DNA from: Paenibacillus aceti
GTDB lineage: Bacteria; Bacillota; Bacilli; Paenibacillales; Paenibacillaceae
Direction: 5' to 3'
Length of the DNA stretch: 64,000 nt
Assembly: GCF_003614185.1 (NCBI RefSeq)
Contig: NZ_KZ987724.1
Location: forward strand, 1,418,037-1,482,036
Positions 1 to 64,000 of this stretch are shown piece by piece. The notes beneath the pieces were generated by a model, which worked only from the letters and a program-made list of their open reading frames with translations, was not told where the DNA came from and did not search any database. The translations under genes were made by a program, and so were the position numbers. Each line of letters begins with the position of its first letter. The first letter of the stretch is position 1.

Positions 1-1
1 T

Positions 2-481
2 GAACGCGCTCCGCTATGGAATCCCAAAGTGCGCGGCTCCTTCTTTGGCCTGGCCATGTCTCATAAGAAAGAGCATATGATTCGCGCGGCTCTGGAAGGG
101 GTTATTTATAATCTATACACTGTGTTTCTGGCCTTGACTGAGTGCATGGAGGGACCGGTCACGCGGATTCAAGCTACCGGGGGCTTTGCCAGATCTGAAG
201 TATGGCGGCAAATGATGTCCGATATATTCGAATCCGAGGTCGTCGTTCCACTGAGTTACGAAAGCTCTTGTCTCGGGGCATGTATACTGGGGCTTTACGC
301 TACAGGGCAGATTGAATCCTTTGACATCGTGAAGCAAATGATCGGCAGCACCTACAGACATACACCAAGAGAAGAAGCGGTAAAAGAATACAGACAATTA
401 CTGCCGATATTCATCAGCCTGTCGAGAGTGTTAACCGATGAATATACACGAATTACCGATTATCAGAGAAGCTTGATCTAA
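2..481 (+). CDS. gntK: Gluconokinase, FGGY family (3' part only)
   Basis: Phosphorylates D-gluconate to 6-phosphogluconate in the cytoplasm with ATP. The reading frame is open from the window edge, so only the C-terminal ~159 residues are present. They contain the FGGY C-terminal ATPase half: a Gly-rich 'ATGGFARS' turn typical of nucleotide binding in this family and the preceding 'GERAPLW'-like stretch (visible from 'ERAPLW'). A gluconate permease follows 33 bp downstream on the same strand, which is the usual gntK-gntP pairing and separates this from xylulokinase, the closest alternative. The start lies outside the window. Confidence 0.85.
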   Translation, partial: ERAPLWNPKVRGSFFGLAMSHKKEHMIRAALEGVIYNLYTVFLALTECMEGPVTRIQATGGFARSEVWRQMMSDIFESEVVVPLSYESSCLGACILGLYATGQIESFDIVKQMIGSTYRHTPREEAVKEYRQLLPIFISLSRVLTDEYTRITDYQRSLI

Positions 482-514
482 GACAACTAATCTAAGCAAT
501 AAGGGGAAATTACG

Positions 515-1861
515 ATGCCATTACTCATTGTAGCTTTTGGGATAGTCGCTTTACTTATTTTAATTATGTTCTTTAAATTGAACACCTTCGTATCATTAAT
601 TATTGTATCCTTCGGCGTTTCTCTAGCCCTGGGCATCCCATTAGATAATATTGTAAAAACTATTGAGTCGGGATTAGGCGGCACACTTGGGCATTTAGCG
701 CTCATATTTGGTCTCGGTGCGATGCTAGGGAAGCTGCTCTCCGATTCCGGTGGCGCACAGCGTATCGCCATGACTCTAGTGAACAAATTCGGTGAGAAGA
801 ATATTCAATGGGCGGTAGTAACGGCCTCTTTTATTATAGGTATTGCCTTGTTTTTCGAAGTAGGCTTAGTATTATTAATTCCGATTATCTTTGCGATTTC
901 CAGAGAATTGAAGGTTTCCATCTTGTATCTCGGTATTCCGATGGGAGCGGCTCTGTCGGTGACGCACGGATTTTTGCCGCCGCATCCCGGACCGACCGCG
1001 ATCGCTGGTGAACTTGGCGCGAACCTGGGTCATGTCTTGATGTATGGATTGATTGTCTCTATTCCAACGGTCATTATCGCCGGCCCTTTATTCACGAAGG
1101 TGGCTAAGAAGCTGGTGCCTGAAGCCTTCACGAAGACTGGAGATATCCGTTCACTCGGCGAACAGAAGGAATTTAAGCTTGAGGATACACCTGGGTTTGG
1201 TATTAGTGTATTTACCGCTCTACTCCCTGTTATCCTGATGTCCATCGGTACGATCATTACTTTGCTGCAAAAAACGATAGGATTTCCAGAGAATGCCCTG
1301 CTGAGAGGTATCGAATTCATCGGCAATGCGGATGTGTCCATGTTGATCTCTTTATTGGTCGCTGTTTATACGATGGGATTGGCCCGCAAGATTCCGATCA
1401 AGAATGTCATGGAATCCTGCGCCACTGCAATCTCCAATATCGGCATGATGCTCCTGATCATCGGCGGGGGCGGCGCCTTCAAGCAAGTATTAATTGACGG
1501 TGGCGTTGGCGACTATGTCGCTGAATTATTCCAAGGCACTTCATTGTCGCCGATCTTGCTGGCCTGGATCATCGCTGCCATCTTGCGTGTCTCCTTGGGT
1601 TCTGCAACTGTCGCTGCCCTAACGACTACCGGTCTGGTTCTGCCGATGCTTGGACAATCTGATGTGAACCTTGCGCTCGTCGTCCTTGCAACCGGAGCGG
1701 GTAGTGTTATTGCCTCGCATGTGAACGATGCCGGGTTCTGGATGTTCAAGGAATACTTCGGTTTGAGCATGAAAGAGACGTTTGCAACCTGGACGCTGCT
1801 TGAGACGATTATTTCCGTCGTCGGCTTAGGCGTTATTCTATTGCTAAGTGTCGTCATATAA
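515..1861 (+). CDS. gntP: Gluconate permease, GntP family
   Basis: Integral membrane importer of gluconate, supplying the kinase encoded just upstream. The 448-residue product has the GntP family length and is almost wholly hydrophobic, with about 12-14 membrane segments. Family-like motifs are visible: 'GFLPPHPGPTAIA' near residue 155 and the C-terminal 'SHVNDAGFW' around residue 407. An 'aagggg' ribosome site precedes the ATG. It is probably cotranscribed with gntK and ends at a strong hairpin 35 bp after the stop. A related 2-keto-3-deoxygluconate or other sugar-acid substrate cannot be excluded. Confidence 0.9.
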   Translation: MPLLIVAFGIVALLILIMFFKLNTFVSLIIVSFGVSLALGIPLDNIVKTIESGLGGTLGHLALIFGLGAMLGKLLSDSGGAQRIAMTLVNKFGEKNIQWAVVTASFIIGIALFFEVGLVLLIPIIFAISRELKVSILYLGIPMGAALSVTHGFLPPHPGPTAIAGELGANLGHVLMYGLIVSIPTVIIAGPLFTKVAKKLVPEAFTKTGDIRSLGEQKEFKLEDTPGFGISVFTALLPVILMSIGTIITLLQKTIGFPENALLRGIEFIGNADVSMLISLLVAVYTMGLARKIPIKNVMESCATAISNIGMMLLIIGGGGAFKQVLIDGGVGDYVAELFQGTSLSPILLAWIIAAILRVSLGSATVAALTTTGLVLPMLGQSDVNLALVVLATGAGSVIASHVNDAGFWMFKEYFGLSMKETFATWTLLETIISVVGLGVILLLSVVI

Positions 1862-1895
1862 TTCACTCGCTTACCAGGTATTTCGAGTCAACGAT

Positions 1896-1924
1896 GAAGC
1901 GCGGTCAGAATTTGACCGCGCTTC
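1896..1924 (+). terminator. Rho-independent terminator of gntKP
   Basis: A perfect 12-bp stem (gaagcgcggtca / tgaccgcgcttc) with a 5-nt loop lies 35 bp after the gntP stop, followed by a moderately T-rich stretch (gttatatct). Confidence 0.8.
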
Positions 1925-2018
1925 GTTATATCTGACTGGCTGATAAATGCAAATATACAACTATTACTATATCAACGTTGTGTATTTCTGCACCTATATT
2001 AACGAGAGTCATTGATCT

Positions 2019-2306
2019 CTATATTCTTATTTCCCGTAGATCGTCCCCCTCCCACTCGTATTCTCCAATCCACATCTTCGTAGTATCTCCTGAGGTTTCA
2101 TGTACAGATATGGGGTCCTGCTTGGAAGCAGGATTTTCAAGAAATTTCAATCTGGAAAAACAACCTGCCGATGAGGAATCAGCGACAAGCTCCCAGTTAC
2201 CTTCTAATTTTAACTCTGGGGATTTCGTTTTTGGGCTCCCATTACAACCTGCCAATAAGAAAATAGCGAATAATGCCATAATCATGCCTGATATTGGATT
2301 TTTCAT
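2019..2306 (-). CDS. Small lipoprotein of unknown function
   Basis: Encodes about 95 residues. I chose the inner ATG at 2306 because an 'aaggaggtt' ribosome site sits directly before it; a longer reading frame upstream lacks one. The N-terminus is a lipoprotein signal peptide: positive residue, hydrophobic stretch 'MIMALFAIF' and lipobox LLAGC, so the mature protein should be anchored to the outer face of the membrane from the Cys. The mature part starts with a 'LEGNWELV' strand reminiscent of small beta-barrel (META/lipocalin-like) folds, but that is only a resemblance. No partner genes are evident; it is monocistronic and convergent with gntP. Confidence 0.75.
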   Translation of the reverse strand: MKNPISGMIMALFAIFLLAGCNGSPKTKSPELKLEGNWELVADSSSAGCFSRLKFLENPASKQDPISVHETSGDTTKMWIGEYEWEGDDLREIRI

Positions 2307-2459
2307 GGATAACCTCCTTGCTCCTCTGCAATTTAATTCCACTATGAATGAAGTAATCATACCTTACAAACCGGTCATTTACACTCATAAATGATTAAAA
2401 AATAAATATTAGACTTTATTCCCATACCGATCGAACCAGAAACGGGTGAATTGCATAAA

Positions 2460-2489
2460 AAAACTGCCGGAGAAATCTCCGACAGTTTT
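2460..2489 (-). terminator. Hairpin terminator downstream of the 34-codon gene
   Basis: Stem aaaactg / cagtttt extended by a second helix (cggaga / tctccg) after one mismatch, with T-rich flanks on both strands. It lies 27 bp beyond the stop of the small minus-strand gene at 2517. Confidence 0.65.
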
Positions 2490-2516
2490 CTTCTTGCATG
2501 GAGTACATCCTTTGCC

Positions 2517-2621
2517 CTATTCGTTGGACAATTCCTTGAGCGATTTGATCTTGCCATGAGGATGTTGTTCTTGCTTCCGAGATTTCCAGGCAGCTTCTTT
2601 CCTTCTCTTCTGATGAGCCAT
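2517..2621 (-). CDS. 34-residue basic protein (DUF6254-like)
   Basis: A short gene that length filters usually miss. It reads M-A-H-Q-K-R-R-K-E-A-A-W and continues to a C-terminal 'HGKIKSLKELSNE'. A 'gggagg' ribosome site lies 10 bp before the ATG and a terminator hairpin follows the stop. The pattern of a basic N-terminus with Trp, then 'HPHGKxKSxxELS', agrees with my memory of the tiny DUF6254 family of Bacillales; its function is unknown. Overlapping longer frames have no ribosome site and no recognisable composition, so I take this frame as the real gene. Confidence 0.75.
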   Translation of the reverse strand: MAHQKRRKEAAWKSRKQEQHPHGKIKSLKELSNE

Positions 2622-2704
2622 AGCACATATCCTCCCTCTGGAAAATAAGATGTAACCACTTCCTTAGCTTGTCATTCCTGAGTTCTGTTCATTCATGAGC
2701 CATG

Positions 2705-3607
2705 TTAACTTAACCTTTGCTGCAGAATCACGGCTAGCTCTTCAGCCGTATCCCAGACAATAGGACGGATTTCTTTAATGCTTATAGGAAGTATATGATC
2801 GGCATTTCTGCTGTTCACGGTCCAGATCACCGGGATATTCAGACCGAGCGCATAGCCTGCCGTTAACTGCATCTCGGGAGATTGACTCGTTAAATCCGCG
2901 ATAATCAGCTTACTCTCCGCGATCCGTTCAAGGGAATACTTCTCACTGGATGGAGTTCTCGTATTTGCATGAGTTAGCAAGCGCGGCAGATATCCATACT
3001 GCTCGATGATAGGCAACAGTCTCTCCTGCCACTCCGTGCTCAAATCCTCATCATCAGCGATAAGAATCGTGCATGGCTTCAGCTTCTTGCCTCCTTGGAT
3101 GGCAGCCGCTTCGCGCCAACCTTGCTCCGTAAGCTGGAAGCTCGTCCCCTCTCTGATAATCAACTGCTCATTTCGCAGCTTATCAATAATGAACACCAGC
3201 TCCTGCAGATTGGGAGAATACGTCAGATTATAATTACTGGCCAACGGATGAATAATAACGGATTCTCCTGCTCCCTCAGCATGCCTGTACAAATACTGAA
3301 GAAGCCGATTAGCTTTATTGTCTATAGTTACAGGAATCGTCGGCGAATTAACAATAGACTCCAGATCCTCGACGGACAAACTCATCTCTTCATCTCGATC
3401 CGTCAGCTCACGGATATAAGCCGATACGATATGAAGCATGCCGCGCTTCTGTGGATGCGGTAACGAATTAATCGGTTCGTAGCTGTCCCGCCGAAGTCTA
3501 TAGGACCCGCCCGGCGCACAGGAACAGCTCATATATCTATCGTAATCCCCTTCCGGTTTCGTCGCCACGATCTCATCACAGAACAAACAACGTTTCTTTG
3601 TCATCAT
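2705..3607 (-). CDS. Uncharacterised protein with N-terminal Cys cluster and C-terminal nucleoside-deoxyribosyltransferase-like fold
   Basis: 300 residues with three visible parts. Residues 1-35 hold CxxC ('CLFC') and 'SCSC' pairs that could bind zinc. The middle (about 60-170) looks like a winged-helix-type module ('LTEQGWREA'). Residues 178-300 look like a Rossmann fold of the nucleoside 2-deoxyribosyltransferase/TIR-like group: 'ILIADDED', then 'AESKLIIADLTSQSP' and 'GYALGLNIPVIW'. In true deoxyribosyltransferases the segment before GYAL carries the catalytic Glu; here it reads 'QLTAGYALG', so that Glu appears to be missing. The start ATG follows an 'agaggtg' site. It is probably a single-gene transcript, and its function cannot be named. 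Confidence 0.6.
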   Translation of the reverse strand: MMTKKRCLFCDEIVATKPEGDYDRYMSCSCAPGGSYRLRRDSYEPINSLPHPQKRGMLHIVSAYIRELTDRDEEMSLSVEDLESIVNSPTIPVTIDNKANRLLQYLYRHAEGAGESVIIHPLASNYNLTYSPNLQELVFIIDKLRNEQLIIREGTSFQLTEQGWREAAAIQGGKKLKPCTILIADDEDLSTEWQERLLPIIEQYGYLPRLLTHANTRTPSSEKYSLERIAESKLIIADLTSQSPEMQLTAGYALGLNIPVIWTVNSRNADHILPISIKEIRPIVWDTAEELAVILQQRLS

Positions 3608-3720
3608 AACTCATCACCTCTTATCCATTACTATTCTCTACCTTACCAAGATTTTGAGAAAAAATGGACAAGAAGATATTTCCTCACCTGAGGAATTAGA
3701 TAAATAATAAATATAATTTA

Positions 3721-3759
3721 ATTCATTTGATTGAATTAATCATTTGGATGGATTATACT
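3721..3759 (+). promoter_or_regulatory. Promoter of the M24 gene with overlapping TetR operator
   Basis: Candidate -35 TTGAAT (3731-3736), 17-bp spacer and -10 TATACT (3754-3759). The palindrome ATTCA-N6-TGAAT (3721-3736) covers the -35. The same palindrome with the same spacing recurs in front of the convergent tetR gene (5821-5836), and 17 of 21 bases agree in the extended alignment. Inference: the TetR protein blocks RNA polymerase here. Confidence 0.65.
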
Positions 3760-3821
3760 TAGCTTGCAAGGAACAGCAATGAACTCTAAGTAGAGAGTAA
3801 CCATTCAAAGGAGGAATTGAA

Positions 3822-5081
3822 GTGACCGTTCTTGAAATGAAATTTCCTGCCTATTCGCTTTCTGAACGAAATCGTAGATGGAGCATTGCAAACCAACTGA
3901 TGGAAGAAGAACATGTGGATGCCCTAATCGTCTATGGGGATAGAGAAGGCGCCTTCCCTGCCACCTTTGCTCCCGATGCATACTTTACGAATGAACGTCC
4001 GGGCTCCATTGTCATCTTTCCCAAAAATGAAGAACCGATCTCTGTTGTATTCTTAGTCACGGCTATTGAGGATCATATCCAGGCTCGATACACGAATTCA
4101 CAAGGCTGGATACGTCCGGAAAATATGTATGTTGGAAAGATGGGAACTACTATTGTTCAAATTATAAAAGACATCGGACTAAAAAACGGAAATTTCGGCG
4201 TCATTGGACTTGAGCCTTATCCTCCCTACTATTTCGACGGTGCCATGCCCTATAACACGTGGCAAACTATATTGAAGGAATTACCGAATGCGACGTTTAA
4301 ACCGGTCGGTCACAAGTTTTTTGCGTTGACTTCTGTAAAAAGTCCAGAGGAAATTGAAGTATTGAAGTGGTCAGCCAACGTTGGGGAAAAAATGTGTCAA
4401 GCCATGCTTGAGGCCACACGCCCCGGAGTTCGTGAAAATGAGCTCTATGCAGCAGCTATGGCTGCCTGCGCTCAGCATGTTGGATTCACAACGGTGATAT
4501 TGATGGGTTCTGGCCCTGAGTTTGTGGGATGGGGACTGCCAGCATGGACCTACCGTCCAGAGCAGCCACGGGTTATTCAGGAAGGAGATATCATTCTGGC
4601 CGAGGTATTCTCCTCATTGGGGATGCTGGAAACGCAGCACCAACCCTCTATAGCAGTCGGAAACATTCATCCGGATTTCGAGAAGGCGGCAGCGGCAGCA
4701 AGACAATCTTATGAAAATGGCGTGAAAATGCTTCGAAACGGAATCAGATTCGGAGATGTGGTCAAAGCCATGAATGAACCGATGCGCGAGGCAGGCGGTT
4801 GGCATGTCCACCCGCTCATTCATTCCATCAGTCCTTTTGGTCTTATTGGGGTTGGTGATGAGATTGCCCGGCTGCCCGAGACTAAAGAGTACGGCAAAGT
4901 CATGCCTATTCCCTCGATCGGCTTGGATACAGAGTTAAAAGCAGGGATGGTATTTGCCTTTGAACCCAATTGTGCCATTGGCAAGAAGGTAATCAACCTC
5001 GGTGGAACGGTTATTGTAGGGGAAGGCGGAGGGATTGAGCTTAACCATAATTCTACGCGGCTGATGCGGGCTAGCTGGTAA
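3822..5081 (+). CDS. M24-family (Xaa-Pro aminopeptidase/creatinase-like) protein with altered metal site
   Basis: 419 residues, the normal size for a two-domain M24 protein: an N-terminal creatinase-like domain (about 15-170) and a C-terminal pita-bread domain. The GTG start is fixed by an 'aaaggagg' site 8 bp before it. A His ('HPLIHSI') and a Glu ('FEPN') line up with M24 metal ligands, and a second Glu sits in 'GGIELNH'. The two usual Asp ligands ('DxG...SDxTR') are replaced by 'LAEVFSSLG' and 'LETQHQ', so the dinuclear site is atypical and the activity may not be proline peptidase. It is under the control of a TetR-type palindrome and faces the tetR gene. Substrate unknown. Confidence 0.75.
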   Translation: MTVLEMKFPAYSLSERNRRWSIANQLMEEEHVDALIVYGDREGAFPATFAPDAYFTNERPGSIVIFPKNEEPISVVFLVTAIEDHIQARYTNSQGWIRPENMYVGKMGTTIVQIIKDIGLKNGNFGVIGLEPYPPYYFDGAMPYNTWQTILKELPNATFKPVGHKFFALTSVKSPEEIEVLKWSANVGEKMCQAMLEATRPGVRENELYAAAMAACAQHVGFTTVILMGSGPEFVGWGLPAWTYRPEQPRVIQEGDIILAEVFSSLGMLETQHQPSIAVGNIHPDFEKAAAAARQSYENGVKMLRNGIRFGDVVKAMNEPMREAGGWHVHPLIHSISPFGLIGVGDEIARLPETKEYGKVMPIPSIGLDTELKAGMVFAFEPNCAIGKKVINLGGTVIVGEGGGIELNHNSTRLMRASW

Positions 5082-5108
5082 ACAAAATAAATGGGACATC
5101 ACTTTATT

Positions 5109-5777
5109 TCAATCCCTGTTGCAGATGCGAATGGACAGTTCACCGAGCTCTCTAGCGATCAAGTCAATATGCGCTTCATCCAAATCTTCAATACCTTGAC
5201 GCCGAAGATAGGTTTCTTTCGCCACTGAGAAGGCTAACGACTGTCCAACGATGGCATGGGCGATTAAAAGCGTTGTTCGATCATTTGCGTCTAAAGCAAT
5301 TAATTTCCCCACTAAGCCTGAGATAATTTGGTGCAAGGGCTGAAAAAACCTTTCATACAAAATATCATAAGCTTCCGTAGGCTGTAACTGCTCTCTTGCA
5401 AGAAAGACGCTTCTTATATTCGCTTCCTTGTTGCCGATCATTGCTTTGGAAAAGTGAAACATTACGGTCTTAAGCGATTCTGCTGCTGCTTCTCTGGTCA
5501 GGCTATCGCTTCCTTCAGCCTCTATTAGAGCTTTTTCCAAAAAATCTTCATGTACCGTTTCGGCCAAATGGTTGGCAACTGCTAGATACAGTCCTTTCTT
5601 TCCACCAAAATAATAAGGGATCGCCGATTGGTTAACACCCGCTTCATCTGCAAGCGTCCGCGTCCGCACACCTTCAAAACCATACAATCCAAAAATTCGT
5701 AACCCTGCGTCCAATAAACGAGTCCTTGCTGTATCATCATTCAGTTTACTCATATCATTGCCTATTTTTGAATTCAC
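5109..5777 (-). CDS. TetR/AcrR-family repressor
   Basis: 222 residues with an N-terminal TetR helix-turn-helix (about 17-63: 'LDAGLRIFGLYGFEGVRTRTLA' region, then 'SAIPYYFGGKKGLY') and a C-terminal ligand-binding domain resembling the CecR/YbiH type. The start is GTG, placed 8 bp after a 'ggagg' site; an in-frame ATG occurs at residue 9. It converges with the M24 gene, and its own promoter carries the same ATTCA-N6-TGAAT palindrome as the M24 promoter, so autoregulation together with control of the M24 gene is the likely arrangement. The ligand is unknown. Confidence 0.85.
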   Translation of the reverse strand: MNSKIGNDMSKLNDDTARTRLLDAGLRIFGLYGFEGVRTRTLADEAGVNQSAIPYYFGGKKGLYLAVANHLAETVHEDFLEKALIEAEGSDSLTREAAAESLKTVMFHFSKAMIGNKEANIRSVFLAREQLQPTEAYDILYERFFQPLHQIISGLVGKLIALDANDRTTLLIAHAIVGQSLAFSVAKETYLRRQGIEDLDEAHIDLIARELGELSIRICNRD

Positions 5778-5810
5778 GTCTCATTCCTCCATATTAACTC
5801 CATATGGATA

Positions 5811-5839
5811 AGTATAATTAATTCAACTGAATGAATCAA
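5811..5839 (-). promoter_or_regulatory. tetR promoter with operator in the spacer
   Basis: On the minus strand: -35 TTGATT (5834-5839), 17-bp spacer, -10 TATACT (5811-5816). The palindrome ATTCA-N6-TGAAT (5821-5836) fills the spacer, matching the operator at 3721-3736. This fits negative autoregulation. Confidence 0.65.
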
Positions 5840-5932
5840 TGTGGAGGAATTAACTCTGTTAGATCACTAAGATTGCCCAGCTCGGATAGCCGTGAGGGGA
5901 ACCGATAACCATAAAGGTATAGCGAGTAAAGA

Positions 5933-5970
5933 AAAGAGAATCTCCCCAAACCCCTGGGAAGATTCTCTTT
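5933..5970 (-). terminator. Terminator of the cytolysin gene
   Basis: An 11-bp stem (aaagagaatct / agattctcttt) extended by a CCC/GGG helix across a single bulge. It lies just after the cytolysin stop. Confidence 0.75.
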
Positions 5971-5977
5971 AAAATGT

Positions 5978-7480
5978 CTAACTAGTGATGGATGAATACG
6001 GATATAAGGTGGTTCCCCAAATTGAGACGTTGATGTTGCTGTTTAATGGAACATTATGTTCATCGATCACGGTTCTCCACCATTCCCAAGCCAGGCCTGT
6101 GCATTCTCTTGCGAAAATCCGGATGTTTTTGGCATTAGGCGGGAGTGGGATCTCGGTCGAGAAATGTGCGGTTTTATCCTGCCAATTTCCTTCCCAAGCT
6201 CGCTGCGTAACGACTTCCTGTCCATTTTCATCAAAGCTAACTTCGTCCCAATACACTTCAAATTGAGCTACATATGCGCCACTGTGATCAAGCGTTATTT
6301 TACCCTTAGAGTATTCGGTAGTTTTCGTCTCAATATATTCCGTGTTATTACGAACCGCAGCAATCGAATTATCCTTCAAGAAAACACTCGTATACGAGAT
6401 CGGGTACGCTGGGTTCCGCGGACTAAATTGGGCATTATCCTTAATTACACTCTGGATGACACTGAAGTCCTTTGTGACGATCTGGTTATGAGTCTGAGCA
6501 TCACCGCCTAATACGACTGCGGTGAACGAGCTATTCTCATAGATATCCTGATACTGTCCGCTACTCTGTATGCTAGCGTTCTGAAGCAAGGCTTTAAATG
6601 CAGCCTGTACATCACTGCTCTTCGACGTGGTCTCCAGCTTCACATAAATCGTTCTGCCATAAGCTACATTGGATACCATAAGCGGCGGCGAATCATTGCT
6701 AACCCCTTTGCGAACCAATTCATCGAAGGTCACACCTTCACCAAAAAGATCCGATGGATTGTTAGGTAGAGCCGCATTCACTGTATAGAAGATTTGCTTA
6801 TAGGCCGCGACCATCACTTTTTTCTCACCGCTCGAGACCGCGTTAAAATCGATACCGAGGGTATTAGTAAGTGCCTGAGCGTTCACATTAAGCGCGCTGG
6901 AAATCTGGTTCTTGCTATAAACCATAGATTCCGCATACTGCAGCCTTGCCGGCAAGGTATGGGTGTCTGAATACTTATCAACCCAAGTCGATACCAACTG
7001 ATCCACCGCGCCGTTTACACTGCTATAGGTTGGGTTTTGAACCATAATGGTATTCTCATTTCTCAATCCTGGCAGATCAATGCTAATCTCCAAAGGCTGT
7101 CTCTGCGTCATGATCAAGTCTGGCTGGTTATCCACAAAAGCCTGATTGGCCAGCTGAATAGCCCCCGGATAGGTGCGGCTTGTCATGGAATCGATAATCG
7201 AGACATCTACGGGTGAAGTGGAGATTGATTTTTTCTCACGTTCAACCACGATAAATTTGCCATTCGATTGAATGCCTTCCTTAGGAATAAAGCTGTTGAT
7301 CTGATCCCCGTTTGCCGCTAACACGGCATGGCGATCATAGCTAAGGCCTGCGATTCCGGCATCAATATCACTCAGTTCGCCCGCTGCCGCATAAGAAATG
7401 CTAGAAACCGCAAGTACATTCAAGCTGATGAATAGACTGGCCAGCACCTTCATGCCTTTTCCATGTTTTGTTTTCTGCAT
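5978..7480 (-). CDS. Cholesterol-dependent cytolysin (alveolysin/perfringolysin type)
   Basis: Secreted pore-forming toxin that binds cholesterol in animal membranes and assembles as a large beta-barrel pore. The 500-residue length matches the family. Visible features: a Sec signal peptide in the first ~32 residues ('[18 protein letters not shown]' then 'YAAA'), the conserved undecapeptide [11 protein letters not shown] at 459-469 with its single Cys, and the Thr-Leu cholesterol pair at 491-492 ('GTTLYP'). An 'aggagggagg' site precedes the ATG. It is monocistronic, with a terminator after it and an AT-rich leader before it. The length and the Paenibacillus setting point to alveolysin of P. 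alvei, though the undecapeptide is shared by many members of the family, so the species is an inference. Confidence 0.96.
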
Positions 7481-7782
7481 ATGAATCCTCCCTCCTGTTT
7501 AATATATATATCGGTCTTTTGGTATAAAATTGTTAAAAAATAGATTAAACCCATATTTATAATTGGTTCATAGTTTTCAAATAACGATACAGTTGTTTAC
7601 CGTTCAATATGTTCTCCCTCCTTGATATGAAGCTAGTTTCTTTGAATCTAGCAGCTAGAACCCGCTTTTTATTTTTGCGGACATCTTGTAATCTATCATA
7701 TTTGCAATATTTGTCGAGTTTTGTAGTCATCGATATGCTCGCTGCTAGAGTTAAGGAGAAAAGTAGGATTTTGGGGTGCAAA
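7481..7782. other. AT-rich intergenic region upstream of the cytolysin
   Basis: About 300 bp of AT-rich sequence. It should hold the cytolysin promoter (minus strand), but I see no convincing -35/-10 pair. Short reading frames here lack ribosome sites. Confidence 0.5.
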
Positions 7783-7822
7783 AATACCCAGAATCAAGGC
7801 TCTCTTCTCGATACTGGGTATT
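7783..7822 (-). terminator. Terminator of the mocR-ddl-aminotransferase set
   Basis: Stem aatacccag / ctgggtatt with a 22-nt loop, followed on the minus strand by a T run. It lies 160 bp beyond the aminotransferase stop. Confidence 0.65.
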
Positions 7823-7982
7823 GTAAAGGAGTTCGTATAACGGTATAACGTGGTGTAATTGCTTCTCAGGTTGCATAGCTGCTGAAATACACTTATTTCG
7901 AATATTTGAAGCTAGAATCGGAAAATAGCTGCGTAAATACAAACTAGTTCCTAGCCAACGCCACATTTTCAAAATTCACTCC

Positions 7983-9167
7983 TCAAACCGGCTGCATCAC
8001 CTGTACGAATCGACCCATTCGCTCCAGCGCTCTCTCCAGATCGACGAGCGAGGTTGCATACGAGCAGCGAATGAAGCCTTCGCCGCCTGATCCGAACACA
8101 TGTCCCGGCACAACCGCCACCTTCGCTTCGTTCAACAACCGCAGAGCGAACTGTTCCGAGGACATCCCGGTAGCCGCAATGGATGGGAAAGCATAGAATG
8201 CTCCCTCAGGCTCATGGCAGGTCAGCCCGATGGCGTTCAACCCTGCCACGAACAGCTTGCGGCGTTCATTGTAGCTCGCCATCATCTCATCCTTGGCCGT
8301 CAAGCCATAACGCAAGGATTCAAGCGCAGCGACTTGTGCAAGCGTAGGGGCGCACATGGCCGTATACTGGTGGATCTTCAGCATGCCGGCGATCAACTCA
8401 CGCGGACCACAGGCATAGCCTACGCGCCAGCCAGTCATGGCGAACGCTTTGGAGAAGCCGCTGATGACAATCGTGCGCTCCTTCATGCCTGGCATGGAAG
8501 CGATGCTGACATGCTGTCTCCCATAAGTCAGCTCAGCGTAGACTTCATCCGAAATGACGACCAGATTATGCTTGATCACAAGCTCTGCAATCGGCTGCCA
8601 ATCCTGCTCATTCATTACTGCTCCGGTCGGATTACACGGATAATTGAGCATCAAAACCTTCGAATGCGGCGTAATCGCCGCCTGCAGCGCCCGCGCGGTC
8701 AGCTTGAAGCCCTGCTCTGCCGTTGTCGCCACCTCGATGATTTTACCGCCATGTAGACAAGTTATCGGTTCATAGGCAATATAGCTCGGCGCCGGGATCA
8801 GCACCTCATCGCCCGGATTAATCACTGCCCGCAGCGCCAGATCCACGGCCTCGCTGCTCCCGACCGTCACGAACATTTCGTGACAGGGGTCATAGGAGAG
8901 CGCGAAGCTATTAGCCAAGTAAGCCGCGAGCTCCTCACGCAGCTCCATCATACCAGCGTTGGAGGTATACTTCGTCTTCCCTTCGCGCAAGGCCTGAATG
9001 CAGGCTTCGCGCACCCGCTGTGGTGTCACGAAGTCCGGCTCTCCAACACCAAGCGCGATCGTATCCCCATCCGATGTATTCAAATCGAAGAAAGCGCGAA
9101 TTCCTGAGGGACGAATGTCCTGTACGCAAGTGGACAAAAATTGTCCTGCACCTTTTTTACTATACAT
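7983..9167 (-). CDS. Class I/II PLP-dependent aminotransferase
   Basis: 394 residues of the aspartate-aminotransferase fold type I superfamily. The PLP lysine is in 'ISGFSKAFAMTGWR'; upstream are 'NYPCNPTGAV' (Asn that contacts PLP) and 'SDEVYAELTY' (Asp that contacts the pyridine ring); an Arg that binds the substrate carboxylate is in 'FIRCSYA'. I start it at the ATG at 9167, which overlaps the end of ddl by 8 bp (ATG...TAG), a translational-coupling layout; a longer frame would run 56 bp into ddl. Its place behind ddl suggests a role in the amino-acid pool for cell-wall D-Ala-D-Ala, but the substrate cannot be read from sequence. Confidence 0.88.
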   Translation of the reverse strand: MYSKKGAGQFLSTCVQDIRPSGIRAFFDLNTSDGDTIALGVGEPDFVTPQRVREACIQALREGKTKYTSNAGMMELREELAAYLANSFALSYDPCHEMFVTVGSSEAVDLALRAVINPGDEVLIPAPSYIAYEPITCLHGGKIIEVATTAEQGFKLTARALQAAITPHSKVLMLNYPCNPTGAVMNEQDWQPIAELVIKHNLVVISDEVYAELTYGRQHVSIASMPGMKERTIVISGFSKAFAMTGWRVGYACGPRELIAGMLKIHQYTAMCAPTLAQVAALESLRYGLTAKDEMMASYNERRKLFVAGLNAIGLTCHEPEGAFYAFPSIAATGMSSEQFALRLLNEAKVAVVPGHVFGSGGEGFIRCSYATSLVDLERALERMGRFVQVMQPV

Positions 9168-10101
9168 GCTGTAGCTTCCCCCATTCCTGTCCCCGCTCAC
9201 GAAGCGAACTGTCAATGATACGATCGAGCACCTGCGTAAAAGTCATACCTGCGGCTGCCGCACTCTTCGGAAGCAGGCTACCTGCGGTCATCCCCGGCAA
9301 GGTGTTCACTTCCAGCACATAAGGAATACCCTCAGACAAGATCATATCGACCCGGGCATAAACCTTGCATTGCAGCAGTCGGTAGCTGGCAAGCGCCGCT
9401 TCACGCACACGCTGCTCGGTAGCAGGAGGTAGCTCGATCACCTTCTCCTCCGCACCACCGACCTCATATTTTGCCGTGTAATCGAACCACTCCGAATGGG
9501 CGGAGCGAATGCCGATAATCGGCAGCAACTCACCGTCCATAATCGGGCAGGTAATCTCTGTCCCTTGAATATAGGCTTCAATCAGGATGGTCTGATCCAA
9601 TCTGCAAGACTCCTGCACAGCTGCCAGCAACTCTGTCTCATTATGCACCAGCTGAATACCGATGCTGGAGCCCCCCGTATTCGGCTTCACGATCACCGGA
9701 TAACCCATCCGTTCCACCGCTTGCGGATCATAATCATCCATCCCCTGCCAGCACAGGCCTGCCGGCGTATTGACGCCCGCTGCCTTCAGCAGCATTTTGG
9801 ACAATTGTTTATTCATGCACAGACTGCTTGCCAGAATACCGCTGCCGGTATAAGGAATGCCCAGTGTCTCCAGCGCTCCCTGCACTGTGCCGTCCTCGCC
9901 ATATTGACCATGCAGCGCCAGTAGCGCCAGATCAATGCCAGCCTGCTGTACCTGTCTGATTAAATCCGCTCCCTGATCGATCACAATCGGAACCGCCTCA
10001 TAGCGATCTCGATCCAAGCGCCGTATCATCTCTTCACCTGTCCGCAGAGAAACCTCACGCTCCGTGGACATCCCGCCCATAATCACACCAATCTTCATCA
10101 T
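9160..10101 (-). CDS. ddl: D-alanine--D-alanine ligase
   Basis: ATP-grasp enzyme that joins two D-Ala for peptidoglycan precursor synthesis in the cytoplasm. The 313 residues are family-typical. Seen: the N-terminal 'GGMSTEREVSLRTG' (Ddl 'GG-S-E-VS' signature), 'HGQYGEDGTVQGALE' with the active-site His and Gly loop, 'VKPNTGGSSIGI' of the ATP lid, and 'VLEVNTLPGMT' holding the Mg ligands Glu and Asn. A MocR-type regulator gene lies 26 bp upstream on the same strand and an aminotransferase overlaps the 3' end, so the three are probably coexpressed. The 'STE' segment and lack of a VanA-type lactate pocket favour a normal housekeeping ligase. Confidence 0.95.
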   Translation of the reverse strand: MMKIGVIMGGMSTEREVSLRTGEEMIRRLDRDRYEAVPIVIDQGADLIRQVQQAGIDLALLALHGQYGEDGTVQGALETLGIPYTGSGILASSLCMNKQLSKMLLKAAGVNTPAGLCWQGMDDYDPQAVERMGYPVIVKPNTGGSSIGIQLVHNETELLAAVQESCRLDQTILIEAYIQGTEITCPIMDGELLPIIGIRSAHSEWFDYTAKYEVGGAEEKVIELPPATEQRVREAALASYRLLQCKVYARVDMILSEGIPYVLEVNTLPGMTAGSLLPKSAAAAGMTFTQVLDRIIDSSLRERGQEWGKLQHV

Positions 10102-10127
10102 GACACCTCATTTGTCCGTAATTATCG

Positions 10128-11618
10128 TTATGCCTTAAGAATGTGGCGCACCTGCTCGCCGATAATCTGAATCCCCCGCTCGATATGCTCATCCGTAACT
10201 CGTGAGAACCCCAGCCGTAATGTATTCGTCCCTTCGCCCTCCTGAATGAAGAACCTGTCTCCCGGCGTAAAAATAACCCCCCGCTCCGTGCATGCCTCCA
10301 ACAGCTCACGGGTATCCACCCTCGACGGAAAAGTAAGGAACAGATGCAAGCCCCCGTCGCCAGACAACTGTGCCTCGGGGAGATAGGTCTCACAGCAGGC
10401 CTTCGTCAGCTCGTATTTGCGCTTGTATTCCGTGCGTGCTTTTTTCACATATTTATCGAAGTTTCCGTTGAGTAGATATTGATATAGAATCGATTGATCG
10501 ATCGTTGATGTATGAATCGTACGCGCGCGCTTAATGCTCTCCAGATTGTCGATCAACGCCCGGTCGCCCAGCACCCAGCCTACCCGCAAGCCAGGGAACA
10601 GCACCTTGGAGAAGCTGCCGATATAAATCACTCCATTCCCTTGCCCGGCGGTCGCCATTAGAGGCGCGATATGTGCTCCCGAGTAGCGCAGTTCCTCATT
10701 GAAGCCATCCTCAATCACCGGAATCTGATACCGCATCATTAATTTCACTACGGCACTGCGCTTGGCTGCCGACATGACAATCCCGGTTGGATTGTGATAG
10801 GAAGGCGTCAGGTAAGCCAGATCGAAGTGATGCGCCCGCTTCTGCAGCACCGCTTCAAGCTGCTCCACATCAATACCATCCCGTTCCATCGGGATGCCGG
10901 TAATCTCGAAACCCTGCAGCCGCAAATTTTTGATCGCTGTATGATGGGTCGGATTCTCGCAAAGGGCCGCGCCGCGCCGTCCAGCAGGACGCAGTGCCGA
11001 CAGTACAATGCCAAAACCCTCGGTAAAACCGCTCGTAATCAGCATATCCTTGCCATTTACATCGACGCCCTTATTCTCCATATAGCGCATCAAATAATCG
11101 ATCAGCGGCTTATAGCCCTTGGCATATCCGTAGTTCAGCAGCACCTGTCCCTCGATGGACATCCGATCCATGAAGGCTCGCTTCACATCACCGAGATCGA
11201 ATAATTGCTCATCCGGAGCGATGCTGGTGAAGGAGATCGTTCCTTTCCGACCGCGGATGCCCTGCTTCATCATATCGAGCTCTACAGCTGATGTGGCATA
11301 CTCGTTCATTCTCGCCTTCCAATCAATCTGCCAGGTGGAGGAGCCGTCAGCCCCGCCCATATCTTCAGCCAACTGACCTACCATCGCAGCCACGTAGCTG
11401 CCCTTGCCTGGAATAGCATACGTAAAGCCGTCATCCGCCAGCCCTTCATAGGCGGCAATGACTGTGTTGCGGCTCACCTTGAGCAGTCCGCTCATCTCTC
11501 GTGTAGAAGGCAGCTTCTGATCCGCTTGAAGCGCCCCTTTTATAATTAAACGTTTGACGTATTCTTTCACTTGTATCGCGACCGGTCGGTCGTCGACGAG
11601 CTTGAAATCCTGGAACAT
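10128..11618 (-). CDS. MocR-family regulator (GntR helix-turn-helix + aminotransferase domain), DdlR-like
   Basis: 496 residues. The N-terminal winged helix (about 8-75) shows the GntR signature 'LPSTREMSGLLKVSRNTVIAAY'; the rest is an aminotransferase-like PLP domain with the lysine in 'YIGSFSKVLFPGLRVGW'. MocR proteins use PLP as an effector or sensor. The gene sits directly upstream of ddl, as for DdlR of Brevibacillus brevis, a published activator of ddl; I infer the same role here. PdxR or GabR functions are less likely because pdxST and gabT are absent. The leader carries a strong terminator hairpin about 50 bp before the start. Confidence 0.85.
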   Translation of the reverse strand: MFQDFKLVDDRPVAIQVKEYVKRLIIKGALQADQKLPSTREMSGLLKVSRNTVIAAYEGLADDGFTYAIPGKGSYVAAMVGQLAEDMGGADGSSTWQIDWKARMNEYATSAVELDMMKQGIRGRKGTISFTSIAPDEQLFDLGDVKRAFMDRMSIEGQVLLNYGYAKGYKPLIDYLMRYMENKGVDVNGKDMLITSGFTEGFGIVLSALRPAGRRGAALCENPTHHTAIKNLRLQGFEITGIPMERDGIDVEQLEAVLQKRAHHFDLAYLTPSYHNPTGIVMSAAKRSAVVKLMMRYQIPVIEDGFNEELRYSGAHIAPLMATAGQGNGVIYIGSFSKVLFPGLRVGWVLGDRALIDNLESIKRARTIHTSTIDQSILYQYLLNGNFDKYVKKARTEYKRKYELTKACCETYLPEAQLSGDGGLHLFLTFPSRVDTRELLEACTERGVIFTPGDRFFIQEGEGTNTLRLGFSRVTDEHIERGIQIIGEQVRHILKA

Positions 11619-11669
11619 TCTTTCATCGCCCCCTTATGTCATTCTGGCACAGGACACGCAAGAAAAAAA

Positions 11670-11706
11670 GAACCACCGCACTGGATTTTTCATCCTTCGG
11701 TGGTTC
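11670..11706 (-). terminator. Terminator between the ABC-2 exporter operon and the MocR gene
   Basis: Stem gaaccaccg / cggtggttc with a run of seven Ts after it on the minus strand. It probably ends the exporter operon, whose last stop is at 11823; acting as an attenuator in the MocR leader is the alternative. Confidence 0.75.
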
Positions 11707-11822
11707 CTCGGTATGCTGCTAAGGTGGTACTCGCGCTCATATCCCAGAAAGCCTGCGAATCTGCAGGAATCTTACTAATCCCGGGGACTCCACACGAGTA
11801 TCACCCGTAAGGTTACGGTAGT

Positions 11823-12842
11823 TCACGGATTTATCGGTTCAATGACCATTCTGCGCGGAGCAGCCTGATAGTTTTTGGACAGATACAATTCTTTAAGTAC
11901 GCTATCGATCTTAGGTTCCTCGATATCCACTTTTAGAATACTGTAGGATTGGGCAGACGCAGCGATGATTTGCGATACCTCTGCATCATCAGCAACTTCA
12001 AAAAACAGACGGTTTCCTTCTTCTTTAATGGGGGCATATGGAAGTGGGTGGTTTAACTTCATATCGCCAGCCGCCACTTCCAGGATCAGGAGTTTGCTTT
12101 GTTTGACCAGATCCCGCAGTGCATCCTTTGCCCCATCAAATTTCACTTTACCCTGATCGATGAGGATGATTCGTTTACAAAGACGCTCCACATCATCCAT
12201 ATTGTGCGACGTAAGCATAACCGTTACTTTTTCTTCCTTATTTATATAGGCGAGGAATTCCTGAATCCGGTCTTTAGCCAAAACATCAAGCCCGATGGTC
12301 GGTTCATCCAGGAACAAAATCCGTGGATTGTGGATGAGTGCCGCCACCATCTCCCCTTTCATCCGCTGACCAAGTGAAAGCTGGCGGACGGGCTGGTTGA
12401 TGAACTCATGCATATCCAATAACTCGATAAACCGATGTAAACGCTTGGTAAAATCGGTCTGCGGTATATTATAGATTGCTTTCAGCAGGTCAAACGAATC
12501 GCGAAGCGGCAGATCCCACCACAACTGTGTTCGCTGACCGTACAGAACGCCGATTTGCTGAGCATACTTTTTACGGTCTTTTGACGGATTAAGGCCAAGT
12601 ACGCTGATCTCCCCCAATGTAGGCTGCAGCACGCCAGACAACATCTTGATGGTCGTTGATTTGCCTGCATCATTCGGACCGAGATAACCTACGAATTCGC
12701 CTTCTTGAATCTCCAAGTCAACTCCATCAACGACACGCTTGATTTCTCCTTTACGCCGGAGGATTTGATTTAGCATATGAAACGAGCTTCTGGCTTTGTA
12801 AATTTTAAAATCGCGGGTAAGATGTTTCGCTTGAATAATCAT
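11823..12842 (-). CDS. ABC-2 exporter ATPase with unusual Walker A
   Basis: 339 residues: NatA/DrrA-type nucleotide-binding domain driving the two permeases encoded upstream. Walker A reads GPNDAGKST, where almost all relatives have GPNGAGKST; the Gly to Asp change is a single base (GGT to GAT) and still fits the loose GxxxxGK[ST] pattern. Signature 'LSLGQRMKGE', Walker B 'RILFLDEPTIGLD' and the switch His in 'LTSHNMDD' are intact, with 'GQRTQLWWDLP' in the Q-loop as in the second exporter at 51.3 kb. The last gene of a three-gene operon (14480 to 11823). The exported substrate is unknown. Confidence 0.85.
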   Translation of the reverse strand: MIIQAKHLTRDFKIYKARSSFHMLNQILRRKGEIKRVVDGVDLEIQEGEFVGYLGPNDAGKSTTIKMLSGVLQPTLGEISVLGLNPSKDRKKYAQQIGVLYGQRTQLWWDLPLRDSFDLLKAIYNIPQTDFTKRLHRFIELLDMHEFINQPVRQLSLGQRMKGEMVAALIHNPRILFLDEPTIGLDVLAKDRIQEFLAYINKEEKVTVMLTSHNMDDVERLCKRIILIDQGKVKFDGAKDALRDLVKQSKLLILEVAAGDMKLNHPLPYAPIKEEGNRLFFEVADDAEVSQIIAASAQSYSILKVDIEEPKIDSVLKELYLSKNYQAAPRRMVIEPINP

Positions 12843-12861
12843 TCTAGATCATTACCTCCTA

Positions 12862-13659
12862 TTAAGAACCTGCACCTGAATAACGGCGGAGGGACGAATT
12901 CCACATGACATAGCCTAAAATGGCCAGCAGAAAGGCTCCACACACACAAGCAATGAGAATATAGTCTCCAAAGATATTTCCCCCGGTTTTACCGAGCAAG
13001 TACATACTTGGATAGAAACCGATAAAAGCCAGCGGGAAAATAAAGCTCAGAAAATATTGCGTCCCTCTGGAGAATACGGCCAGTGGATAGTCACAAACGT
13101 TTCCATATACAACTTCTTTCATTTCAAAAAAACCTCTAGTTTGCAACGTAATGAATGAAAAAGATGCGATCATCAGATGGATAGCGATGGCTGTAACCAG
13201 TCCACAGAAAATCAGCAACACCGCCGATGCAATGGATAGGAAATCCCACTCGCGTACATGGTAGCCGGCATACAGCAGTACAATCAATGAATATCCCACC
13301 GTACCGATCCCGTTCAAATTAATCCGTTTGCAAGCAAACTGGAGCAGCGTGTTCATCGGACGAACCAAAATCCGGTCAAATTCGGCATTCCGCACATAGA
13401 CATCGATATCCTGTAACTGAATGAATAGCGCCAGTGCCAGCGAGTAGCAAAACATATTAAAGGAAGCATTGAACAGAATCTCGTAGAAGTTCCAGCCTAC
13501 GATCACCGGAAACCTTTGAGTCAGCACCCATAGGAACAAGGTCGAGAAGATCCCGAAGGACATGACACAAAAGATACCCAGGAAAAAGTTGAACGGATAC
13601 ATCATTCGTGCACGAACATTCGCTTTCTGAATTTTAAAATATAGATAAAGATATCTCAT
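12862..13659 (-). CDS. ABC-2 type permease (DUF990-like)
   Basis: About 265 residues with six predicted membrane segments; an ABC-2 permease of the pair class that works as a heterodimer with the product of the preceding gene. I start it at the ATG at 13659, which has an 'aaggagag' site; the longer frame would overlap the previous gene. The middle contains 'RNAEFDRILVRPMN', the conserved cytosolic loop of this family that faces the ATPase. It lies 20 bp before the ATPase gene in the same operon. Confidence 0.82.
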   Translation of the reverse strand: MRYLYLYFKIQKANVRARMMYPFNFFLGIFCVMSFGIFSTLFLWVLTQRFPVIVGWNFYEILFNASFNMFCYSLALALFIQLQDIDVYVRNAEFDRILVRPMNTLLQFACKRINLNGIGTVGYSLIVLLYAGYHVREWDFLSIASAVLLIFCGLVTAIAIHLMIASFSFITLQTRGFFEMKEVVYGNVCDYPLAVFSRGTQYFLSFIFPLAFIGFYPSMYLLGKTGGNIFGDYILIACVCGAFLLAILGYVMWNSSLRRYSGAGS

Positions 13660-13679
13660 ATACTCTCCTTTCCGCCAGG

Positions 13680-14480
13680 TTACCCACCGGCTACCACGAG
13701 CAATCTTTGGAAGTAGCGGATCATCACACGAACGATGAGCATGAGGATGACAGCCCAAATTCCCTGGAATATTAAAAGGTCCAGATATTGTGCAGGTGCG
13801 ACCGTTCCAACAAAGATTGAGAGCGGAATGTCAAACAGACCGCGAAACGGTAAAAGATGAATCAAGTTCTGCAAAAACTCCGGGTACATCGCGATGGGAA
13901 TGATCTTTCCAGAGAAAAAGGCAATCACCAAACCGAGCACGATCTCGAACCCCCAAACCTCTACGAATACGAAGGAAAGCAGTCCGACAAAGAATTGAAG
14001 GGAAAAGTTAATCATGATGCCTATTAGGATGCTTAGTAGAAACGTCATCCAAGTAACAATAGATGTCGGCAATTGAATGGGGAAAAAGAGACATGTCACA
14101 ACTGCGATTGGAATGACCACGGTAATCACCCCGGCAAAGATCTTGCCAAGTGCCCGAAAAAGAATAGATGTCTGAAAATCCCATGGGCGTTGGAAATCCT
14201 GTACAATATTCCCGTCCATGATCTTCTGGCTAATCTCCCATACGATAGTAGGACCGTAAAAAGCCTGCAAAATCATTGAAATGGTGGCATAGGTCAACAT
14301 CAAGTCAAGCGACATTCCGATCGTTCCAGAAGAAGCCGATTGTGTAAACAATGCAGTCCAGACCTGCCGTAAGGCGAATACAGAAACCAAGGTGGTTACG
14401 ATCCGTGCCAGTAGATCAAGCTGGTAAACCGTGTTGTTTTTCAACACGATTCTGGACAGGGCCCAGTACTTCTTCAACAT
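13680..14480 (-). CDS. ABC-2 type permease, first gene of the exporter operon
   Basis: 266 residues, about six membrane helices. The cytosolic loop 'IVQDFQRPWDFQT' corresponds to the family's '-DFLRPxN-' coupling segment. It is the first gene of the operon, following a good sigma-A promoter, and pairs with the permease encoded immediately downstream. The same permease-permease-ATPase set occurs again inside the NRPS/PKS cluster (49.7-52.3 kb), with the ATPase first there. Confidence 0.82.
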   Translation of the reverse strand: MLKKYWALSRIVLKNNTVYQLDLLARIVTTLVSVFALRQVWTALFTQSASSGTIGMSLDLMLTYATISMILQAFYGPTIVWEISQKIMDGNIVQDFQRPWDFQTSILFRALGKIFAGVITVVIPIAVVTCLFFPIQLPTSIVTWMTFLLSILIGIMINFSLQFFVGLLSFVFVEVWGFEIVLGLVIAFFSGKIIPIAMYPEFLQNLIHLLPFRGLFDIPLSIFVGTVAPAQYLDLLIFQGIWAVILMLIVRVMIRYFQRLLVVAGG

Positions 14481-14523
14481 AATCCCCCCTTTTTTAAGTT
14501 GTAGGTTATTACCATCGTGATTA

Positions 14524-14553
14524 AGTATATTAAAAAATTTACAATTTTTTCAA
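14524..14553 (-). promoter_or_regulatory. Sigma-A-type promoter of the ABC-2 operon
   Basis: On the minus strand: TTGAAA (14548-14553), 18-bp AT-rich spacer, TATACT (14524-14529), about 45 bp before the first permease start. Confidence 0.55.
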
Positions 14554-14640
14554 TAGGGTTTCGATAATTCCGGTGGAATCAAATCCGAGATTTTCGAACA
14601 AGCTGGAGGTTAGGATATTCCAACCACTAAAATAAAAAAA

Positions 14641-14669
14641 GGAGGTCTCTCTGCCTAAGAGATACCTCC
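14641..14669 (-). terminator. Terminator of the uridine-kinase-like gene
   Basis: Stem ggaggt-c-tctct / agaga-t-acctcc, followed on the minus strand by a T-rich tail (14630-14640). It lies 18 bp beyond the stop at 14687. Confidence 0.8.
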
Positions 14670-14686
14670 TGCCTACCTGTTTAGAT

Positions 14687-15397
14687 TCAGGACAAGCTAC
14701 TATTTTCTTTAATTCTATTCTTTATCCAATAAGTGATAATGTCTTTGGATGTTCCGTGCAGATCGTTGCCATTCAAGATGATATTGGCGAACTTTTTGGT
14801 AGGAAGCGCAAACTCTGCTTCTCTATGCTTCGCGGCCTCCAGATAGTAAGTGGCAACCTCCTCCATACTCACTCCCCAATTTTGCATATTTCTTCTTATC
14901 CTGCGATACATACGTTCGTCCGCATCCAGATCCACAAAGATCTTTAAATCCAGCAACTGTCTTAATTCTTCAAAATAGAGTGTGAAAATACCTTCAACAA
15001 TAATGACATCCGCTAGCTGCTCCGCATTGAGTAACTCGTGTAAATGTTCGCTGAACTTGCTATAGTCGAGTGCGTCCGGATGGTTGAAATCATCATATTC
15101 CACACGGGATACAGGCGATATTATCTTTGGCAGAGGCCTTTTGAAAAATTGGTCTGTTGAGACGACCGCGACCTGATAATCTTTCAGCTCCTGAACTAAT
15201 ATCTCACAGAAAGTGGACTTTCCACTCCCCGAACCACCTGCAATCCCCACAATAAATGGTTTTGATTTGGCCAGCTCTCTTCCCGCCCCTCTGGTAAAAT
15301 TACCCTTTTTAAATGCAAACCTTCGATGCCGATTCAAGTTGATTATATAGATTATAAGTCGCCAAGTGGCAAAATAAAAGTATGAGAGATTGAGCAA
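14687..15397 (-). CDS. Uridine-kinase-like P-loop kinase
   Basis: Up to 236 residues. P-loop 'GIAGGSGSGKST' and a following 'VVSTDQFFKRP' match the uridine kinase/phosphoribulokinase family, as does 'DFNHPDALD', which in uridine kinases contacts the nucleoside. It should phosphorylate uridine/cytidine or a similar small molecule in the cytoplasm. The start is unclear: the longest frame begins at a TTG at 15397 with no ribosome site and an N-terminal ~45-residue extension not seen in the family; the true start may be nearer the P-loop, where a 'gagggg' stretch precedes a CTG. It is monocistronic. Confidence 0.7.
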   Translation of the reverse strand: MLNLSYFYFATWRLIIYIINLNRHRRFAFKKGNFTRGAGRELAKSKPFIVGIAGGSGSGKSTFCEILVQELKDYQVAVVSTDQFFKRPLPKIISPVSRVEYDDFNHPDALDYSKFSEHLHELLNAEQLADVIIVEGIFTLYFEELRQLLDLKIFVDLDADERMYRRIRRNMQNWGVSMEEVATYYLEAAKHREAEFALPTKKFANIILNGNDLHGTSKDIITYWIKNRIKENSSLS

Positions 15398-15409
15398 GTA
15401 ATGACAAAC

Positions 15410-15597
15410 TCTAACGAAACGTAGTAAAGCTGTTCACGCCAAAAAGGGCCTTCGAAAATTGTAAACGAAACCGGGTAACGCTATTCAGCCAAATTAGCCA
15501 CTTAAAGCCTGGATTTAGCTCAAATAGCGTTATGGAGTTTCGTTAGATTCGAATCGCCCTTGTTTTGGAGCAAATAGTGCTCTGTAGTTGCGTTAGA
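15410..15597. repeat. Long palindromic dispersed repeat, copy A
   Basis: A 188-bp imperfect palindrome: the left arm has two units with CTAACGAAAC (second copy AAACGAAAC) and GCTATTC, and the right arm has two units with CAAATAGCG/CAAATAGTG and GTTTCGTTAGA/TTGCGTTAGA. The same layout and length recur at 47239-47425. It fills the gap between the kinase-like gene and the DUF11 gene. No coding capacity seen. Confidence 0.75.
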
Positions 15598-15605
15598 ACT
15601 CCGCC

Positions 15606-18600
15606 CTACTCTTCATGCTCAAGAATGTGAATAATTACCACATTGGAACTAACCTGGAAGGTTTGGCGGGCTCCTTCCGGACGGAATGAAGCGTGAGCCA
15701 GATTACTAACCTTTCTCTTTGGCGGCACACAGACCGCTTTAACCAGGAACACTACCTCGATGCTCTGACCTGGAGCCAGGCTGCCAAGCGGGATACCGAC
15801 CTCCGGGTTCGCAGAGTTGACGGACTTACCATCAATCATGACACTGCCCGGAACGAAGCGGATGCCTTCCTGCAGTGAATCCGTAAGCACCGTATCCAGT
15901 ATCGGCACTGTGCCATTATTCGTTACAAGCAGCGTGAACGGAAATTCATCCTGCACGAAAGCCTGAGTAGTTCCCGATTTCTTCAAGATAGATAGCGGCA
16001 GCGCAATCACACTGACCGTCGCTGAAGCCATCTGTGTAGGTATGCCCGGTCCAGATACCTCCAGGGTATTGACGATTTGCTCTCCCTTGGCCGCCGAAAC
16101 AGGTACCGTATACGGAATTATTAGCTTCTGCTTTTCTCCCGGATTTTGCATGAGCATCCTGCCCTGAATGCCGAGCAGCGGATCATTTATCTGCAGATCG
16201 CGCAACGGAACATTCCCGGTATTTACGATGCGTAGGACGAATATTACGGTTTGCCCCGGTAAAGCGGATGCTGGGTTTACTGTTTTATGCACTTTCAATT
16301 GCGGCACGCCTTGAGTAGTAACCGCTGCGAAAGCTTCGATTTCTCCGATCTCTGGAGAATTGACGATAACCCGGTTCAGCAGCTGGGCTCCGTTCGGGGT
16401 CCCTAACGGGATCGTAAAGCTGCGGGTGAACACCGTAACAAAATCAGCAGGAGCTTCACTGATCGTGATATTCTCGATACTCAACAAGGGATCGGAGAAA
16501 ACCAGGTTCGTCAGCGGTGCATTGGACAAGTTGCGGAACTCGATTGTAAAGGTCACCTTCTCCCCAGGAGCGGCCGTTGCCCGGTCTACAGTCTTCGTGA
16601 TCGCGGCGTTAAAGCCTGGAAGAACGCTCAAGGAAGCCGAGGCGGAAGCTTCCCCGGTTTGATTCGAAGTCGCTGTTACCGTATCCGTAATCACCGCTCC
16701 TGGTGCCAATTCTGGCACGACAAACGGATAAGTGACGGTCTGGATGGTTCCGGCGGGTAGCGAAGGAACCTGTGATTCGAAGCCAAGCTGCGGATCACGC
16801 AGGACAATATTGATCAGATTCGTATTTCCGGTGTTGCGTAGCGTTAGAATGACTTCGACAGTCTGCCCTGGTCTGGCTTCGGCAGGCCGGAACGCTTTAT
16901 CCAGCTGTAAGCCCGGAGCCTCAGCTACAGTTATGATGGCGGTAGCCTGCACCGGATCGGTCTCATCGGAATCGACGGTAGTCGTATTGAGAATCGTCGA
17001 ACCGGCCAAGGTACCCACAGGCACGATGAAATCAAAATGAAGTGTGCGGCTCTCACCCGCTGCGAGTGTTCCAAGCGGCTCGAAAACGTCCAATAAATCA
17101 TCTGTCAGCAACACATTCGTTAATGAGCTTGCACTCGTGTTGGTGACGACGATAGTGTACTGCACCGTTTGCCCGGGTACAGCCGATACTGGATTAGCCG
17201 TCTTGCTAACATTTAGCGTGAAGGCCGGCGCATTCACAATCACGCGAGCCACCGCTTCAATCGATTCCGTCTGATCCGACGTCGCCGTGCTGATATTGGT
17301 AATAATCGTACCATCTGCTGTATCTGCTGGAATCGTGAAGGTAGGGGTGAAGGTAACAGACTCACCAACCGCAAGCACGGGGATAATCTCATCCAAGCCA
17401 AGCTGCATATCGCCAACCCCAACACTGATCAGATCAATGTTGCCGGTATTTGTGACCGTAATCGTATAGGTAACGGTATCTCCCGGCATGGCGGAATCCA
17501 CGCTGGCGGTCTTCGTCAATTCGATAGCAGGCGCGCCCAATGCCGTAACGGTCGCCGAAGCTGTCTGTGCCGAAGTCTCCAATGGCGCTGCGGTGAGCAC
17601 ATTCGTAAACATTGTCCCAGCAGGCGTCCCCTCTGGAATGATGAACGGAATCGAGTCACGGATAGACGCTTCTGGTGCCAGAACCGGAATCGTGCTGGTA
17701 AAATTCAACAGCGGATCAGACAGCGCAATATTCGTCAACGGTACATTGCCGGTGTTGGTCAGAGTATAAGTGAACATCACTTCCTCACCGGGGAGTGCCT
17801 CAGCTGGTGTTACCGTCTTGGTTAATGTAAACGTAGGAAGCAGGAGCGTAACTATGGCATCGGCCTCAGCACTAGCCTCCACCGGACCGAAGTGACCAAT
17901 AACGGTAGCAATATTAATGAAGTTCGTACTCGCTCCTTCCGGAATCACGAACGGCACCGTGAGCGTTCTCGATTCTCCGCTGGTGAGAACGCCGAGATCA
18001 TTACTGATCCCTAACAGCGGGTCAGTAAGCAGCACATCGGAGAGAGTGGTGTTGCCGGTATTGGTTACGACAAAGGTATAGGTGACAGTGCTGCCGGGAG
18101 AAGCTTCAGCAGGAGTAACAGATTTCGTCAACGAAATCGCCGAGGCGCCTGTCACGATCACATCGGCATTGGCGGTTTCCGGACCGGTTTGATCGGAAGT
18201 GGCCGTCACCGTATTATGGATGATATCGCCCTCCATAGCTGTCGGCGGGATCACCAATGGAGCTTCAATCTGCAAGGTGTCTCCCGGATTCAAGCTGGCG
18301 AACACCTGATCAACACCAAGTAGCGCGTCCGTTACATGGACATTGGTTAGCGGCGCATTACCAGCATTGGTTACGGAAATCGTATAAGTTACAGTTTCAC
18401 CAGGCGAGGCTGTAGAATGATCAACGGTTTTGAACACGAATAATCCGGTGACTTCACTGACGATAATCGCAGCGTTGGCCGATACGGGGCCAGTCTCTGC
18501 CGGAGTTGCCGTAGCCACATTGGTAATAACGCTTCCGGCCGTTGTACCGGGTGGGACGACAAAAGGAATAATGAAAGAGCGCGATTCACCTTCCCCCATA

Positions 18601-20492
18601 AAAGGCACAACCGTCGAGAAGCCAGTGAGCGAATCTTCAACCACGACATTGGTAATGGGCGCATTGGATAGATTGGTAACTTCGATCGTATAGTTAACCG
18701 TCTCTCCCGGATTCGCGGAAAAGCGATCTGGTGTTTTCGTGATTTGCACGTTGAAGCTGGCTTGAACGATAACATCCGCTTCAGCAACAAGCGGTCCCGT
18801 TTCATCGGAGATCGCATTGACGAAGTTACGGAAGATCGTTCCGGCAGGAGTCCCTGGAGGAATGACGAAATTGAGGAAGAACTCTACCACGGTGCCAGGA
18901 TCCAGACGAAGGATATCCTGATGGAAACCAAGCGTTGGATCATCGATATGAATATTGTTTAAAGGCGCATTGCCCGTATTAATTAGCGTAAAAATATAAT
19001 GAACAACCTCACCGGGAAATACATTGGTAGGAAACGCCGTTTTCTTCAGAGCCATCTCTGCAGCCAGGAACGGTGTAATGACAGGATTGGATACGACTGT
19101 ACCCGTCTCAAAAGGGCCTCCGGTGACGATTTGATACTCAAACTTAAGAGTTGCTTCATTAATGATCAGATCATTCGGTGGACGGGAGACAACTCTGACC
19201 TGGAACGTCAGCACATGATCTTGCCCAATCTCGAGATTGCCTATAGGGATGCCCGTCTCTGGATTGACGCCAAACAGCTGGGCACCATCCAGAAACACGC
19301 TTCCGTCCACAAACTCCGTCCCCTCGGGAATACTATCAACAATGGTGGCAAAGTCAGCAGCAGCTGTGCCTGAGTTTCTAAAGAAAATGGTATAGGTCAG
19401 AATCTGACCGAGAACAGCATCGGGCGCATCTACCGTTTTATTAATATCGATCAATGGTGCGTTAAGATCAATCTGCAGGCCAAATGCGGAGACGATGTAC
19501 ACATCGGCAGACGTTCTGAATTGTACAAATGCCTGGGTCTGATTATTGACCAGCGTAGGAGAGATATCGACATTGGTTATATCCCAGCCCTGCCGGCCGC
19601 CAACGACATTCGTTCCCGGGCTGCCATTGATCTGGTTGCGAGTCCCGAAGGTTCCTGACGTATCAAGGAGGCCATTATCATCGTTAATCTGTGAAGCGAA
19701 GAAATTGTCAGCAAAGTTATTAGGACCGCTTAATATAGTAAGATCACTAGTCGTTGGACCGAACAGCATCTGGGTTCCTCCCCCGTCAGCATCTCCTTCC
19801 TGAGCAGAGACGGCGAGCCGACCGAATACCGGGCCGGTCACCGGGGTTCCAAATCCGCTAATAGGAGTAGTAACCGTGCTGTTAGAGCTAACGAGAACAC
19901 CGCCGACGAAGATGGATAAATTCCGGAAAGGAAGCCCGAAATTCTGATAAGCGACGCACAGCGTCCAACCGCAATAATTAGCGACCGCATCAGGGAATGA
20001 AATGAGTCCAGCGACCCCGCCAGCAGTATACACCCCGGGACCAGCGGTCTGAACGATTGAAGTAACATTCGCAGAACGCACATAACCATTGACTCCGACG
20101 TTAATCATCAAATCATTCGTGGCCGTAGCCGGATCAGGCGCAATACTGAGCACATTTCCTTGAGGGGTGGTAAAAGAAATCGATTTGTCGATAAAGGCAC
20201 TTACATTACCAGAGGTATTCGTATAAGTTCCGCTCCAGACCAGTTCGGCGTACAGTACTGTACTCCCTGGCGGCATGCGCAGAATCGCGCTCGAGCTGTT
20301 CAAGTTGAAATCATTGGTCGTCCCTGGCGGATAGCTGCCGAATTGCAAAGCGGTATCCGTCGTAACAAAAGCACCGATAGAGCCAATTGTGCCCGGAACA
20401 CCAACGGTATCAGATCGGCCCAGTCCCAATGTATTGCCTGTAAACGTAATCGCCCCTGGCTGATTATCCACGAACCTTAAATTTAACGGCAT
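15606..20492 (-). CDS. Giant DUF11-repeat surface-type protein
   Basis: About 1628 residues. I start it at the ATG at 20492, which has an 'aaaggaggg' site 6 bp before. The first ~350 residues are a non-repeat domain rich in Thr/Ser/Asn/Gly. Then come about twelve tandem DUF11 beta-sandwich repeats of ~110-130 residues, each opening with a segment like 'SPGETVTYTISVTNAGN' and ending 'NxATAxxxET/QTGP'. Such repeats form extended stalks in surface or spore-associated proteins. No signal peptide, transmembrane anchor, LPXTG motif or S-layer domain is visible, so how it would leave the cell is unclear; release by a non-classical route or a spore location are possible. Monocistronic. Confidence 0.85.
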   Translation of the reverse strand: MPLNLRFVDNQPGAITFTGNTLGLGRSDTVGVPGTIGSIGAFVTTDTALQFGSYPPGTTNDFNLNSSSAILRMPPGSTVLYAELVWSGTYTNTSGNVSAFIDKSISFTTPQGNVLSIAPDPATATNDLMINVGVNGYVRSANVTSIVQTAGPGVYTAGGVAGLISFPDAVANYCGWTLCVAYQNFGLPFRNLSIFVGGVLVSSNSTVTTPISGFGTPVTGPVFGRLAVSAQEGDADGGGTQMLFGPTTSDLTILSGPNNFADNFFASQINDDNGLLDTSGTFGTRNQINGSPGTNVVGGRQGWDITNVDISPTLVNNQTQAFVQFRTSADVYIVSAFGLQIDLNAPLIDINKTVDAPDAVLGQILTYTIFFRNSGTAAADFATIVDSIPEGTEFVDGSVFLDGAQLFGVNPETGIPIGNLEIGQDHVLTFQVRVVSRPPNDLIINEATLKFEYQIVTGGPFETGTVVSNPVITPFLAAEMALKKTAFPTNVFPGEVVHYIFTLINTGNAPLNNIHIDDPTLGFHQDILRLDPGTVVEFFLNFVIPPGTPAGTIFRNFVNAISDETGPLVAEADVIVQASFNVQITKTPDRFSANPGETVNYTIEVTNLSNAPITNVVVEDSLTGFSTVVPFMGEGESRSFIIPFVVPPGTTAGSVITNVATATPAETGPVSANAAIIVSEVTGLFVFKTVDHSTASPGETVTYTISVTNAGNAPLTNVHVTDALLGVDQVFASLNPGDTLQIEAPLVIPPTAMEGDIIHNTVTATSDQTGPETANADVIVTGASAISLTKSVTPAEASPGSTVTYTFVVTNTGNTTLSDVLLTDPLLGISNDLGVLTSGESRTLTVPFVIPEGASTNFINIATVIGHFGPVEASAEADAIVTLLLPTFTLTKTVTPAEALPGEEVMFTYTLTNTGNVPLTNIALSDPLLNFTSTIPVLAPEASIRDSIPFIIPEGTPAGTMFTNVLTAAPLETSAQTASATVTALGAPAIELTKTASVDSAMPGDTVTYTITVTNTGNIDLISVGVGDMQLGLDEIIPVLAVGESVTFTPTFTIPADTADGTIITNISTATSDQTESIEAVARVIVNAPAFTLNVSKTANPVSAVPGQTVQYTIVVTNTSASSLTNVLLTDDLLDVFEPLGTLAAGESRTLHFDFIVPVGTLAGSTILNTTTVDSDETDPVQATAIITVAEAPGLQLDKAFRPAEARPGQTVEVILTLRNTGNTNLINIVLRDPQLGFESQVPSLPAGTIQTVTYPFVVPELAPGAVITDTVTATSNQTGEASASASLSVLPGFNAAITKTVDRATAAPGEKVTFTIEFRNLSNAPLTNLVFSDPLLSIENITISEAPADFVTVFTRSFTIPLGTPNGAQLLNRVIVNSPEIGEIEAFAAVTTQGVPQLKVHKTVNPASALPGQTVIFVLRIVNTGNVPLRDLQINDPLLGIQGRMLMQNPGEKQKLIIPYTVPVSAAKGEQIVNTLEVSGPGIPTQMASATVSVIALPLSILKKSGTTQAFVQDEFPFTLLVTNNGTVPILDTVLTDSLQEGIRFVPGSVMIDGKSVNSANPEVGIPLGSLAPGQSIEVVFLVKAVCVPPKRKVSNLAHASFRPEGARQTFQVSSNVVIIHILEHEE

Positions 20493-20613
20493 TTTATCCC
20501 TCCTTTGAATGAATTTCTTCGTACAGTCCAACTCTTATCAGTGTATGCCAATTCAAATTCAATTTTGCTTGTACCTGATGAATAACTACAGCAGCAGTTT
20601 GTAGGGGATAGAA

Positions 20614-20652
20614 AAGAACCTCAGCTCCAGATTCATTCGGGCTAAGGTTCTT
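20614..20652 (-). terminator. Terminator of the AbrB-like gene
   Basis: Stem aagaacct-c-agc / gct-a-aggttctt, with T-rich sequence after it on the minus strand, 16 bp past the stop at 20669. Confidence 0.75.
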
Positions 20653-20668
20653 CATTTTTGTCTCTTCG

Positions 20669-20938
20669 TTATAAAACTCCGGCTTCCCGTGCAGGGCTCA
20701 GCTCACTCAAACAGGAGAAGCAAATAAAACGCCCCCGGAAGTAAGTGATCCGTTCCATCGAGCTGCAGAATACACATTCCTGCGTGCGATATTTGCGCAA
20801 GATGATCTGCTCCGTTTCATCATTTATAAATAGCTCAACCGAGTCCTTCTCCTGCAACTCCATCAGCCGCCGCGTCTCTACCGGAAGTACGATTCGTCCA
20901 AGCTCATCAAGCTTCCGCACGATACCTATGTTTGTCAT
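20669..20938 (-). CDS. AbrB-type transition-state regulator with C-terminal zinc-ribbon-like motif
   Basis: 89 residues. Residues 3-50 form the SpoVT/AbrB swapped-hairpin DNA-binding domain ('GIVRKLDELGRIVLP', then 'LFINDETEQIILRKY'). Unlike B. subtilis AbrB, the C-terminal part holds 'CVFC' and 'CFSC'-like pairs (ECVFCSS ... FICFSCLSE), which suggests a zinc ribbon. A strong 'aaggaga' site precedes the ATG. It stands 120 bp after the last gene of the NRPS/PKS operon on the same strand. AbrB proteins commonly repress secondary metabolism in exponential growth; a link to this cluster is an inference from position only. Confidence 0.85.
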   Translation of the reverse strand: MTNIGIVRKLDELGRIVLPVETRRLMELQEKDSVELFINDETEQIILRKYRTQECVFCSSMERITYFRGRFICFSCLSELSPAREAGVL

Positions 20939-21060
20939 GATTATTTCTTCTCCTTAAGTAATGGCAGCCTCAAAGGGGAAACGGGCATCCTTCCCTTCAT
21001 TACAGGCGACAACTGTCACAATAGACGAAATCCGTAACAGCCCGTCGAAATCAGTAGCAA

Positions 21061-22446
21061 CTAGACGACCACCGGAACCGCTTTGCCGACCTCGAACAAC
21101 TTACAATCGCCGACCTGACGCTCCGTATGAGCCTTCAACTGATTGCGCTCCAGCAGCTGCCTCAGCTCCTGCCGACTATGCCATGTCCATCCCGCCGTTG
21201 TGACAAGATAGGATACATAGCTGTCATTGTATAAGAATACCGCCTTCTTGCTGATCCGGAACAGCTCCTTCAACATGATCCCCACCAGCGGCTCACTGAT
21301 CATTCGGAAATAATCCGTGACAATGATCACATCAAAATGCTTGGACGGATAGAGCGTATCCACCCCCAGCAAATATACGAACTCCTTCTCTGTCCAGATG
21401 TTCTCATAGCGCTGAATCAAGCCTTTATTTTGCAAAAAGACGTGGGACACTTCCAGAGCAGAAAGGACGGCGCGACTATCCGCCCCGATGATCGCGGAGC
21501 GCTCCGTTCCCTGCACATACTCCTCATTAAGTAGTTCAATCAACTCCTCGCTATAGCCAGGCAAATAATAATGAGTCACCAGCCGATTGAACTTGGCCAT
21601 GATCAGATCGAAGTGCATATCTGCGGAATAAGGATAAATCTCCGTATCGAAGGTACGATGCTTCATATGCATCTTCTTGCGGTTCAAGTAGCTGGATTTG
21701 ATCTTCTGATCGATTTTGTCGTCGGAAGGATGCGGCAGATGCAGCGTGCAAATGTCCTCAGTCGCATACATCTCCGCCCCATGCATATGAAGCTGATAGG
21801 CAAAATCAGTATCCTCCGCCCCCCAGCCCTTCAGCGTCTCATCGAACCCTCCTGCTTGCAGCACGATGTCGCGCGAAGCACTGACGGCGCCGCCCCACCC
21901 CATGGACCACGGGACATCCATCCGATTCAGATCATGATCGACCAGTTCGAAATGCGAGGTGCGCATATCCTCCCACTCGGGATGATACCTTAGCTGCTCA
22001 CAGACAGCAGCAAGATTGGATGGTCTAATATGCTCAATCACAGATAAATCCTGACTAGGCTCAGTAAAAGCCCCCATTACATAATGGTACAGCACCCTAT
22101 TCGTGCTATCCCCGATCTGATTCACTACACGTTCGATAAAAAATTCCGGGATGACAATGCCACAATCGAGAAAAACGAGAATCTTGCCGCTGCTCTCCCG
22201 AATACCTACATTGCGAGTTCGGGAGCGGCAGGATTTCTTATCCCGCTCTAAATAGATATATTTCAAATTCTGAATCTGATCCTGATATGAAGCGATAATA
22301 TCCTGTACCGGCTCAGTGGAGCCATCATCGATAACGACGACCTCAAGCAATATCCCTGTATGGATCTGGTTCGCAATGAAATGGAGCGAACGCTCCAGCT
22401 GCTCCATTTTGTTGTACACAGGAATAATGATCGATACGTCCAACAT
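21061..22446 (-). CDS. GT2-family glycosyltransferase with C-terminal methyltransferase-like region
   Basis: Last gene of operon II. Residues 1-260 are a GT-A/GT2 domain: 'SIIIPVYNK', the DxD-type 'FLDCGIVIP', and 'GWGAEDTDFAYQLHMHG', the acceptor/catalytic 'ED' motif shared with chondroitin-polymerase-like GT2 enzymes. Residues ~300-461 look like a degenerate Rossmann methyltransferase ('FDVIIVTDYFRMISEP' then 'FRISKKAVFLYN'), without a clear SAM glycine loop. The start is the ATG at 22446, 8 bp from an 'aggaga' site. Probable role: transfer of a sugar to the cluster product or to a sugar scaffold, in the cytoplasm. The donor cannot be predicted. Confidence 0.8.
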   Translation of the reverse strand: MLDVSIIIPVYNKMEQLERSLHFIANQIHTGILLEVVVIDDGSTEPVQDIIASYQDQIQNLKYIYLERDKKSCRSRTRNVGIRESSGKILVFLDCGIVIPEFFIERVVNQIGDSTNRVLYHYVMGAFTEPSQDLSVIEHIRPSNLAAVCEQLRYHPEWEDMRTSHFELVDHDLNRMDVPWSMGWGGAVSASRDIVLQAGGFDETLKGWGAEDTDFAYQLHMHGAEMYATEDICTLHLPHPSDDKIDQKIKSSYLNRKKMHMKHRTFDTEIYPYSADMHFDLIMAKFNRLVTHYYLPGYSEELIELLNEEYVQGTERSAIIGADSRAVLSALEVSHVFLQNKGLIQRYENIWTEKEFVYLLGVDTLYPSKHFDVIIVTDYFRMISEPLVGIMLKELFRISKKAVFLYNDSYVSYLVTTAGWTWHSRQELRQLLERNQLKAHTERQVGDCKLFEVGKAVPVVV

Positions 22447-22469
22447 GTACACTCTCTCCTATCTCTATT

Positions 22470-23564
22470 TTACTTGCGAAACTCAAGCTCATCGATTAAC
22501 TGCGTAATCAATGCCTTTTCTGTATCCAGCATCTCCCCAAGTGAGTTCACTAGCGGCTGCAGTATGCTCCGGTTCTGACTCATGAAGCCCTTCAGCATAA
22601 GGTTGCGATGGGTATAGGCTTGCTTCTCCAGCCGCTCGGCCACGGCTAATAACGGAGTATCCTCGGCGAGATGACCTAACTGCTGCAAATATTTGATCCG
22701 CTCCACCATCATCTTCTTATGCTCCCACAGAATATGAAGCTGACGAACGTCGAAATTCTGTGCTCCCTCTATCACGCGCATCACGAATTCCTGGAGATAG
22801 GGATAAATCTCCACGCCGAAATAGCCTTCCATCGGCTGCTGCTGAATACGAAGCCGCTCTGTAGAGTTGCGCCCTTCCAAATAGTCGGTAAGAATCTCAA
22901 TCATCAGTGTCAAGTCAAAATCGAATCTTCCGGCGCCAGCGCCGTATTTACTGCCTTCATAGTCCAGAGGCTCCAGTCTCTTGCAGGAGCTGATCAAGGA
23001 TTGAGTCTCTTTGCCTTGCGAAGAATAGGCTTGGCCCAATTGCTCGAACGTAACCTCCTGCATCGTGAACTGGCGATTCTTATCAAAGATAGCCACATGA
23101 TAGATTTGCCGATCCAGATCATAGCCATAGATGAAGATATCATGGACAAAATGGTTCTGCTGATAGCAGATCGAATTGTGAATATAGAATTCATCCACAT
23201 ACGTGACTACATAATATTTGCGCTCCAGCTGCGTAATCAGATAGCGATGGATATCGACTCCTAACTGATCCAGCAGCACTTTATCCGTATGCTTGTACAT
23301 CAGCCACGGCATATGGGTATAAGCAATCATCAGATCCGGATAGAAATCCAGCCGATATTCCTGCAAATCCTGCAGATAAGGCTTGGAAATGAACAATTGA
23401 ATATAGCTCGTATGAATCCACGGCTGAGCGTACTCGAACGGCTGAAGAATGCCAAGCACATAAGCATGACCTAGAAAACCATATACCTTCGGCATTTCAA
23501 AGGGCAGCTTAACGCTTCTCAACATTTTATTTTCAAGTACTGATTCGATTTCCACGATGTTCAT
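22470..23564 (-). CDS. Family X protein 1 (BtrH-like fold suspected), unknown function
   Basis: About 364 residues from the ATG at 23564 ('tggagg' site 8 bp before). It is a clear paralogue of the protein at 48569-49612: both carry 'DVRxLHxLWEHKxMMxERxKYL' near the C-terminus and a 'H-x4-YG[FY]D' motif in the middle ('HDIFIYGYDLD'). That middle motif, preceded by 'YYVVTYVDEFYI', also occurs in the C-terminal domain of the PKS at 25063-28434 and recalls the BtrH/C39-like papain fold. Here no Cys stands at the place of the PKS domain's 'NCFYNS', so it may be a non-catalytic partner. It sits between a radical SAM gene and a glycosyltransferase gene, probably cotranscribed. No established function. 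Confidence 0.6.
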   Translation of the reverse strand: MNIVEIESVLENKMLRSVKLPFEMPKVYGFLGHAYVLGILQPFEYAQPWIHTSYIQLFISKPYLQDLQEYRLDFYPDLMIAYTHMPWLMYKHTDKVLLDQLGVDIHRYLITQLERKYYVVTYVDEFYIHNSICYQQNHFVHDIFIYGYDLDRQIYHVAIFDKNRQFTMQEVTFEQLGQAYSSQGKETQSLISSCKRLEPLDYEGSKYGAGAGRFDFDLTLMIEILTDYLEGRNSTERLRIQQQPMEGYFGVEIYPYLQEFVMRVIEGAQNFDVRQLHILWEHKKMMVERIKYLQQLGHLAEDTPLLAVAERLEKQAYTHRNLMLKGFMSQNRSILQPLVNSLGEMLDTEKALITQLIDELEFRK

Positions 23565-23607
23565 GTGACTGACCTCCATAATCTTGGTTACATTTTGGCT
23601 AGGCGTA

Positions 23608-24750
23608 TTAGAATGATTCTGGATCAGCAAACATCCGGGTGCAGCGGTTGCACATCATCAGATTCGTCGTCTTCATATAGTCACGGAATCGGGTCGCACG
23701 TTCACCCTCCCACATTTCCGCAAACGTGTTCTCATAGATATTGCCATACTTGAAGTCCGGTAAATCCACACAGGGGTACACATCGCCAGTACGACGGACC
23801 ACCAATTCATGCCAAGGGGCCACGCATTTCGAGCGGCCAAATACATTCTCGATGTCGGTATAATAGTCATGGATATCAATATAATGAGAGGAATCGATAC
23901 CTTCCTCCGCCCATAGTTCCTCCAGCTCCTTCTTCAATAGCTGCGTGTCCATCGGGATCGATTCCTCGACGAAGCCCTGCCAAGCCGGGGAGACATCACA
24001 GTCCAGATCATGCTTCATCTGAGTCGCATAAGCCCGGCCTCGTTCCGGCGTGGTGAACAAGAGCGGGGCCAGATTCACCGATAAGTCGCGGCGTCTTGAC
24101 CACGGATTACGTGGATCATGCAGCACGACCTCCGCATCCGGGAACCGTTCACGGAGCGCTCGCATGAACTGCTTAATACAGAGATAGTTGGAGGGCGAGA
24201 GCACCATCGTAATATTGATAAAAGGGAACATTTTCTTGCGTCGGCGTTTCTCTTCGATCAGCGCGTCGATATTCTCGCAAATCTTCTGGAAGCTGCCTTT
24301 TCCCCGAATCGCATCATGGAACTCCTCAGGTCCATCGATGGAAATATTCATTGCCACGATATTCTTCATAATGAACTCAACCCGGTTCTTGATTAAGGAA
24401 CCATTGGTCAGCAGGTAAATATTCGCCTTGCGCGCTCGTAGATGCTCGACCAGCTCGGTGAAGTCTTTGTACAGCATCGGCTCTCCGCCTGTAATGATGA
24501 CACCGAGGTTCTTATTCACTGCCGTAACCTCATCCAGGAATTTCTTCAAGACATCGATATCCAGCTGTTCACGGATCGCCCGCTGCGGCTCTTTCAGCGC
24601 CCAGCCAGTCTCTCCCCAGATATGACAGAAGTTGCAGCGATAGTTGCACAGCTCTGACGGGAATAACGTAAGCTGCTTAATCTCTGGTGCTAGATTGCGA
24701 ACATGCTCCTCCAGAGCCGTTCCTCCGAGTTTACCTGCCTTGGTTAGCAT
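23608..24750 (-). CDS. Radical SAM/SPASM enzyme 1
   Basis: 380 residues. The radical SAM iron-sulphur site is CxxxCxxC at Cys35, Cys39 and Cys42 ('CNYRCNFC'), followed by 'ITGGEPM' (the GGE motif that binds the SAM amino group). The C-terminal part has a SPASM/Twitch Cys set ('SKCVAPWHE', 'YPCVDLPDFKYGN', 'MMCNRCTRM') for auxiliary clusters. Such enzymes oxidise or cross-link peptides, or dehydrogenate sugars (BtrN in butirosin). Neighbours are a carrier protein upstream (14 bp) and family X protein 1 downstream, so a carrier-bound or sugar substrate is plausible. 'aggaggggg' precedes the ATG. Confidence 0.88.
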   Translation of the reverse strand: MLTKAGKLGGTALEEHVRNLAPEIKQLTLFPSELCNYRCNFCHIWGETGWALKEPQRAIREQLDIDVLKKFLDEVTAVNKNLGVIITGGEPMLYKDFTELVEHLRARKANIYLLTNGSLIKNRVEFIMKNIVAMNISIDGPEEFHDAIRGKGSFQKICENIDALIEEKRRRKKMFPFINITMVLSPSNYLCIKQFMRALRERFPDAEVVLHDPRNPWSRRRDLSVNLAPLLFTTPERGRAYATQMKHDLDCDVSPAWQGFVEESIPMDTQLLKKELEELWAEEGIDSSHYIDIHDYYTDIENVFGRSKCVAPWHELVVRRTGDVYPCVDLPDFKYGNIYENTFAEMWEGERATRFRDYMKTTNLMMCNRCTRMFADPESF

Positions 24751-24764
24751 AAGTTATCCCCCTC

Positions 24765-25031
24765 CTATTCCTCACTTTGATTCAAACGGATATAGTTCAT
24801 GATTTGATTGATCGTGCTGAAATTGCGGAAATCAAGATCCTCATCATTCCACGACACGCCGAACTCCATCTCAGTGGCGATTACAAGCTTGATAAAAGTT
24901 AAGGAATTAATGCCTAGTGCTGATAGATCATCATCAGGGCCGCACTTGTCAAGCAGAGCGGGCTCATCCACATTGTCTCGCAGCAGATCCATGACTTTCT
25001 GTCTTAATTCATCCTTCGTTTCGATGGTCAT
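24765..25031 (-). CDS. Discrete acyl/peptidyl carrier protein
   Basis: 88 residues, four-helix carrier-protein size. The phosphopantetheine site is 'ALGINSLTFIKL' with Ser43. It is acidic as usual and has a strong 'aggagg' site. It lies between the terminal PKS gene and radical SAM enzyme 1, so it may carry an intermediate for that enzyme or for chain release. It is distinct in sequence from the carrier at 55984-56265. Confidence 0.88.
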   Translation of the reverse strand: MTIETKDELRQKVMDLLRDNVDEPALLDKCGPDDDLSALGINSLTFIKLVIATEMEFGVSWNDEDLDFRNFSTINQIMNYIRLNQSEE

Positions 25032-25062
25032 CTTCTTTCCTCCTAATGGTTAGTTATATATA

Positions 25063-28000
25063 TTAAATAGGTTGAAGCTCGTTAAAAAGTTGAGACAGAA
25101 ACTGCTGTTCTGCGGTAAGCAACTGCTCCCATTTCGCCTGAATAGCCTCTATTCTCTCCGTCTGATAGACCGGAACGTAGAAGAAGCGGACAAGTCCTTT
25201 GCGGATCGTCTCCCAGTGCTCAACGCATTCATGATGAGCTGCTAATATAGCACCCTCCCCATATAAAGCTGTCAAGCGGTACGCTTCCACCTGCTTCGCA
25301 TTGAGAACCTGATTCAGCGTCTCGATGATCGAATCGATATGCTGTTTCAAGCTGGCTTCAGTGGAGCTGACCTCGATGAACCATGCTGCAAATTGCTGAA
25401 GTATAGCCAGGCTCTCTTGCAGACGATGACGATGCTGTGTCAGATGACTCTCGAAGCGCTGCCTCAATTCGTCAAGCTCAGGCTCCCGGTACGGCGCGCC
25501 CGGCTGGTGCTGGATGATATAATAAGCGCCCCCTTGTTCTTGCTGTTGCCCCTGCGTCTCATAACCTCGGCAGGCACGGACGAGATCCTCGAATGCGATG
25601 AGACAAGGCTTGTACGATAGATTTTCCCGTCGGTCATGCTCGATAATATGGAACATTTCTGTCCCCCTATCAAAACCGTACACCAGCAAGGTATGATCCA
25701 CATGCTGCTTCTGATAGGCATCGCTGCGGAACGGGATCTCATAGCAATCGACCCATACGATCACGGGATTCCCTTGGCTGAGATTGTGGATGATCATCTG
25801 CTTGATATCGATATCTCCATATGCAGGCCGGGGTTGGACGGACAGATTCATCTGTGCGAAGAGCGTCTCCTGTGGCTCTATCTCCTCATAGCACAGCTCA
25901 TAGGCCTGTGTCCCCTCCGGGTCAGCTTGTTGATACAGAAGTAAATCATTGATCAGATACGGCAGAATACTACCCCCAAAATGCTTTACCACTGGAAAAA
26001 AAGAATTATAGAAGCAGTTGCGATAATAGAGATCATTAAACGGCTCGATATTCGGCAGGACGACCGGCGAAATGACCGATTCGCCAGACTGCTGCTCTAT
26101 ATAAGCCGCTGCTTCGCGAATCGTCGAATAACGATATAATTGCTCGGATTCAAAGGGAATTCCGGCTTGCTCCAGCTCGACCTCAAAACGAATAGCGAGG
26201 ATCGAGTTGCCGCCGAGCTCGAAGAAATCATCGTCGATGTCGATCTCCTTGAGCCCAAGCAGATCTGCCCATAGCGCAGCCAAGCGGAGCTCGGTTGACG
26301 TATAACTGCTATCGGCTCTGCCCTTCAGCATTGGCGCATTATCCGCAGCGCTTCGGTTCAGGCTTGCGGATGAAGCCGCACCCGCTTCTTTGTAGGATTC
26401 AGCCGCCATCGGCATCGACCACGCCGTATAAGTGTCTGCCGCGGAATCAATCCAGCAGCGGGATGGTTCGAAGCTGTACACCGGCAGATGCAACTTGGAG
26501 CGCCGCTGTCCCTCATACAACTCCTCCCAATTCACCGCCGCGCCTTGGACATAGAGCCGGGCAAGCTCTTCGATTCCCGCCATATCCAAGCCAGCACCTG
26601 AACTAGCCGCTTGCTGAATCAATTGGTGGGCGGCCTCACTTCGGGTCTTGAGCTCATCCGACGTATATTCCCCTTGCTGCCGCTTCTCTCTGCGGCCACT
26701 TGTCGTCCGATGCTCACTATAAAGAATGCCTTCGCCTGATTCCGCTGCATCCTTAAGCTTCTCCAAGCCCGCTTCTAATGCCGCAGACAGCTTGTCCCTC
26801 AAGCTTGAAATACCATCCGCGATGATCGCTAATCGGCAGCTATAATGTCCCCTTCCTGTCTGCGCTGTGAAGCACAGATCCGCGAAGCTACCATCCAGCT
26901 CAGGCAGCCTGTGGATATAAGCATGCATGAGCCGCTCCAACGCGGGCCTGCTCTTGGCCGACAGCACCGTAAGCCTCGGTTGATCGCCCAGATCCGGTTC
27001 CTGATCCTGTTTCGTGTCGGCTGTGCTTCCCCCGATTAATGGCGCTTCCTCCAGCACAAGATGACAGTTCGTACCGCTGAAGCCAAAGGAGCTTACGCCG
27101 CATCTCCTCGGATGCTCTTCATTCGTCTCCCACGGCTCCAAGCGATCACTGACATAGAGCGGTAAGCTCTCAAAGGGAATATTGCGATTCGGTCTCGTAA
27201 AATGAAGCGTCGGCGGCAGCTTTTTATACTTGAGAGAGACGATCGCCTTCGCCAGTCCAGCCACCCCTGAAGCGGCGTCCAGATGCCCGATATTGCTCTT
27301 GACCGAGCCGATGGCACAGAATTGCTTACGCTTCGTGTAATGTCGGAAGGCCCGGCGAATTCCATCGGTCTCGATCGGGTCACCCAGCTTCGTCCCTGTG
27401 CCATGGGCCTCGATATAGCCGATCGTCTCTGGGTGGACTCCTGCATCCTTCCAGGCCCGTATCAGCAGCTTCTCCTGAGAGGCGGCATTCGGTGCGGTCA
27501 AGCCTACAGACGTCCCGTCCTGATTGATGGCGCTGCCGCGAATGACCGCATGGATCGGGTCTTGATCCCGCAGAGCCTGGCTTAGCGGCTTCAGCAGCAA
27601 GGCGACCGTCCCTTCCCCCCAGACCGTGCCGTCAGAACTGTCATCGAAGGCACTCGTCCTCCGATTCGCCGATTCGATGCCGATCTCGAACAGTCCATCC
27701 ACAGGCATCAGACATACCTTCACTCCGCCCGCAATCGCCATCTCGCACTCGGCATTCCTTAGCGCCATACAGGCGAGATGAACCGCTACTAGTGAAGAGG
27801 AACAGGCCGTATCCACCAACAAGGCAGGGCCCTGCAAATCGAGCATATAGGCGATGCGCCCCGCAATGATGGAAGGTGTGTTACCTATACTAGCCATCGG
27901 AATCTGCGAGGGTTGATTCTTCGTAATATACTGGCCATAAGCCGGCCAATCCGCATAGCCGATATAGACACCGGTCTTGCTGCCTTGAATACGACTGCCC

Positions 28001-28434
28001 CCATACCCTGCGTCCTCAATGGCCTCCCAGGCGGCCTGCAGGAATAGCCGTTGATTCGGGTCCATCAAGGAGGCTTCCTTCGGAGACAGATTGAAGAAGG
28101 CATAGTCGAATTTGTCGATATCCTGCATAAATCCGCCATGACTGAATTGAATGCCGTCCGCTGGAAGCTGGGTAAAGGTGCGGATGAAGCTGAGGCTATC
28201 ACGCTGCCGCTCCTCCGAGAGCGGACCGATGCTGTCAAGCCCCTGCGTGAGGTTATCCCAGAACTGCTCGATATGATCTGCTCCCGGCATCCTCAAGGAA
28301 AGACCGATGATCGCAATCTCCTTACTCTCCGTCGTCTGTTGCTCCTTAAGCGTTCGAAGCAGCTGCAGGGCGGCCTTCTCATCCAATTGGCCTTTTGCCA
28401 CCTGCTCAAAGATTTGACTCGCTAGTTTATCCAT
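25063..28434 (-). CDS. PKS: ketosynthase-ACP with C-terminal BtrH-like release domain
   Basis: 1123 residues. Residues 1-35 resemble a docking helix. KS ~38-455 has Cys in 'DTACSSSLVAVH', and the two His in 'EAHGTGTKLGDP' and 'KSNIGHLDAASG'. No AT domain follows, only the KS flanking region ending 'LPVYSFEPSRCWI', so loading needs the free AT encoded at 32483. ACP ~705-775 carries Ser in 'LGGNSILAIRF'. The last ~330 residues are neither TE nor reductase: they begin 'YYRNCFYNSFFPVVKHFGG' (candidate Cys nucleophile, about residue 806) and contain 'VIVWVDCYEIPF' and 'DHTLLVYGFD' (His/Asp), which resembles the BtrH-type acyltransferase fold. Probable terminal module. Its ATG overlaps the previous stop (ATGGATAA). 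Confidence 0.88.
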   Translation of the reverse strand: MDKLASQIFEQVAKGQLDEKAALQLLRTLKEQQTTESKEIAIIGLSLRMPGADHIEQFWDNLTQGLDSIGPLSEERQRDSLSFIRTFTQLPADGIQFSHGGFMQDIDKFDYAFFNLSPKEASLMDPNQRLFLQAAWEAIEDAGYGGSRIQGSKTGVYIGYADWPAYGQYITKNQPSQIPMASIGNTPSIIAGRIAYMLDLQGPALLVDTACSSSLVAVHLACMALRNAECEMAIAGGVKVCLMPVDGLFEIGIESANRRTSAFDDSSDGTVWGEGTVALLLKPLSQALRDQDPIHAVIRGSAINQDGTSVGLTAPNAASQEKLLIRAWKDAGVHPETIGYIEAHGTGTKLGDPIETDGIRRAFRHYTKRKQFCAIGSVKSNIGHLDAASGVAGLAKAIVSLKYKKLPPTLHFTRPNRNIPFESLPLYVSDRLEPWETNEEHPRRCGVSSFGFSGTNCHLVLEEAPLIGGSTADTKQDQEPDLGDQPRLTVLSAKSRPALERLMHAYIHRLPELDGSFADLCFTAQTGRGHYSCRLAIIADGISSLRDKLSAALEAGLEKLKDAAESGEGILYSEHRTTSGRREKRQQGEYTSDELKTRSEAAHQLIQQAASSGAGLDMAGIEELARLYVQGAAVNWEELYEGQRRSKLHLPVYSFEPSRCWIDSAADTYTAWSMPMAAESYKEAGAASSASLNRSAADNAPMLKGRADSSYTSTELRLAALWADLLGLKEIDIDDDFFELGGNSILAIRFEVELEQAGIPFESEQLYRYSTIREAAAYIEQQSGESVISPVVLPNIEPFNDLYYRNCFYNSFFPVVKHFGGSILPYLINDLLLYQQADPEGTQAYELCYEEIEPQETLFAQMNLSVQPRPAYGDIDIKQMIIHNLSQGNPVIVWVDCYEIPFRSDAYQKQHVDHTLLVYGFDRGTEMFHIIEHDRRENLSYKPCLIAFEDLVRACRGYETQGQQQEQGGAYYIIQHQPGAPYREPELDELRQRFESHLTQHRHRLQESLAILQQFAAWFIEVSSTEASLKQHIDSIIETLNQVLNAKQVEAYRLTALYGEGAILAAHHECVEHWETIRKGLVRFFYVPVYQTERIEAIQAKWEQLLTAEQQFLSQLFNELQPI

Positions 28435-31400
28435 TCGCTACCTCCATCCCGCGATATCGATCTACCGCATGCTCGATGGATAATTCGCCCCGTTTTATTT
28501 GTTCCAACATCGTAAATATAGCTTCATCAAAAGAGTCCGCCTCGACCGATTCCAGCCCGAATCCCTCCGCTTCTGCCTGATTGGAGACGAGGGAATACAG
28601 ATGATCGGTGATCCGGGTAATAGTCGGATAAGAGAACATATCCGCCACGGTAGTCAGCCCGGGGAAGGCCTCATCGAGATAGTGCTGCACTCTCGTGATC
28701 AGGATCGAGTCTCCGCCGATCTCGAAGAAATTGGCATTCACGTTCAATTCCTCGTAGCCAAGCACTTCCTTCCAGGCTTCCGTCACCACTTCTTCGACCT
28801 CAAGGAGACGGACAGACCGTAGATTTCCCGCCTTGGAATTCCCATTTGCCGTGTCTCCTGAACGCTCCTGTACTGTGGCTGCTTGAGCCTTCCGGATGGA
28901 CATGGATCGAGCAAGCGCCTGTTGAAGCTGCTCCGATAGTCGAAATGGCAGCAGATCCCCTAATGCAAACAGATGGCTGCTGCTATTCCATTGCCCGACA
29001 AGGGCTTGTCGAACTGGGGCGGCTTCAGCAACGGTGACAGCGGTGAGAAGCGTCTGGAAGGCCTGAACTCCATCCTCCGCAGGCATCACACAGAACATTT
29101 CCTTCGACTCATCCGCTTCCCCAGTCCCATCCAGCTGCTCCTGTTGCCAGGCTGGCCAATTGATCGCCAAGGTTCTCAGGCCAAGGCGGCTCCGATAAGC
29201 CGCATATCCATCCAAATATGCATTGCCTGCCGTATATGGGCCAGAGCCAATTCCGCCAACCAGCGTAATGGCCGAGGAGAAAAGAATCAGGAAATCCGGC
29301 TCATCCTGCCGTGTGAGATGATCCAGCAGCCAAGTCCCGGTCGTCTTGGCTTCGATGATGGATCGCAGCTCTTCCGCTGACAGTTGACTCATCAGATTGC
29401 CTGCGGAGATCCCGGCTGCATGAACGATACCAGCGATGCGCCCATAGCGTGATCGCAGACTCGTAATCGCCTCATCCAACTGCGTATAATCCGCAGTATC
29501 CGCCTGGATAACTTCAATCTGCGCGCCGACAGCCTCCATTTCACGGATGGCCTGTATCGCCTGAGCGATCTTAGTGTTCTGATTCGACTCGATTAGGGAT
29601 GCCCACTGCTCACGTGGAGGCAAGCCTGTTCTGCCCATCAAAGCCAGGCGAATGCGGCCTTCGGATGCTCTAACCAGATGCGCCGCAATGATCAGCCCGA
29701 TGCTGCCAAGGCCGCCGGTAATAAGATAGATTTCTTCTTCCCCCTTGAAGACAATCGGTAACATCCCCGAATCGATGGGCTTGGCCGCTGGCATCTCCAG
29801 TAGATCTACCCGTTCCACATATCGCTTGCCTTCGCGGTAAGCCGTCCAATACTCATTTGAATCATGCTCCAGCTCCGCGCATACGCTCTCGACCTGATCC
29901 GATCGCTCATCCACATCGATCCAGCGGATTCTTAGCTGTGGCTGCTCCCAAATGACAGCTTTGCTCAGCCCGATCATGGCGAATTGCTCTGGCCGCACCC
30001 TCGCCTGCTCCGTCGTCACTTCATCCGCATAGGAGGTGACAAGTGCTACAGCTATCGATTCTTGCCCATCCCATCGTGCTAGTGCATGCAGCAATCGGTA
30101 GAGCCGATAAATGGATCGCTCCTGCTGCTCTTCATGCTGCTTCAAGCTTTCCTCTTCGCAACCAGCATAATTAGCGGCAGCAAACCGTAAATCAACGAGT
30201 TGCAGAGAAACGGCTGCTGGAGAATCACAACTTTCTAATGGGACGATTACCTCTCCCAGCAACCGTTCATAATCTTCGATTTCATCCCGAATCATATATT
30301 TCAACGTATTGACTCGCTCATAATGATCTCCCATAGTAGCTTCGATCACCTGCCATCCGTCCGCGTTCCAGCGACTCACGAAAGGCAAGCTGTCCTGTTG
30401 CGCTTCCGTCAGGAGTAGCATCGTCCCTCTCTCGCTGCGCCTACGACTGCTCTTCGGCAGCGGTTCATGCAGCCATTTCCGCTGATGATAGAAGGATGAT
30501 GCATCGTTAATAGGATGGCTCTTGGCCAAGTCATGGCGAGCTCTATTCCGGGATGCTCGCTGCGGCGGCTTCACCCAACAGCGATGCCGATCGAACGGAT
30601 ATGCCGGGAAGCTGAGGCGTCTTCTGCGCTCCTGCCGGTATAGACGATCCCATGGGATCGTAGCCCCTTGCACATAGAGCCTGCCAAGCTCTGCACAAAG
30701 CGCGTGATCGCCCTTGTCAGAGGAAGATGCGAAGGCGGCATAAGCAGTCTCAGCTGCCGCGCGTATCGCTTCAGGCTGCGATCCTGCAAGGCTATTCGTA
30801 TCTCCGACACATAAGTAACTGTTCGCTGCTCCTTGCCCTTCCTTGAATCCCATAGCTTTAAAATGGCTCAGCTCATGAAGCAGTTCATCTACACACTTGA
30901 CTGCAATCGCCATCCGATAGCGATAATGCCCTCTACCCGTGCTCAAGGTATAACAGAGATCCGCCAAATCGAGGAATGGATGGTCCGTCAGATACTTCAG
31001 ACTTGCAGCCACATAGTTCTCTAATGCCGACTCCGTCTGAGCCGACAATACGAACAGCCGGTATTCATTCTGCTTCGGCGTAAGCCTGGACGAACTACGT
31101 TCCTCTGGGAACTCCTCGACAATCACATGGCAGTTCGTACCGCTAATTCCGAAGGAGCTGACCCCACAGCGGCGAGGAGCTAGTTCGCTCTCCCATTTCA
31201 TCAGCCTGTCGTTCACATAGACCGGAGATTCCGCAAAATCGATCACCCGGTTCGGCCGCTCAAAATGGAGCGTTGGATAGAGGCATTTGTTTTTTAGTGA
31301 TAGAACGGCTTTGAGCAGGCCGGCGATCCCCGCGGTATTATCCAAATGCCCGATGCTGCTCTTGAGCGCCCCGATGGCGCAAAACTGTCGTTTATCTGTG

Positions 31401-32458
31401 AAGCGCCGGAATGCCCGCCTAATCCCTTCAACCTCGATGGGATCTCCCAGCTTGGTAGCCGTGCCATGGGTCTCGATATATCCGATCGTCTCAGGATCGA
31501 TCCCGGCCCGCTTCCACGCCTCGACAATGACGGCTTCCTGGGCCTCAGCATTCGGAGCGGTAATCCCGACGGAGCCGCCATCCTGATTCAGTGCGCTCGA
31601 TTTGATCACGCCATATATATGATCCCGAGCTTCAAGGGCTTGTTCGAGCGGCTTCAACATCATCGCGACTACGCCTTCTCCAGCTCCGGTCCCATCCGCC
31701 TGGTCATCGAAGGTTCTGGCCCGGGAAGTAGAGGACTCAATACCGACCTCATACTCTCGGATCGGAATCAGATGCAGCTGAATCCCCCCTGCGATCGCGG
31801 AATCGCACTCGCCATTACGGATCGCCTGGCAGGCAAGATGGACGGCCACGAGGGAGGAAGAACAAGTCGAATCGACGATGAAGCTGGGTCCCCTAAGATC
31901 CAGCAAATACGACAAGCGGCTCGCGATAATGGGGCGTACATTGCCCGCCATCGACATGGAAATCCCCTCCGGCTCCACCTCGCGGATCAGCTTCAAATAG
32001 TCGGCATCCGAGCCATAACCTACATAGACGCCTGTCCGGCTCCCGACCAGCTTGTCGCCGCCGTAGCCGGCGTCCTCGATCGCCTGCCAGGCGGTCTCCA
32101 GGAATAACCGTTGGTTGGGATCCAGCAGGCTCGCTTCCCGCGGCGAGAGCTTAAAGAAGGAATAATCAAATTTATCGATCTCATCAAGATAGGCCGCCTC
32201 TCCATAGGCCAAATCCTCCGGCTTCAGCCCGAGCTGCTGAAAATATAAATCCGTATCCTGCTTGCGTAGAGAAGGAATCGGCCTAACGCAATCCCGGCCT
32301 GTCTCAAGATTGTAGGCAAATTGCTCGACCGTATCCGCCAGCGGCAGCTTGACCCCGATTCCAACAATCGCGATCTCCTGACTGGAGGCTTGATCGAAGA
32401 CAACGCCCTCCAGTTCAGCAGTAGACCTGCGATTTAATTTGATTGACTGAAAATCCAC
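28427..32458 (-). CDS. PKS: ketosynthase-ketoreductase-ACP (trans-AT)
   Basis: About 1343 residues. KS ~25-450: Cys in 'DSTCSSSLVAVH', His in 'ETHGTATKLGDP' and 'KSSIGHLDNTAG'. No AT domain. KR: structural half ~640-900 and catalytic half from ~905 with NADPH loop 'ITGGLGSIG' and Ser/Tyr/Asn in 'FSSAIT' and 'PYTAGNAYLD', so it should be active and give a beta-hydroxy group. ACP ~1215-1290 with Ser in 'IGGDSILITRV'. I prefer the GTG at 32458, 8 bp after a near-perfect 'ggaggtgatc' site; an ATG 15 bp upstream overlaps that site. It stands between the free AT gene and the terminal PKS gene, in line with module order. Confidence 0.9.
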   Translation of the reverse strand: MDFQSIKLNRRSTAELEGVVFDQASSQEIAIVGIGVKLPLADTVEQFAYNLETGRDCVRPIPSLRKQDTDLYFQQLGLKPEDLAYGEAAYLDEIDKFDYSFFKLSPREASLLDPNQRLFLETAWQAIEDAGYGGDKLVGSRTGVYVGYGSDADYLKLIREVEPEGISMSMAGNVRPIIASRLSYLLDLRGPSFIVDSTCSSSLVAVHLACQAIRNGECDSAIAGGIQLHLIPIREYEVGIESSTSRARTFDDQADGTGAGEGVVAMMLKPLEQALEARDHIYGVIKSSALNQDGGSVGITAPNAEAQEAVIVEAWKRAGIDPETIGYIETHGTATKLGDPIEVEGIRRAFRRFTDKRQFCAIGALKSSIGHLDNTAGIAGLLKAVLSLKNKCLYPTLHFERPNRVIDFAESPVYVNDRLMKWESELAPRRCGVSSFGISGTNCHVIVEEFPEERSSSRLTPKQNEYRLFVLSAQTESALENYVAASLKYLTDHPFLDLADLCYTLSTGRGHYRYRMAIAVKCVDELLHELSHFKAMGFKEGQGAANSYLCVGDTNSLAGSQPEAIRAAAETAYAAFASSSDKGDHALCAELGRLYVQGATIPWDRLYRQERRRRLSFPAYPFDRHRCWVKPPQRASRNRARHDLAKSHPINDASSFYHQRKWLHEPLPKSSRRRSERGTMLLLTEAQQDSLPFVSRWNADGWQVIEATMGDHYERVNTLKYMIRDEIEDYERLLGEVIVPLESCDSPAAVSLQLVDLRFAAANYAGCEEESLKQHEEQQERSIYRLYRLLHALARWDGQESIAVALVTSYADEVTTEQARVRPEQFAMIGLSKAVIWEQPQLRIRWIDVDERSDQVESVCAELEHDSNEYWTAYREGKRYVERVDLLEMPAAKPIDSGMLPIVFKGEEEIYLITGGLGSIGLIIAAHLVRASEGRIRLALMGRTGLPPREQWASLIESNQNTKIAQAIQAIREMEAVGAQIEVIQADTADYTQLDEAITSLRSRYGRIAGIVHAAGISAGNLMSQLSAEELRSIIEAKTTGTWLLDHLTRQDEPDFLILFSSAITLVGGIGSGPYTAGNAYLDGYAAYRSRLGLRTLAINWPAWQQEQLDGTGEADESKEMFCVMPAEDGVQAFQTLLTAVTVAEAAPVRQALVGQWNSSSHLFALGDLLPFRLSEQLQQALARSMSIRKAQAATVQERSGDTANGNSKAGNLRSVRLLEVEEVVTEAWKEVLGYEELNVNANFFEIGGDSILITRVQHYLDEAFPGLTTVADMFSYPTITRITDHLYSLVSNQAEAEGFGLESVEADSFDEAIFTMLEQIKRGELSIEHAVDRYRGMEVANG

Positions 32459-32482
32459 CCTGATCACCTCCATCCAACATCA

Positions 32483-33766
32483 TTAAGCGATTACCCATGA
32501 ATCAGGCGAGAATTCTGGAAATAATGCGGTCGTTCCTGTCTTGTTCAGAATGTCGGCGAATCGTTCCCGCTGCTCTTGCTCCGGCACCATCTTGGTATCC
32601 AGCATCTGCTTCAACAGCTTAAGCGCCTTCTGCATCTGTGCTGGCGTGGGCACTTGTCCCGTCTCATCCAGCTGCTCCTGCAATCGCTGAACTTGCCGGT
32701 AAGGAAGGACGAAGCCTTGTTCATACGCTTCTGAATCCCAATTGCGATTGCGCGTGCACACGGCTGCTGCCAGACATCTTGTCACCACATTATTGGAAGC
32801 CTGCTGGCGGGCTTGCTCCAGTTTGTCGGCTTCCAGCTCCCGCTGCAGCAGATCGAGCTCCGCTGTTTTCTCATACGGGTAGCAGGTGATAGACTTGGCA
32901 TCGATCCGCATGAGCTGCGTCAGCACCTGCTTAGCGCCGAGTTCAACAGCAATGCTGATCCCTTGCTCCACTAGCAGCTTCATCGTCCAATCCCAGCGCA
33001 CCGGCGCAGTAAGCTGCTCGGTCAGATAGACGACCACCTGTTCCGGGGATTCATACGGTTGGCCTGTAACATTAGACAGCACCGGCCACTGGAACGGACT
33101 GTAGGTGCAGGAAGCCAGCTCTTCTCTAAAGCGGCTGGCCGCTCCCTTCATAAGCGGGCTGTGAAATGGCGCGCTTACTTGCAGGAACGCGATCCGTGCC
33201 CCAAGGGCTTCGAGCTCATGAGCCGCCTTCTCCACCGCTAGGCGATGACCGGAGATGACGAGTTGCCCGGAAGAGTTATAGTTGGAGATGACCACCTCCT
33301 GCTGATCGGAAATAAATACGCCCCGACAAATCTCCTCCACTCGGGCCGGATCGCTGCCCATAATCGCGCACATCGCACCGATGCCTTCGGCCGCCGCCTC
33401 CTGCATCAGCTGACCTCGGCGTCTGACGAGCCTTAACGCATCCGGGAAAGTCATCACACCTGCACAGGTCAGCGCCGAGAACTCGCCTAAGCTATGTCCC
33501 GCTGAATACGCCGGAACTACGCCGATTTCTTCCATATAAATCCGGAAGGCGGCGACGCTGACGGTAAGCAGTGCAGGCTGTGCATTTTCCGTTCGAGTCA
33601 GCTCCTCAGAGACCCCTCTTGTAAGAAGTGCTTGCAGATCAAAGCCCAGTACATCATTCGCCTCAGCGAATACCGCCCTTGCTGTTGCCGATCGTTCCAT
33701 CAGATCCAGGCCCATACCGATATATTGCGAGCCTTGACCCGGAAATAGAAGCGCCAGCTTTCTCAT
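32483..33766 (-). CDS. Free-standing malonyl-CoA acyltransferase (trans-AT)
   Basis: About 427 residues; transfers malonyl from CoA to the ACPs of the two AT-less PKS proteins. Seen: 'LLFPGQGSQYIGMG', nucleophile Ser92 in 'GHSLGEF', and the 'APFHSPLM' region with the catalytic His. About 100 extra residues at the C-terminus are of a type I have seen on trans-ATs in Bacillales clusters. I start it at the ATG at 33766, 8 bp after 'aaggagg'; a TTG nine codons upstream lacks a site. It lies between the second NRPS gene and the KS-KR-ACP gene. Confidence 0.92.
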   Translation of the reverse strand: MRKLALLFPGQGSQYIGMGLDLMERSATARAVFAEANDVLGFDLQALLTRGVSEELTRTENAQPALLTVSVAAFRIYMEEIGVVPAYSAGHSLGEFSALTCAGVMTFPDALRLVRRRGQLMQEAAAEGIGAMCAIMGSDPARVEEICRGVFISDQQEVVISNYNSSGQLVISGHRLAVEKAAHELEALGARIAFLQVSAPFHSPLMKGAASRFREELASCTYSPFQWPVLSNVTGQPYESPEQVVVYLTEQLTAPVRWDWTMKLLVEQGISIAVELGAKQVLTQLMRIDAKSITCYPYEKTAELDLLQRELEADKLEQARQQASNNVVTRCLAAAVCTRNRNWDSEAYEQGFVLPYRQVQRLQEQLDETGQVPTPAQMQKALKLLKQMLDTKMVPEQEQRERFADILNKTGTTALFPEFSPDSWVIA

Positions 33767-33798
33767 TAACGATTCCTCCTTAAGATGCTTCAAGATGC

Positions 33799-36700
33799 TT
33801 ACGACGTTACGCGGCTTTCGATCAGTTGACGCAGAAGATCCACATATCCGTTGGCTAGCATCTGAATCGCCTCTTTTTTCAGCCGCTGATCATTGAATTT
33901 GAGTGAGATCGATAGCTGATCTTCATCCATCTGATCCTCGATTTCCCAAGCCAGATCATAGATGTCAAGCCATACCGCATCCATGTTCATATTAAGATCT
34001 TGCCTGCGGTAGATCAGAGGAAGTACCTCATCCCTCCCCTTCTGCACATGTACGTCCAGCATGCGTTCCATAAGATAGGCCTGCGTACCGTTCACCCGGC
34101 TCTGATGCACCTGCCGGAACAGCTCCTCAAATCCGCCAATCTTCGTAAAATCAAGCGATATCGGAACGACTCGTTCACCTTCCGCCTGCAGGCAGTGAAT
34201 CACCGCATCAGACTGCTCATTCCATTCACGGAACAGATACAGCGCCATCCCGGTACACACATCGTAAGACTCCACTTGAGTCTCAGCAGCAAGTCCATCT
34301 ATACCCGCTCTAAGCCGGGGTTGAAGATGGAAACGCTTGATGCCCATCCCGTTGCCATTCACCTGATGCTGGAAGAAGGCTGCTGGAAGCTGCTGATAAA
34401 CGTTCCATGCTGCCTGCTCCCCAAGCTGCTGCGCACCTTGCTTCCCGTCAATCCATTGAGCCAGCTTGGCGATGGTCGTATAGGAGAAGAGATCCACGAT
34501 CTGGATGCCCCAGCCGTATTCATTCTCCAGCTTCGCATGCAGCTGCATGAGCAGGATCGAGTTGCCGCCGAGATCAAAGAAATGCTCATGCAGTCCGATC
34601 TGCTCTAGCTTCAGCACTTCCTGCCATACCCGGCGGATGCGGCTCTCCGTCTCACCTGCCTCTTCCTCGGTCCATGAAGCCTCCTGATCGGCAGCAGCCA
34701 GCCTGTCCGTGACCTGCAGCAGCGCTTTGCGATCCAGCTTGCCATTGGGGGTCTTAGGAATCTCAGTGATCCGGTAAAAGAAGGTTGGAATCATATAAGC
34801 AGGCAACACTGCCGATAGCTCATCTCGCAACTCATTGGTTGTTACCTCTACCTCATGATTAAGCTTCACATAAGCGGCGAGGAGCATCATCCCGTGTTCA
34901 TCTTCATGCGCCAGCACAACCGCTTCATCGATCGCCTCCAGAGCAAGCAAGTGATGCTCGATATCCCCCGGCTCCACGCGATAGCCGCGAATCTTCACCT
35001 GCTGGTCATTCCGCCCGACATACAACAGGCTTCCATCAGGTAGCCATAGTCCAACATCGCCGGTGCGATACATGCGCACTTCAGGATCATAGGGATCAGC
35101 GCAAAAATAACGTTCCGTAAGCTCCGGCCGATTCAGATAGCCCCTCGCCACCCCCGCACCTGCGACGCAGATCTCTCCCGGTACGCCTACAGGCAGCGGA
35201 TGTCCGTAAGGATCAAGCACATAGACGCGGTAATTCAAAATGGGCTTGCCGATGGGAATGCTCATTCTGGCAACCGACTCCGGTAGACAGCGGTGATACG
35301 TCGCACATACCGTCGCTTCTGTCGGCCCGTACGTGTTATAGACCTCCGCTCGCTTAAGCAGCTCTGTCATATAATCCGGCTTCAGAACATCGCCGCCGCT
35401 GATGAAAATTCGGACGCTGTCCATTCCAGCTTGCTTGTTCAGCTCGTTCATCAGCAGGGGAGAGCAGGACACGATCGTGATCCGGTGCCGATCGATTAAC
35501 TTAACCAGCTTCGGCATATCGATCACATCGGTCTTGCGAGCAATCACGACCTGTCCGCCCGCGAGCAGCACCGGATACACCTCCTCGACGAATTGGTCGA
35601 AGGAGCAGGAGGCCTGCTGCAGGAAAGTATCTCTGCTGCTTAAGCGGAATTCATGCTGGAACGCTTCAACATAAGCAAGTAGATTGCCATGCTCCACCAC
35701 GACCCCCTTCGGCGTTCCGGTCGAACCCGACGTGTAGAGGATATAAGCGGCATCGCCGTGTTGATTCACAAGTGGAACAGGCTCACCTTCAATTGCGTCC
35801 GGTGCTGGCATCCCCTCCTCCATACAAATGCTAATGCCAGAAAATTCAATCGAATCCGGAAGCTCTGCATCTCTCACGACTAATATGCTTGCTCCGCTGT
35901 CCTGGAGAATCTGGTTAATCCGGCCGGGCGCATATTCATAATCTATCGGCACATAAGCAGCTCCTGATTTCAAAACCGCCAGCATAGCAATCAGGAGCTG
36001 CCCGGAGCGATCCATCCATAGGGCGACAGGCTGCTCTGCCCCAATACCAAGCGCTCGGAGCTGCCGCGCCAGCCGATTGGCTGCGCGGTCGATCTCCTGA
36101 TAGGTGAAGCTCTCTTCACCACAGATCACTGCTATACTGTCCGGTGTTTCCATGACCCGTTTCTCGAATTGAAACGGAATAAGCTCTTGCTGCTCCCTCT
36201 GTCGCTGACTTGCCATAAGTCCAGTAGAAGCTTCCCTGTTAAATGAAGTCAGCAGCTCTTCGATCTCCTCTGCCGTCAACAGTTCAAGCTCATTGATCTT
36301 CAGCTCCGCCTTGCTGTACATTTGCAGGATGATCTGCCTGTAGTGACCCGCTATCCTGGTGATCATCGACCTGGAGAAAGAGTCGGGATCATAGGCAAAC
36401 TCCAGCGCCAGCTCTCCTGTTTCCAGCGGCATTGCGCCGATCGTCAGTCCATAATGGGTGGCTTCCTCCATCTCATACTTCTCAATACGCAAGGCTCCTG
36501 CTCGTCCTATACTTGTATCCAAAGGATAGTTCTCCACCACCATAATGGAGTTGAACAATGGCTCATGAGCATCGGCACCGCTATAAGCGTTGATATCAAT
36601 GAGCGGCGTCAGCTCATAATCTACACGCCGCTGGAGCTGCTCATTGACCGCTCCGACCAGCTGCCGGACCGGCTCCTCCGCTGTCCAGCATATCCGCAGT

Positions 36701-37656
36701 GGGATCGTATTGATGAATAAACCGATCATTTCTTCGATTCCAGACAGCTCTGGTGTTCGGCCTGATACGGTTGTGCCGAATAGTACATCCTCGCTCCCGC
36801 AATAACGGCCAAGCAGCAAGCCCCAAGCTGTATATAGATAAGCAGCCAGCGTAACCTGATGCCGCTGCGTATAGTGAGAGATTGCCTCCACCTCTTGGAG
36901 TGACAGGGTTAGCATATGGAGAGACTTACTCTCTTCCCTCTCGCGCTGGTCCAACCTCTCTGACAGCTCGGTCAGCCGCGTGCGCTCCTGCCATCCTTTT
37001 AACGCCTGCTCCCAATACTGTTTCTGTTTAACTTTGTCCTGACGCTGCAGCAATTGAACATACTGCTTGAACGGAGTTTTGGCATTTGCTCGAACCGTTG
37101 CTGGAATCCCCGCCGCGGTGCCATCAACACCATCAACAATGGCTTGATAAGCCTGCATGAACTCCTTAAGCAGCAGTCCATTGCTCCAGCCATCGAATAA
37201 GATATGATGCCAGGTGATGATCATCTCGCAGCGCTTATCATTAATCAGGCATAGCGTAACTCGCAGCGGCTCGGCTTCAAGATCCAGCTCTTCCCGGCGA
37301 TCCCGTGCTTTAAGTTCCGTAATCATCAGCTCCGCTTGCTCGGTGGAATAGCTGGAATAATCCAATACCTTAACCGGGGTCTCCAGCTCGCGCAGTACGA
37401 TCTGAACCGGCTTCTCCAGCTTCTCCCAACGATAAACGGTTCGCAGCATATCATTCGTACGGGCAACATTCTGCCAGGCTTGCCGCAGGGCATCCACCGA
37501 GTAGTCACCCGACAAGCGAATGGAGAACTGCTGCGTGTAGTACCCCTTATCCTTGTCGCTTCTGTAATGGAACAGCAGGCCCTCCTGCAGGGGAGTCAAT
37601 GCCATGATGTCTTCCACATTCGCCTTATCCAATTTACTTGTACGTCTCTCTCTCAA
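33799..37656 (-). CDS. NRPS module C-A-PCP plus a truncated condensation-like domain; basic residue predicted
   Basis: About 1285 residues. C ~15-450 with HHxxxDG ('WHHILFDGWS'). A ~475-985 ('YILYTSGSTGTPKG', 'NTYGPTEATVCAT', 'TPNGKLDRK'). I read the pocket code as D-Q-E-S-I-G-T-V-C-K, close to codes for lysine (DAESIGSVCK in bacitracin synthetase, from memory); the Glu at the third position favours a cationic side chain. PCP ~995-1065 with Ser in 'LGGNSILLMQL'. The last ~200 residues look like only the C-terminal lobe of a condensation domain, with no HHxxxDG. Start: TTG at 37656, 8 bp from 'gaggag'; the ATG at 37674 overlaps the preceding stop (ATGA) but has no site. Confidence 0.9.
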   Translation of the reverse strand: MRERRTSKLDKANVEDIMALTPLQEGLLFHYRSDKDKGYYTQQFSIRLSGDYSVDALRQAWQNVARTNDMLRTVYRWEKLEKPVQIVLRELETPVKVLDYSSYSTEQAELMITELKARDRREELDLEAEPLRVTLCLINDKRCEMIITWHHILFDGWSNGLLLKEFMQAYQAIVDGVDGTAAGIPATVRANAKTPFKQYVQLLQRQDKVKQKQYWEQALKGWQERTRLTELSERLDQREREESKSLHMLTLSLQEVEAISHYTQRHQVTLAAYLYTAWGLLLGRYCGSEDVLFGTTVSGRTPELSGIEEMIGLFINTIPLRICWTAEEPVRQLVGAVNEQLQRRVDYELTPLIDINAYSGADAHEPLFNSIMVVENYPLDTSIGRAGALRIEKYEMEEATHYGLTIGAMPLETGELALEFAYDPDSFSRSMITRIAGHYRQIILQMYSKAELKINELELLTAEEIEELLTSFNREASTGLMASQRQREQQELIPFQFEKRVMETPDSIAVICGEESFTYQEIDRAANRLARQLRALGIGAEQPVALWMDRSGQLLIAMLAVLKSGAAYVPIDYEYAPGRINQILQDSGASILVVRDAELPDSIEFSGISICMEEGMPAPDAIEGEPVPLVNQHGDAAYILYTSGSTGTPKGVVVEHGNLLAYVEAFQHEFRLSSRDTFLQQASCSFDQFVEEVYPVLLAGGQVVIARKTDVIDMPKLVKLIDRHRITIVSCSPLLMNELNKQAGMDSVRIFISGGDVLKPDYMTELLKRAEVYNTYGPTEATVCATYHRCLPESVARMSIPIGKPILNYRVYVLDPYGHPLPVGVPGEICVAGAGVARGYLNRPELTERYFCADPYDPEVRMYRTGDVGLWLPDGSLLYVGRNDQQVKIRGYRVEPGDIEHHLLALEAIDEAVVLAHEDEHGMMLLAAYVKLNHEVEVTTNELRDELSAVLPAYMIPTFFYRITEIPKTPNGKLDRKALLQVTDRLAAADQEASWTEEEAGETESRIRRVWQEVLKLEQIGLHEHFFDLGGNSILLMQLHAKLENEYGWGIQIVDLFSYTTIAKLAQWIDGKQGAQQLGEQAAWNVYQQLPAAFFQHQVNGNGMGIKRFHLQPRLRAGIDGLAAETQVESYDVCTGMALYLFREWNEQSDAVIHCLQAEGERVVPISLDFTKIGGFEELFRQVHQSRVNGTQAYLMERMLDVHVQKGRDEVLPLIYRRQDLNMNMDAVWLDIYDLAWEIEDQMDEDQLSISLKFNDQRLKKEAIQMLANGYVDLLRQLIESRVTS

Positions 37657-37670
37657 TTCACTGTCTCCTC

Positions 37671-40600
37671 TCATGCGGGAAGTAGACTGTTCACAACCTG
37701 CCCTATCTCCATCTTGATGACCTGATCCGCCATATGGAAATAGCGGTCATCATGGGTGATCGCGATTACGCATTTTCCTCTTTGCTTCAGCTCAGGCAGC
37801 AGATTGTGGTAGAAGAAGGCCCGATATTCCGGGTCCTGATCCGCCGCCCATTCATCGAACAGGCAGATAGGACGATCTTCAAGATAGCTAATAAGTAATG
37901 CAAGCCGTTTGCGCTGCCCTGTCGACAGCTTCGTCGTATTCAGCACACCGTCACGGATCTCCACTTTATCCTGAAGATGGAGCACCTTCAGATAATGCTC
38001 GATCTCAGTTTGCTTGGAGGAATATGAAATGCCGTACAGCTTCTCGAATAAATAAAAATCACTAAATATCGCCGAGAAATGCTGGCTTAGCTCCTGTGTC
38101 GATACAGACTGCCCATTGACGGTAATCCCTCCCTGCACCGGCTCATACAGCCCGGTGATCAGCTTCGCCAAGGTCGACTTGCCGCTACCATTCCCCCCGG
38201 TAATGAAGGTGACCTGTCCTGCGCGGAAGGAGCAGTCGATCGGCCCTACGGCAAAGCTGTCGCCATCATGATTACCGTAGTGGTATTCCACCGATTGCAG
38301 CTTAAGCTCCAGCGGCTCCGCCACTTCAAGAGCAGGCGCGGCTTGCTGCTGTGCCTCCTGAATCGAATCCAGCTCCCGGGACAGCTCGTTGATGCGATTC
38401 CAGCTAATGCGTACGCGGAATATATTCGGAATGGTCCCCAGAATACCATGAACCGGCCCGGTCATATACAGCAGGACGAAGACATAATTACGCAGGGTGC
38501 TTACTTTTAACTCACTGAACAGAATGGGAAATAAGAAGACGACCGCACCGATCACGAACGTAAATAGCAGCTCGCCGATGACGTTCACATTCGCAAATTT
38601 CAGATCACCGCCGATTCGCTTCTCCCGGTAAGAATGGCAGTTATCCTGCATATCCTGCTTGAAGTCGGCCCGTTTATTCCGATTCAGGCTCAGTTCTTTG
38701 AAGCCGCCGGTCAAATCATGAATGAAGCGGAAGAAGACGTTCTGGATATCCCGTGTTTGCTCCCATAGCTGATTCGCCTTCAGGCCTGTAAAGTAATGGA
38801 TACCAGCTGCCGCCACGATAAAGCCAATCGCCATTACCACTCCCAGCGGGCTGATCATGCCCATGTAGACGAAGCAGCTAAGCAGAGTCACGAAGCTGGT
38901 GGCTCCAGTAACCACAATGTTGGAAAAGCCGCTGATCGTCTCTGTATCGTTATTGAGGGAGGCTGGAATTTTGCCGTCTTCGATGCCTTCGATTTTTTGA
39001 TAGGACGTATTCAGAATCTTGCCCAGGAGCTCCATCCGCTTCTCATACACCATGTCGTTGGCAATACGGACGAGTCTTGTGCGCACGAGCTTCTGTCCGA
39101 ACACATAGATCGCAATCCCGAGTATAAAATAGAGCAGCATACCGCTCTGGAACTGATCGAGATCGCGATTCAGTGTCTCATTGACAATGAAAATGATCAG
39201 CGCGTTACCAAAACCGCTTGCCACGCTAAGCAGAGTAATGGCGAAGAAAGAGCGGTCGTCTGACCTCGGAAACAGGGTCGTGAACAGAAAGTACAGACCG
39301 AATAAGAAAATTGTCGCGAACAAGGAAAAAACGGCGTAGATCAATGTGTTAGGCGCCCAGACCTGAACGAAGGACCAGTTCACTCCCCAGAAGAGCGTGT
39401 TCGGAATTTGCGATAGGCAATAAGCGATCCCGGCCATGAATAGAGCGAAAAGCACAAATCCCGTTGCTGTCGTAGCGTGACGGCCTACATAGCGGCGACC
39501 GCCCCGGATCGCTTGCCACACCGCCTTCCCTGTCAGCCAGATGACCAGCAGCAATACGGGGGCCGTCAAGAGCAGCACGACGGAGGAGATCGCATCGATG
39601 CTTCTATACATATCACTCGCTGGCTCCGGAACTTCCTTGCCGACCAGCATATTCATAATGCCTTGGGCTGCCGCTCCCGAATACGGAGAGTTCATGTTGG
39701 TGAGCACCGCCACCCCATAGCCATCCGCTGGACGAAGCACGAAATAGGTGGAGTAGTTCGGGTTGCCTCCGGCGTGAGCCAGCATCCCGGTTCCATCCTG
39801 GTAGACACTCCAGCCAGCCGCGTAAGAGGAGCCATCTCCAGACGGTGCCACAGAGCGGTCTGGTTCATGGGAACGGGCCAGCCATGTCTCGAAGCTGTTA
39901 GCTTCTGGCGCTGTGCCCATCTGAATTTTGAGCCAGGCTGCTACGTCCACCGCATTGGAAATGATATAGCCGGCAGGCGTATTTCCTCTATACATCGGGG
40001 CATCGTAAGCGACTGGCCTTAACACGCTTAGCTTGTAGCCTACAGCCATGTCTTCACGAGCGGCATCCTCGCGGAACATGTACGTCTGCTGCAGATTCAG
40101 CGGCTCCAGCACATGCTGCCCTATGTATTGCTCATAGGACATTCCGGAGACCTGCTGAATGATCAGAGCGAGCACGTCATAGTTAATGGTCGCGTATTCG
40201 TATTTTTCCCCTGGCTCATGCTCGAGCTTCTGTCCGATTTGGGTACGAACCGTTCGCTCCAGCGCCAGATCATCATCAGCGGGCGGAATGTCCGCGATAC
40301 TGTGGAACGGAATCCCGCTCGTATGATGCAGCAAATGCTTCAGACGAATATCCGCAGGCTTCTTCTTATAGGTGGTCTCGAACCAAGGTAGATATTGCGA
40401 TACCGAATCCTCCAGGTTCACAAGTCCTTGATCCTCAAGCTGCAGCAGCGCAAGGGCCGTAAAGGCTTTGCTCGTCGAGCCCAGCTCGAACAAGGTCTCC
40501 GGCGTCACAGGCACATCATGCTTGATATCTGCATAGCCGAAGCCTTTTTGATAGACTGTTTCATTCCCTTGCACGATGACTACGGACATGCCCGGAATTT

Positions 40601-40757
40601 TGGATTTATCCATCATATCTTCGATATAATCATCAATATCGCTAGTTGTGGCTGAACCGATGGCAGATTCCGCTGCGGACAGGCTTCCCTGGGTCGTACT
40701 CATGAGAAGAACAGCGATTATCCCTATCGATAACAACAGCCTTGATAGTTTATTCAT
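37671..40757 (-). CDS. ClbP/ZmaM-like prodrug peptidase fused to an ABC exporter
   Basis: About 1028 residues in one chain. Signal/TM at 8-30. A serine beta-lactamase-fold peptidase follows (~40-385) with SxxK at Ser94-Thr-Ser-Lys97, the Tyr motif 'EYATINY' (Tyr188) and 'HAGGNPNY' as the third box, all facing the outside. Then a three-helix segment, a six-helix exporter domain (~490-790) and an ATPase of the PvdE/SyrD type: Walker A 'GGNGSGKST', signature 'LSTGQRKRL', Walker B 'ICLFDEWAADQDP'. ClbP-class enzymes cut an N-acyl-D-Asn cap; ZmaM and XcnG have such ABC fusions, to my knowledge. Its own cluster has an Asn-epimerase NRPS module, which matches. Starts at ATG 40757, overlapping the previous gene by 8 bp. 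Confidence 0.92.
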   Translation of the reverse strand: MNKLSRLLLSIGIIAVLLMSTTQGSLSAAESAIGSATTSDIDDYIEDMMDKSKIPGMSVVIVQGNETVYQKGFGYADIKHDVPVTPETLFELGSTSKAFTALALLQLEDQGLVNLEDSVSQYLPWFETTYKKKPADIRLKHLLHHTSGIPFHSIADIPPADDDLALERTVRTQIGQKLEHEPGEKYEYATINYDVLALIIQQVSGMSYEQYIGQHVLEPLNLQQTYMFREDAAREDMAVGYKLSVLRPVAYDAPMYRGNTPAGYIISNAVDVAAWLKIQMGTAPEANSFETWLARSHEPDRSVAPSGDGSSYAAGWSVYQDGTGMLAHAGGNPNYSTYFVLRPADGYGVAVLTNMNSPYSGAAAQGIMNMLVGKEVPEPASDMYRSIDAISSVVLLLTAPVLLLVIWLTGKAVWQAIRGGRRYVGRHATTATGFVLFALFMAGIAYCLSQIPNTLFWGVNWSFVQVWAPNTLIYAVFSLFATIFLFGLYFLFTTLFPRSDDRSFFAITLLSVASGFGNALIIFIVNETLNRDLDQFQSGMLLYFILGIAIYVFGQKLVRTRLVRIANDMVYEKRMELLGKILNTSYQKIEGIEDGKIPASLNNDTETISGFSNIVVTGATSFVTLLSCFVYMGMISPLGVVMAIGFIVAAAGIHYFTGLKANQLWEQTRDIQNVFFRFIHDLTGGFKELSLNRNKRADFKQDMQDNCHSYREKRIGGDLKFANVNVIGELLFTFVIGAVVFLFPILFSELKVSTLRNYVFVLLYMTGPVHGILGTIPNIFRVRISWNRINELSRELDSIQEAQQQAAPALEVAEPLELKLQSVEYHYGNHDGDSFAVGPIDCSFRAGQVTFITGGNGSGKSTLAKLITGLYEPVQGGITVNGQSVSTQELSQHFSAIFSDFYLFEKLYGISYSSKQTEIEHYLKVLHLQDKVEIRDGVLNTTKLSTGQRKRLALLISYLEDRPICLFDEWAADQDPEYRAFFYHNLLPELKQRGKCVIAITHDDRYFHMADQVIKMEIGQVVNSLLPA

Positions 40758-42003
40758 GGCACACCTTCTGCTTCGCATATTGTATGATTCGATCTACTGC
40801 ATACTCCAAGCCGCCTGCTGACTTGAAGGATCGCTTGATCCACTGGCATTGCTCGTGATAAAACGGATTTTCCAGCACTTGATCCACTGTCTCTCGCAAT
40901 TGCTCATTACTTGGATGAGAATGAGGCAAATAAATCCCCGCGCCCGCACGCTCCACCATCAAAGCACCCATGAATTCATCGAACACCTGCGGCAGAACAA
41001 TCATAGGCACAGCGTTGCATAATGATTCATAGATGCTGTTCGCGCCGCCGTGGGTGATAAAAGCATCCGCCCGGCTTAAAATCTCCAATTGCGGTACATA
41101 TGGCCGAACGATGAAATTGCCGGGGACTGGCCCTATAGAGGACAGATCTGTCTGAACACCCAGCGACATAACGACCTGATACTCCGAGTCGCCTAAGGTG
41201 TCGAAGCAGGTTTGATAGAGCTCTGACAGATTATGAAGAATCGTGCCAAAAGCCACGTAAATCAGAGGTCTGCCGTCCAGCTGCTCGAATGGGAAGTCCA
41301 CCGGCTCCTCCCGGGGATAGAGCTCATATCCGCAGAATAGATGCGAATCATCAAATACCTCTTCATAGATTTGAAACTCCCGGGAGCTAAACACTAAATT
41401 AAGCGGCTCCTTGCTGCAAAAAATATCATTGATCACATTTAGCCCAGGCCTGCCGTATTTGAGCCCGATCACCCGTGAGAGCTTATCCATCAGCTTCTGG
41501 TACACATCATGCTGCTCCTTATGCTTCAGATAGAGCGGATCCTCGGAAGCCAGCAGCACATATTCCATGAAGAATGCCGGGTCCCTATAGGCCATCTCAT
41601 CGATAAAGGGAAAGTTGGCGAACACCGATATTCCTGGTATTCGCAGCCCAGAGGCAAGCTCTTTACCCCATAAGCAGAAGCTGTCATGGATAATATAGTC
41701 GGGCTGTAATTCGCGAATCTCTTCACGCAGGGCTTCTACGATGATCCGGCACTTGTCCATGATAAAGTCCGCAAATACTAGAAGAGTCTCGATCCCTGTC
41801 CCATGATGCCTGCCGAAGCTGAGCAGGCCTTGATAGCTACGGAAGGCAGCCCCGGTCTGTTCAATCTTGTCGCGGAAGGGATCGCTGCAATAATAGATAA
41901 CCTCTTCACCTCTTGCGACCAGCTTGTGGATCAATCCGAGCGTTGGATTCACATGCCCGTGCAGATCAACCCCGAAGAACACCACTCTGGATATATCGAA
42001 CAA
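40750..42003 (-). CDS. MGT-type (GT1) UDP-glycosyltransferase
   Basis: About 417 residues, GT-B fold. N-terminal half: 'FFGVDLHGHVNPTLGLI' (acceptor-side His in 'HGHVNP'). C-terminal donor-binding signature: 'YVPQLEILSRADAFITHGGANSIYE' region ending 'PQVFDE'. This class includes macrolide glycosyltransferases that inactivate an antibiotic inside its producer. The gene sits between the Asn NRPS module and the peptidase/exporter gene, so a second layer of self-protection or a structural sugar are both possible. The start is uncertain: 'aaaggagg' abuts a TTG at 42003, and a GTG at 41985 is the next in-frame candidate. Confidence 0.85.
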   Translation of the reverse strand: MFDISRVVFFGVDLHGHVNPTLGLIHKLVARGEEVIYYCSDPFRDKIEQTGAAFRSYQGLLSFGRHHGTGIETLLVFADFIMDKCRIIVEALREEIRELQPDYIIHDSFCLWGKELASGLRIPGISVFANFPFIDEMAYRDPAFFMEYVLLASEDPLYLKHKEQHDVYQKLMDKLSRVIGLKYGRPGLNVINDIFCSKEPLNLVFSSREFQIYEEVFDDSHLFCGYELYPREEPVDFPFEQLDGRPLIYVAFGTILHNLSELYQTCFDTLGDSEYQVVMSLGVQTDLSSIGPVPGNFIVRPYVPQLEILSRADAFITHGGANSIYESLCNAVPMIVLPQVFDEFMGALMVERAGAGIYLPHSHPSNEQLRETVDQVLENPFYHEQCQWIKRSFKSAGGLEYAVDRIIQYAKQKVCHE

Positions 42004-42033
42004 CCTCCTTTTAGGTTAGAAATCAGGAAAGTT

Positions 42034-45000
42034 CTAGAAGAACAAACTATCGAGCTCCTCCTGCGACAGATTGGCTGTCTCAAAGTCCGAAGGCGTATAT
42101 TCCCGTACTTGACTGCCCGCGCAATGATTCAAGATACATGTCAGGGCTTCTCTGTAGGCAGCCATCAATTTAGCCATCGTCTCGTCAGCGAGACGGTTAC
42201 GGCTGTAGGTCATGCTGAGCCGCAGCGATCGGTTGACGATCATCGCTTGTACGTCGATCAAGCAGGTCAGCTCATTCTGGCTGCTCGTATCTCGGCCGCT
42301 GCTCTCCTCGGCTAATCCGAACCAAGGGTTATTCCAAACTGTGTCGAAATCGCCCAAGTAATTGAAGCGAATTAACCGGCCAGGATCATAATCGGCGGAT
42401 AATTTCCCCTGCGAATGCAGGATGCCGAATCCGATGCCTTGCGCGGGGACTGAGCGGAGCTGTTCTTTTACCTCTTTGATTAGGGAAGCCAGCGCGGTGG
42501 CATCCGCTCCGTGGACAGATCGTGTAAATTTGACAGGGTACATACATGTAAACCAGCCTATCGTACGGGAAAGGTCGATCCCCTCAAGCGGCTCGCGTCC
42601 ATGAGATTCCAGCTCGATCCCCGTCTCCTCCAACTGGTAGATATCACATACCGCATGAACTAGGGCTGCCATGAGCAAATCTAATGGCTTCGTACCATAA
42701 GCCTGATGAGACTCGTAGAGCAGACGGCTTGTCTCCTCTACTGTCAACCTATGCTCCACCGTATGGGAGCTACTGACCCAGGCTTCACCCTCGCTATGAT
42801 CGATGGGAATCGGACGTATGGCAGCCACGGTATCCTGCCAATACTGCTCTTCCTGCCCGGTCATGGAATATCTCGACAATACGTCAGACCATATCTGCAG
42901 CGAGGCTGTCTTGAAAGGCAGCACATACTCCTCCCCACGTGCATGACTGCTCAGCGATTCCGCCAGATCCTCCAGGAGGATACGCCATGATACACCGTCC
43001 ATGACGAGATGATGGGCCGTAATTAGAAGTCTCTTGCCATGACGTCCGAGATCCATTAGACAGCAGCCGATCAAGAGCGTGTCGCGAAGGTGGAACTGGG
43101 ACTTGAAGGATTCGCTGATTTCAGTGATGCGCAGCTGTTGGGCGGGATCATCGAGCTCCTCGAGTGAAATCTCCTGGAACAGGATCATCCGGTCGGCAAG
43201 GTTGTAATACATAAGCTCCCGGGTATCCAGATTGACTTGCAACCGTAATCCATCATGATGCCAGACCAGACGCAGCAGAACCGTTCTAATGAGGTCGGCG
43301 GCAACATCCCTCTTCAGCTCCAGCAACACAGATTGCTGATAATAATCCGGCTGCGCAAACTGCTGATCCAAAAACCAGGCCATTATCGGCCAAGCTGCAA
43401 CCTCCCCTTCACAACGTTCCTGCGGATAGATATATTTAGCTGCCAAAGGCTCCAGCCTTAACGCCATCTGTTCAATAACCGGATGCTCCAATATGTCTCT
43501 AACCTTAAGTGAGTAGCCCAAGCGATTCATTCTTGAAGAGACCTGAATCGCTTTAATCGAATCTCCGCCCAGATCATAGAAATGATCGTAAATACCTACA
43601 TATTCAAGCTGCAGGACCCCGCTAATAACCTCAATCAAGTCCGTTTCTTCACGACTTCGTGCTGACGCATACTCGTTTTCCTGTGCTAAAGTGAAATCCG
43701 GCTCTGGGAGAAGCCCCCGATTCACTTTGCCGTTAATCGTAAGCGGAATTTCCTTCAATTCGACGAACGCTGCAGGCATCATATATGCCGGAAGGGTCCG
43801 TGATAAATGCTGCTTAAGCTCGCTTATTTCAATGGGAGATTGCTTGACCACATATGCGCATAAATATTTTCCAAGTCTCTCATTCTCTCGATCTATGACG
43901 ACTGCGTCAGAGATTGCTTCATGCTGAAGAATCGCCTGCTCGATCTCTCCCATCTCGATGCGATAGCCTCGTATCTTCACTTGATGGTCTATCCGGCCGA
44001 TATATTCCAGCTTGCCATCCGCCAGCCGTCTCACCAGATCCCCTGTACGATACATGCGAGTGCCAGGCACGAACGGATTCTGGAGGAACCTCTCCTTAGT
44101 CAGCTCTGCACGATGCAGATACCCTCTGGCGACTCCATCACCTGCGATATAAAGCTCCCCAATCGCTCCCGATCTTATGGGATTCTGATCCGGATCGAGA
44201 ATATAGAGCATGACATTATCCGCTGGAACACCGATCGGTACAGAGACACGCTTGTCCTCGTGCGGATGGAATGGATGAATCATACAGCCCACGACCGTCT
44301 CGGTCGGGCCATATTCATTGTAGATTTCGATTGCGCCACCAAAGGATGCGGTAATCTCCTCGGCCAGACTCGTCTTCAGATCCTCGCCGCCAACGATAAA
44401 GCGTTCTACGGATGATCCTGTATTGTCCCGTTCTTTTAATAGAGCAAGATGCGCCGGAGTCAGCTTAATGATCGTTGAAGCATTGTCACGCATAATGCGG
44501 TACAGAATAAATTCATCCCCATGGTCCCGATAGACGATAATGCGTCCGCCGCTGATGAGCGGTGTAAATATAGAAGTAACGGTCAGATCAAAAGCGAGGG
44601 AGGAGTACAAGGGAAAAGTCGGCACGGAATCGCGGACGTATACCTTTTTGGCCCACCAGATATAATTCATCAGTCCTCTATGTTCAATCATCGCTCCCTT
44701 GGGTCGGCCAGTGGAGCCAGAGGTATATATGATATAAGCCAGATCCTCAGGTTCATGAACCTGACTCATGTTGGACGGATCAAGTCCATCCCAGGCAATT
44801 TCTGAATAAGCTATGATCTCACCGGAATAATCCGCCAGCCGCGCATCCGCTAAATTAGTGATGACGAGCCCGGCGCCCGAGTCCGCCAGCATATAGTGAA
44901 TTCGCTCTTGAGGATAAGCCGGATCGATGGGCAGATAAGCGCCCCCTGCCTTCATCACACCGAGGATCGCGACGACCGCCTCGATCGAATGCTGCATCCA

Positions 45001-46572
45001 GAGTCCAACGATCGATTCACGGGTAATACCTCGATAGATCAAAAAATGGGCTAAGCGATTCGCCTGCTCGTTTAATTGTCGATAGGTCCATTTTTCCTGC
45101 TCATACATTAAGGACGTAGCTTCCGGGTTCCGTCTGGCCAGCTGCTCGAATAACTGCAGCACGGTTTGTTCCTGCGGGTAAGACATTTGTGTCTGGTTAT
45201 ATTCGTACAACTCGCGGTGCTTCTCCGCTATAGTTAATAGGGTTAAATTTCTGATTGCTGCCTGGGGGTTATCCAGCATCTGCTCGATGATAAGCAGCAT
45301 CCTTCGCGACAGATCCTCGATCTCTTCTTCTTGATAGGCATCCAGGCGATAATCATAGTCCAGTGTCAAGGCACCATCAGCAGCCCAATGCTTGATAACG
45401 ATCTGCAGCTCGTACAACTGATGGCCATTGTAGAATTCCACATTCTCAATCGGAGCCCCATTCAAGCTGGTCTGGAGCTTCGTATTGTAATAATTGATGC
45501 TGGTATGAAATAGCTGGTCATAGCCTTTTTTCTTCAGTTCCAGCTCCTGGACAAGCAAGTCATAGGGATAGCGTTGGTGAAAATAGCATTCCATCAGCCC
45601 TTTTTGGACGGAACTTAGCGTAGCTTGAATGGTCGCCTCTGGATCAAGCTCAAACCGGAATGGCATCGTGCTGGTGAACATCCCGTACATCGCTTTCTCC
45701 TTTTTACCGGAGCGGTTCAATACAGGTGTTCCTACCACCAAATCCCGCTGCTGGGTTGTCTTATACGCATAGATCAAATAGGTAAGTATAAACAGTGTAT
45801 TTAAGGATACTCCCGTTTCATCGGCCCAAGCTTGGATGCGTTGGGATAGCTCGAGATCAAGCGGCAAGGTATAACGTTTTCCCTCGGTATCGTTGACGGA
45901 CGCTTGCGCCACACTCTCAGGAATGGTTCTGAATTTGTCATGCCAGAATTGTCTGCTCTTGTTGAATCTTGGGGATGTAAAATAGCGCTGTGCCGCTTGC
46001 ACATATTCTAGATAGGAAGGTGGATCAGGCTCAGTTGTGGTTGTGCCCTCAATGGTCCCCCCGTTCACTAATTTCGTATAGAATTCCGCGATCTGTGCAG
46101 TTATCAGCTGATTCGACCAGCCGTCAGAGATGATATGATGACTCTTCACTAGATAGCCGCAATCCTCGTCCGATAAACGAAATATAGCAAAATAGTATAG
46201 CTTGGAGTTCACCAATGGGATGGGCTGTCTTGCTTCGCGATTCACCCATGACCAAAAAGCCTCCTCCGGATCCACTTCCTGCGAAAAATCAAAAAAATCT
46301 AGCGACTGCTCTCCATCGTCTTTAACCCTTTGCTGTGCTTCCCCATCAGTGGCTACAAGCTGAATTCGAAGTCCTTCATGGCGGCGAATAAACGCTTGTA
46401 TCGCTTGCTCCAACAGACTCAAATCAACTGCACCCTTCACCCGGACGGGGCCGCCAATGTTGGCTATAGAGGTACCCGGAAAAATCTGCTCCATGTACCA
46501 TATGCGCTTCTGTGGATGCGTCAAAGGATAAGTGACATCGCTCAACGTCTGAACCGATGTCGATACGTTCAT
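42034..46572 (-). CDS. NRPS module C-A(Asn)-PCP-E, probable lipo-initiation
   Basis: 1512 residues. C ~12-440: opens 'YPLTHPQKRIWYMEQIFPG', a starter-condensation pattern of Bacillales lipopeptides, and has 'SHHIISDGWS' (HHxxxDG). A ~460-960: pocket code read as D-L-T-K-I-G-E-V-G-K, a well-known Asn code (bacillomycin/tyrocidine class). PCP ~975-1045 with 'LGGDSIKAIQV', the form found before epimerases. E ~1060-1490: 'AHHLVMDGVSWR', 'ESHGREPLEG', 'RFNYLG'. It should make acyl-D-Asn. First gene of operon II, with 'gggagg' before its ATG; the next genes are a glycosyltransferase and the D-Asn-type peptidase/exporter. No further module in this protein. Confidence 0.93.
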   Translation of the reverse strand: MNVSTSVQTLSDVTYPLTHPQKRIWYMEQIFPGTSIANIGGPVRVKGAVDLSLLEQAIQAFIRRHEGLRIQLVATDGEAQQRVKDDGEQSLDFFDFSQEVDPEEAFWSWVNREARQPIPLVNSKLYYFAIFRLSDEDCGYLVKSHHIISDGWSNQLITAQIAEFYTKLVNGGTIEGTTTTEPDPPSYLEYVQAAQRYFTSPRFNKSRQFWHDKFRTIPESVAQASVNDTEGKRYTLPLDLELSQRIQAWADETGVSLNTLFILTYLIYAYKTTQQRDLVVGTPVLNRSGKKEKAMYGMFTSTMPFRFELDPEATIQATLSSVQKGLMECYFHQRYPYDLLVQELELKKKGYDQLFHTSINYYNTKLQTSLNGAPIENVEFYNGHQLYELQIVIKHWAADGALTLDYDYRLDAYQEEEIEDLSRRMLLIIEQMLDNPQAAIRNLTLLTIAEKHRELYEYNQTQMSYPQEQTVLQLFEQLARRNPEATSLMYEQEKWTYRQLNEQANRLAHFLIYRGITRESIVGLWMQHSIEAVVAILGVMKAGGAYLPIDPAYPQERIHYMLADSGAGLVITNLADARLADYSGEIIAYSEIAWDGLDPSNMSQVHEPEDLAYIIYTSGSTGRPKGAMIEHRGLMNYIWWAKKVYVRDSVPTFPLYSSLAFDLTVTSIFTPLISGGRIIVYRDHGDEFILYRIMRDNASTIIKLTPAHLALLKERDNTGSSVERFIVGGEDLKTSLAEEITASFGGAIEIYNEYGPTETVVGCMIHPFHPHEDKRVSVPIGVPADNVMLYILDPDQNPIRSGAIGELYIAGDGVARGYLHRAELTKERFLQNPFVPGTRMYRTGDLVRRLADGKLEYIGRIDHQVKIRGYRIEMGEIEQAILQHEAISDAVVIDRENERLGKYLCAYVVKQSPIEISELKQHLSRTLPAYMMPAAFVELKEIPLTINGKVNRGLLPEPDFTLAQENEYASARSREETDLIEVISGVLQLEYVGIYDHFYDLGGDSIKAIQVSSRMNRLGYSLKVRDILEHPVIEQMALRLEPLAAKYIYPQERCEGEVAAWPIMAWFLDQQFAQPDYYQQSVLLELKRDVAADLIRTVLLRLVWHHDGLRLQVNLDTRELMYYNLADRMILFQEISLEELDDPAQQLRITEISESFKSQFHLRDTLLIGCCLMDLGRHGKRLLITAHHLVMDGVSWRILLEDLAESLSSHARGEEYVLPFKTASLQIWSDVLSRYSMTGQEEQYWQDTVAAIRPIPIDHSEGEAWVSSSHTVEHRLTVEETSRLLYESHQAYGTKPLDLLMAALVHAVCDIYQLEETGIELESHGREPLEGIDLSRTIGWFTCMYPVKFTRSVHGADATALASLIKEVKEQLRSVPAQGIGFGILHSQGKLSADYDPGRLIRFNYLGDFDTVWNNPWFGLAEESSGRDTSSQNELTCLIDVQAMIVNRSLRLSMTYSRNRLADETMAKLMAAYREALTCILNHCAGSQVREYTPSDFETANLSQEELDSLFF

Positions 46573-46619
46573 GTGAAATTCCTCCCATATACCAAGTTAG
46601 ATAGATCTCGCATCAATTC

Positions 46620-46648
46620 TATATATATTGAATGAATCAGGATCTCAA
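46620..46648 (-). promoter_or_regulatory. Possible promoter of NRPS/PKS operon II
   Basis: On the minus strand: TTGAGA (46643-46648), 17-bp spacer, TATATA (46620-46625), about 48 bp before the NRPS ATG. A lone TTGACA further upstream (46688-46693) has no good -10 at the right distance. Confidence 0.35.
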
Positions 46649-47238
46649 TATACAGGATACAGCCCTACAGGCCAGGCCTTATGCTATTGTCAATTATCGG
46701 ATCAACAGAAAACATAGATAGAGAAGATGAGTTATCGAAAAATCGGGAAATGGGTAGTTTTAGAAGCGAATAGGTCGATTTTTGGATAAGATTAAGAAGA
46801 AGTTAGTTGCTCTAGATTGGCATGTTATTTGGAAATGTTATTGAGTAGATTCTGAGGTCGGTGAGTCCCTGTTAATGGGATATGTAGGAAAATCAATTCT
46901 TGATGGGTTTATTATCCATACTCTACCAAAGATTATAAGAACAAGTCAATATGACCATTGGATTAATTTGTAAATGATAGTTGTCAATATGGGCGGATAA
47001 ATGTTGATATAGCATGATTGATGTCATAGCAATTAATTATTAGCATTCATTCGACATATACTGAGGAGCATCTGTTACCTAGCATATATTGCATCTAAGC
47101 CTAATTTAGCGCCACATTCAAGGCCTCAGCATCGGCCGAATTTCAGATTTGATAGAGATCGTAACCAGTCTGCCCGCCACTAATATGTTCCACAGATTCG
47201 TCATAATTACCGCGCCCTTTTTGCTGTGCATTCCACCG
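46649..47238. other. AT-rich non-coding gap before operon II
   Basis: About 590 bp with no supported gene. It should hold control sites for the large operon; AbrB-type regulators bind such AT-rich DNA, but I can point to no specific site. Confidence 0.5.
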
Positions 47239-47425
47239 TCTAACGAAACTGGATATCGCTATTCGCACCAAAAAGAGCCTCTGCACATTGTAACGAAACT
47301 GCGTATCGCTATTTCGCGAAAATACCAGCTAAAACCCTGAATTTAGCGCAAATAACGATATGGTGTTTCGTTAGAATTCATCGGCCCTTGTTTTCATGCA
47401 AATAGCGATATGGTGTTTCGTTAGA
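47239..47425. repeat. Long palindromic dispersed repeat, copy B
   Basis: A 187-bp imperfect palindrome: two units TAACGAAACTG-N-ATCGCTATT in the left arm, two units AAATAACGATATGGTGTTTCGTTAGA / AAATAGCGATA-TGGTGTTTCGTTAGA (written in parts) in the right arm, and a centre 'aaaaccctgaatttagc'. Same length and order as copy A at 15410-15597. It lies between operon II and the two small genes that separate the cluster's operons. Confidence 0.8.
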
Positions 47426-47475
47426 AACAGTAAGCTGACTCAACACTCGCCCACTGCTGGAATCCCTGCGGTTCA

Positions 47476-47715
47476 TTACTTCGATTTAGCATTCTTCTCG
47501 TTTCCACGTTTGAAATTGCCTGTCAATTTAGCCATTACCAGCTGCGTTTCCAAATGATCCTTGCCTTCGATCGACTTCAGAAACGTTTCACTCGCCTTGC
47601 CAGTAAGAACGGTAACTTGCTTGCCCTTCCAGTAAATCAAGATCTTATTATCTTTAGTACTTCTATAAGTAAACACTTCCTCACTAAGTCTATTCCGCTT
47701 ATCAATATTATTCAT
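47476..47715 (-). CDS. Conserved small hypothetical protein
   Basis: 79 residues, basic at the C-terminus ('TGNFKRGNEKNAKSK'). The core 'ILIYWKGKQVTVLTGKASETFLKSI' looks like a small beta-alpha unit. I recall similar uncharacterised proteins in Bacillales but can name no family. Ribosome site weak ('gggaatg'). It follows the histidine phosphatase gene by 61 bp on the same strand and may be cotranscribed with it. Confidence 0.65.
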   Translation of the reverse strand: MNNIDKRNRLSEEVFTYRSTKDNKILIYWKGKQVTVLTGKASETFLKSIEGKDHLETQLVMAKLTGNFKRGNEKNAKSK

Positions 47716-47776
47716 CGTATCATTCCCATTCGCTTATATTTTGGAAAATCGCCATCGTTATATAATATGCCTGGAT

Positions 47777-48370
47777 TCAAGAACGGCACCTACCAATACT
47801 CAAATGTTCGACACAATTATAGAGCTCACAATCCCATTGTTCTTCCGTTTTTTTAATTACTGTTAAGGACGCATTACTGATATGGGTCTCGGTAAAAATA
47901 TTCGGCAGGAGCCTCTTCAAAGTGAGGCCGATGAGAGCGCCGTGGCTTACGATCAAAATTCGTTTATTTCGGTGATTCAAACTAATCTCTTGGATAAATT
48001 CATGGCCTCTCTCCGCTACCTGATCGAAGCTTTCCATTCCTAGATCGGATTTGCGCCATTGAGGTCCCCAACTCGACACCCTCTCTTCTTCCGTAGTCCC
48101 TTCTATTAAGCCACAATTCATTTCTCGTAAACGTTCATCTGTAGGATGAAGGCTAATGCCACTATATGATGATATGATATGAGCCGTCTCTTGCGCCCGT
48201 ATAAGATTACTCGATATTATTGCATCCCAGCCTTCCGTCGACAGTCTTTTAGCTAACGCAGCAGCTTGATCTCTCCCCTCTTGATTTAATGGAATATCAG
48301 AAATCCCTTGAGCCTTCCCCTGATTGTTCCAGTCGGTCACACCATGTCTTACTAATCCGAGAGTTATCAT
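47777..48370 (-). CDS. Histidine phosphatase family protein (phosphoglycerate-mutase-like)
   Basis: 197 residues. The catalytic 'LVRHGVTDWN' (RHG) at residues 6-15, 'SSNLIRAQETA' with the second Arg, the acid residue in 'LREMNCG-IEG', and the second His in 'IVSHGALIG' are all present, so it should be an active phosphatase of the GpmB/CobC/PhoE type. Substrate unknown. It sits between the two biosynthetic operons; a role in removing a phosphate from a sugar or nucleoside intermediate is possible, but the weak ribosome site and the separate terminators before it suggest an independent gene. Confidence 0.85.
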   Translation of the reverse strand: MITLGLVRHGVTDWNNQGKAQGISDIPLNQEGRDQAAALAKRLSTEGWDAIISSNLIRAQETAHIISSYSGISLHPTDERLREMNCGLIEGTTEEERVSSWGPQWRKSDLGMESFDQVAERGHEFIQEISLNHRNKRILIVSHGALIGLTLKRLLPNIFTETHISNASLTVIKKTEEQWDCELYNCVEHLSIGRCRS

Positions 48371-48494
48371 ACTTTACACACTTTCTTTTTATAAACTTTG
48401 TTTACTATTTAGCTAATAACTGCTCATATACACCTATTTTCTCTAATATCCCCATTTAAGAATGGCTTCTGCCAAAAGTCAATTCAAAAATAAT

Positions 48495-48561
48495 GCCCCC
48501 AATAGAAACTCGACCCACCAGCATATATCACATACCGGCTTGCGAAACTTCCATCGGGGGC
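48495..48561 (-). terminator. Terminator of biosynthetic operon I
   Basis: GCCCCC / GGGGGC outer helix with further pairing and T-rich runs on both sides, 8 bp past the stop of family X protein 2. It separates operon I from the histidine phosphatase gene. Confidence 0.7.
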
Positions 48562-48568
48562 TTCTTTT

Positions 48569-49612
48569 TTAGCCTTCAAGCAGCTTGATCAATTTTTGCA
48601 GGAGAACTGGCTCTACCTCCCGGAACTGGTCAAACTGGGCTCTCAGTTGCGGAAACACTTCTCTGTCCGTGCGCATTTCATGGCGAATATACCGATCCCG
48701 CAGCTTCAGCATCCTTATGCTCAATTCTCTGCAGCCCTCCACAAGCTCTTCATCGTATGGGATAATCCCCTCAGTGACCAAATATTTGACCCGCTCACTC
48801 ATCATTCTTTTATGCTCCCAGAGAGCATGAAGATGCCTCACGTCATTGCGCTCAACCAGCCGAGGATCATTGCTCTCCACAGCATCATAGTACATTTGCA
48901 GATAATCATATACCTTGATGCCGAAGGCTTCCTTATCGTCAGGATTATAATTGATCCGGTTTAAATGAGTCTCCCCGTTCAGATAATCACGCAATTGATC
49001 GATCGCAGCCATCCGGTCGAAGGGATAAGGAGAATGCGGCTCATATTTATAGAAATACGTATGATGATCCGCCGTAAGCTTGTCTCGCAAGAGCTGTCTC
49101 ATGGAATGGACGGCATCCTCGAACTCCTGGAAGGGAATCTGCAAATTACGATACACACCCGTACGATCGAACATAGAAGCATAGAAGACCCTCTCGCCCC
49201 AATCAAAACCATATAGAAAAAGATGATGAGGAAACGGAGCCTTCTGATAGGAAGCGGCTGGAGATAGCTTAGATTCATCCAGGAACACGATACAATAATA
49301 GCCACTACGGATCTGCTCTGCGAAAAATTGAGGCCATGCCTCTGATGCCAAGCTCTGCAGAATCGTATAATTGACGGAGCAGGTGAGCAGAAACGGATTA
49401 TTGAAATTCAGCTCGTTAGGCTTGCCTCGAAAGAAATCGATATAATATTGTCTACCGCGCTCCAGAAATTTTTTATTGCAAAATAGCTGGATGAAATTGC
49501 TGTAATACCAGGGTATCGTCTCATCGTGGGCGCTCGTAATCGATAAGGTATAGGCCCAGCGCAGAAAGACTTTAAGTGGCGGGTTCACTATTGGAAGCTG
49601 AATGGCGTTCAT
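48569..49612 (-). CDS. Family X protein 2 (BtrH-like fold suspected), unknown function
   Basis: 347 residues, paralogue of the 22470-23564 protein. Shared: 'YYCIVFLDESKL' followed by 'PHHLFLYGFDWGERVFYA' in the middle, and 'DVRHLHALWEHKRMMSERVKYL' near the C-terminus. The middle block also matches the C-terminal domain of the PKS at 25063. There is no Cys in the first 40 residues where a nucleophile would be expected; the only nearby one is in 'QLFCNKKF'. So it may be a binding or structural partner of an acyl transfer step. Last gene of operon I, after the ABC permease genes. 'agaagggag' precedes the ATG. Confidence 0.6.
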   Translation of the reverse strand: MNAIQLPIVNPPLKVFLRWAYTLSITSAHDETIPWYYSNFIQLFCNKKFLERGRQYYIDFFRGKPNELNFNNPFLLTCSVNYTILQSLASEAWPQFFAEQIRSGYYCIVFLDESKLSPAASYQKAPFPHHLFLYGFDWGERVFYASMFDRTGVYRNLQIPFQEFEDAVHSMRQLLRDKLTADHHTYFYKYEPHSPYPFDRMAAIDQLRDYLNGETHLNRINYNPDDKEAFGIKVYDYLQMYYDAVESNDPRLVERNDVRHLHALWEHKRMMSERVKYLVTEGIIPYDEELVEGCRELSIRMLKLRDRYIRHEMRTDREVFPQLRAQFDQFREVEPVLLQKLIKLLEG

Positions 49613-49657
49613 CTGATTTTCTCCCTTCTGATGAGTGATATGAAAATGCAGAAATGC

Positions 49658-50461
49658 CTAACTGCTCGCACTGCTGTATCCTCTCACAGCCCGCTGCCAT
49701 AGCAGCCGTATGGCTACGAAGAGCAGGAGCGAACCGGCCAGCGCCAATCCTGCATAGAGCCAGCTAAGCTGCCCAAGCAGGAACAACGGGCCGAAGTTGG
49801 TAATCAGGAACAGCGGGATGACGAAGGTCCCGATCCGCCGAACCCAAGTCGGGTAGATCGCCATCGGAAAATTGTTAGCGTCCCAGACGGAATGGGCAAT
49901 CTCTGACACCGCACCCGTCTGCACAAACCTGAAGGACAGCAGCGCCGGGATAATCATCAGGCAGTACGTGATCACCATGGAGACGAGCAGCAGCAGGGCA
50001 AAGCCTGCGATATGCAAAAAGGTCAGCGGGATTTCCATAGCATGCCAACCGATGCCGATCATGACCAGCCCGACTAGAATATCAGGGATCGGCAGCGCCA
50101 GATCAACATAACGCAAGGATGCCATAAACTGAAGGGAAACCGGCTTCGTCAGCATGAGATCGAGTGAGCCGTCCTTGACATACTCCGGGATTTTCATGAA
50201 ATTTGTAAAAAATAGTCCCACATAAAAGCCGGTCACTACGGTGTGCATCCCTATAAATAGAAGCAGCCCTTCGGGCGGTATGCCGTCTACGTGAAGATCC
50301 GTACGGAACACGACTAGCACATACAGCAGCTTGGCGACCAGGTAGACAGATTCGACGAGCAGACTCATCATGAAATTACCGCGAAACTCCATCTGAGCGA
50401 TCAGGCAATTTTTGATGAATATGCCGTATAGTCGCGCGTATTTTCTCATTGTTCTAAACAT
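49658..50461 (-). CDS. ABC-2 exporter permease (cluster exporter, second subunit)
   Basis: 267 residues with about six membrane helices and the DUF990-type coupling loop 'DGSLDLMLTKPVS'. It pairs with the permease encoded 12 bp upstream and the ATPase before that. Probably helps export the cluster product or a precursor, in addition to the peptidase/ABC fusion. Confidence 0.85.
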   Translation of the reverse strand: MFRTMRKYARLYGIFIKNCLIAQMEFRGNFMMSLLVESVYLVAKLLYVLVVFRTDLHVDGIPPEGLLLFIGMHTVVTGFYVGLFFTNFMKIPEYVKDGSLDLMLTKPVSLQFMASLRYVDLALPIPDILVGLVMIGIGWHAMEIPLTFLHIAGFALLLLVSMVITYCLMIIPALLSFRFVQTGAVSEIAHSVWDANNFPMAIYPTWVRRIGTFVIPLFLITNFGPLFLLGQLSWLYAGLALAGSLLLFVAIRLLWQRAVRGYSSASS

Positions 50462-50473
50462 ACGGACTCTCCG

Positions 50474-51283
50474 CTACCCCCCGACCGCCGAATATTTCTT
50501 CATGGAGACCTGCCATGTCAGACGGGATAGCCCGATGAACAGCAGAATCCAACCCCATTGAATGAGCAGCCCCTGGTACATCGCCGCCACTTCGGTCTTG
50601 CCACTGAGGACATTGACCGGAAAATAAATCGTATACGGAAAGGGTGTGAATTGCAGCGCCTTTACAACGGACTCTCCGAAGATCTCCAACGGGAACATGC
50701 CGCCGCTCAAAATATTGACGAGCAGACTTGTAATCACGAAGAAATACGAAATTTCATGCAGATAAAAAGCGCTAGCGCAGATGCAATAAGCGATCAGAAA
50801 ATTAAGCAGCAGTGCCCCCCACAACGTAATCGCGAACAGAATCAGGCGTATAGCTTGGAGCTCAAGTGCGCCTCTTGCTGATGCAAACCAGATAATACCG
50901 CCGAGCAGCAGAGCAGTAATCCCGTAATAGATCGCCTTCTGGCCGAAAAAAGAAACTAGCCGATACCCGAAATAGCTGACTGGTTTGATCAGGTACTTGT
51001 TAAGGCCACCATTTTTGATATCATCCGCAATTTGCTGCTCGAACTGGGTAGCAATTAACTTAGACACCAATCCGGCCAGGATCGTATACAATATAATTTG
51101 ACCGTATGAATACGAGAACAGCGCCGCCTGACCGGAATGCCGATAGACCGCCGTCCAGATGAAATACTGGACGAGAATCGGAAACATAGCTCCAAGCAGA
51201 CCGAGAAAGAAGTGAAGACGATATTCCATCGAATGCTGGACACCCATCGAGAAGATAGCGGAATACAATCTACGCCTGTTCAT
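50474..51283 (-). CDS. ABC-2 exporter permease (cluster exporter, first subunit)
   Basis: 269 residues, about six membrane helices, coupling loop 'KNGGLNKYLIKPVSY'. Its ATG overlaps the ATPase stop (ATGA), showing tight coexpression. It corresponds to the permease at 13680-14480 in the second exporter of this window. Confidence 0.85.
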   Translation of the reverse strand: MNRRRLYSAIFSMGVQHSMEYRLHFFLGLLGAMFPILVQYFIWTAVYRHSGQAALFSYSYGQIILYTILAGLVSKLIATQFEQQIADDIKNGGLNKYLIKPVSYFGYRLVSFFGQKAIYYGITALLLGGIIWFASARGALELQAIRLILFAITLWGALLLNFLIAYCICASAFYLHEISYFFVITSLLVNILSGGMFPLEIFGESVVKALQFTPFPYTIYFPVNVLSGKTEVAAMYQGLLIQWGWILLFIGLSRLTWQVSMKKYSAVGG

Positions 51284-52263
51284 CCGACGGATTCCTTGTG
51301 ATAGAGCATGGAGATGCTGTCCTCAATCGGTACATCCTCGATCGTCCAGTCAATCGTCGGAAAAGAATCCAGCACTGCGCGGGATACCTCCTTCAGACGA
51401 TACTTGGGCAGTTCAAGCACCGCGCTATAATCGTCCGCACGAACGATCCTTCCGAACTTGGCCAAGCGCTGCTCGGTGACGGGCTCGGAGAATTGCAGCT
51501 TGATAATTTTCTGCTCGCCAAACCGATCGTTGATTCTGTGAAGCTCCCCGTCATACAGAAGATTTCCTTCGTTAATGATGATCGTCCGTCTGCAGAGATC
51601 CTCCACATCCTTCATGTAATGGCTCGTCAGCAGGATCGTCGCGCCGAACTGCTCATTATAGTATTTCAGGAACTCCCGAACCTTCTTCTGTGAGGGGAAA
51701 TCCAAACCGATCGTCGGTTCATCCAGATATAGCAGACGAGGTCGGTGGATCAGCGCGGCGATCAGTTCCATCTTCATCCGTTCGCCGAGGGACAAGCGGC
51801 GTACCTGCACATCCAGAAGATCTTGTACATCGAGCATTTCCGATAGCTCGGCAAGACTCCGACGGTAGAGATGATCGTCCACATCATAAATACATTTATT
51901 CAGATAAATCGATTCGCTGGCGGGAAGATCCCACCATAGCTGGTTTTTCTGCCCCATCACCATGGAGAACAGCCGTTTGAACTCATTTTTGCGCTCCCAT
52001 GGCACATAGCCGAGCACATTAGCCTCCCCGCTGGTGGGATATAGAATGCCTGACAGCATCTTGAGTGTCGTGGTCTTCCCCGCTCCATTAGGACCGAGAA
52101 ATCCGACGCACTCGCCAGGGCCAATGTCGAAGGAAACGGATTTAACCGCTTCCTTCACCAGTGACTTGCGGACAAAGAGATTTTTCAGTGAATTTCTAAG
52201 CCCGGCTTCTTTCCGGTAGTACACGAATGATTTGTGCAGCTCCCGTACATGGATAAAGTCCAT
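51280..52263 (-). CDS. ABC-2 exporter ATPase (cluster exporter)
   Basis: 327 residues. Walker A GPNGAGKTT, Q-loop region 'GQKNQLWWDLP', signature 'LSLGERMKME', Walker B 'LLYLDEPTIGLD', switch His in 'LTSHYMKD'. Close in plan to the ATPase at 11823-12842 ('GQRTQLWWDLP'), but with the normal Walker A Gly. 'aggagg' 6 bp before the ATG. It energises the two permeases encoded downstream; the substrate is presumably the cluster product. Confidence 0.9.
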   Translation of the reverse strand: MDFIHVRELHKSFVYYRKEAGLRNSLKNLFVRKSLVKEAVKSVSFDIGPGECVGFLGPNGAGKTTTLKMLSGILYPTSGEANVLGYVPWERKNEFKRLFSMVMGQKNQLWWDLPASESIYLNKCIYDVDDHLYRRSLAELSEMLDVQDLLDVQVRRLSLGERMKMELIAALIHRPRLLYLDEPTIGLDFPSQKKVREFLKYYNEQFGATILLTSHYMKDVEDLCRRTIIINEGNLLYDGELHRINDRFGEQKIIKLQFSEPVTEQRLAKFGRIVRADDYSAVLELPKYRLKEVSRAVLDSFPTIDWTIEDVPIEDSISMLYHKESVG

Positions 52264-52322
52264 TTTGCTCCTCCTGGACGATAGCTTGTTTTGTCTGAAT
52301 GGGTGATATAAAATTTAAGCGC

Positions 52323-53498
52323 TTAAACTCCATTGTTATAAAGAAGCACACATTTCGAACAGATCGGCATCAGACCACAGGCCAGAACCTCCCGCTGCTT
52401 GCGGAGATCTTCACCATGGAATATATCCGCCACGCTCTCCTCGTACAAATTGCCGACACTGAATTCAGGGAAGAATTTGCACGGATTGACTTTGCCGTCC
52501 GGCATCACATCCATCCGATTCGAGATAGAGAAGCACTTCGTGCGATTCATCGCCGGCTTCTCACTGCCGCGGATAAACCCCTCTACCTCTTCGGGCTCCA
52601 GCGCCGGTTGATAACGGATGCGTACCTTCCATACTCGGGAATTCACTCTTTTCAATTCCTCGATCAGTGTGTCAAAGTGGTCTGGTGAGATATGAAAAGT
52701 GAAGGAGTGCCAGCTGTTCTTATGGTCTTCGGCAAAGTGAGAGGCAAGATGCGGGAAATGAGCGTCGAAGTAGCTATCCATTTTCTCGGCCGTATCGGAA
52801 GGGATATACCAAGGGAAGCAGAAGTATACGGAATCTACGCCCATCTCTTCGAAAAATTCCATAAAGCTGTAGAGCTGACCGACCATCTGATCATTCACGG
52901 TCAGAGCGATGGATACCTTGCCTTTGTACAGGCCCTCCTTCTGCAAATCCAGCAGCAGCTGTACCGCATGGATCACTTTCTTGAACGTGCCTTTGCCCCG
53001 GATCGCATCATTCTCCTGCTCGAAGCCTTCCAGGCTGACCAGCATGACCAGATTCTCCGACATCTTCAGAATGGAGTCCAGCTTCTGTTCAATCAGAATC
53101 GCATTCGTACAGATGGTCGTATAGCGATCTTCTCTAGCTAACAGTTCAGCCAATTCATCGAACTTGGAGTAGAATAGCGGTTCCCCGCCCCATAGAAATA
53201 CGCGCGACTTACGTTCTCTCGTCTCATCCAGCAGCTTCTCCACGACAGAAATCTCGATTTCGTCGTTCTTTACTTCCTTGGCAAAACCGTGATGGAAGCC
53301 CTCCGGGTTCCATTCGAAGCAATGCTTGCAGCGCAGATTGCAGCCGTTGTTAAGCTTGATCCCGATCTCATAAGGCACGGGAGCTGCATAAGTCGGATCT
53401 TCCCGGCGCTTCCTACCCGTTTCCGCCAGCGGAACCAGGGTTCTTTTCATATTCCGGAATGTCAGAGGGTCGAACGTAACTGCTGTTTTCGGCTGCAT
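52323..53498 (-). CDS. Radical SAM/SPASM enzyme 2
   Basis: 391 residues. Radical SAM Cys53, Cys57, Cys60 ('CNLRCKHC'), GGEP-type 'LWGGEPLF', and a SPASM domain ('TKCFSISNR', 'VNPCKFFPEFSVGN', 'ACGLMPICSKC'). Its N-terminal overlap with the preceding glycosyltransferase gene (37 bp) shows coexpression. It is different from radical SAM enzyme 1 but of the same subclass. With an ATP-grasp/carrier pair and a glycosyltransferase upstream, it may modify a carrier-bound aminoacyl group or a sugar; no precursor peptide gene is visible, which argues against RiPP chemistry. Confidence 0.88.
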   Translation of the reverse strand: MQPKTAVTFDPLTFRNMKRTLVPLAETGRKRREDPTYAAPVPYEIGIKLNNGCNLRCKHCFEWNPEGFHHGFAKEVKNDEIEISVVEKLLDETRERKSRVFLWGGEPLFYSKFDELAELLAREDRYTTICTNAILIEQKLDSILKMSENLVMLVSLEGFEQENDAIRGKGTFKKVIHAVQLLLDLQKEGLYKGKVSIALTVNDQMVGQLYSFMEFFEEMGVDSVYFCFPWYIPSDTAEKMDSYFDAHFPHLASHFAEDHKNSWHSFTFHISPDHFDTLIEELKRVNSRVWKVRIRYQPALEPEEVEGFIRGSEKPAMNRTKCFSISNRMDVMPDGKVNPCKFFPEFSVGNLYEESVADIFHGEDLRKQREVLACGLMPICSKCVLLYNNGV

Positions 53499-54577
53499 AG
53501 GTATACCTCCCCATAATGGTTAATTATTGATCGCTGCTCCAGTAATCTTCTATAGATTTCCTCCAGATGAAGCTTCGAGAAGCCCCCGGCCTTCCATTCC
53601 GCAAACCCGATACCGAAGCCGCAGGATTGCCAATAGGTCGAGTTGTGAAGTTCATGGTCCCCGAATGGCTCCAGCATGATAAACGGGACACCATATGACA
53701 ACGAGTCGTTCAGGGTCGCTCCCCCTGGCTTGCTGATGATCGCCGCGCAATTACGCAGCAGCTCTGTATAAACCGAATAGTCATCCAGCCGAAACTCGCG
53801 CAGAACGCCACCTTCACGGATATAACGGAGCATCGGCGGAAAGGTATGCCGCCCTTGTGCATCCCGGCTCCACGGGTCCCATGAAGCTTCCGTTCCGAAA
53901 TAGCGTGTAACCCCGTCATCCTCCTCCACCTCGGCGGGATCGTAGACGATCACATCCAGGCCGAAGCCAAGCTGGCGAAGCTCCGAGATCGTGCGGGCAT
54001 AAGTCCCGATTCCCCAGCCGCCACCATGGATCAGAATTCGTCCGCCGCGCTGCCCATAAGGCAGTGGGTCCACTGCATCCGAAGCGATGTAACTGGTCGG
54101 AGATAGCCTCGAAGGCTCATAGAACCAGAAGTTATCATAGTCAGGATACAACTGCTTATGCACCTTAAATGACGGCGTATCCCATGCATCCAATCGGATC
54201 AGCTGAATGTCCAGAGTGCTTCCGGCAATGCTCTTATAGCGCTCCAGAATCGGCAGCCAGAAGCCGGTAAACACTACAAAGCGGGTAGCACCGTCCCGTT
54301 TCCAGCTCTCCAGCAGCCATTGGACCGCTCCCTCATCCAGTGAAGTGTCAACGGTCTTAGCCAGCTTATGTCCCATCCGGGCAACGGAGAAATCGGCATG
54401 GAACGCCTTTTTGGTGAGACGGATTTTGCGCCGGATTTCTTCGTCATACAGATTTTCCAGAACATGAACTTCTGTTCCGACGCATCTATGCTGCATATAA
54501 GTGTGCAGATGCATAGCCGGGATGTATGCGCCGAGGGAATTTCCCGACGCCAGCAAAATAATCGAAGATGAATTCAT
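53462..54577 (-). CDS. GT-B glycosyltransferase (MurG-like C-terminal half)
   Basis: About 371 residues from the ATG at 54577, 6 bp after 'cggagg'. The N-terminus 'ILLASGNSLGAYIPAMHL' is a GT-B Rossmann start; the C-terminal half has 'IHGGGWGIGTY' and 'AIISKPGGATLNDSLSYGVPFIML', the nucleotide-sugar binding pattern of MurG/UGT-like enzymes, then 'GDHELHNSTYW'. It should transfer a sugar from a nucleotide donor in the cytoplasm. It overlaps the downstream radical SAM gene and follows the ATP-grasp gene by 22 bp in operon I. Confidence 0.82.
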   Translation of the reverse strand: MNSSSIILLASGNSLGAYIPAMHLHTYMQHRCVGTEVHVLENLYDEEIRRKIRLTKKAFHADFSVARMGHKLAKTVDTSLDEGAVQWLLESWKRDGATRFVVFTGFWLPILERYKSIAGSTLDIQLIRLDAWDTPSFKVHKQLYPDYDNFWFYEPSRLSPTSYIASDAVDPLPYGQRGGRILIHGGGWGIGTYARTISELRQLGFGLDVIVYDPAEVEEDDGVTRYFGTEASWDPWSRDAQGRHTFPPMLRYIREGGVLREFRLDDYSVYTELLRNCAAIISKPGGATLNDSLSYGVPFIMLEPFGDHELHNSTYWQSCGFGIGFAEWKAGGFSKLHLEEIYRRLLEQRSIINHYGEVYLCSRKQQLRSTL

Positions 54578-54599
54578 GCGTCGCCTCCGAGCATTATAT

Positions 54600-55997
54600 T
54601 TAGTTGTACACTTTAACAGATAAGTCGGCCAGCACCTGCCGCAGGCTTTCCAGCAGCTCGCTGCGGTGTCCGTCGTCACGGCCCAGCACGGATACGTACA
54701 GCCGTCCTTTCGGCATGCCTCGTTTCATCTTCGCATCGTCAGCGATACGGCGTAGCGTCAGCAACTCGTTGATCATGACGGTGTTGGAGGATAGAGGCAT
54801 GATCCCGTACCCTCCCGGGACAGTCAGGAGAAGACCGGACTCGCGCAGTGCATGCAGCAATTTGGCGAACACGAAGCCCTCCGGAAGGCCGAGAGATAAG
54901 AAGGTAAGCCAGCTTGTACGACCGTACGGCTCCCAGCATTGATCGAGATAAGCATTGATCAGGCCCATAGATTTGCGGGCATTGATCTCTACAATCGGGA
55001 CCACCTCGCCATCCCTCAGGATCATGGAGTCGAAGCAGACGAAGCCATGATAGCCGTCCTCCGCCAACTGCCGGAGTGCTTTTTCTATCACTTCGAAATA
55101 GCCCTTTTCCTCCAGTAATCGTATGAATGTGCTGTCTGCCTGAATAGAACCGCTATAATTCTGCTGCTGATTCATCATCCGTTGCACGGAGATAAATTGG
55201 TGCGCACCACTCTCCCGGATGAACCAGTGCGAGCTAAGGTCGATCTCTTTGGGCAGCAGAGGCTCCAGCAAGAATTGAGAGCGCCACCCATTCGCCTCCT
55301 GCTTAGACAGATGCGCCACGATTCGGCGCTGCATAGCTTCACTGTCGATGAGCAGATTGCCCTTGCCCGACACACCGAAGGGATCTTTGACCAGATATAC
55401 CCCCTGCTTAAGAAGCGCATTTCCGGCTGTCTCCAGTTCCGCTGCACTATTGATCTCGGTCCCCCAGCACTTGTCGCCGATTTTGGACAGGAGCCGGTTG
55501 GAGTATATTTTGGAGTTAACACGCATAACCGTCTTAAGCTCCGGCAGAGCTGTAAAAGGCCCGGCAACATTGAGATAAGCTTCCGTATCCGCCGTGACGG
55601 CATAGGGAGACAGAGTTTGGGCGGCGGAGGTGAACACTGCTTCATGCGGCGAGTGAGCTTGATCAGCTGCAAGTCTGAATATGCACTGTTTGAAGATATC
55701 CGCTTCGGGTAAAGGCTCCTTCTGCTCATATAAATCAAAATGATAACGGGTACGAAAAGAAAAGCCCAAGCCATGCAGATACTCATGCAGTGAGGGATCA
55801 GGTTTACAGCGGCTGTGCAGGGTATCATCCGGCCCGCAGAACGGAAAGAGCAGCTCGTCCATGCACAGGACAATCGACTCACGGTCCTTGTCGGGCATCG
55901 CTGGCAGTCGGGCCAGATTCGCATCTCTCCAGCGTGTCTCGGGATCGAAGGTCCCCATGACAGTCTTCGGAATGGCAGCAGCTTTACTGCTTGACAT
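54600..55997 (-). CDS. ATP-grasp ligase (BtrJ/PGM1-like)
   Basis: 465 residues. The central region has an ATP-grasp lid ('YLVKDPFGVSGKGNL') and the C-terminal metal site 'VVPIVEINARKSMG' (E-x-N-x-R). The N-terminal ~150 residues fit a pre-ATP-grasp domain. Enzymes with this plan include BtrJ, which loads glutamate onto the carrier BtrI in butirosin, and PGM1, a peptide ligase. Here the gene overlaps a discrete carrier gene (ATG inside ...GATGTCAAG), which strongly suggests that it loads an amino acid onto that carrier. The amino acid cannot be read from sequence. Confidence 0.82.
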   Translation of the reverse strand: MSSSKAAAIPKTVMGTFDPETRWRDANLARLPAMPDKDRESIVLCMDELLFPFCGPDDTLHSRCKPDPSLHEYLHGLGFSFRTRYHFDLYEQKEPLPEADIFKQCIFRLAADQAHSPHEAVFTSAAQTLSPYAVTADTEAYLNVAGPFTALPELKTVMRVNSKIYSNRLLSKIGDKCWGTEINSAAELETAGNALLKQGVYLVKDPFGVSGKGNLLIDSEAMQRRIVAHLSKQEANGWRSQFLLEPLLPKEIDLSSHWFIRESGAHQFISVQRMMNQQQNYSGSIQADSTFIRLLEEKGYFEVIEKALRQLAEDGYHGFVCFDSMILRDGEVVPIVEINARKSMGLINAYLDQCWEPYGRTSWLTFLSLGLPEGFVFAKLLHALRESGLLLTVPGGYGIMPLSSNTVMINELLTLRRIADDAKMKRGMPKGRLYVSVLGRDDGHRSELLESLRQVLADLSVKVYN

Positions 55998-56265
55998 CTT
56001 CGTACAATGGCTGCTTCTGCGGTTGGCAGCTCTTCAGAAAAGAGATAAAAGCATCAATCGAGTGGAGGTGTTCATAATCGAATTGGTCATAATCGATGAT
56101 AATGTTCAGCTGATCTTCAACCTTGAGCATAAACTGAATCATTTGTAGCGAATCGAGGCCAACATCATTGTTCAAATCAGTATTGGGGGACAGGGATTGG
56201 CGGAGTTCCGGTTGGTCTTCTTTAATAGCACACAGAATATCTACGATTTTATCGTACATGTACAT
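55984..56265 (-). CDS. Discrete carrier protein, first gene of operon I
   Basis: 93 residues. Phosphopantetheine Ser39 in 'DVGLDSLQMIQF', acidic helices, ACP length. I start it at the ATG at 56265 because 'aaaggagtg' lies just before it; an ATG eight codons upstream has no site. Probable partner of the overlapping ATP-grasp ligase, analogous to BtrI in butirosin synthesis. Confidence 0.88.
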   Translation of the reverse strand: MYMYDKIVDILCAIKEDQPELRQSLSPNTDLNNDVGLDSLQMIQFMLKVEDQLNIIIDYDQFDYEHLHSIDAFISFLKSCQPQKQPLYEDVKQ

Positions 56266-56378
56266 CGCTACACTCCTTTTGGGGTTCATGTATTAAGGGA
56301 CAACCGAATCTTTGCACGTACATAACTCTCTTAAATTAAAGCTAGCTTACCACTCCTCCTTTTACTATGATTACATTT

Positions 56379-56407
56379 ATTATCCTTATATTGCTAAAAA
56401 CTGTCAA
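56379..56407 (-). promoter_or_regulatory. Sigma-A promoter of operon I
   Basis: On the minus strand: a perfect TTGACA (56402-56407), 17-bp spacer and GATAAT (56379-56384), about 115 bp upstream of the carrier gene. A strong unused-looking 'aaaggagg' (56356-56363) lies in the leader. Confidence 0.75.
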
Positions 56408-56491
56408 CGAAAAATTTGAATTATTTGCGCCAGAAAGTGGAGCAGTCGGCCTTATCCGTAACGTATTTATATGTTCACATAAATAGATGAA

Positions 56492-56562
56492 GCAGCGGGG
56501 TGTTCAGAATCATCCGCTTCCACGGCTCTTCTGCTCTGGATTTAACCCCCCCCCCCGCTGCT
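56492..56562 (-). terminator. Inverted repeat after the hybrid sensor kinase gene (possible terminator)
   Basis: 10-bp perfect inverted repeat (agcagcgggg / ccccgctgct) with a 51-nt loop, directly after the kinase stop. It includes a run of 11 Cs at 56546-56556. The long loop and absent T run make it an uncertain terminator. Confidence 0.35.
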
Positions 56563-56564
56563 CT

Positions 56565-59500
56565 TTACACCTGTGAGGCATGAACACTGCTTCTCCGTAT
56601 ATGAAAAGCCACCTTGGTCCCTTTGCCTGGCGAGCTCTCTATATGAAGTCCTGATCCGAAATGTCTCTTTAATCGTTGATCAGTATTGATCAAGCCGACC
56701 CCGGCACTTCGATCCGCCTTCCTTTCCAACATGCGCTGTAATTGCGCTTCGTCCATGCCGATCCCGTCATCTTCAACAGATATCTCGGCATACGCGTCAT
56801 AGACGGAAATCCTAATGATCATCCGCCCTCCGCGGCTGCGCTTCATAATGCCATGTCGGATTGCATTTTCGACTAACGGCTGGATCGATAGAAACGGAAC
56901 TTTCAGCGTTGCATATTGATCGTCTAAGTCCCATACGACCTCTAGCCGTTCATCAAAGCGAACTTTCTCAATATATAGATAAGAGCGCACCAGACTCAGC
57001 TCCTCATCAATCGCAACCAGGCCGTTCATATTTTGAAAACTAAACTTATTGCGCAGGAAAATACTGAACTCATCCAGTAAATCCCGCATTTTGACTAGAT
57101 CCACATCACTTAGAGCAGCAATCGCATTTAATGCATTGAATAGAAAATGGGGCTGAATTTGCGCTTGCAGCCATGCCGCCTCTAATCGTAATTGCTCCTG
57201 AACGCTCTGCTTGATCGTCGTCAGCGCTTCGATCCGTGACCTGATCTCTAACGGTTCTACCGGTTTAGTTACATAATCATTCGCTCCCGCCAGAAATCCA
57301 CACTGAATATCCTTCGGCTGGCTTCTTGCAGTCAGGAGCAAAACGGGAAGTTCCGTGAGTGTGAACCGTTCGCGAATCTTTCGCGTCAGCTCAAACCCCG
57401 ACATTCGCGGCATCATAATATCTGAAATGACCAGATCCCACTCCTTGGCTTCAAGCATCGCCAGCGCCTCTTTACCACTCGTTGCCATCGTTGTGTTGTA
57501 CTCATCTGAAGGCAGTATGGCTTCAAGCACCTGCAGATTCACTGGATCATCATCCACGATCAATATAAAGGGACGGGCCAACTTCTCTTCATCTGAAACG
57601 GTTTGTTTTTGAGCTAGAGTGAACCCTGCCTTTTCCACATCGACGGCGACTTCCTCCTGAATCGGCATATATTTGAGCGCCAGATATTCGAATGAGCTAG
57701 AAGCCACCTTCTCCACTGCTTCCGGCCCTGCTAATTCTAACGAAAAGGTGAATTTAGAGCCCTCTCCAAGCACAGAGGATACATCCAACTTACCACCATG
57801 AAGCTCGACCAACTGCTTGCTAATACTTAAGCCTAATCCAAAGCCGCCTTCAATCAGGGTCTCGTTCGTACCAGCTTGCTCATAGGGGCGAAACAGACGC
57901 TTCAGCATGTCCTCATCCATCCCGATCCCGGTATCCGCAATCGCAATATATGCCCTTCCGTCCTTGGAGTAAGCCTGGATGGAGATGATCCCTTCATTCG
58001 TAAACTTCACCGCATTATGCAGTAAATTGAAGATAATCTGAACAACCCGGTTCTCATCGGCAATGACTGGCGGGAAATCCTCAGGAACTTGGTTCACGAT
58101 TTGGACTTCCTTTACTTCGGCATTAAATTGCAGCATATCCAGCACTCCGGTCACGATCGGTTGAATCCGGATGACTTCCTGCTGTAGACGAGGATTACCT
58201 TCCCGCAGACTCATCACATCAATCAAGTCGTTTAATATAAAGGTCAGCCGACGGCCTACAGTAAGAACGGTCTCAAGCTCTCTGATGCTCCTATCCTGCA
58301 GCAAATGCCGCTCTCTTTTTAGAACAGACTGCGACATGTTCATAATGCTATGCAGCGGATTCTTAAATTCATGGGAAGTGTTCGCCAGAAATTGATCCTT
58401 ATGATTATTCATTCTCTGCAGGGTCGCGGCGATCTCCTTCGTGTTCGCATGCATCATGAAGTAATCCTTGAACCAGACAGAAGCGATGCAGCCCATCGAA
58501 ATAATCAGATCGAACGGATAATGAACGATACTCATACCGCTTTCCCGCAAGTATAATGACCAGAGAGAATGATGAATCAGCGCTAACAGAGAGCATAACA
58601 GTAGAAGGTGTTTTTTGATATCCGTAATGACTATTCTAAAGATGGCAATCAATGTAACTACCCCTGCGATACTCCCCAATAGAAAATATACCGGGAATAG
58701 CATAATCACCTGATGAGGCGCTAAAAAGAACGTGATCACAGCCGTCCCCAGGAACATCACCGTATACAAAGGATATACTCTTCTCCAATAAGGGAGCTCA
58801 CGATGGTTCGTGCACTCCAGCAAAGCATAGCAACCAATCATGAAAGCGACATTGGCTAGCCGAAAATCCCAGCCTGAGCCGATATAAAATAACTGATGGA
58901 ATAGCTTCTCATCACTGCTTAATACGTTACTAAGCGTTACACATAGCGTCAGCAAAGAAAAATATAATAGACGCTTCTGCTTATTTCCCAGCAAGAACAA
59001 AATCAGTGCATAGATCGAATGCATAAAATATATAGTGGCAGCCAACATCTGCATAGACACGGAGAGCTTCATATCCTTGGCGATCGCTTCTTCCGAGCCC
59101 AATTTGATCGAGCGAATAATGCCGCTGCTGCGACTATCTATATAATTCGCCGCCTGGATCACTAAATCGATTTCACCGTTCTCATCGGCCGTAAAGGTGG
59201 TGGAATAAGGCAGGTTCTTCGCCTTATACTCCTCCTTCGTCTCCCCCACCCGACCGGATTTGGCGAGCAATCGTCCGTTTACATATAATTCTGATGCCGT
59301 GCGCACACTGGGAATGCGAATACTATAGTTCATATCCTTTTCCGGATTTACATAAATACGCAGACGATAAGAACCGAAGCCATAGGGTGTTGATTTTCCC
59401 GCATGCAGAGCTCGATTCCAGCCTCCCGGGACCTGAATAAATCTTGGCTCATGATCGCTAAATTCCCGCTGTCCCCGCCCATCCATCAGCCATTGCGAAG

Positions 59501-59717
59501 GATAGAACTTCCACTGTCCATCAAGCAAGAACATCTCGCCAGCTTCCGCATCCCAATTGCGCAAATCCAATTGTCCGTTCTCGATTGACACATGCTTTGA
59601 ATGGGGGGCCAGCTCCATCCATAAAAGTCGAAACCCGGATAAAACAACTAATAGCAACCCTAATAACAAAAAAATACGACTCTTTTTGATGGGGTGATTT
59701 GACGAATCCTTTGCCAA
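56565..59717 (-). CDS. Hybrid sensor kinase with two kinase modules (7TM-DISM, HisKA, REC, LytS-type kinase)
   Basis: 1050 residues. N-terminal TM (~15-35), extracytoplasmic beta domain (~40-200), seven-helix 7TMR-DISM sensor (~215-410), HisKA with His in 'HEFKNPLHS' (~452), HATPase ('GFGLGLSISKQLVELHGG', ~600-650), receiver ~715-835 with Asp in 'VISDIMMP', then a second LytS-type kinase: His in 'IQPHFLFNALNA' (~856), 'PLVENAIRHGI' and 'GVGLINTDQRL'. Two kinase cores around one receiver is an uncommon order. The TTG start has 'ggagg' 8 bp before it. No response regulator gene is adjacent. Being just upstream of operon I on the same strand, it might sense a signal for the cluster, but that is only positional. 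Confidence 0.9.
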   Translation of the reverse strand: MAKDSSNHPIKKSRIFLLLGLLLVVLSGFRLLWMELAPHSKHVSIENGQLDLRNWDAEAGEMFLLDGQWKFYPSQWLMDGRGQREFSDHEPRFIQVPGGWNRALHAGKSTPYGFGSYRLRIYVNPEKDMNYSIRIPSVRTASELYVNGRLLAKSGRVGETKEEYKAKNLPYSTTFTADENGEIDLVIQAANYIDSRSSGIIRSIKLGSEEAIAKDMKLSVSMQMLAATIYFMHSIYALILFLLGNKQKRLLYFSLLTLCVTLSNVLSSDEKLFHQLFYIGSGWDFRLANVAFMIGCYALLECTNHRELPYWRRVYPLYTVMFLGTAVITFFLAPHQVIMLFPVYFLLGSIAGVVTLIAIFRIVITDIKKHLLLLCSLLALIHHSLWSLYLRESGMSIVHYPFDLIISMGCIASVWFKDYFMMHANTKEIAATLQRMNNHKDQFLANTSHEFKNPLHSIMNMSQSVLKRERHLLQDRSIRELETVLTVGRRLTFILNDLIDVMSLREGNPRLQQEVIRIQPIVTGVLDMLQFNAEVKEVQIVNQVPEDFPPVIADENRVVQIIFNLLHNAVKFTNEGIISIQAYSKDGRAYIAIADTGIGMDEDMLKRLFRPYEQAGTNETLIEGGFGLGLSISKQLVELHGGKLDVSSVLGEGSKFTFSLELAGPEAVEKVASSSFEYLALKYMPIQEEVAVDVEKAGFTLAQKQTVSDEEKLARPFILIVDDDPVNLQVLEAILPSDEYNTTMATSGKEALAMLEAKEWDLVISDIMMPRMSGFELTRKIRERFTLTELPVLLLTARSQPKDIQCGFLAGANDYVTKPVEPLEIRSRIEALTTIKQSVQEQLRLEAAWLQAQIQPHFLFNALNAIAALSDVDLVKMRDLLDEFSIFLRNKFSFQNMNGLVAIDEELSLVRSYLYIEKVRFDERLEVVWDLDDQYATLKVPFLSIQPLVENAIRHGIMKRSRGGRMIIRISVYDAYAEISVEDDGIGMDEAQLQRMLERKADRSAGVGLINTDQRLKRHFGSGLHIESSPGKGTKVAFHIRRSSVHASQV

Positions 59718-59762
59718 GAAATATTCCTCCCCCAGTCATGATTTATAACTACAAATGCTTGG

Positions 59763-60539
59763 TCACCAAAAGCCTCCGTCTGAATGAATAATTTGTCCTG
59801 TGATCCATTCGGATTCTTCACTCGCCAGGAAGGCGATTAGCTTCGCCGCATCTGCAGGTTCCCCGATCCGACCCATCGGAAATTTAGGCAGCAATTGCTC
59901 CTTTAAGTCACGGCTCATCCATCCCGTATCCGTAGGCCCAGGATCTACAGCATTCACTGTAATTTGGAGCGGCGCCAGCTCCAGAGCAACCGATTTCGTA
60001 AAAGTAGAGACCGCCCCTTTGGTAGCAACATAAGCCAAATTCCCTGGCTCGGGCGATTTATCCTGACCTGACACCATATTAATAATTCGGCCGCCATGCT
60101 TGCCTTCAATTTGACGCGCAAATTCCGCCATGAGCAGACAAGTTCCTCTCACATTCACGCCATAATGAGCATCGAGAATATCTGCATCGATCGATCGAAA
60201 ATCCACGTCCACGGAATAGGTGGCATTATTCACAAGAATGGATGGTGATCCTAATTTCTTATGAACTTGATCAAGCAGCGCACTCGGTGCTTCCGGCTGC
60301 GAAAGATCCAACCTCATCAACTCGCATCTGACCCCAAGCCCACGGATCTCCTCCATGAGTTGCTGCGGCCATTCCAGATCCGATTCGATGAAATACTCCA
60401 TTTGACGATCATACTTCGACCAGTAGGTAAAAAAAATATCTGCGCCTTCTTTGGCTAATTCTCTACAGATAGCGGTACCGATGCCATTTACCCGGCTAGC
60501 CCCAGTCACAATCGCGATCTTATTCATTAATCTTTTCAT
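59763..60539 (-). CDS. Short-chain dehydrogenase/reductase
   Basis: About 258 residues, classical SDR of the FabG type. NAD(P) loop 'TGASRVNGIGTAI', 'NNATYS' in place of NNAG, catalytic Ser in 'MVSGQDK', and Tyr-x3-Lys in 'YVATKGA', then 'DPGPTDTGWM'. The insertion in the glycine loop ('SRVNGIG') recalls 3-oxoacyl reductase-like proteins of Bacillales. I start it at the ATG at 60539. The substrate is unknown. It lies 45 bp before the kinase gene on the same strand; a functional link is not evident. Confidence 0.85.
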   Translation of the reverse strand: MKRLMNKIAIVTGASRVNGIGTAICRELAKEGADIFFTYWSKYDRQMEYFIESDLEWPQQLMEEIRGLGVRCELMRLDLSQPEAPSALLDQVHKKLGSPSILVNNATYSVDVDFRSIDADILDAHYGVNVRGTCLLMAEFARQIEGKHGGRIINMVSGQDKSPEPGNLAYVATKGAVSTFTKSVALELAPLQITVNAVDPGPTDTGWMSRDLKEQLLPKFPMGRIGEPADAAKLIAFLASEESEWITGQIIHSDGGFW

Positions 60540-60848
60540 TGATAAGCATCCCCTTGTGGAAACGCTGAACATCTTGCTACTGGAGATGTAATCTCACCAA
60601 TAAAAAAACGAACACCATAAAATTGGTATTCGCCCGGTGTGTTTATAGCATATGAACCCAGCGATCCTATAATGGTAAAAATTGAAAACGATAAACTGAC
60701 CCCCATAACATGCGGAATCAATCATCATTCAATTAATGAGCCATTAAAGGATATCTCCCATTACGGTCCATGCTCCTTCCATACATCTCCTATTTGCTAT
60801 AGTATCATAATTATAAATTGCCGTAAATTACTATACATGTTCCTTTTT

Positions 60849-61829
60849 TTACTCATCCGTAAGTGCATCTGTAAATTCTTGAACTTGCTGACTCATCTCT
60901 TTAGAACGGGTCCAATGAAGATAATGATGTCCTTCTAAGGCAATGATCTTGCTGGCAGAACTCTTGGTTAATTGTGTTTGGTAGAAGGCTGTCTTGGACT
61001 TACCATCCTGATTGACTCTGTCTTCTTTCGTAGTAAAGAACAGGACGGGGAGAGCCCGTGGAAATTTCAAAGGAGCTGTTTTGTCTACATTATTTTTTAT
61101 TTCATTGATTTCGTCTATGACATTCTTGTTATACCCTTTCCAAGCCGAGATGGCTCTGGTCATTGTTAAGTTATCTTCGGAATAAGTACCTTCTTCAGCT
61201 ATAGGCAGGTAATTCTTTGGATTAATGTATGTAGCTAATCGGGAAACTCCAGTTAGTGAAATATACCCCATATATTGGGGCATTGTAGGAGCAGATTCCC
61301 CAAAATACTGCAATGCTTGTGGCAAGGTCGGGTCAATCCCTATAACGGCTTTAACTTCTTCTGGATATTTATTGGCATAGTACATGCTATATATGCCGGA
61401 TATTGAATGTGGCATTAATATATAGGGCACTTCAATACTTGCCTGATGTAGAGCAGTTCTAAGCTCTTCCACTATATTCTCCACGGTTCGTTCCTTATTC
61501 GTTAAGCTACTCCAACCATATCCAAAAAGCTCCACTACGACTACTTTATTATTTATCGCCAGCTCATTTATTAAGGGCTCAAAATCTAATGCAGGGGCGG
61601 CTGTGCCAAGACCACTTAATAGGACCATAGTATGCTTTCCGTCCCCTTTTGTATAAATGTGCATATGCCTCCCGTCTACTTTAACCAACTGTCCCAAGGG
61701 TGGATATTTTTCTTGTTCGTGCGCTGTCAGGGCGAGATGAAAAACGATCCAAATAAAAACCGTTGCCATAATGAACAAAACCGTGTTTTTTGTTATGATC
61801 CAAAACCTGGACTTCTTCTTGGTACTCAC
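60849..61829 (-). CDS. Membrane-anchored alpha/beta hydrolase
   Basis: 326 residues. N-terminal TM helix (~14-33), which places the catalytic domain outside. Hydrolase core: 'MVLLSGLGTAAPALDF' (oxyanion-side loop), nucleophile region 'ILMPHSISGIYS', and a C-terminal His in 'LEGHHYLHW'. The nucleophile elbow reads P-H-S-I-S-G rather than G-H-S-x-G, a variation within this superfamily. The GTG start has a 'gggag' site 9 bp before. More AT-rich than the biosynthetic genes. Substrate unknown. Confidence 0.8.
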   Translation of the reverse strand: MSTKKKSRFWIITKNTVLFIMATVFIWIVFHLALTAHEQEKYPPLGQLVKVDGRHMHIYTKGDGKHTMVLLSGLGTAAPALDFEPLINELAINNKVVVVELFGYGWSSLTNKERTVENIVEELRTALHQASIEVPYILMPHSISGIYSMYYANKYPEEVKAVIGIDPTLPQALQYFGESAPTMPQYMGYISLTGVSRLATYINPKNYLPIAEEGTYSEDNLTMTRAISAWKGYNKNVIDEINEIKNNVDKTAPLKFPRALPVLFFTTKEDRVNQDGKSKTAFYQTQLTKSSASKIIALEGHHYLHWTRSKEMSQQVQEFTDALTDE

Positions 61830-61989
61830 ATATTTTCACTCCCGTATGATCATGATTTCGTCCTTTCTAGTTCTCTATTCCAAGCTATCATGACGGGGTT
61901 AAAATAGACCCATATTCCGTTTAAGTTTCATTTAAACTCATTGCTCTGCTCCACCAATACAGGCCACGCCCCCTGAAATGGACATAGCA

Positions 61990-62014
61990 AAGGCCCAGAT
62001 GGAATCTGGGCCTT
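61990..62014. terminator. Hairpin in the 3' exon of the intron
   Basis: Perfect 11-bp stem (aaggcccagat / atctgggcctt) with a GGA loop. T-rich sequence is weak on both sides. It lies 27 bp beyond the 3' end of the group II intron and probably terminates a minus-strand gene that lies outside the window. Confidence 0.6.
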
Positions 62015-62040
62015 CTATTTCACACCTAGGTCCGTGCTCT

Positions 62041-63992
62041 GTAGAGTAAAGGGCTGGGTTTACCAGCCCCTCCTCATCAAACCGTACGTGCGGTTTTCCC
62101 GCATACGGCTTTCCGACATTCTTCACCTTGGGCAGTACGTACTTTTCCTTTTCCACGTCGTAACCGAGTTCAAACCCTCTCGTTGGAGTAACTCAAAGAT
62201 CCCCTGGCTCGGTCTGCGTCTATGGTGTTTCTTCCTCCAGAAGATTAGCAATCTTCTTCGAATATACCAATCGATCTTACTCAGAAAACGGTTTGCTATC
62301 CCTTTATCCGCTTGGGTGTAGTAGTTCCTCCATCCTCGGATTTTTGGATTGAGTTCCCCGATCAAGTCATTTATTTTCTTGTGGAGTAGATGTCGTGAGC
62401 CCGTTATCTCTTTCACCGTCGCTCGCATTTTCTTCATCGCCTTCTTGGATGGAAAGCTTCTCAAAATATGAGCTTCCTTTCCCCCTTTGCGAGCCACTTT
62501 TAATCTCCGAAAGTGATGTCCCAAGAAATCAAAACCCACATCATCGTCCCATATGTTCACCAGCTTACTCTTCTCTAGGTTCATTTCCAGTTCCAAGCGG
62601 GTGAACACCGTTCTTAAGATGCGAATCGCCTCCATCGCTTCCGTTTTTCGGTAGCATAAAACGACTAAATCGTCAGCATACCGGACCAGCGTACCGATAT
62701 GGGAGAATTGTTGCTCCCATATCGTATCCAGATAGTTGAGGTAGATATTGGCCAGTAATGGAGATATCACGCCGCCCTGCGGACTTCCCAGCTCTGATTC
62801 ATAAAACTGATCATCTTTTATGATTCCTGCCTTTAACCATCCGCGGATTAGTTTCAATACTCTACGATCGTTTACTCGCCTCTCTACCAGCATCATCAGT
62901 TTCTCATGCGATATATGATCGAAGTATCCTTTGATATCCACATCGACGACCCAGTATATTTTCCCTTCATTGACCGTCGTCATGATTTTCTGGATCGCAT
63001 CGTGGGCACCTCGTTTCGGGCGGAATCCATAGGAGAAGTCCTTGAAATCTGCCTCGAAGATCCCTTCTAGCACGATTTTTGTGGCCATCTGTACCAGTCG
63101 ATCTCGCAGGGTTGGAATCCCCAAGGGTCTTGTTCGACCATCCCCTTTAGGGATTTCGACTCTCCGAACGGGAGAGGGGCGGTACGTTCCATTTCTGAGT
63201 TGACCACAGGTTTCCTGGATAAAGCGTTTCTCTCCATATTCTTCGGTAATCTGCTGGATCGTTACTCGATCTATCCCCGCGCTACCTTTGTTTGCTTTGA
63301 TCTGTTTCCACGCGTAGGTCATGATATCTTCCCGGTAGATCTTGTCATAGAGGGCATGAAATCGACGTGTCGGTTTTTCCTTAGCCGCAAGGTATAGAGT
63401 TCTTTGTAGTTGTCGAGCTTTTTCTTTGGCGTAGTTAGCCTTTCGGGCATTCACTCGCTCTTACCTCCTCAGTTCCCATGAATGAAGTGGGGTATTGTCT
63501 TTTGACGCCCTTCCCTCCGCAAGGTTATGTTGTCCTTTGCCTCATCAGTACTATGGCCCCCTCCGACTCCCTTCCCACGGATTCCCATTTCACCTATTTA
63601 GGCTTATAGGTTCACCATTTACGTATTTTTTTCGTGTGGGTGAGGGTCTCCCTAGTTCCAGACATAACTTTCTCCACATGCCGACCCCTATACACCGGAG
63701 AGTTCTTCCGCACTGCGATCCAAGTTCTTCATGCGTTCCATGGCCTTCACCCTTTCGCTCGGGGCTCGGCACTCTCTTTTCCTCCCTTTGAGGTAGGTTA
63801 ACCTTGACGATGCGGTAGGGTTCATTTTCATTACGGCCTGTGGATTTGCTTCACATGTTTTTTTTTACATGCTTTTTACAGGGCTTCAGTCCACGAATTT
63901 CGTCGTAGACTGCCTGCTAGCTACGGGGCAGCTTGGTCTTTACCCCGACTGAACTTTCATCAGTTAGTTATGCCTAGCTTGGCTAGGCGCGC
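62041..63992 (-). mobile_element. Group II intron, complete, class-C-like
   Basis: About 1.95 kb of minus-strand RNA. The 5' end is read as GCGCGCC at 63992, followed by 'GATGAAAGTTCAGTCGGGG' domain-I-like sequence. The reverse transcriptase sits in domain IV. Domain V is on 62072-62116 (AGCCGTATGCGGG ... CGCACGTACGGTT pairing), and domain VI (62045-62070) has a GGGCTGG / CCAGCCC stem, a bulged A and a CTCTAC 3' end at 62041. Joining the flanks gives GTTTCGTT|AGA, a sequence of the local palindromic repeat. Exact ends were placed by eye. Confidence 0.8.
62123..63454 (-). CDS. ltrA: Group II intron reverse transcriptase/maturase
   Basis: 443 residues. Reverse transcriptase fingers and palm with 'YGFRPKRGAHDAI', 'DVDIKGYFDHI', 'GSPQGGVISPLLANIYL' and the catalytic 'RYADDLVVLC', then a thumb/maturase domain with 'RGWRNYYTQADK'. 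There is no endonuclease domain, as in class C introns, so mobility would rely on other DNA ends. It needs the intron RNA around it to splice and spread. Full length, no frame break, so probably active. Confidence 0.95.
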   Translation of the reverse strand: MNARKANYAKEKARQLQRTLYLAAKEKPTRRFHALYDKIYREDIMTYAWKQIKANKGSAGIDRVTIQQITEEYGEKRFIQETCGQLRNGTYRPSPVRRVEIPKGDGRTRPLGIPTLRDRLVQMATKIVLEGIFEADFKDFSYGFRPKRGAHDAIQKIMTTVNEGKIYWVVDVDIKGYFDHISHEKLMMLVERRVNDRRVLKLIRGWLKAGIIKDDQFYESELGSPQGGVISPLLANIYLNYLDTIWEQQFSHIGTLVRYADDLVVLCYRKTEAMEAIRILRTVFTRLELEMNLEKSKLVNIWDDDVGFDFLGHHFRRLKVARKGGKEAHILRSFPSKKAMKKMRATVKEITGSRHLLHKKINDLIGELNPKIRGWRNYYTQADKGIANRFLSKIDWYIRRRLLIFWRKKHHRRRPSQGIFELLQREGLNSVTTWKRKSTYCPR

Positions 63993-64000
63993 AACGAAAC

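Follow-up and report, generated by a model that had tools for sequence, protein, structure and literature searches.

A predicted BtrH/CcbD-fold acyltransferase domain at the end of a modular polyketide synthase in Paenibacillus aceti

How is a finished chain freed from an assembly line that ends in neither a thioesterase nor a reductase? The question is raised by a gene cluster of Paenibacillus aceti contained in the 64,000-nucleotide stretch of DNA analyzed here (contig NZ_KZ987724.1, hereafter the window; table 1). The cluster genes share one strand with gaps of −29 to +31 bases, and they follow the order NRPS C-A-T-E, MGT glycosyltransferase, S12 peptidase/ABC protein, NRPS C-A-T, AT, KS-KR-ACP, KS-ACP-domain, ACP, radical SAM/SPASM enzyme, BtrH-like protein, and family-2 glycosyltransferase (GT2). 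The free-standing acyltransferase presumably serves both PKS modules in trans. An earlier note on this DNA, made from the letters alone, had stated that the operon lacks a thioesterase and a terminal reductase, and Pfam scans and, for the thioesterase, a whole-genome search bear this out. No thioesterase was detected in the 26 window ORFs scanned (11.8–60.6 kb) at E-value limits from 0.001 to 1, the terminal PKS protein has no match to the type I thioesterase family PF00975 at E values up to 1, and neither of the two PF00975 matches found in the whole genome lies inside the window. Scans of the window ORFs over the same 11.8–60.6 kb also gave no thioester-reductase family; the reductase-type matches are confined to the KR domain in the first PKS module and to a short-chain dehydrogenase (59763–60572), the latter located outside the cluster.

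Table 1. Coordinates in the window of the cluster genes and of the proposed functional residues of the terminal domain
Feature	Position	Strand	Basis
First NRPS module, read as C-A-T-E; two condensation-type domains	42034..46572	(−)	Pfam; E domain by eye
MGT-family glycosyltransferase, tailoring or self-protection	40750..42003	(−)	NCBIfam TIGR01426 above cut-off
S12 prodrug peptidase fused to ABC exporter, ZmaM-like	37671..40778	(−)	Family matches; ClbP alignment
NRPS module C-A-T	33799..37674	(−)	Pfam
Free-standing malonyl-type acyltransferase	32483..33793	(−)	Pfam Acyl_transf_1; NCBIfam fabD above cut-off
PKS module KS-KR-ACP	28427..32473	(−)	Pfam
Terminal PKS module KS-ACP-[BtrH/CcbD domain], without AT, KR, TE	25063..28434	(−)	Pfam, active-site motifs
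Predicted BtrH/CcbD-fold acyltransferase domain, residues 790–1123 of the PKS	25066..26067	(−)	Pfam BtrH_N, AF2, fold matches
Cys807 codon, proposed nucleophile	26014..26016	(−)	45/45 + 40/40 Cys; opens first helix in AF2 model
Asp896 codon, inferred counterpart of CcbD Asp114	25747..25749	(−)	45/45 + 40/40 Asp; spacing to His
His914 codon, proposed catalytic base	25693..25695	(−)	45/45 + 40/40 His
Glu932 codon, proposed third triad residue	25639..25641	(−)	Glu 43/45 + 35/40, otherwise Asp
Discrete acyl carrier protein, GINS motif	24765..25031	(−)	Pfam PP-binding
Radical SAM/SPASM enzyme, CxxxCxxC	23608..24750	(−)	Pfam
Second CcbD-fold protein without conserved Cys	22470..23630	(−)	
Family-2 glycosyltransferase	21061..22452	(−)	Pfam; in 11/23 orthologous loci

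The last PKS gene encodes a protein of 1123 amino acids. According to Pfam, it comprises a complete ketosynthase (residues 38–412), KS-associated and linker domains up to residue 554, and an ACP of the PP-binding family (residues 717–779), and the active-site motifs of both KS and ACP are intact. Behind the ACP, BtrH_N (PF14399) matches residues 856–931 with an E value of 1.8e-9 and a score of 38.4 bits, the curated cut-off being 29.7. As this match spans only profile positions 57–132 of 134, the Cys-bearing N-terminal part of the domain is assigned from the family alignment and the structural model. Peptidase_C39_2 (PF13529) stays below its own threshold (18.4 bits against a cut-off of 24), and NCBIfam leaves the domain unmatched at E 0.01. 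The BtrH-like domain that the earlier note had placed at the end of the PKS is confirmed by a family match above the curated cut-off and by full-length fold matches, as is the presence of the motifs that it quoted, YYRNCFYNSFF (containing Cys807), VIVWVDCYE (Asp896), and DHTLLVYGFD (His914). The alternative family named there, the C39 peptidases, was considered as closest kin and rejected: besides the subthreshold Pfam score, the match of the C39-like entry 3erv is confined to the N-terminal half.

The AF2 model of the domain (pLDDT 92.1) consists of a papain-like half, up to about residue 980, followed by a helical C-terminal half. The three best structural neighbors, AziU3 at the top followed by CcbD and CtaG, match along the whole length of the domain, and none is a peptidase. 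AziU3 and CcbD were also recovered by Foldseek, while CtaG was absent among the best 50 Foldseek matches listed. Sequence identity to these neighbors is just 10–16% (about 11% for CcbD), and a profile search of PDB sequences with the domain gave no significant match, AziU3/Azi29 appearing only at E values of 0.56–0.59. Since AziU3 is an aziridine-forming enzyme, with a reaction other than acyl transfer, the fold alone leaves the reaction unfixed. Because the full-length neighbors include CcbD and CtaG, the mechanism with the best support is transfer of the chain onto an amine. We consider it probable that the domain stands in for the thioesterase, acting in cis as a Cys-dependent carrier-protein acyltransferase of the same kind as BtrH, CcbD, and CtaG. 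The position of the domain behind the ACP suggests the cis ACP as the donor, and its kinship with enzymes of the CcbD and BtrH type points to an amine as the acceptor. Release by direct transfer to an amine, the reading favored in the earlier note, has thus gained structural backing while remaining inferential.

Candidate catalytic residues were sought in the conservation pattern of the domain. The window, L044, and 43 database loci together give 45 sequences. All of them keep the Cys, the Asp, the two His of an HxxH motif, a Tyr, and a Glu near the C-terminal end; the acid 18 residues past His914 (Glu932 in the window) is Glu in 43 sequences and Asp in two. As a Cys motif was one of the two patterns used in the genome scan, the invariance of the Cys in the 43-locus set is partly built in. 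Conservation was therefore retested with a profile search for which this motif was no prerequisite, on 40 sequences hand-picked for diversity among its 94 matches; five of the 40 are records already in the first set, and the profile itself was built from first-set loci. The Cys, Asp, two His, and Tyr are kept in 40/40, the acid is Glu in 35 and Asp in 5, and the C-terminal Glu is found in 38/40. Every sequence of both sets thus possesses the Cys-His-Glu/Asp set, judged at the sequence level. The Cys-His-Asp triad anticipated in the earlier note holds for its Cys and His, whereas the acid is mostly Glu. In CcbD, Asp114 is reported as an acceptor-binding residue (PMC12945683); by order and spacing, Asp896 appears to sit like it.

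These data bear on two other readings. By analogy with AziU3, the domain might be a tailoring catalyst and not a transferase. This seems highly improbable to us, despite the rank of AziU3 among the structural matches, as the Cys-His-acid set is invariant in the way that CcbD has it, and the domain stands at the terminus of an assembly line for which the window scans revealed no other release enzyme. The papain-like domain might instead act as a thioesterase, in which case hydrolysis would yield a beta-keto acid, possibly followed by loss of CO2 and formation of a methyl ketone. The N-terminal fold, common to Cys-dependent peptidases and phytochelatin synthase, is compatible with such a reaction, and a comparison with five relatives (G055, G047, G050, G043, and G002) showed no additional gene, conserved alongside the cluster, that could make an amine. 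However, the three best neighbors, which match both halves, are no peptidases, and the invariant Asp896 corresponds by spacing to an acceptor-binding residue of CcbD, so that we regard hydrolytic release as unlikely.

In the acyl transfer that we favor, a predicted N-acyl-D-Asn-(amino acid)-(C2, hydroxy)-(C2, keto) chain would arrive on the last module's ACP. His914 and Glu932 would activate Cys807, which would accept the chain as a thioester. An amine bound near Asp896, either free or tethered to the discrete ACP, would then attack this putative acyl-enzyme and release the chain as an amide. The product would finally be exported and its acyl-D-Asn cap removed by the S12 peptidase/ABC protein.

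The upstream genes are compatible with such a cap. Read by eye against a specificity-code table, the A domain of the first module appears Asn-like and that of the second loosely Lys-like. The S12 peptidase aligned with full-length ClbP (7ul6) with an E value of 2e-57 and, with residue numbers matched to ClbP by motif, retains the catalytic SxxK and Tyr, the D-Asn-binding Asn, Ser/Thr, and Glu, and the transmembrane Trp pair, with a Thr for Ser188. Because of these conserved residues and the Asn-like code of the first module, the cluster likely encodes an N-acyl-D-Asn prodrug pathway. The assembly line probably builds an antibiotic. Pathways of the ClbP/ZmaM type (zwittermicin, paenilamicin, and edeine) likewise combine an S12 peptidase of ZmaM-like length with an ABC exporter and presumably also have in common with this cluster an Asn-type first module. 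The roles of the ClbP residues in catalysis and D-Asn recognition are described in PMC9889268, whose available text makes no mention of a release domain of BtrH/CcbD fold.

The gene order of the cluster is preserved in the five relatives. Across 23 orthologous loci, the discrete ACP lies just downstream of the PKS in 23/23 (median best-segment identity of 70%), and the radical SAM gene is also present in 23/23 (67–95%, median 81%), its product being the best-conserved cluster protein among those compared. The terminal PKS was matched in 21/23 loci with a median best-segment identity of 53%; the two remaining loci have it joined to the module before it, and the best match fell on that module. 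The second protein of the same fold in the cluster (22470–23630), which does not figure in the earlier note, belongs to a Cys-less family. In the models, a His at the start of the first helix appears to take the position of the Cys, the profile alignment of the Cys-bearing and Cys-less families beginning past this region. A profile search of PDB sequences with the Cys-less family gave no significant match. A second BtrH-like protein occurs in 18 of the 23 loci, 17 being nearest to the protein at 22470 and one to that at 48569.

The conservation of the discrete ACP and radical SAM genes, which exceeds that of the PKS, raises the question of whether the chain is released at all at this point. 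It might be handed over to a thiol, a hydroxyl, or another nucleophile on the discrete ACP, modified there by the radical SAM enzyme, and set free at a later stage. Indeed, 38 of the 43 database loci contain a discrete ACP-like ORF (one of them weak and two without the Ser motif searched). Discrete ACPs are, however, common near such clusters, and the cluster contains no second protein of the same fold bearing the conserved Cys, which makes this reading quite improbable. The discrete ACP is nevertheless a possible second partner of the acyltransferase domain. More speculatively, and only as a minor prospect, the domain would condense the chain with an amine on the discrete ACP, this unit being made or modified by the radical SAM enzyme, and the Cys-less protein would be the noncatalytic partner in a mixed dimer.

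As for a free acceptor, the earlier note had suggested an aminosugar, a proposal backed by the analogy with CcbD and BtrH. Conserved sugar or amine genes were searched for around the cluster, and none emerged in the five relatives; a sugar-isomerase-like gene accompanied by a discrete BtrH_N protein occurs in a distant relative, L037, but is not general. The aminosugar thus remains a suggestion by analogy. Generic histidine-kinase/response-regulator and ABC-ATPase matches are all that the upstream regions of the five relatives have in common with the window, whose genes at 47.8–56.0 kb were otherwise not found there. One of these genes encodes a third BtrH-like protein, again a member of the Cys-less family (48569–49612, minus strand). 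Its neighbors on the same strand (49658–55997) are an ABC-2 exporter pair with its ATPase, a gene weakly resembling glycosyltransferases, and one more radical SAM/SPASM protein. The genes at 48569–55997 probably form a separate small cluster, which was not found alongside the PKS cluster in any of the five relatives.

Is the fusion peculiar to this locus? The profile search found a match at E 1e-30 or better in 71 of 393 genomes of the order. The frames holding the 94 profile matches comprise 58 of at least 900 residues, 35 of 300–400 residues, and a single short one. Among the 43 database loci, we counted 24 PKS fusions (the 23 orthologous ones and L077, a KS-KR-ACP), 12 NRPS fusions ending A-T, five free-standing proteins, one carbamoyltransferase fusion (L075), and one contig-end fragment with a carrier. 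As in the window, a carrier precedes the domain, at the position of a putative acyl donor, by at most 200 residues in 37/43 loci, using a carrier profile built from the five window carriers (a narrower motif gave 22/43); the exceptions are L075 and the five free-standing proteins. Because all PKS and NRPS fusions have this upstream carrier, the domain keeps to the postcarrier site of a release domain. Pfam detected PP-binding in six of seven fusions scanned, L075 being the exception, and BtrH_N reached E 1e-5 in four of the seven, one of which falls just under the cut-off. The PKS fusions of Paenibacillaceae form a single clade (24 rows including the window, 100/100); the NRPS fusions split over several clades, with weak deep branches. 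In viral contigs, none of the 89 pattern matches was confirmed.

Enzymes of the BtrH/CcbD/CtaG kind are already known as free-standing proteins; what appears to be new here is the fusion to a PKS or NRPS. BtrH itself, from the butirosin pathway, is a free-standing protein, and the domain was related to it through the profile of its Pfam family, PF14399, not through the BtrH sequence. In the lincosamide pathways, CcbD and LmbD are free-standing condensation enzymes acting with one amino acid, CcbD moving a carrier-bound amino acid onto the amine of an aminosugar, whereas the domain described here is fused behind a PKS ACP and would act on a longer hybrid chain. CtaG of the closthioamide pathway, also free-standing, has been proposed to transfer acyl groups from carrier to carrier; the titles of its PDB entries, which list the variants C11A, H128A, and D144N, point to an Asp as third residue, where the present family mostly has Glu. 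AziU3 of the azinomycin pathway was crystallized in complex with AziU2, according to the entry titles. BtrH is described as a component of an acyl carrier protein:aminoglycoside acyltransferase (PMC10318531), and CalA3, in calcimycin biosynthesis, is reported to release a PKS chain through C–N bond formation (PMC10006239). Release by CalA3 relies on a ketosynthase domain, in contrast to the papain-fold domain found here. The earlier note knew of no described PKS with this fusion, and we likewise found no PKS or NRPS of this type in the open-access literature, most subscription papers lying outside this coverage.

Chain release sets the terminal structure of polyketide and peptide antibiotics. 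Many Paenibacillaceae, as well as some Clostridia, have PKS and NRPS modules that bear this domain in cis. An amide-forming release domain would be easily missed in annotation, as Pfam catches part of the scanned relatives and NCBIfam none at E 0.01. If the proposed function is correct, amide-ended products are predicted for dozens of uncharacterized clusters, and the domain could be reused for amide synthesis on assembly lines. Were the amine tethered to the discrete ACP, the domain would represent a papain-fold condensation domain acting between two carriers within an assembly line, and C and TE domains would have a general alternative in Bacillota.

Several relatives have other genetic contexts. 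In Paenibacillus psychroresistens (L075:7925–11020), the carbamoyltransferase fused to a BtrH-type domain is followed directly by a discrete ACP. The discrete BtrH-like proteins encoded at L037:12528–14084 and L074:11979–13625 have an added C-terminal domain; in L074, this domain resembles AziU2/Azi28 (E 0.0075), like an AziU3-AziU2 fusion. The free-standing BtrH-type protein of Paenibacillus amylolyticus (L081) is encoded near FkbH, 3-hydroxyacyl-CoA dehydrogenase, acyl-CoA dehydrogenase, and ACP genes, a set reminiscent of the genes for the supply of hydroxymalonyl-ACP in zwittermicin clusters. The L081 cluster also has a peptidase/ABC gene and a thioesterase-family gene; a BtrH-type protein and a thioesterase can therefore coexist. 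Two more BtrH_N-type proteins, one above and one below the cut-off, are encoded in the genome of the window itself (G000:C1:2969223–2976417; L002 and L003), near adenylation-like and ABC transporter genes (L047). At L068:11311–17496, the radical SAM gene opens a frame of 2062 residues, the rest of which has no Pfam match at E 0.001. Finally, a giant DUF11/DUF7507 repeat protein (15606–20531, minus strand) adjoins the BtrH-type cluster in the window, as do similar repeat-protein frames in Paenibacillus tepidiphilus (L076:10173–18397), a neighborhood that may be a coincidence.
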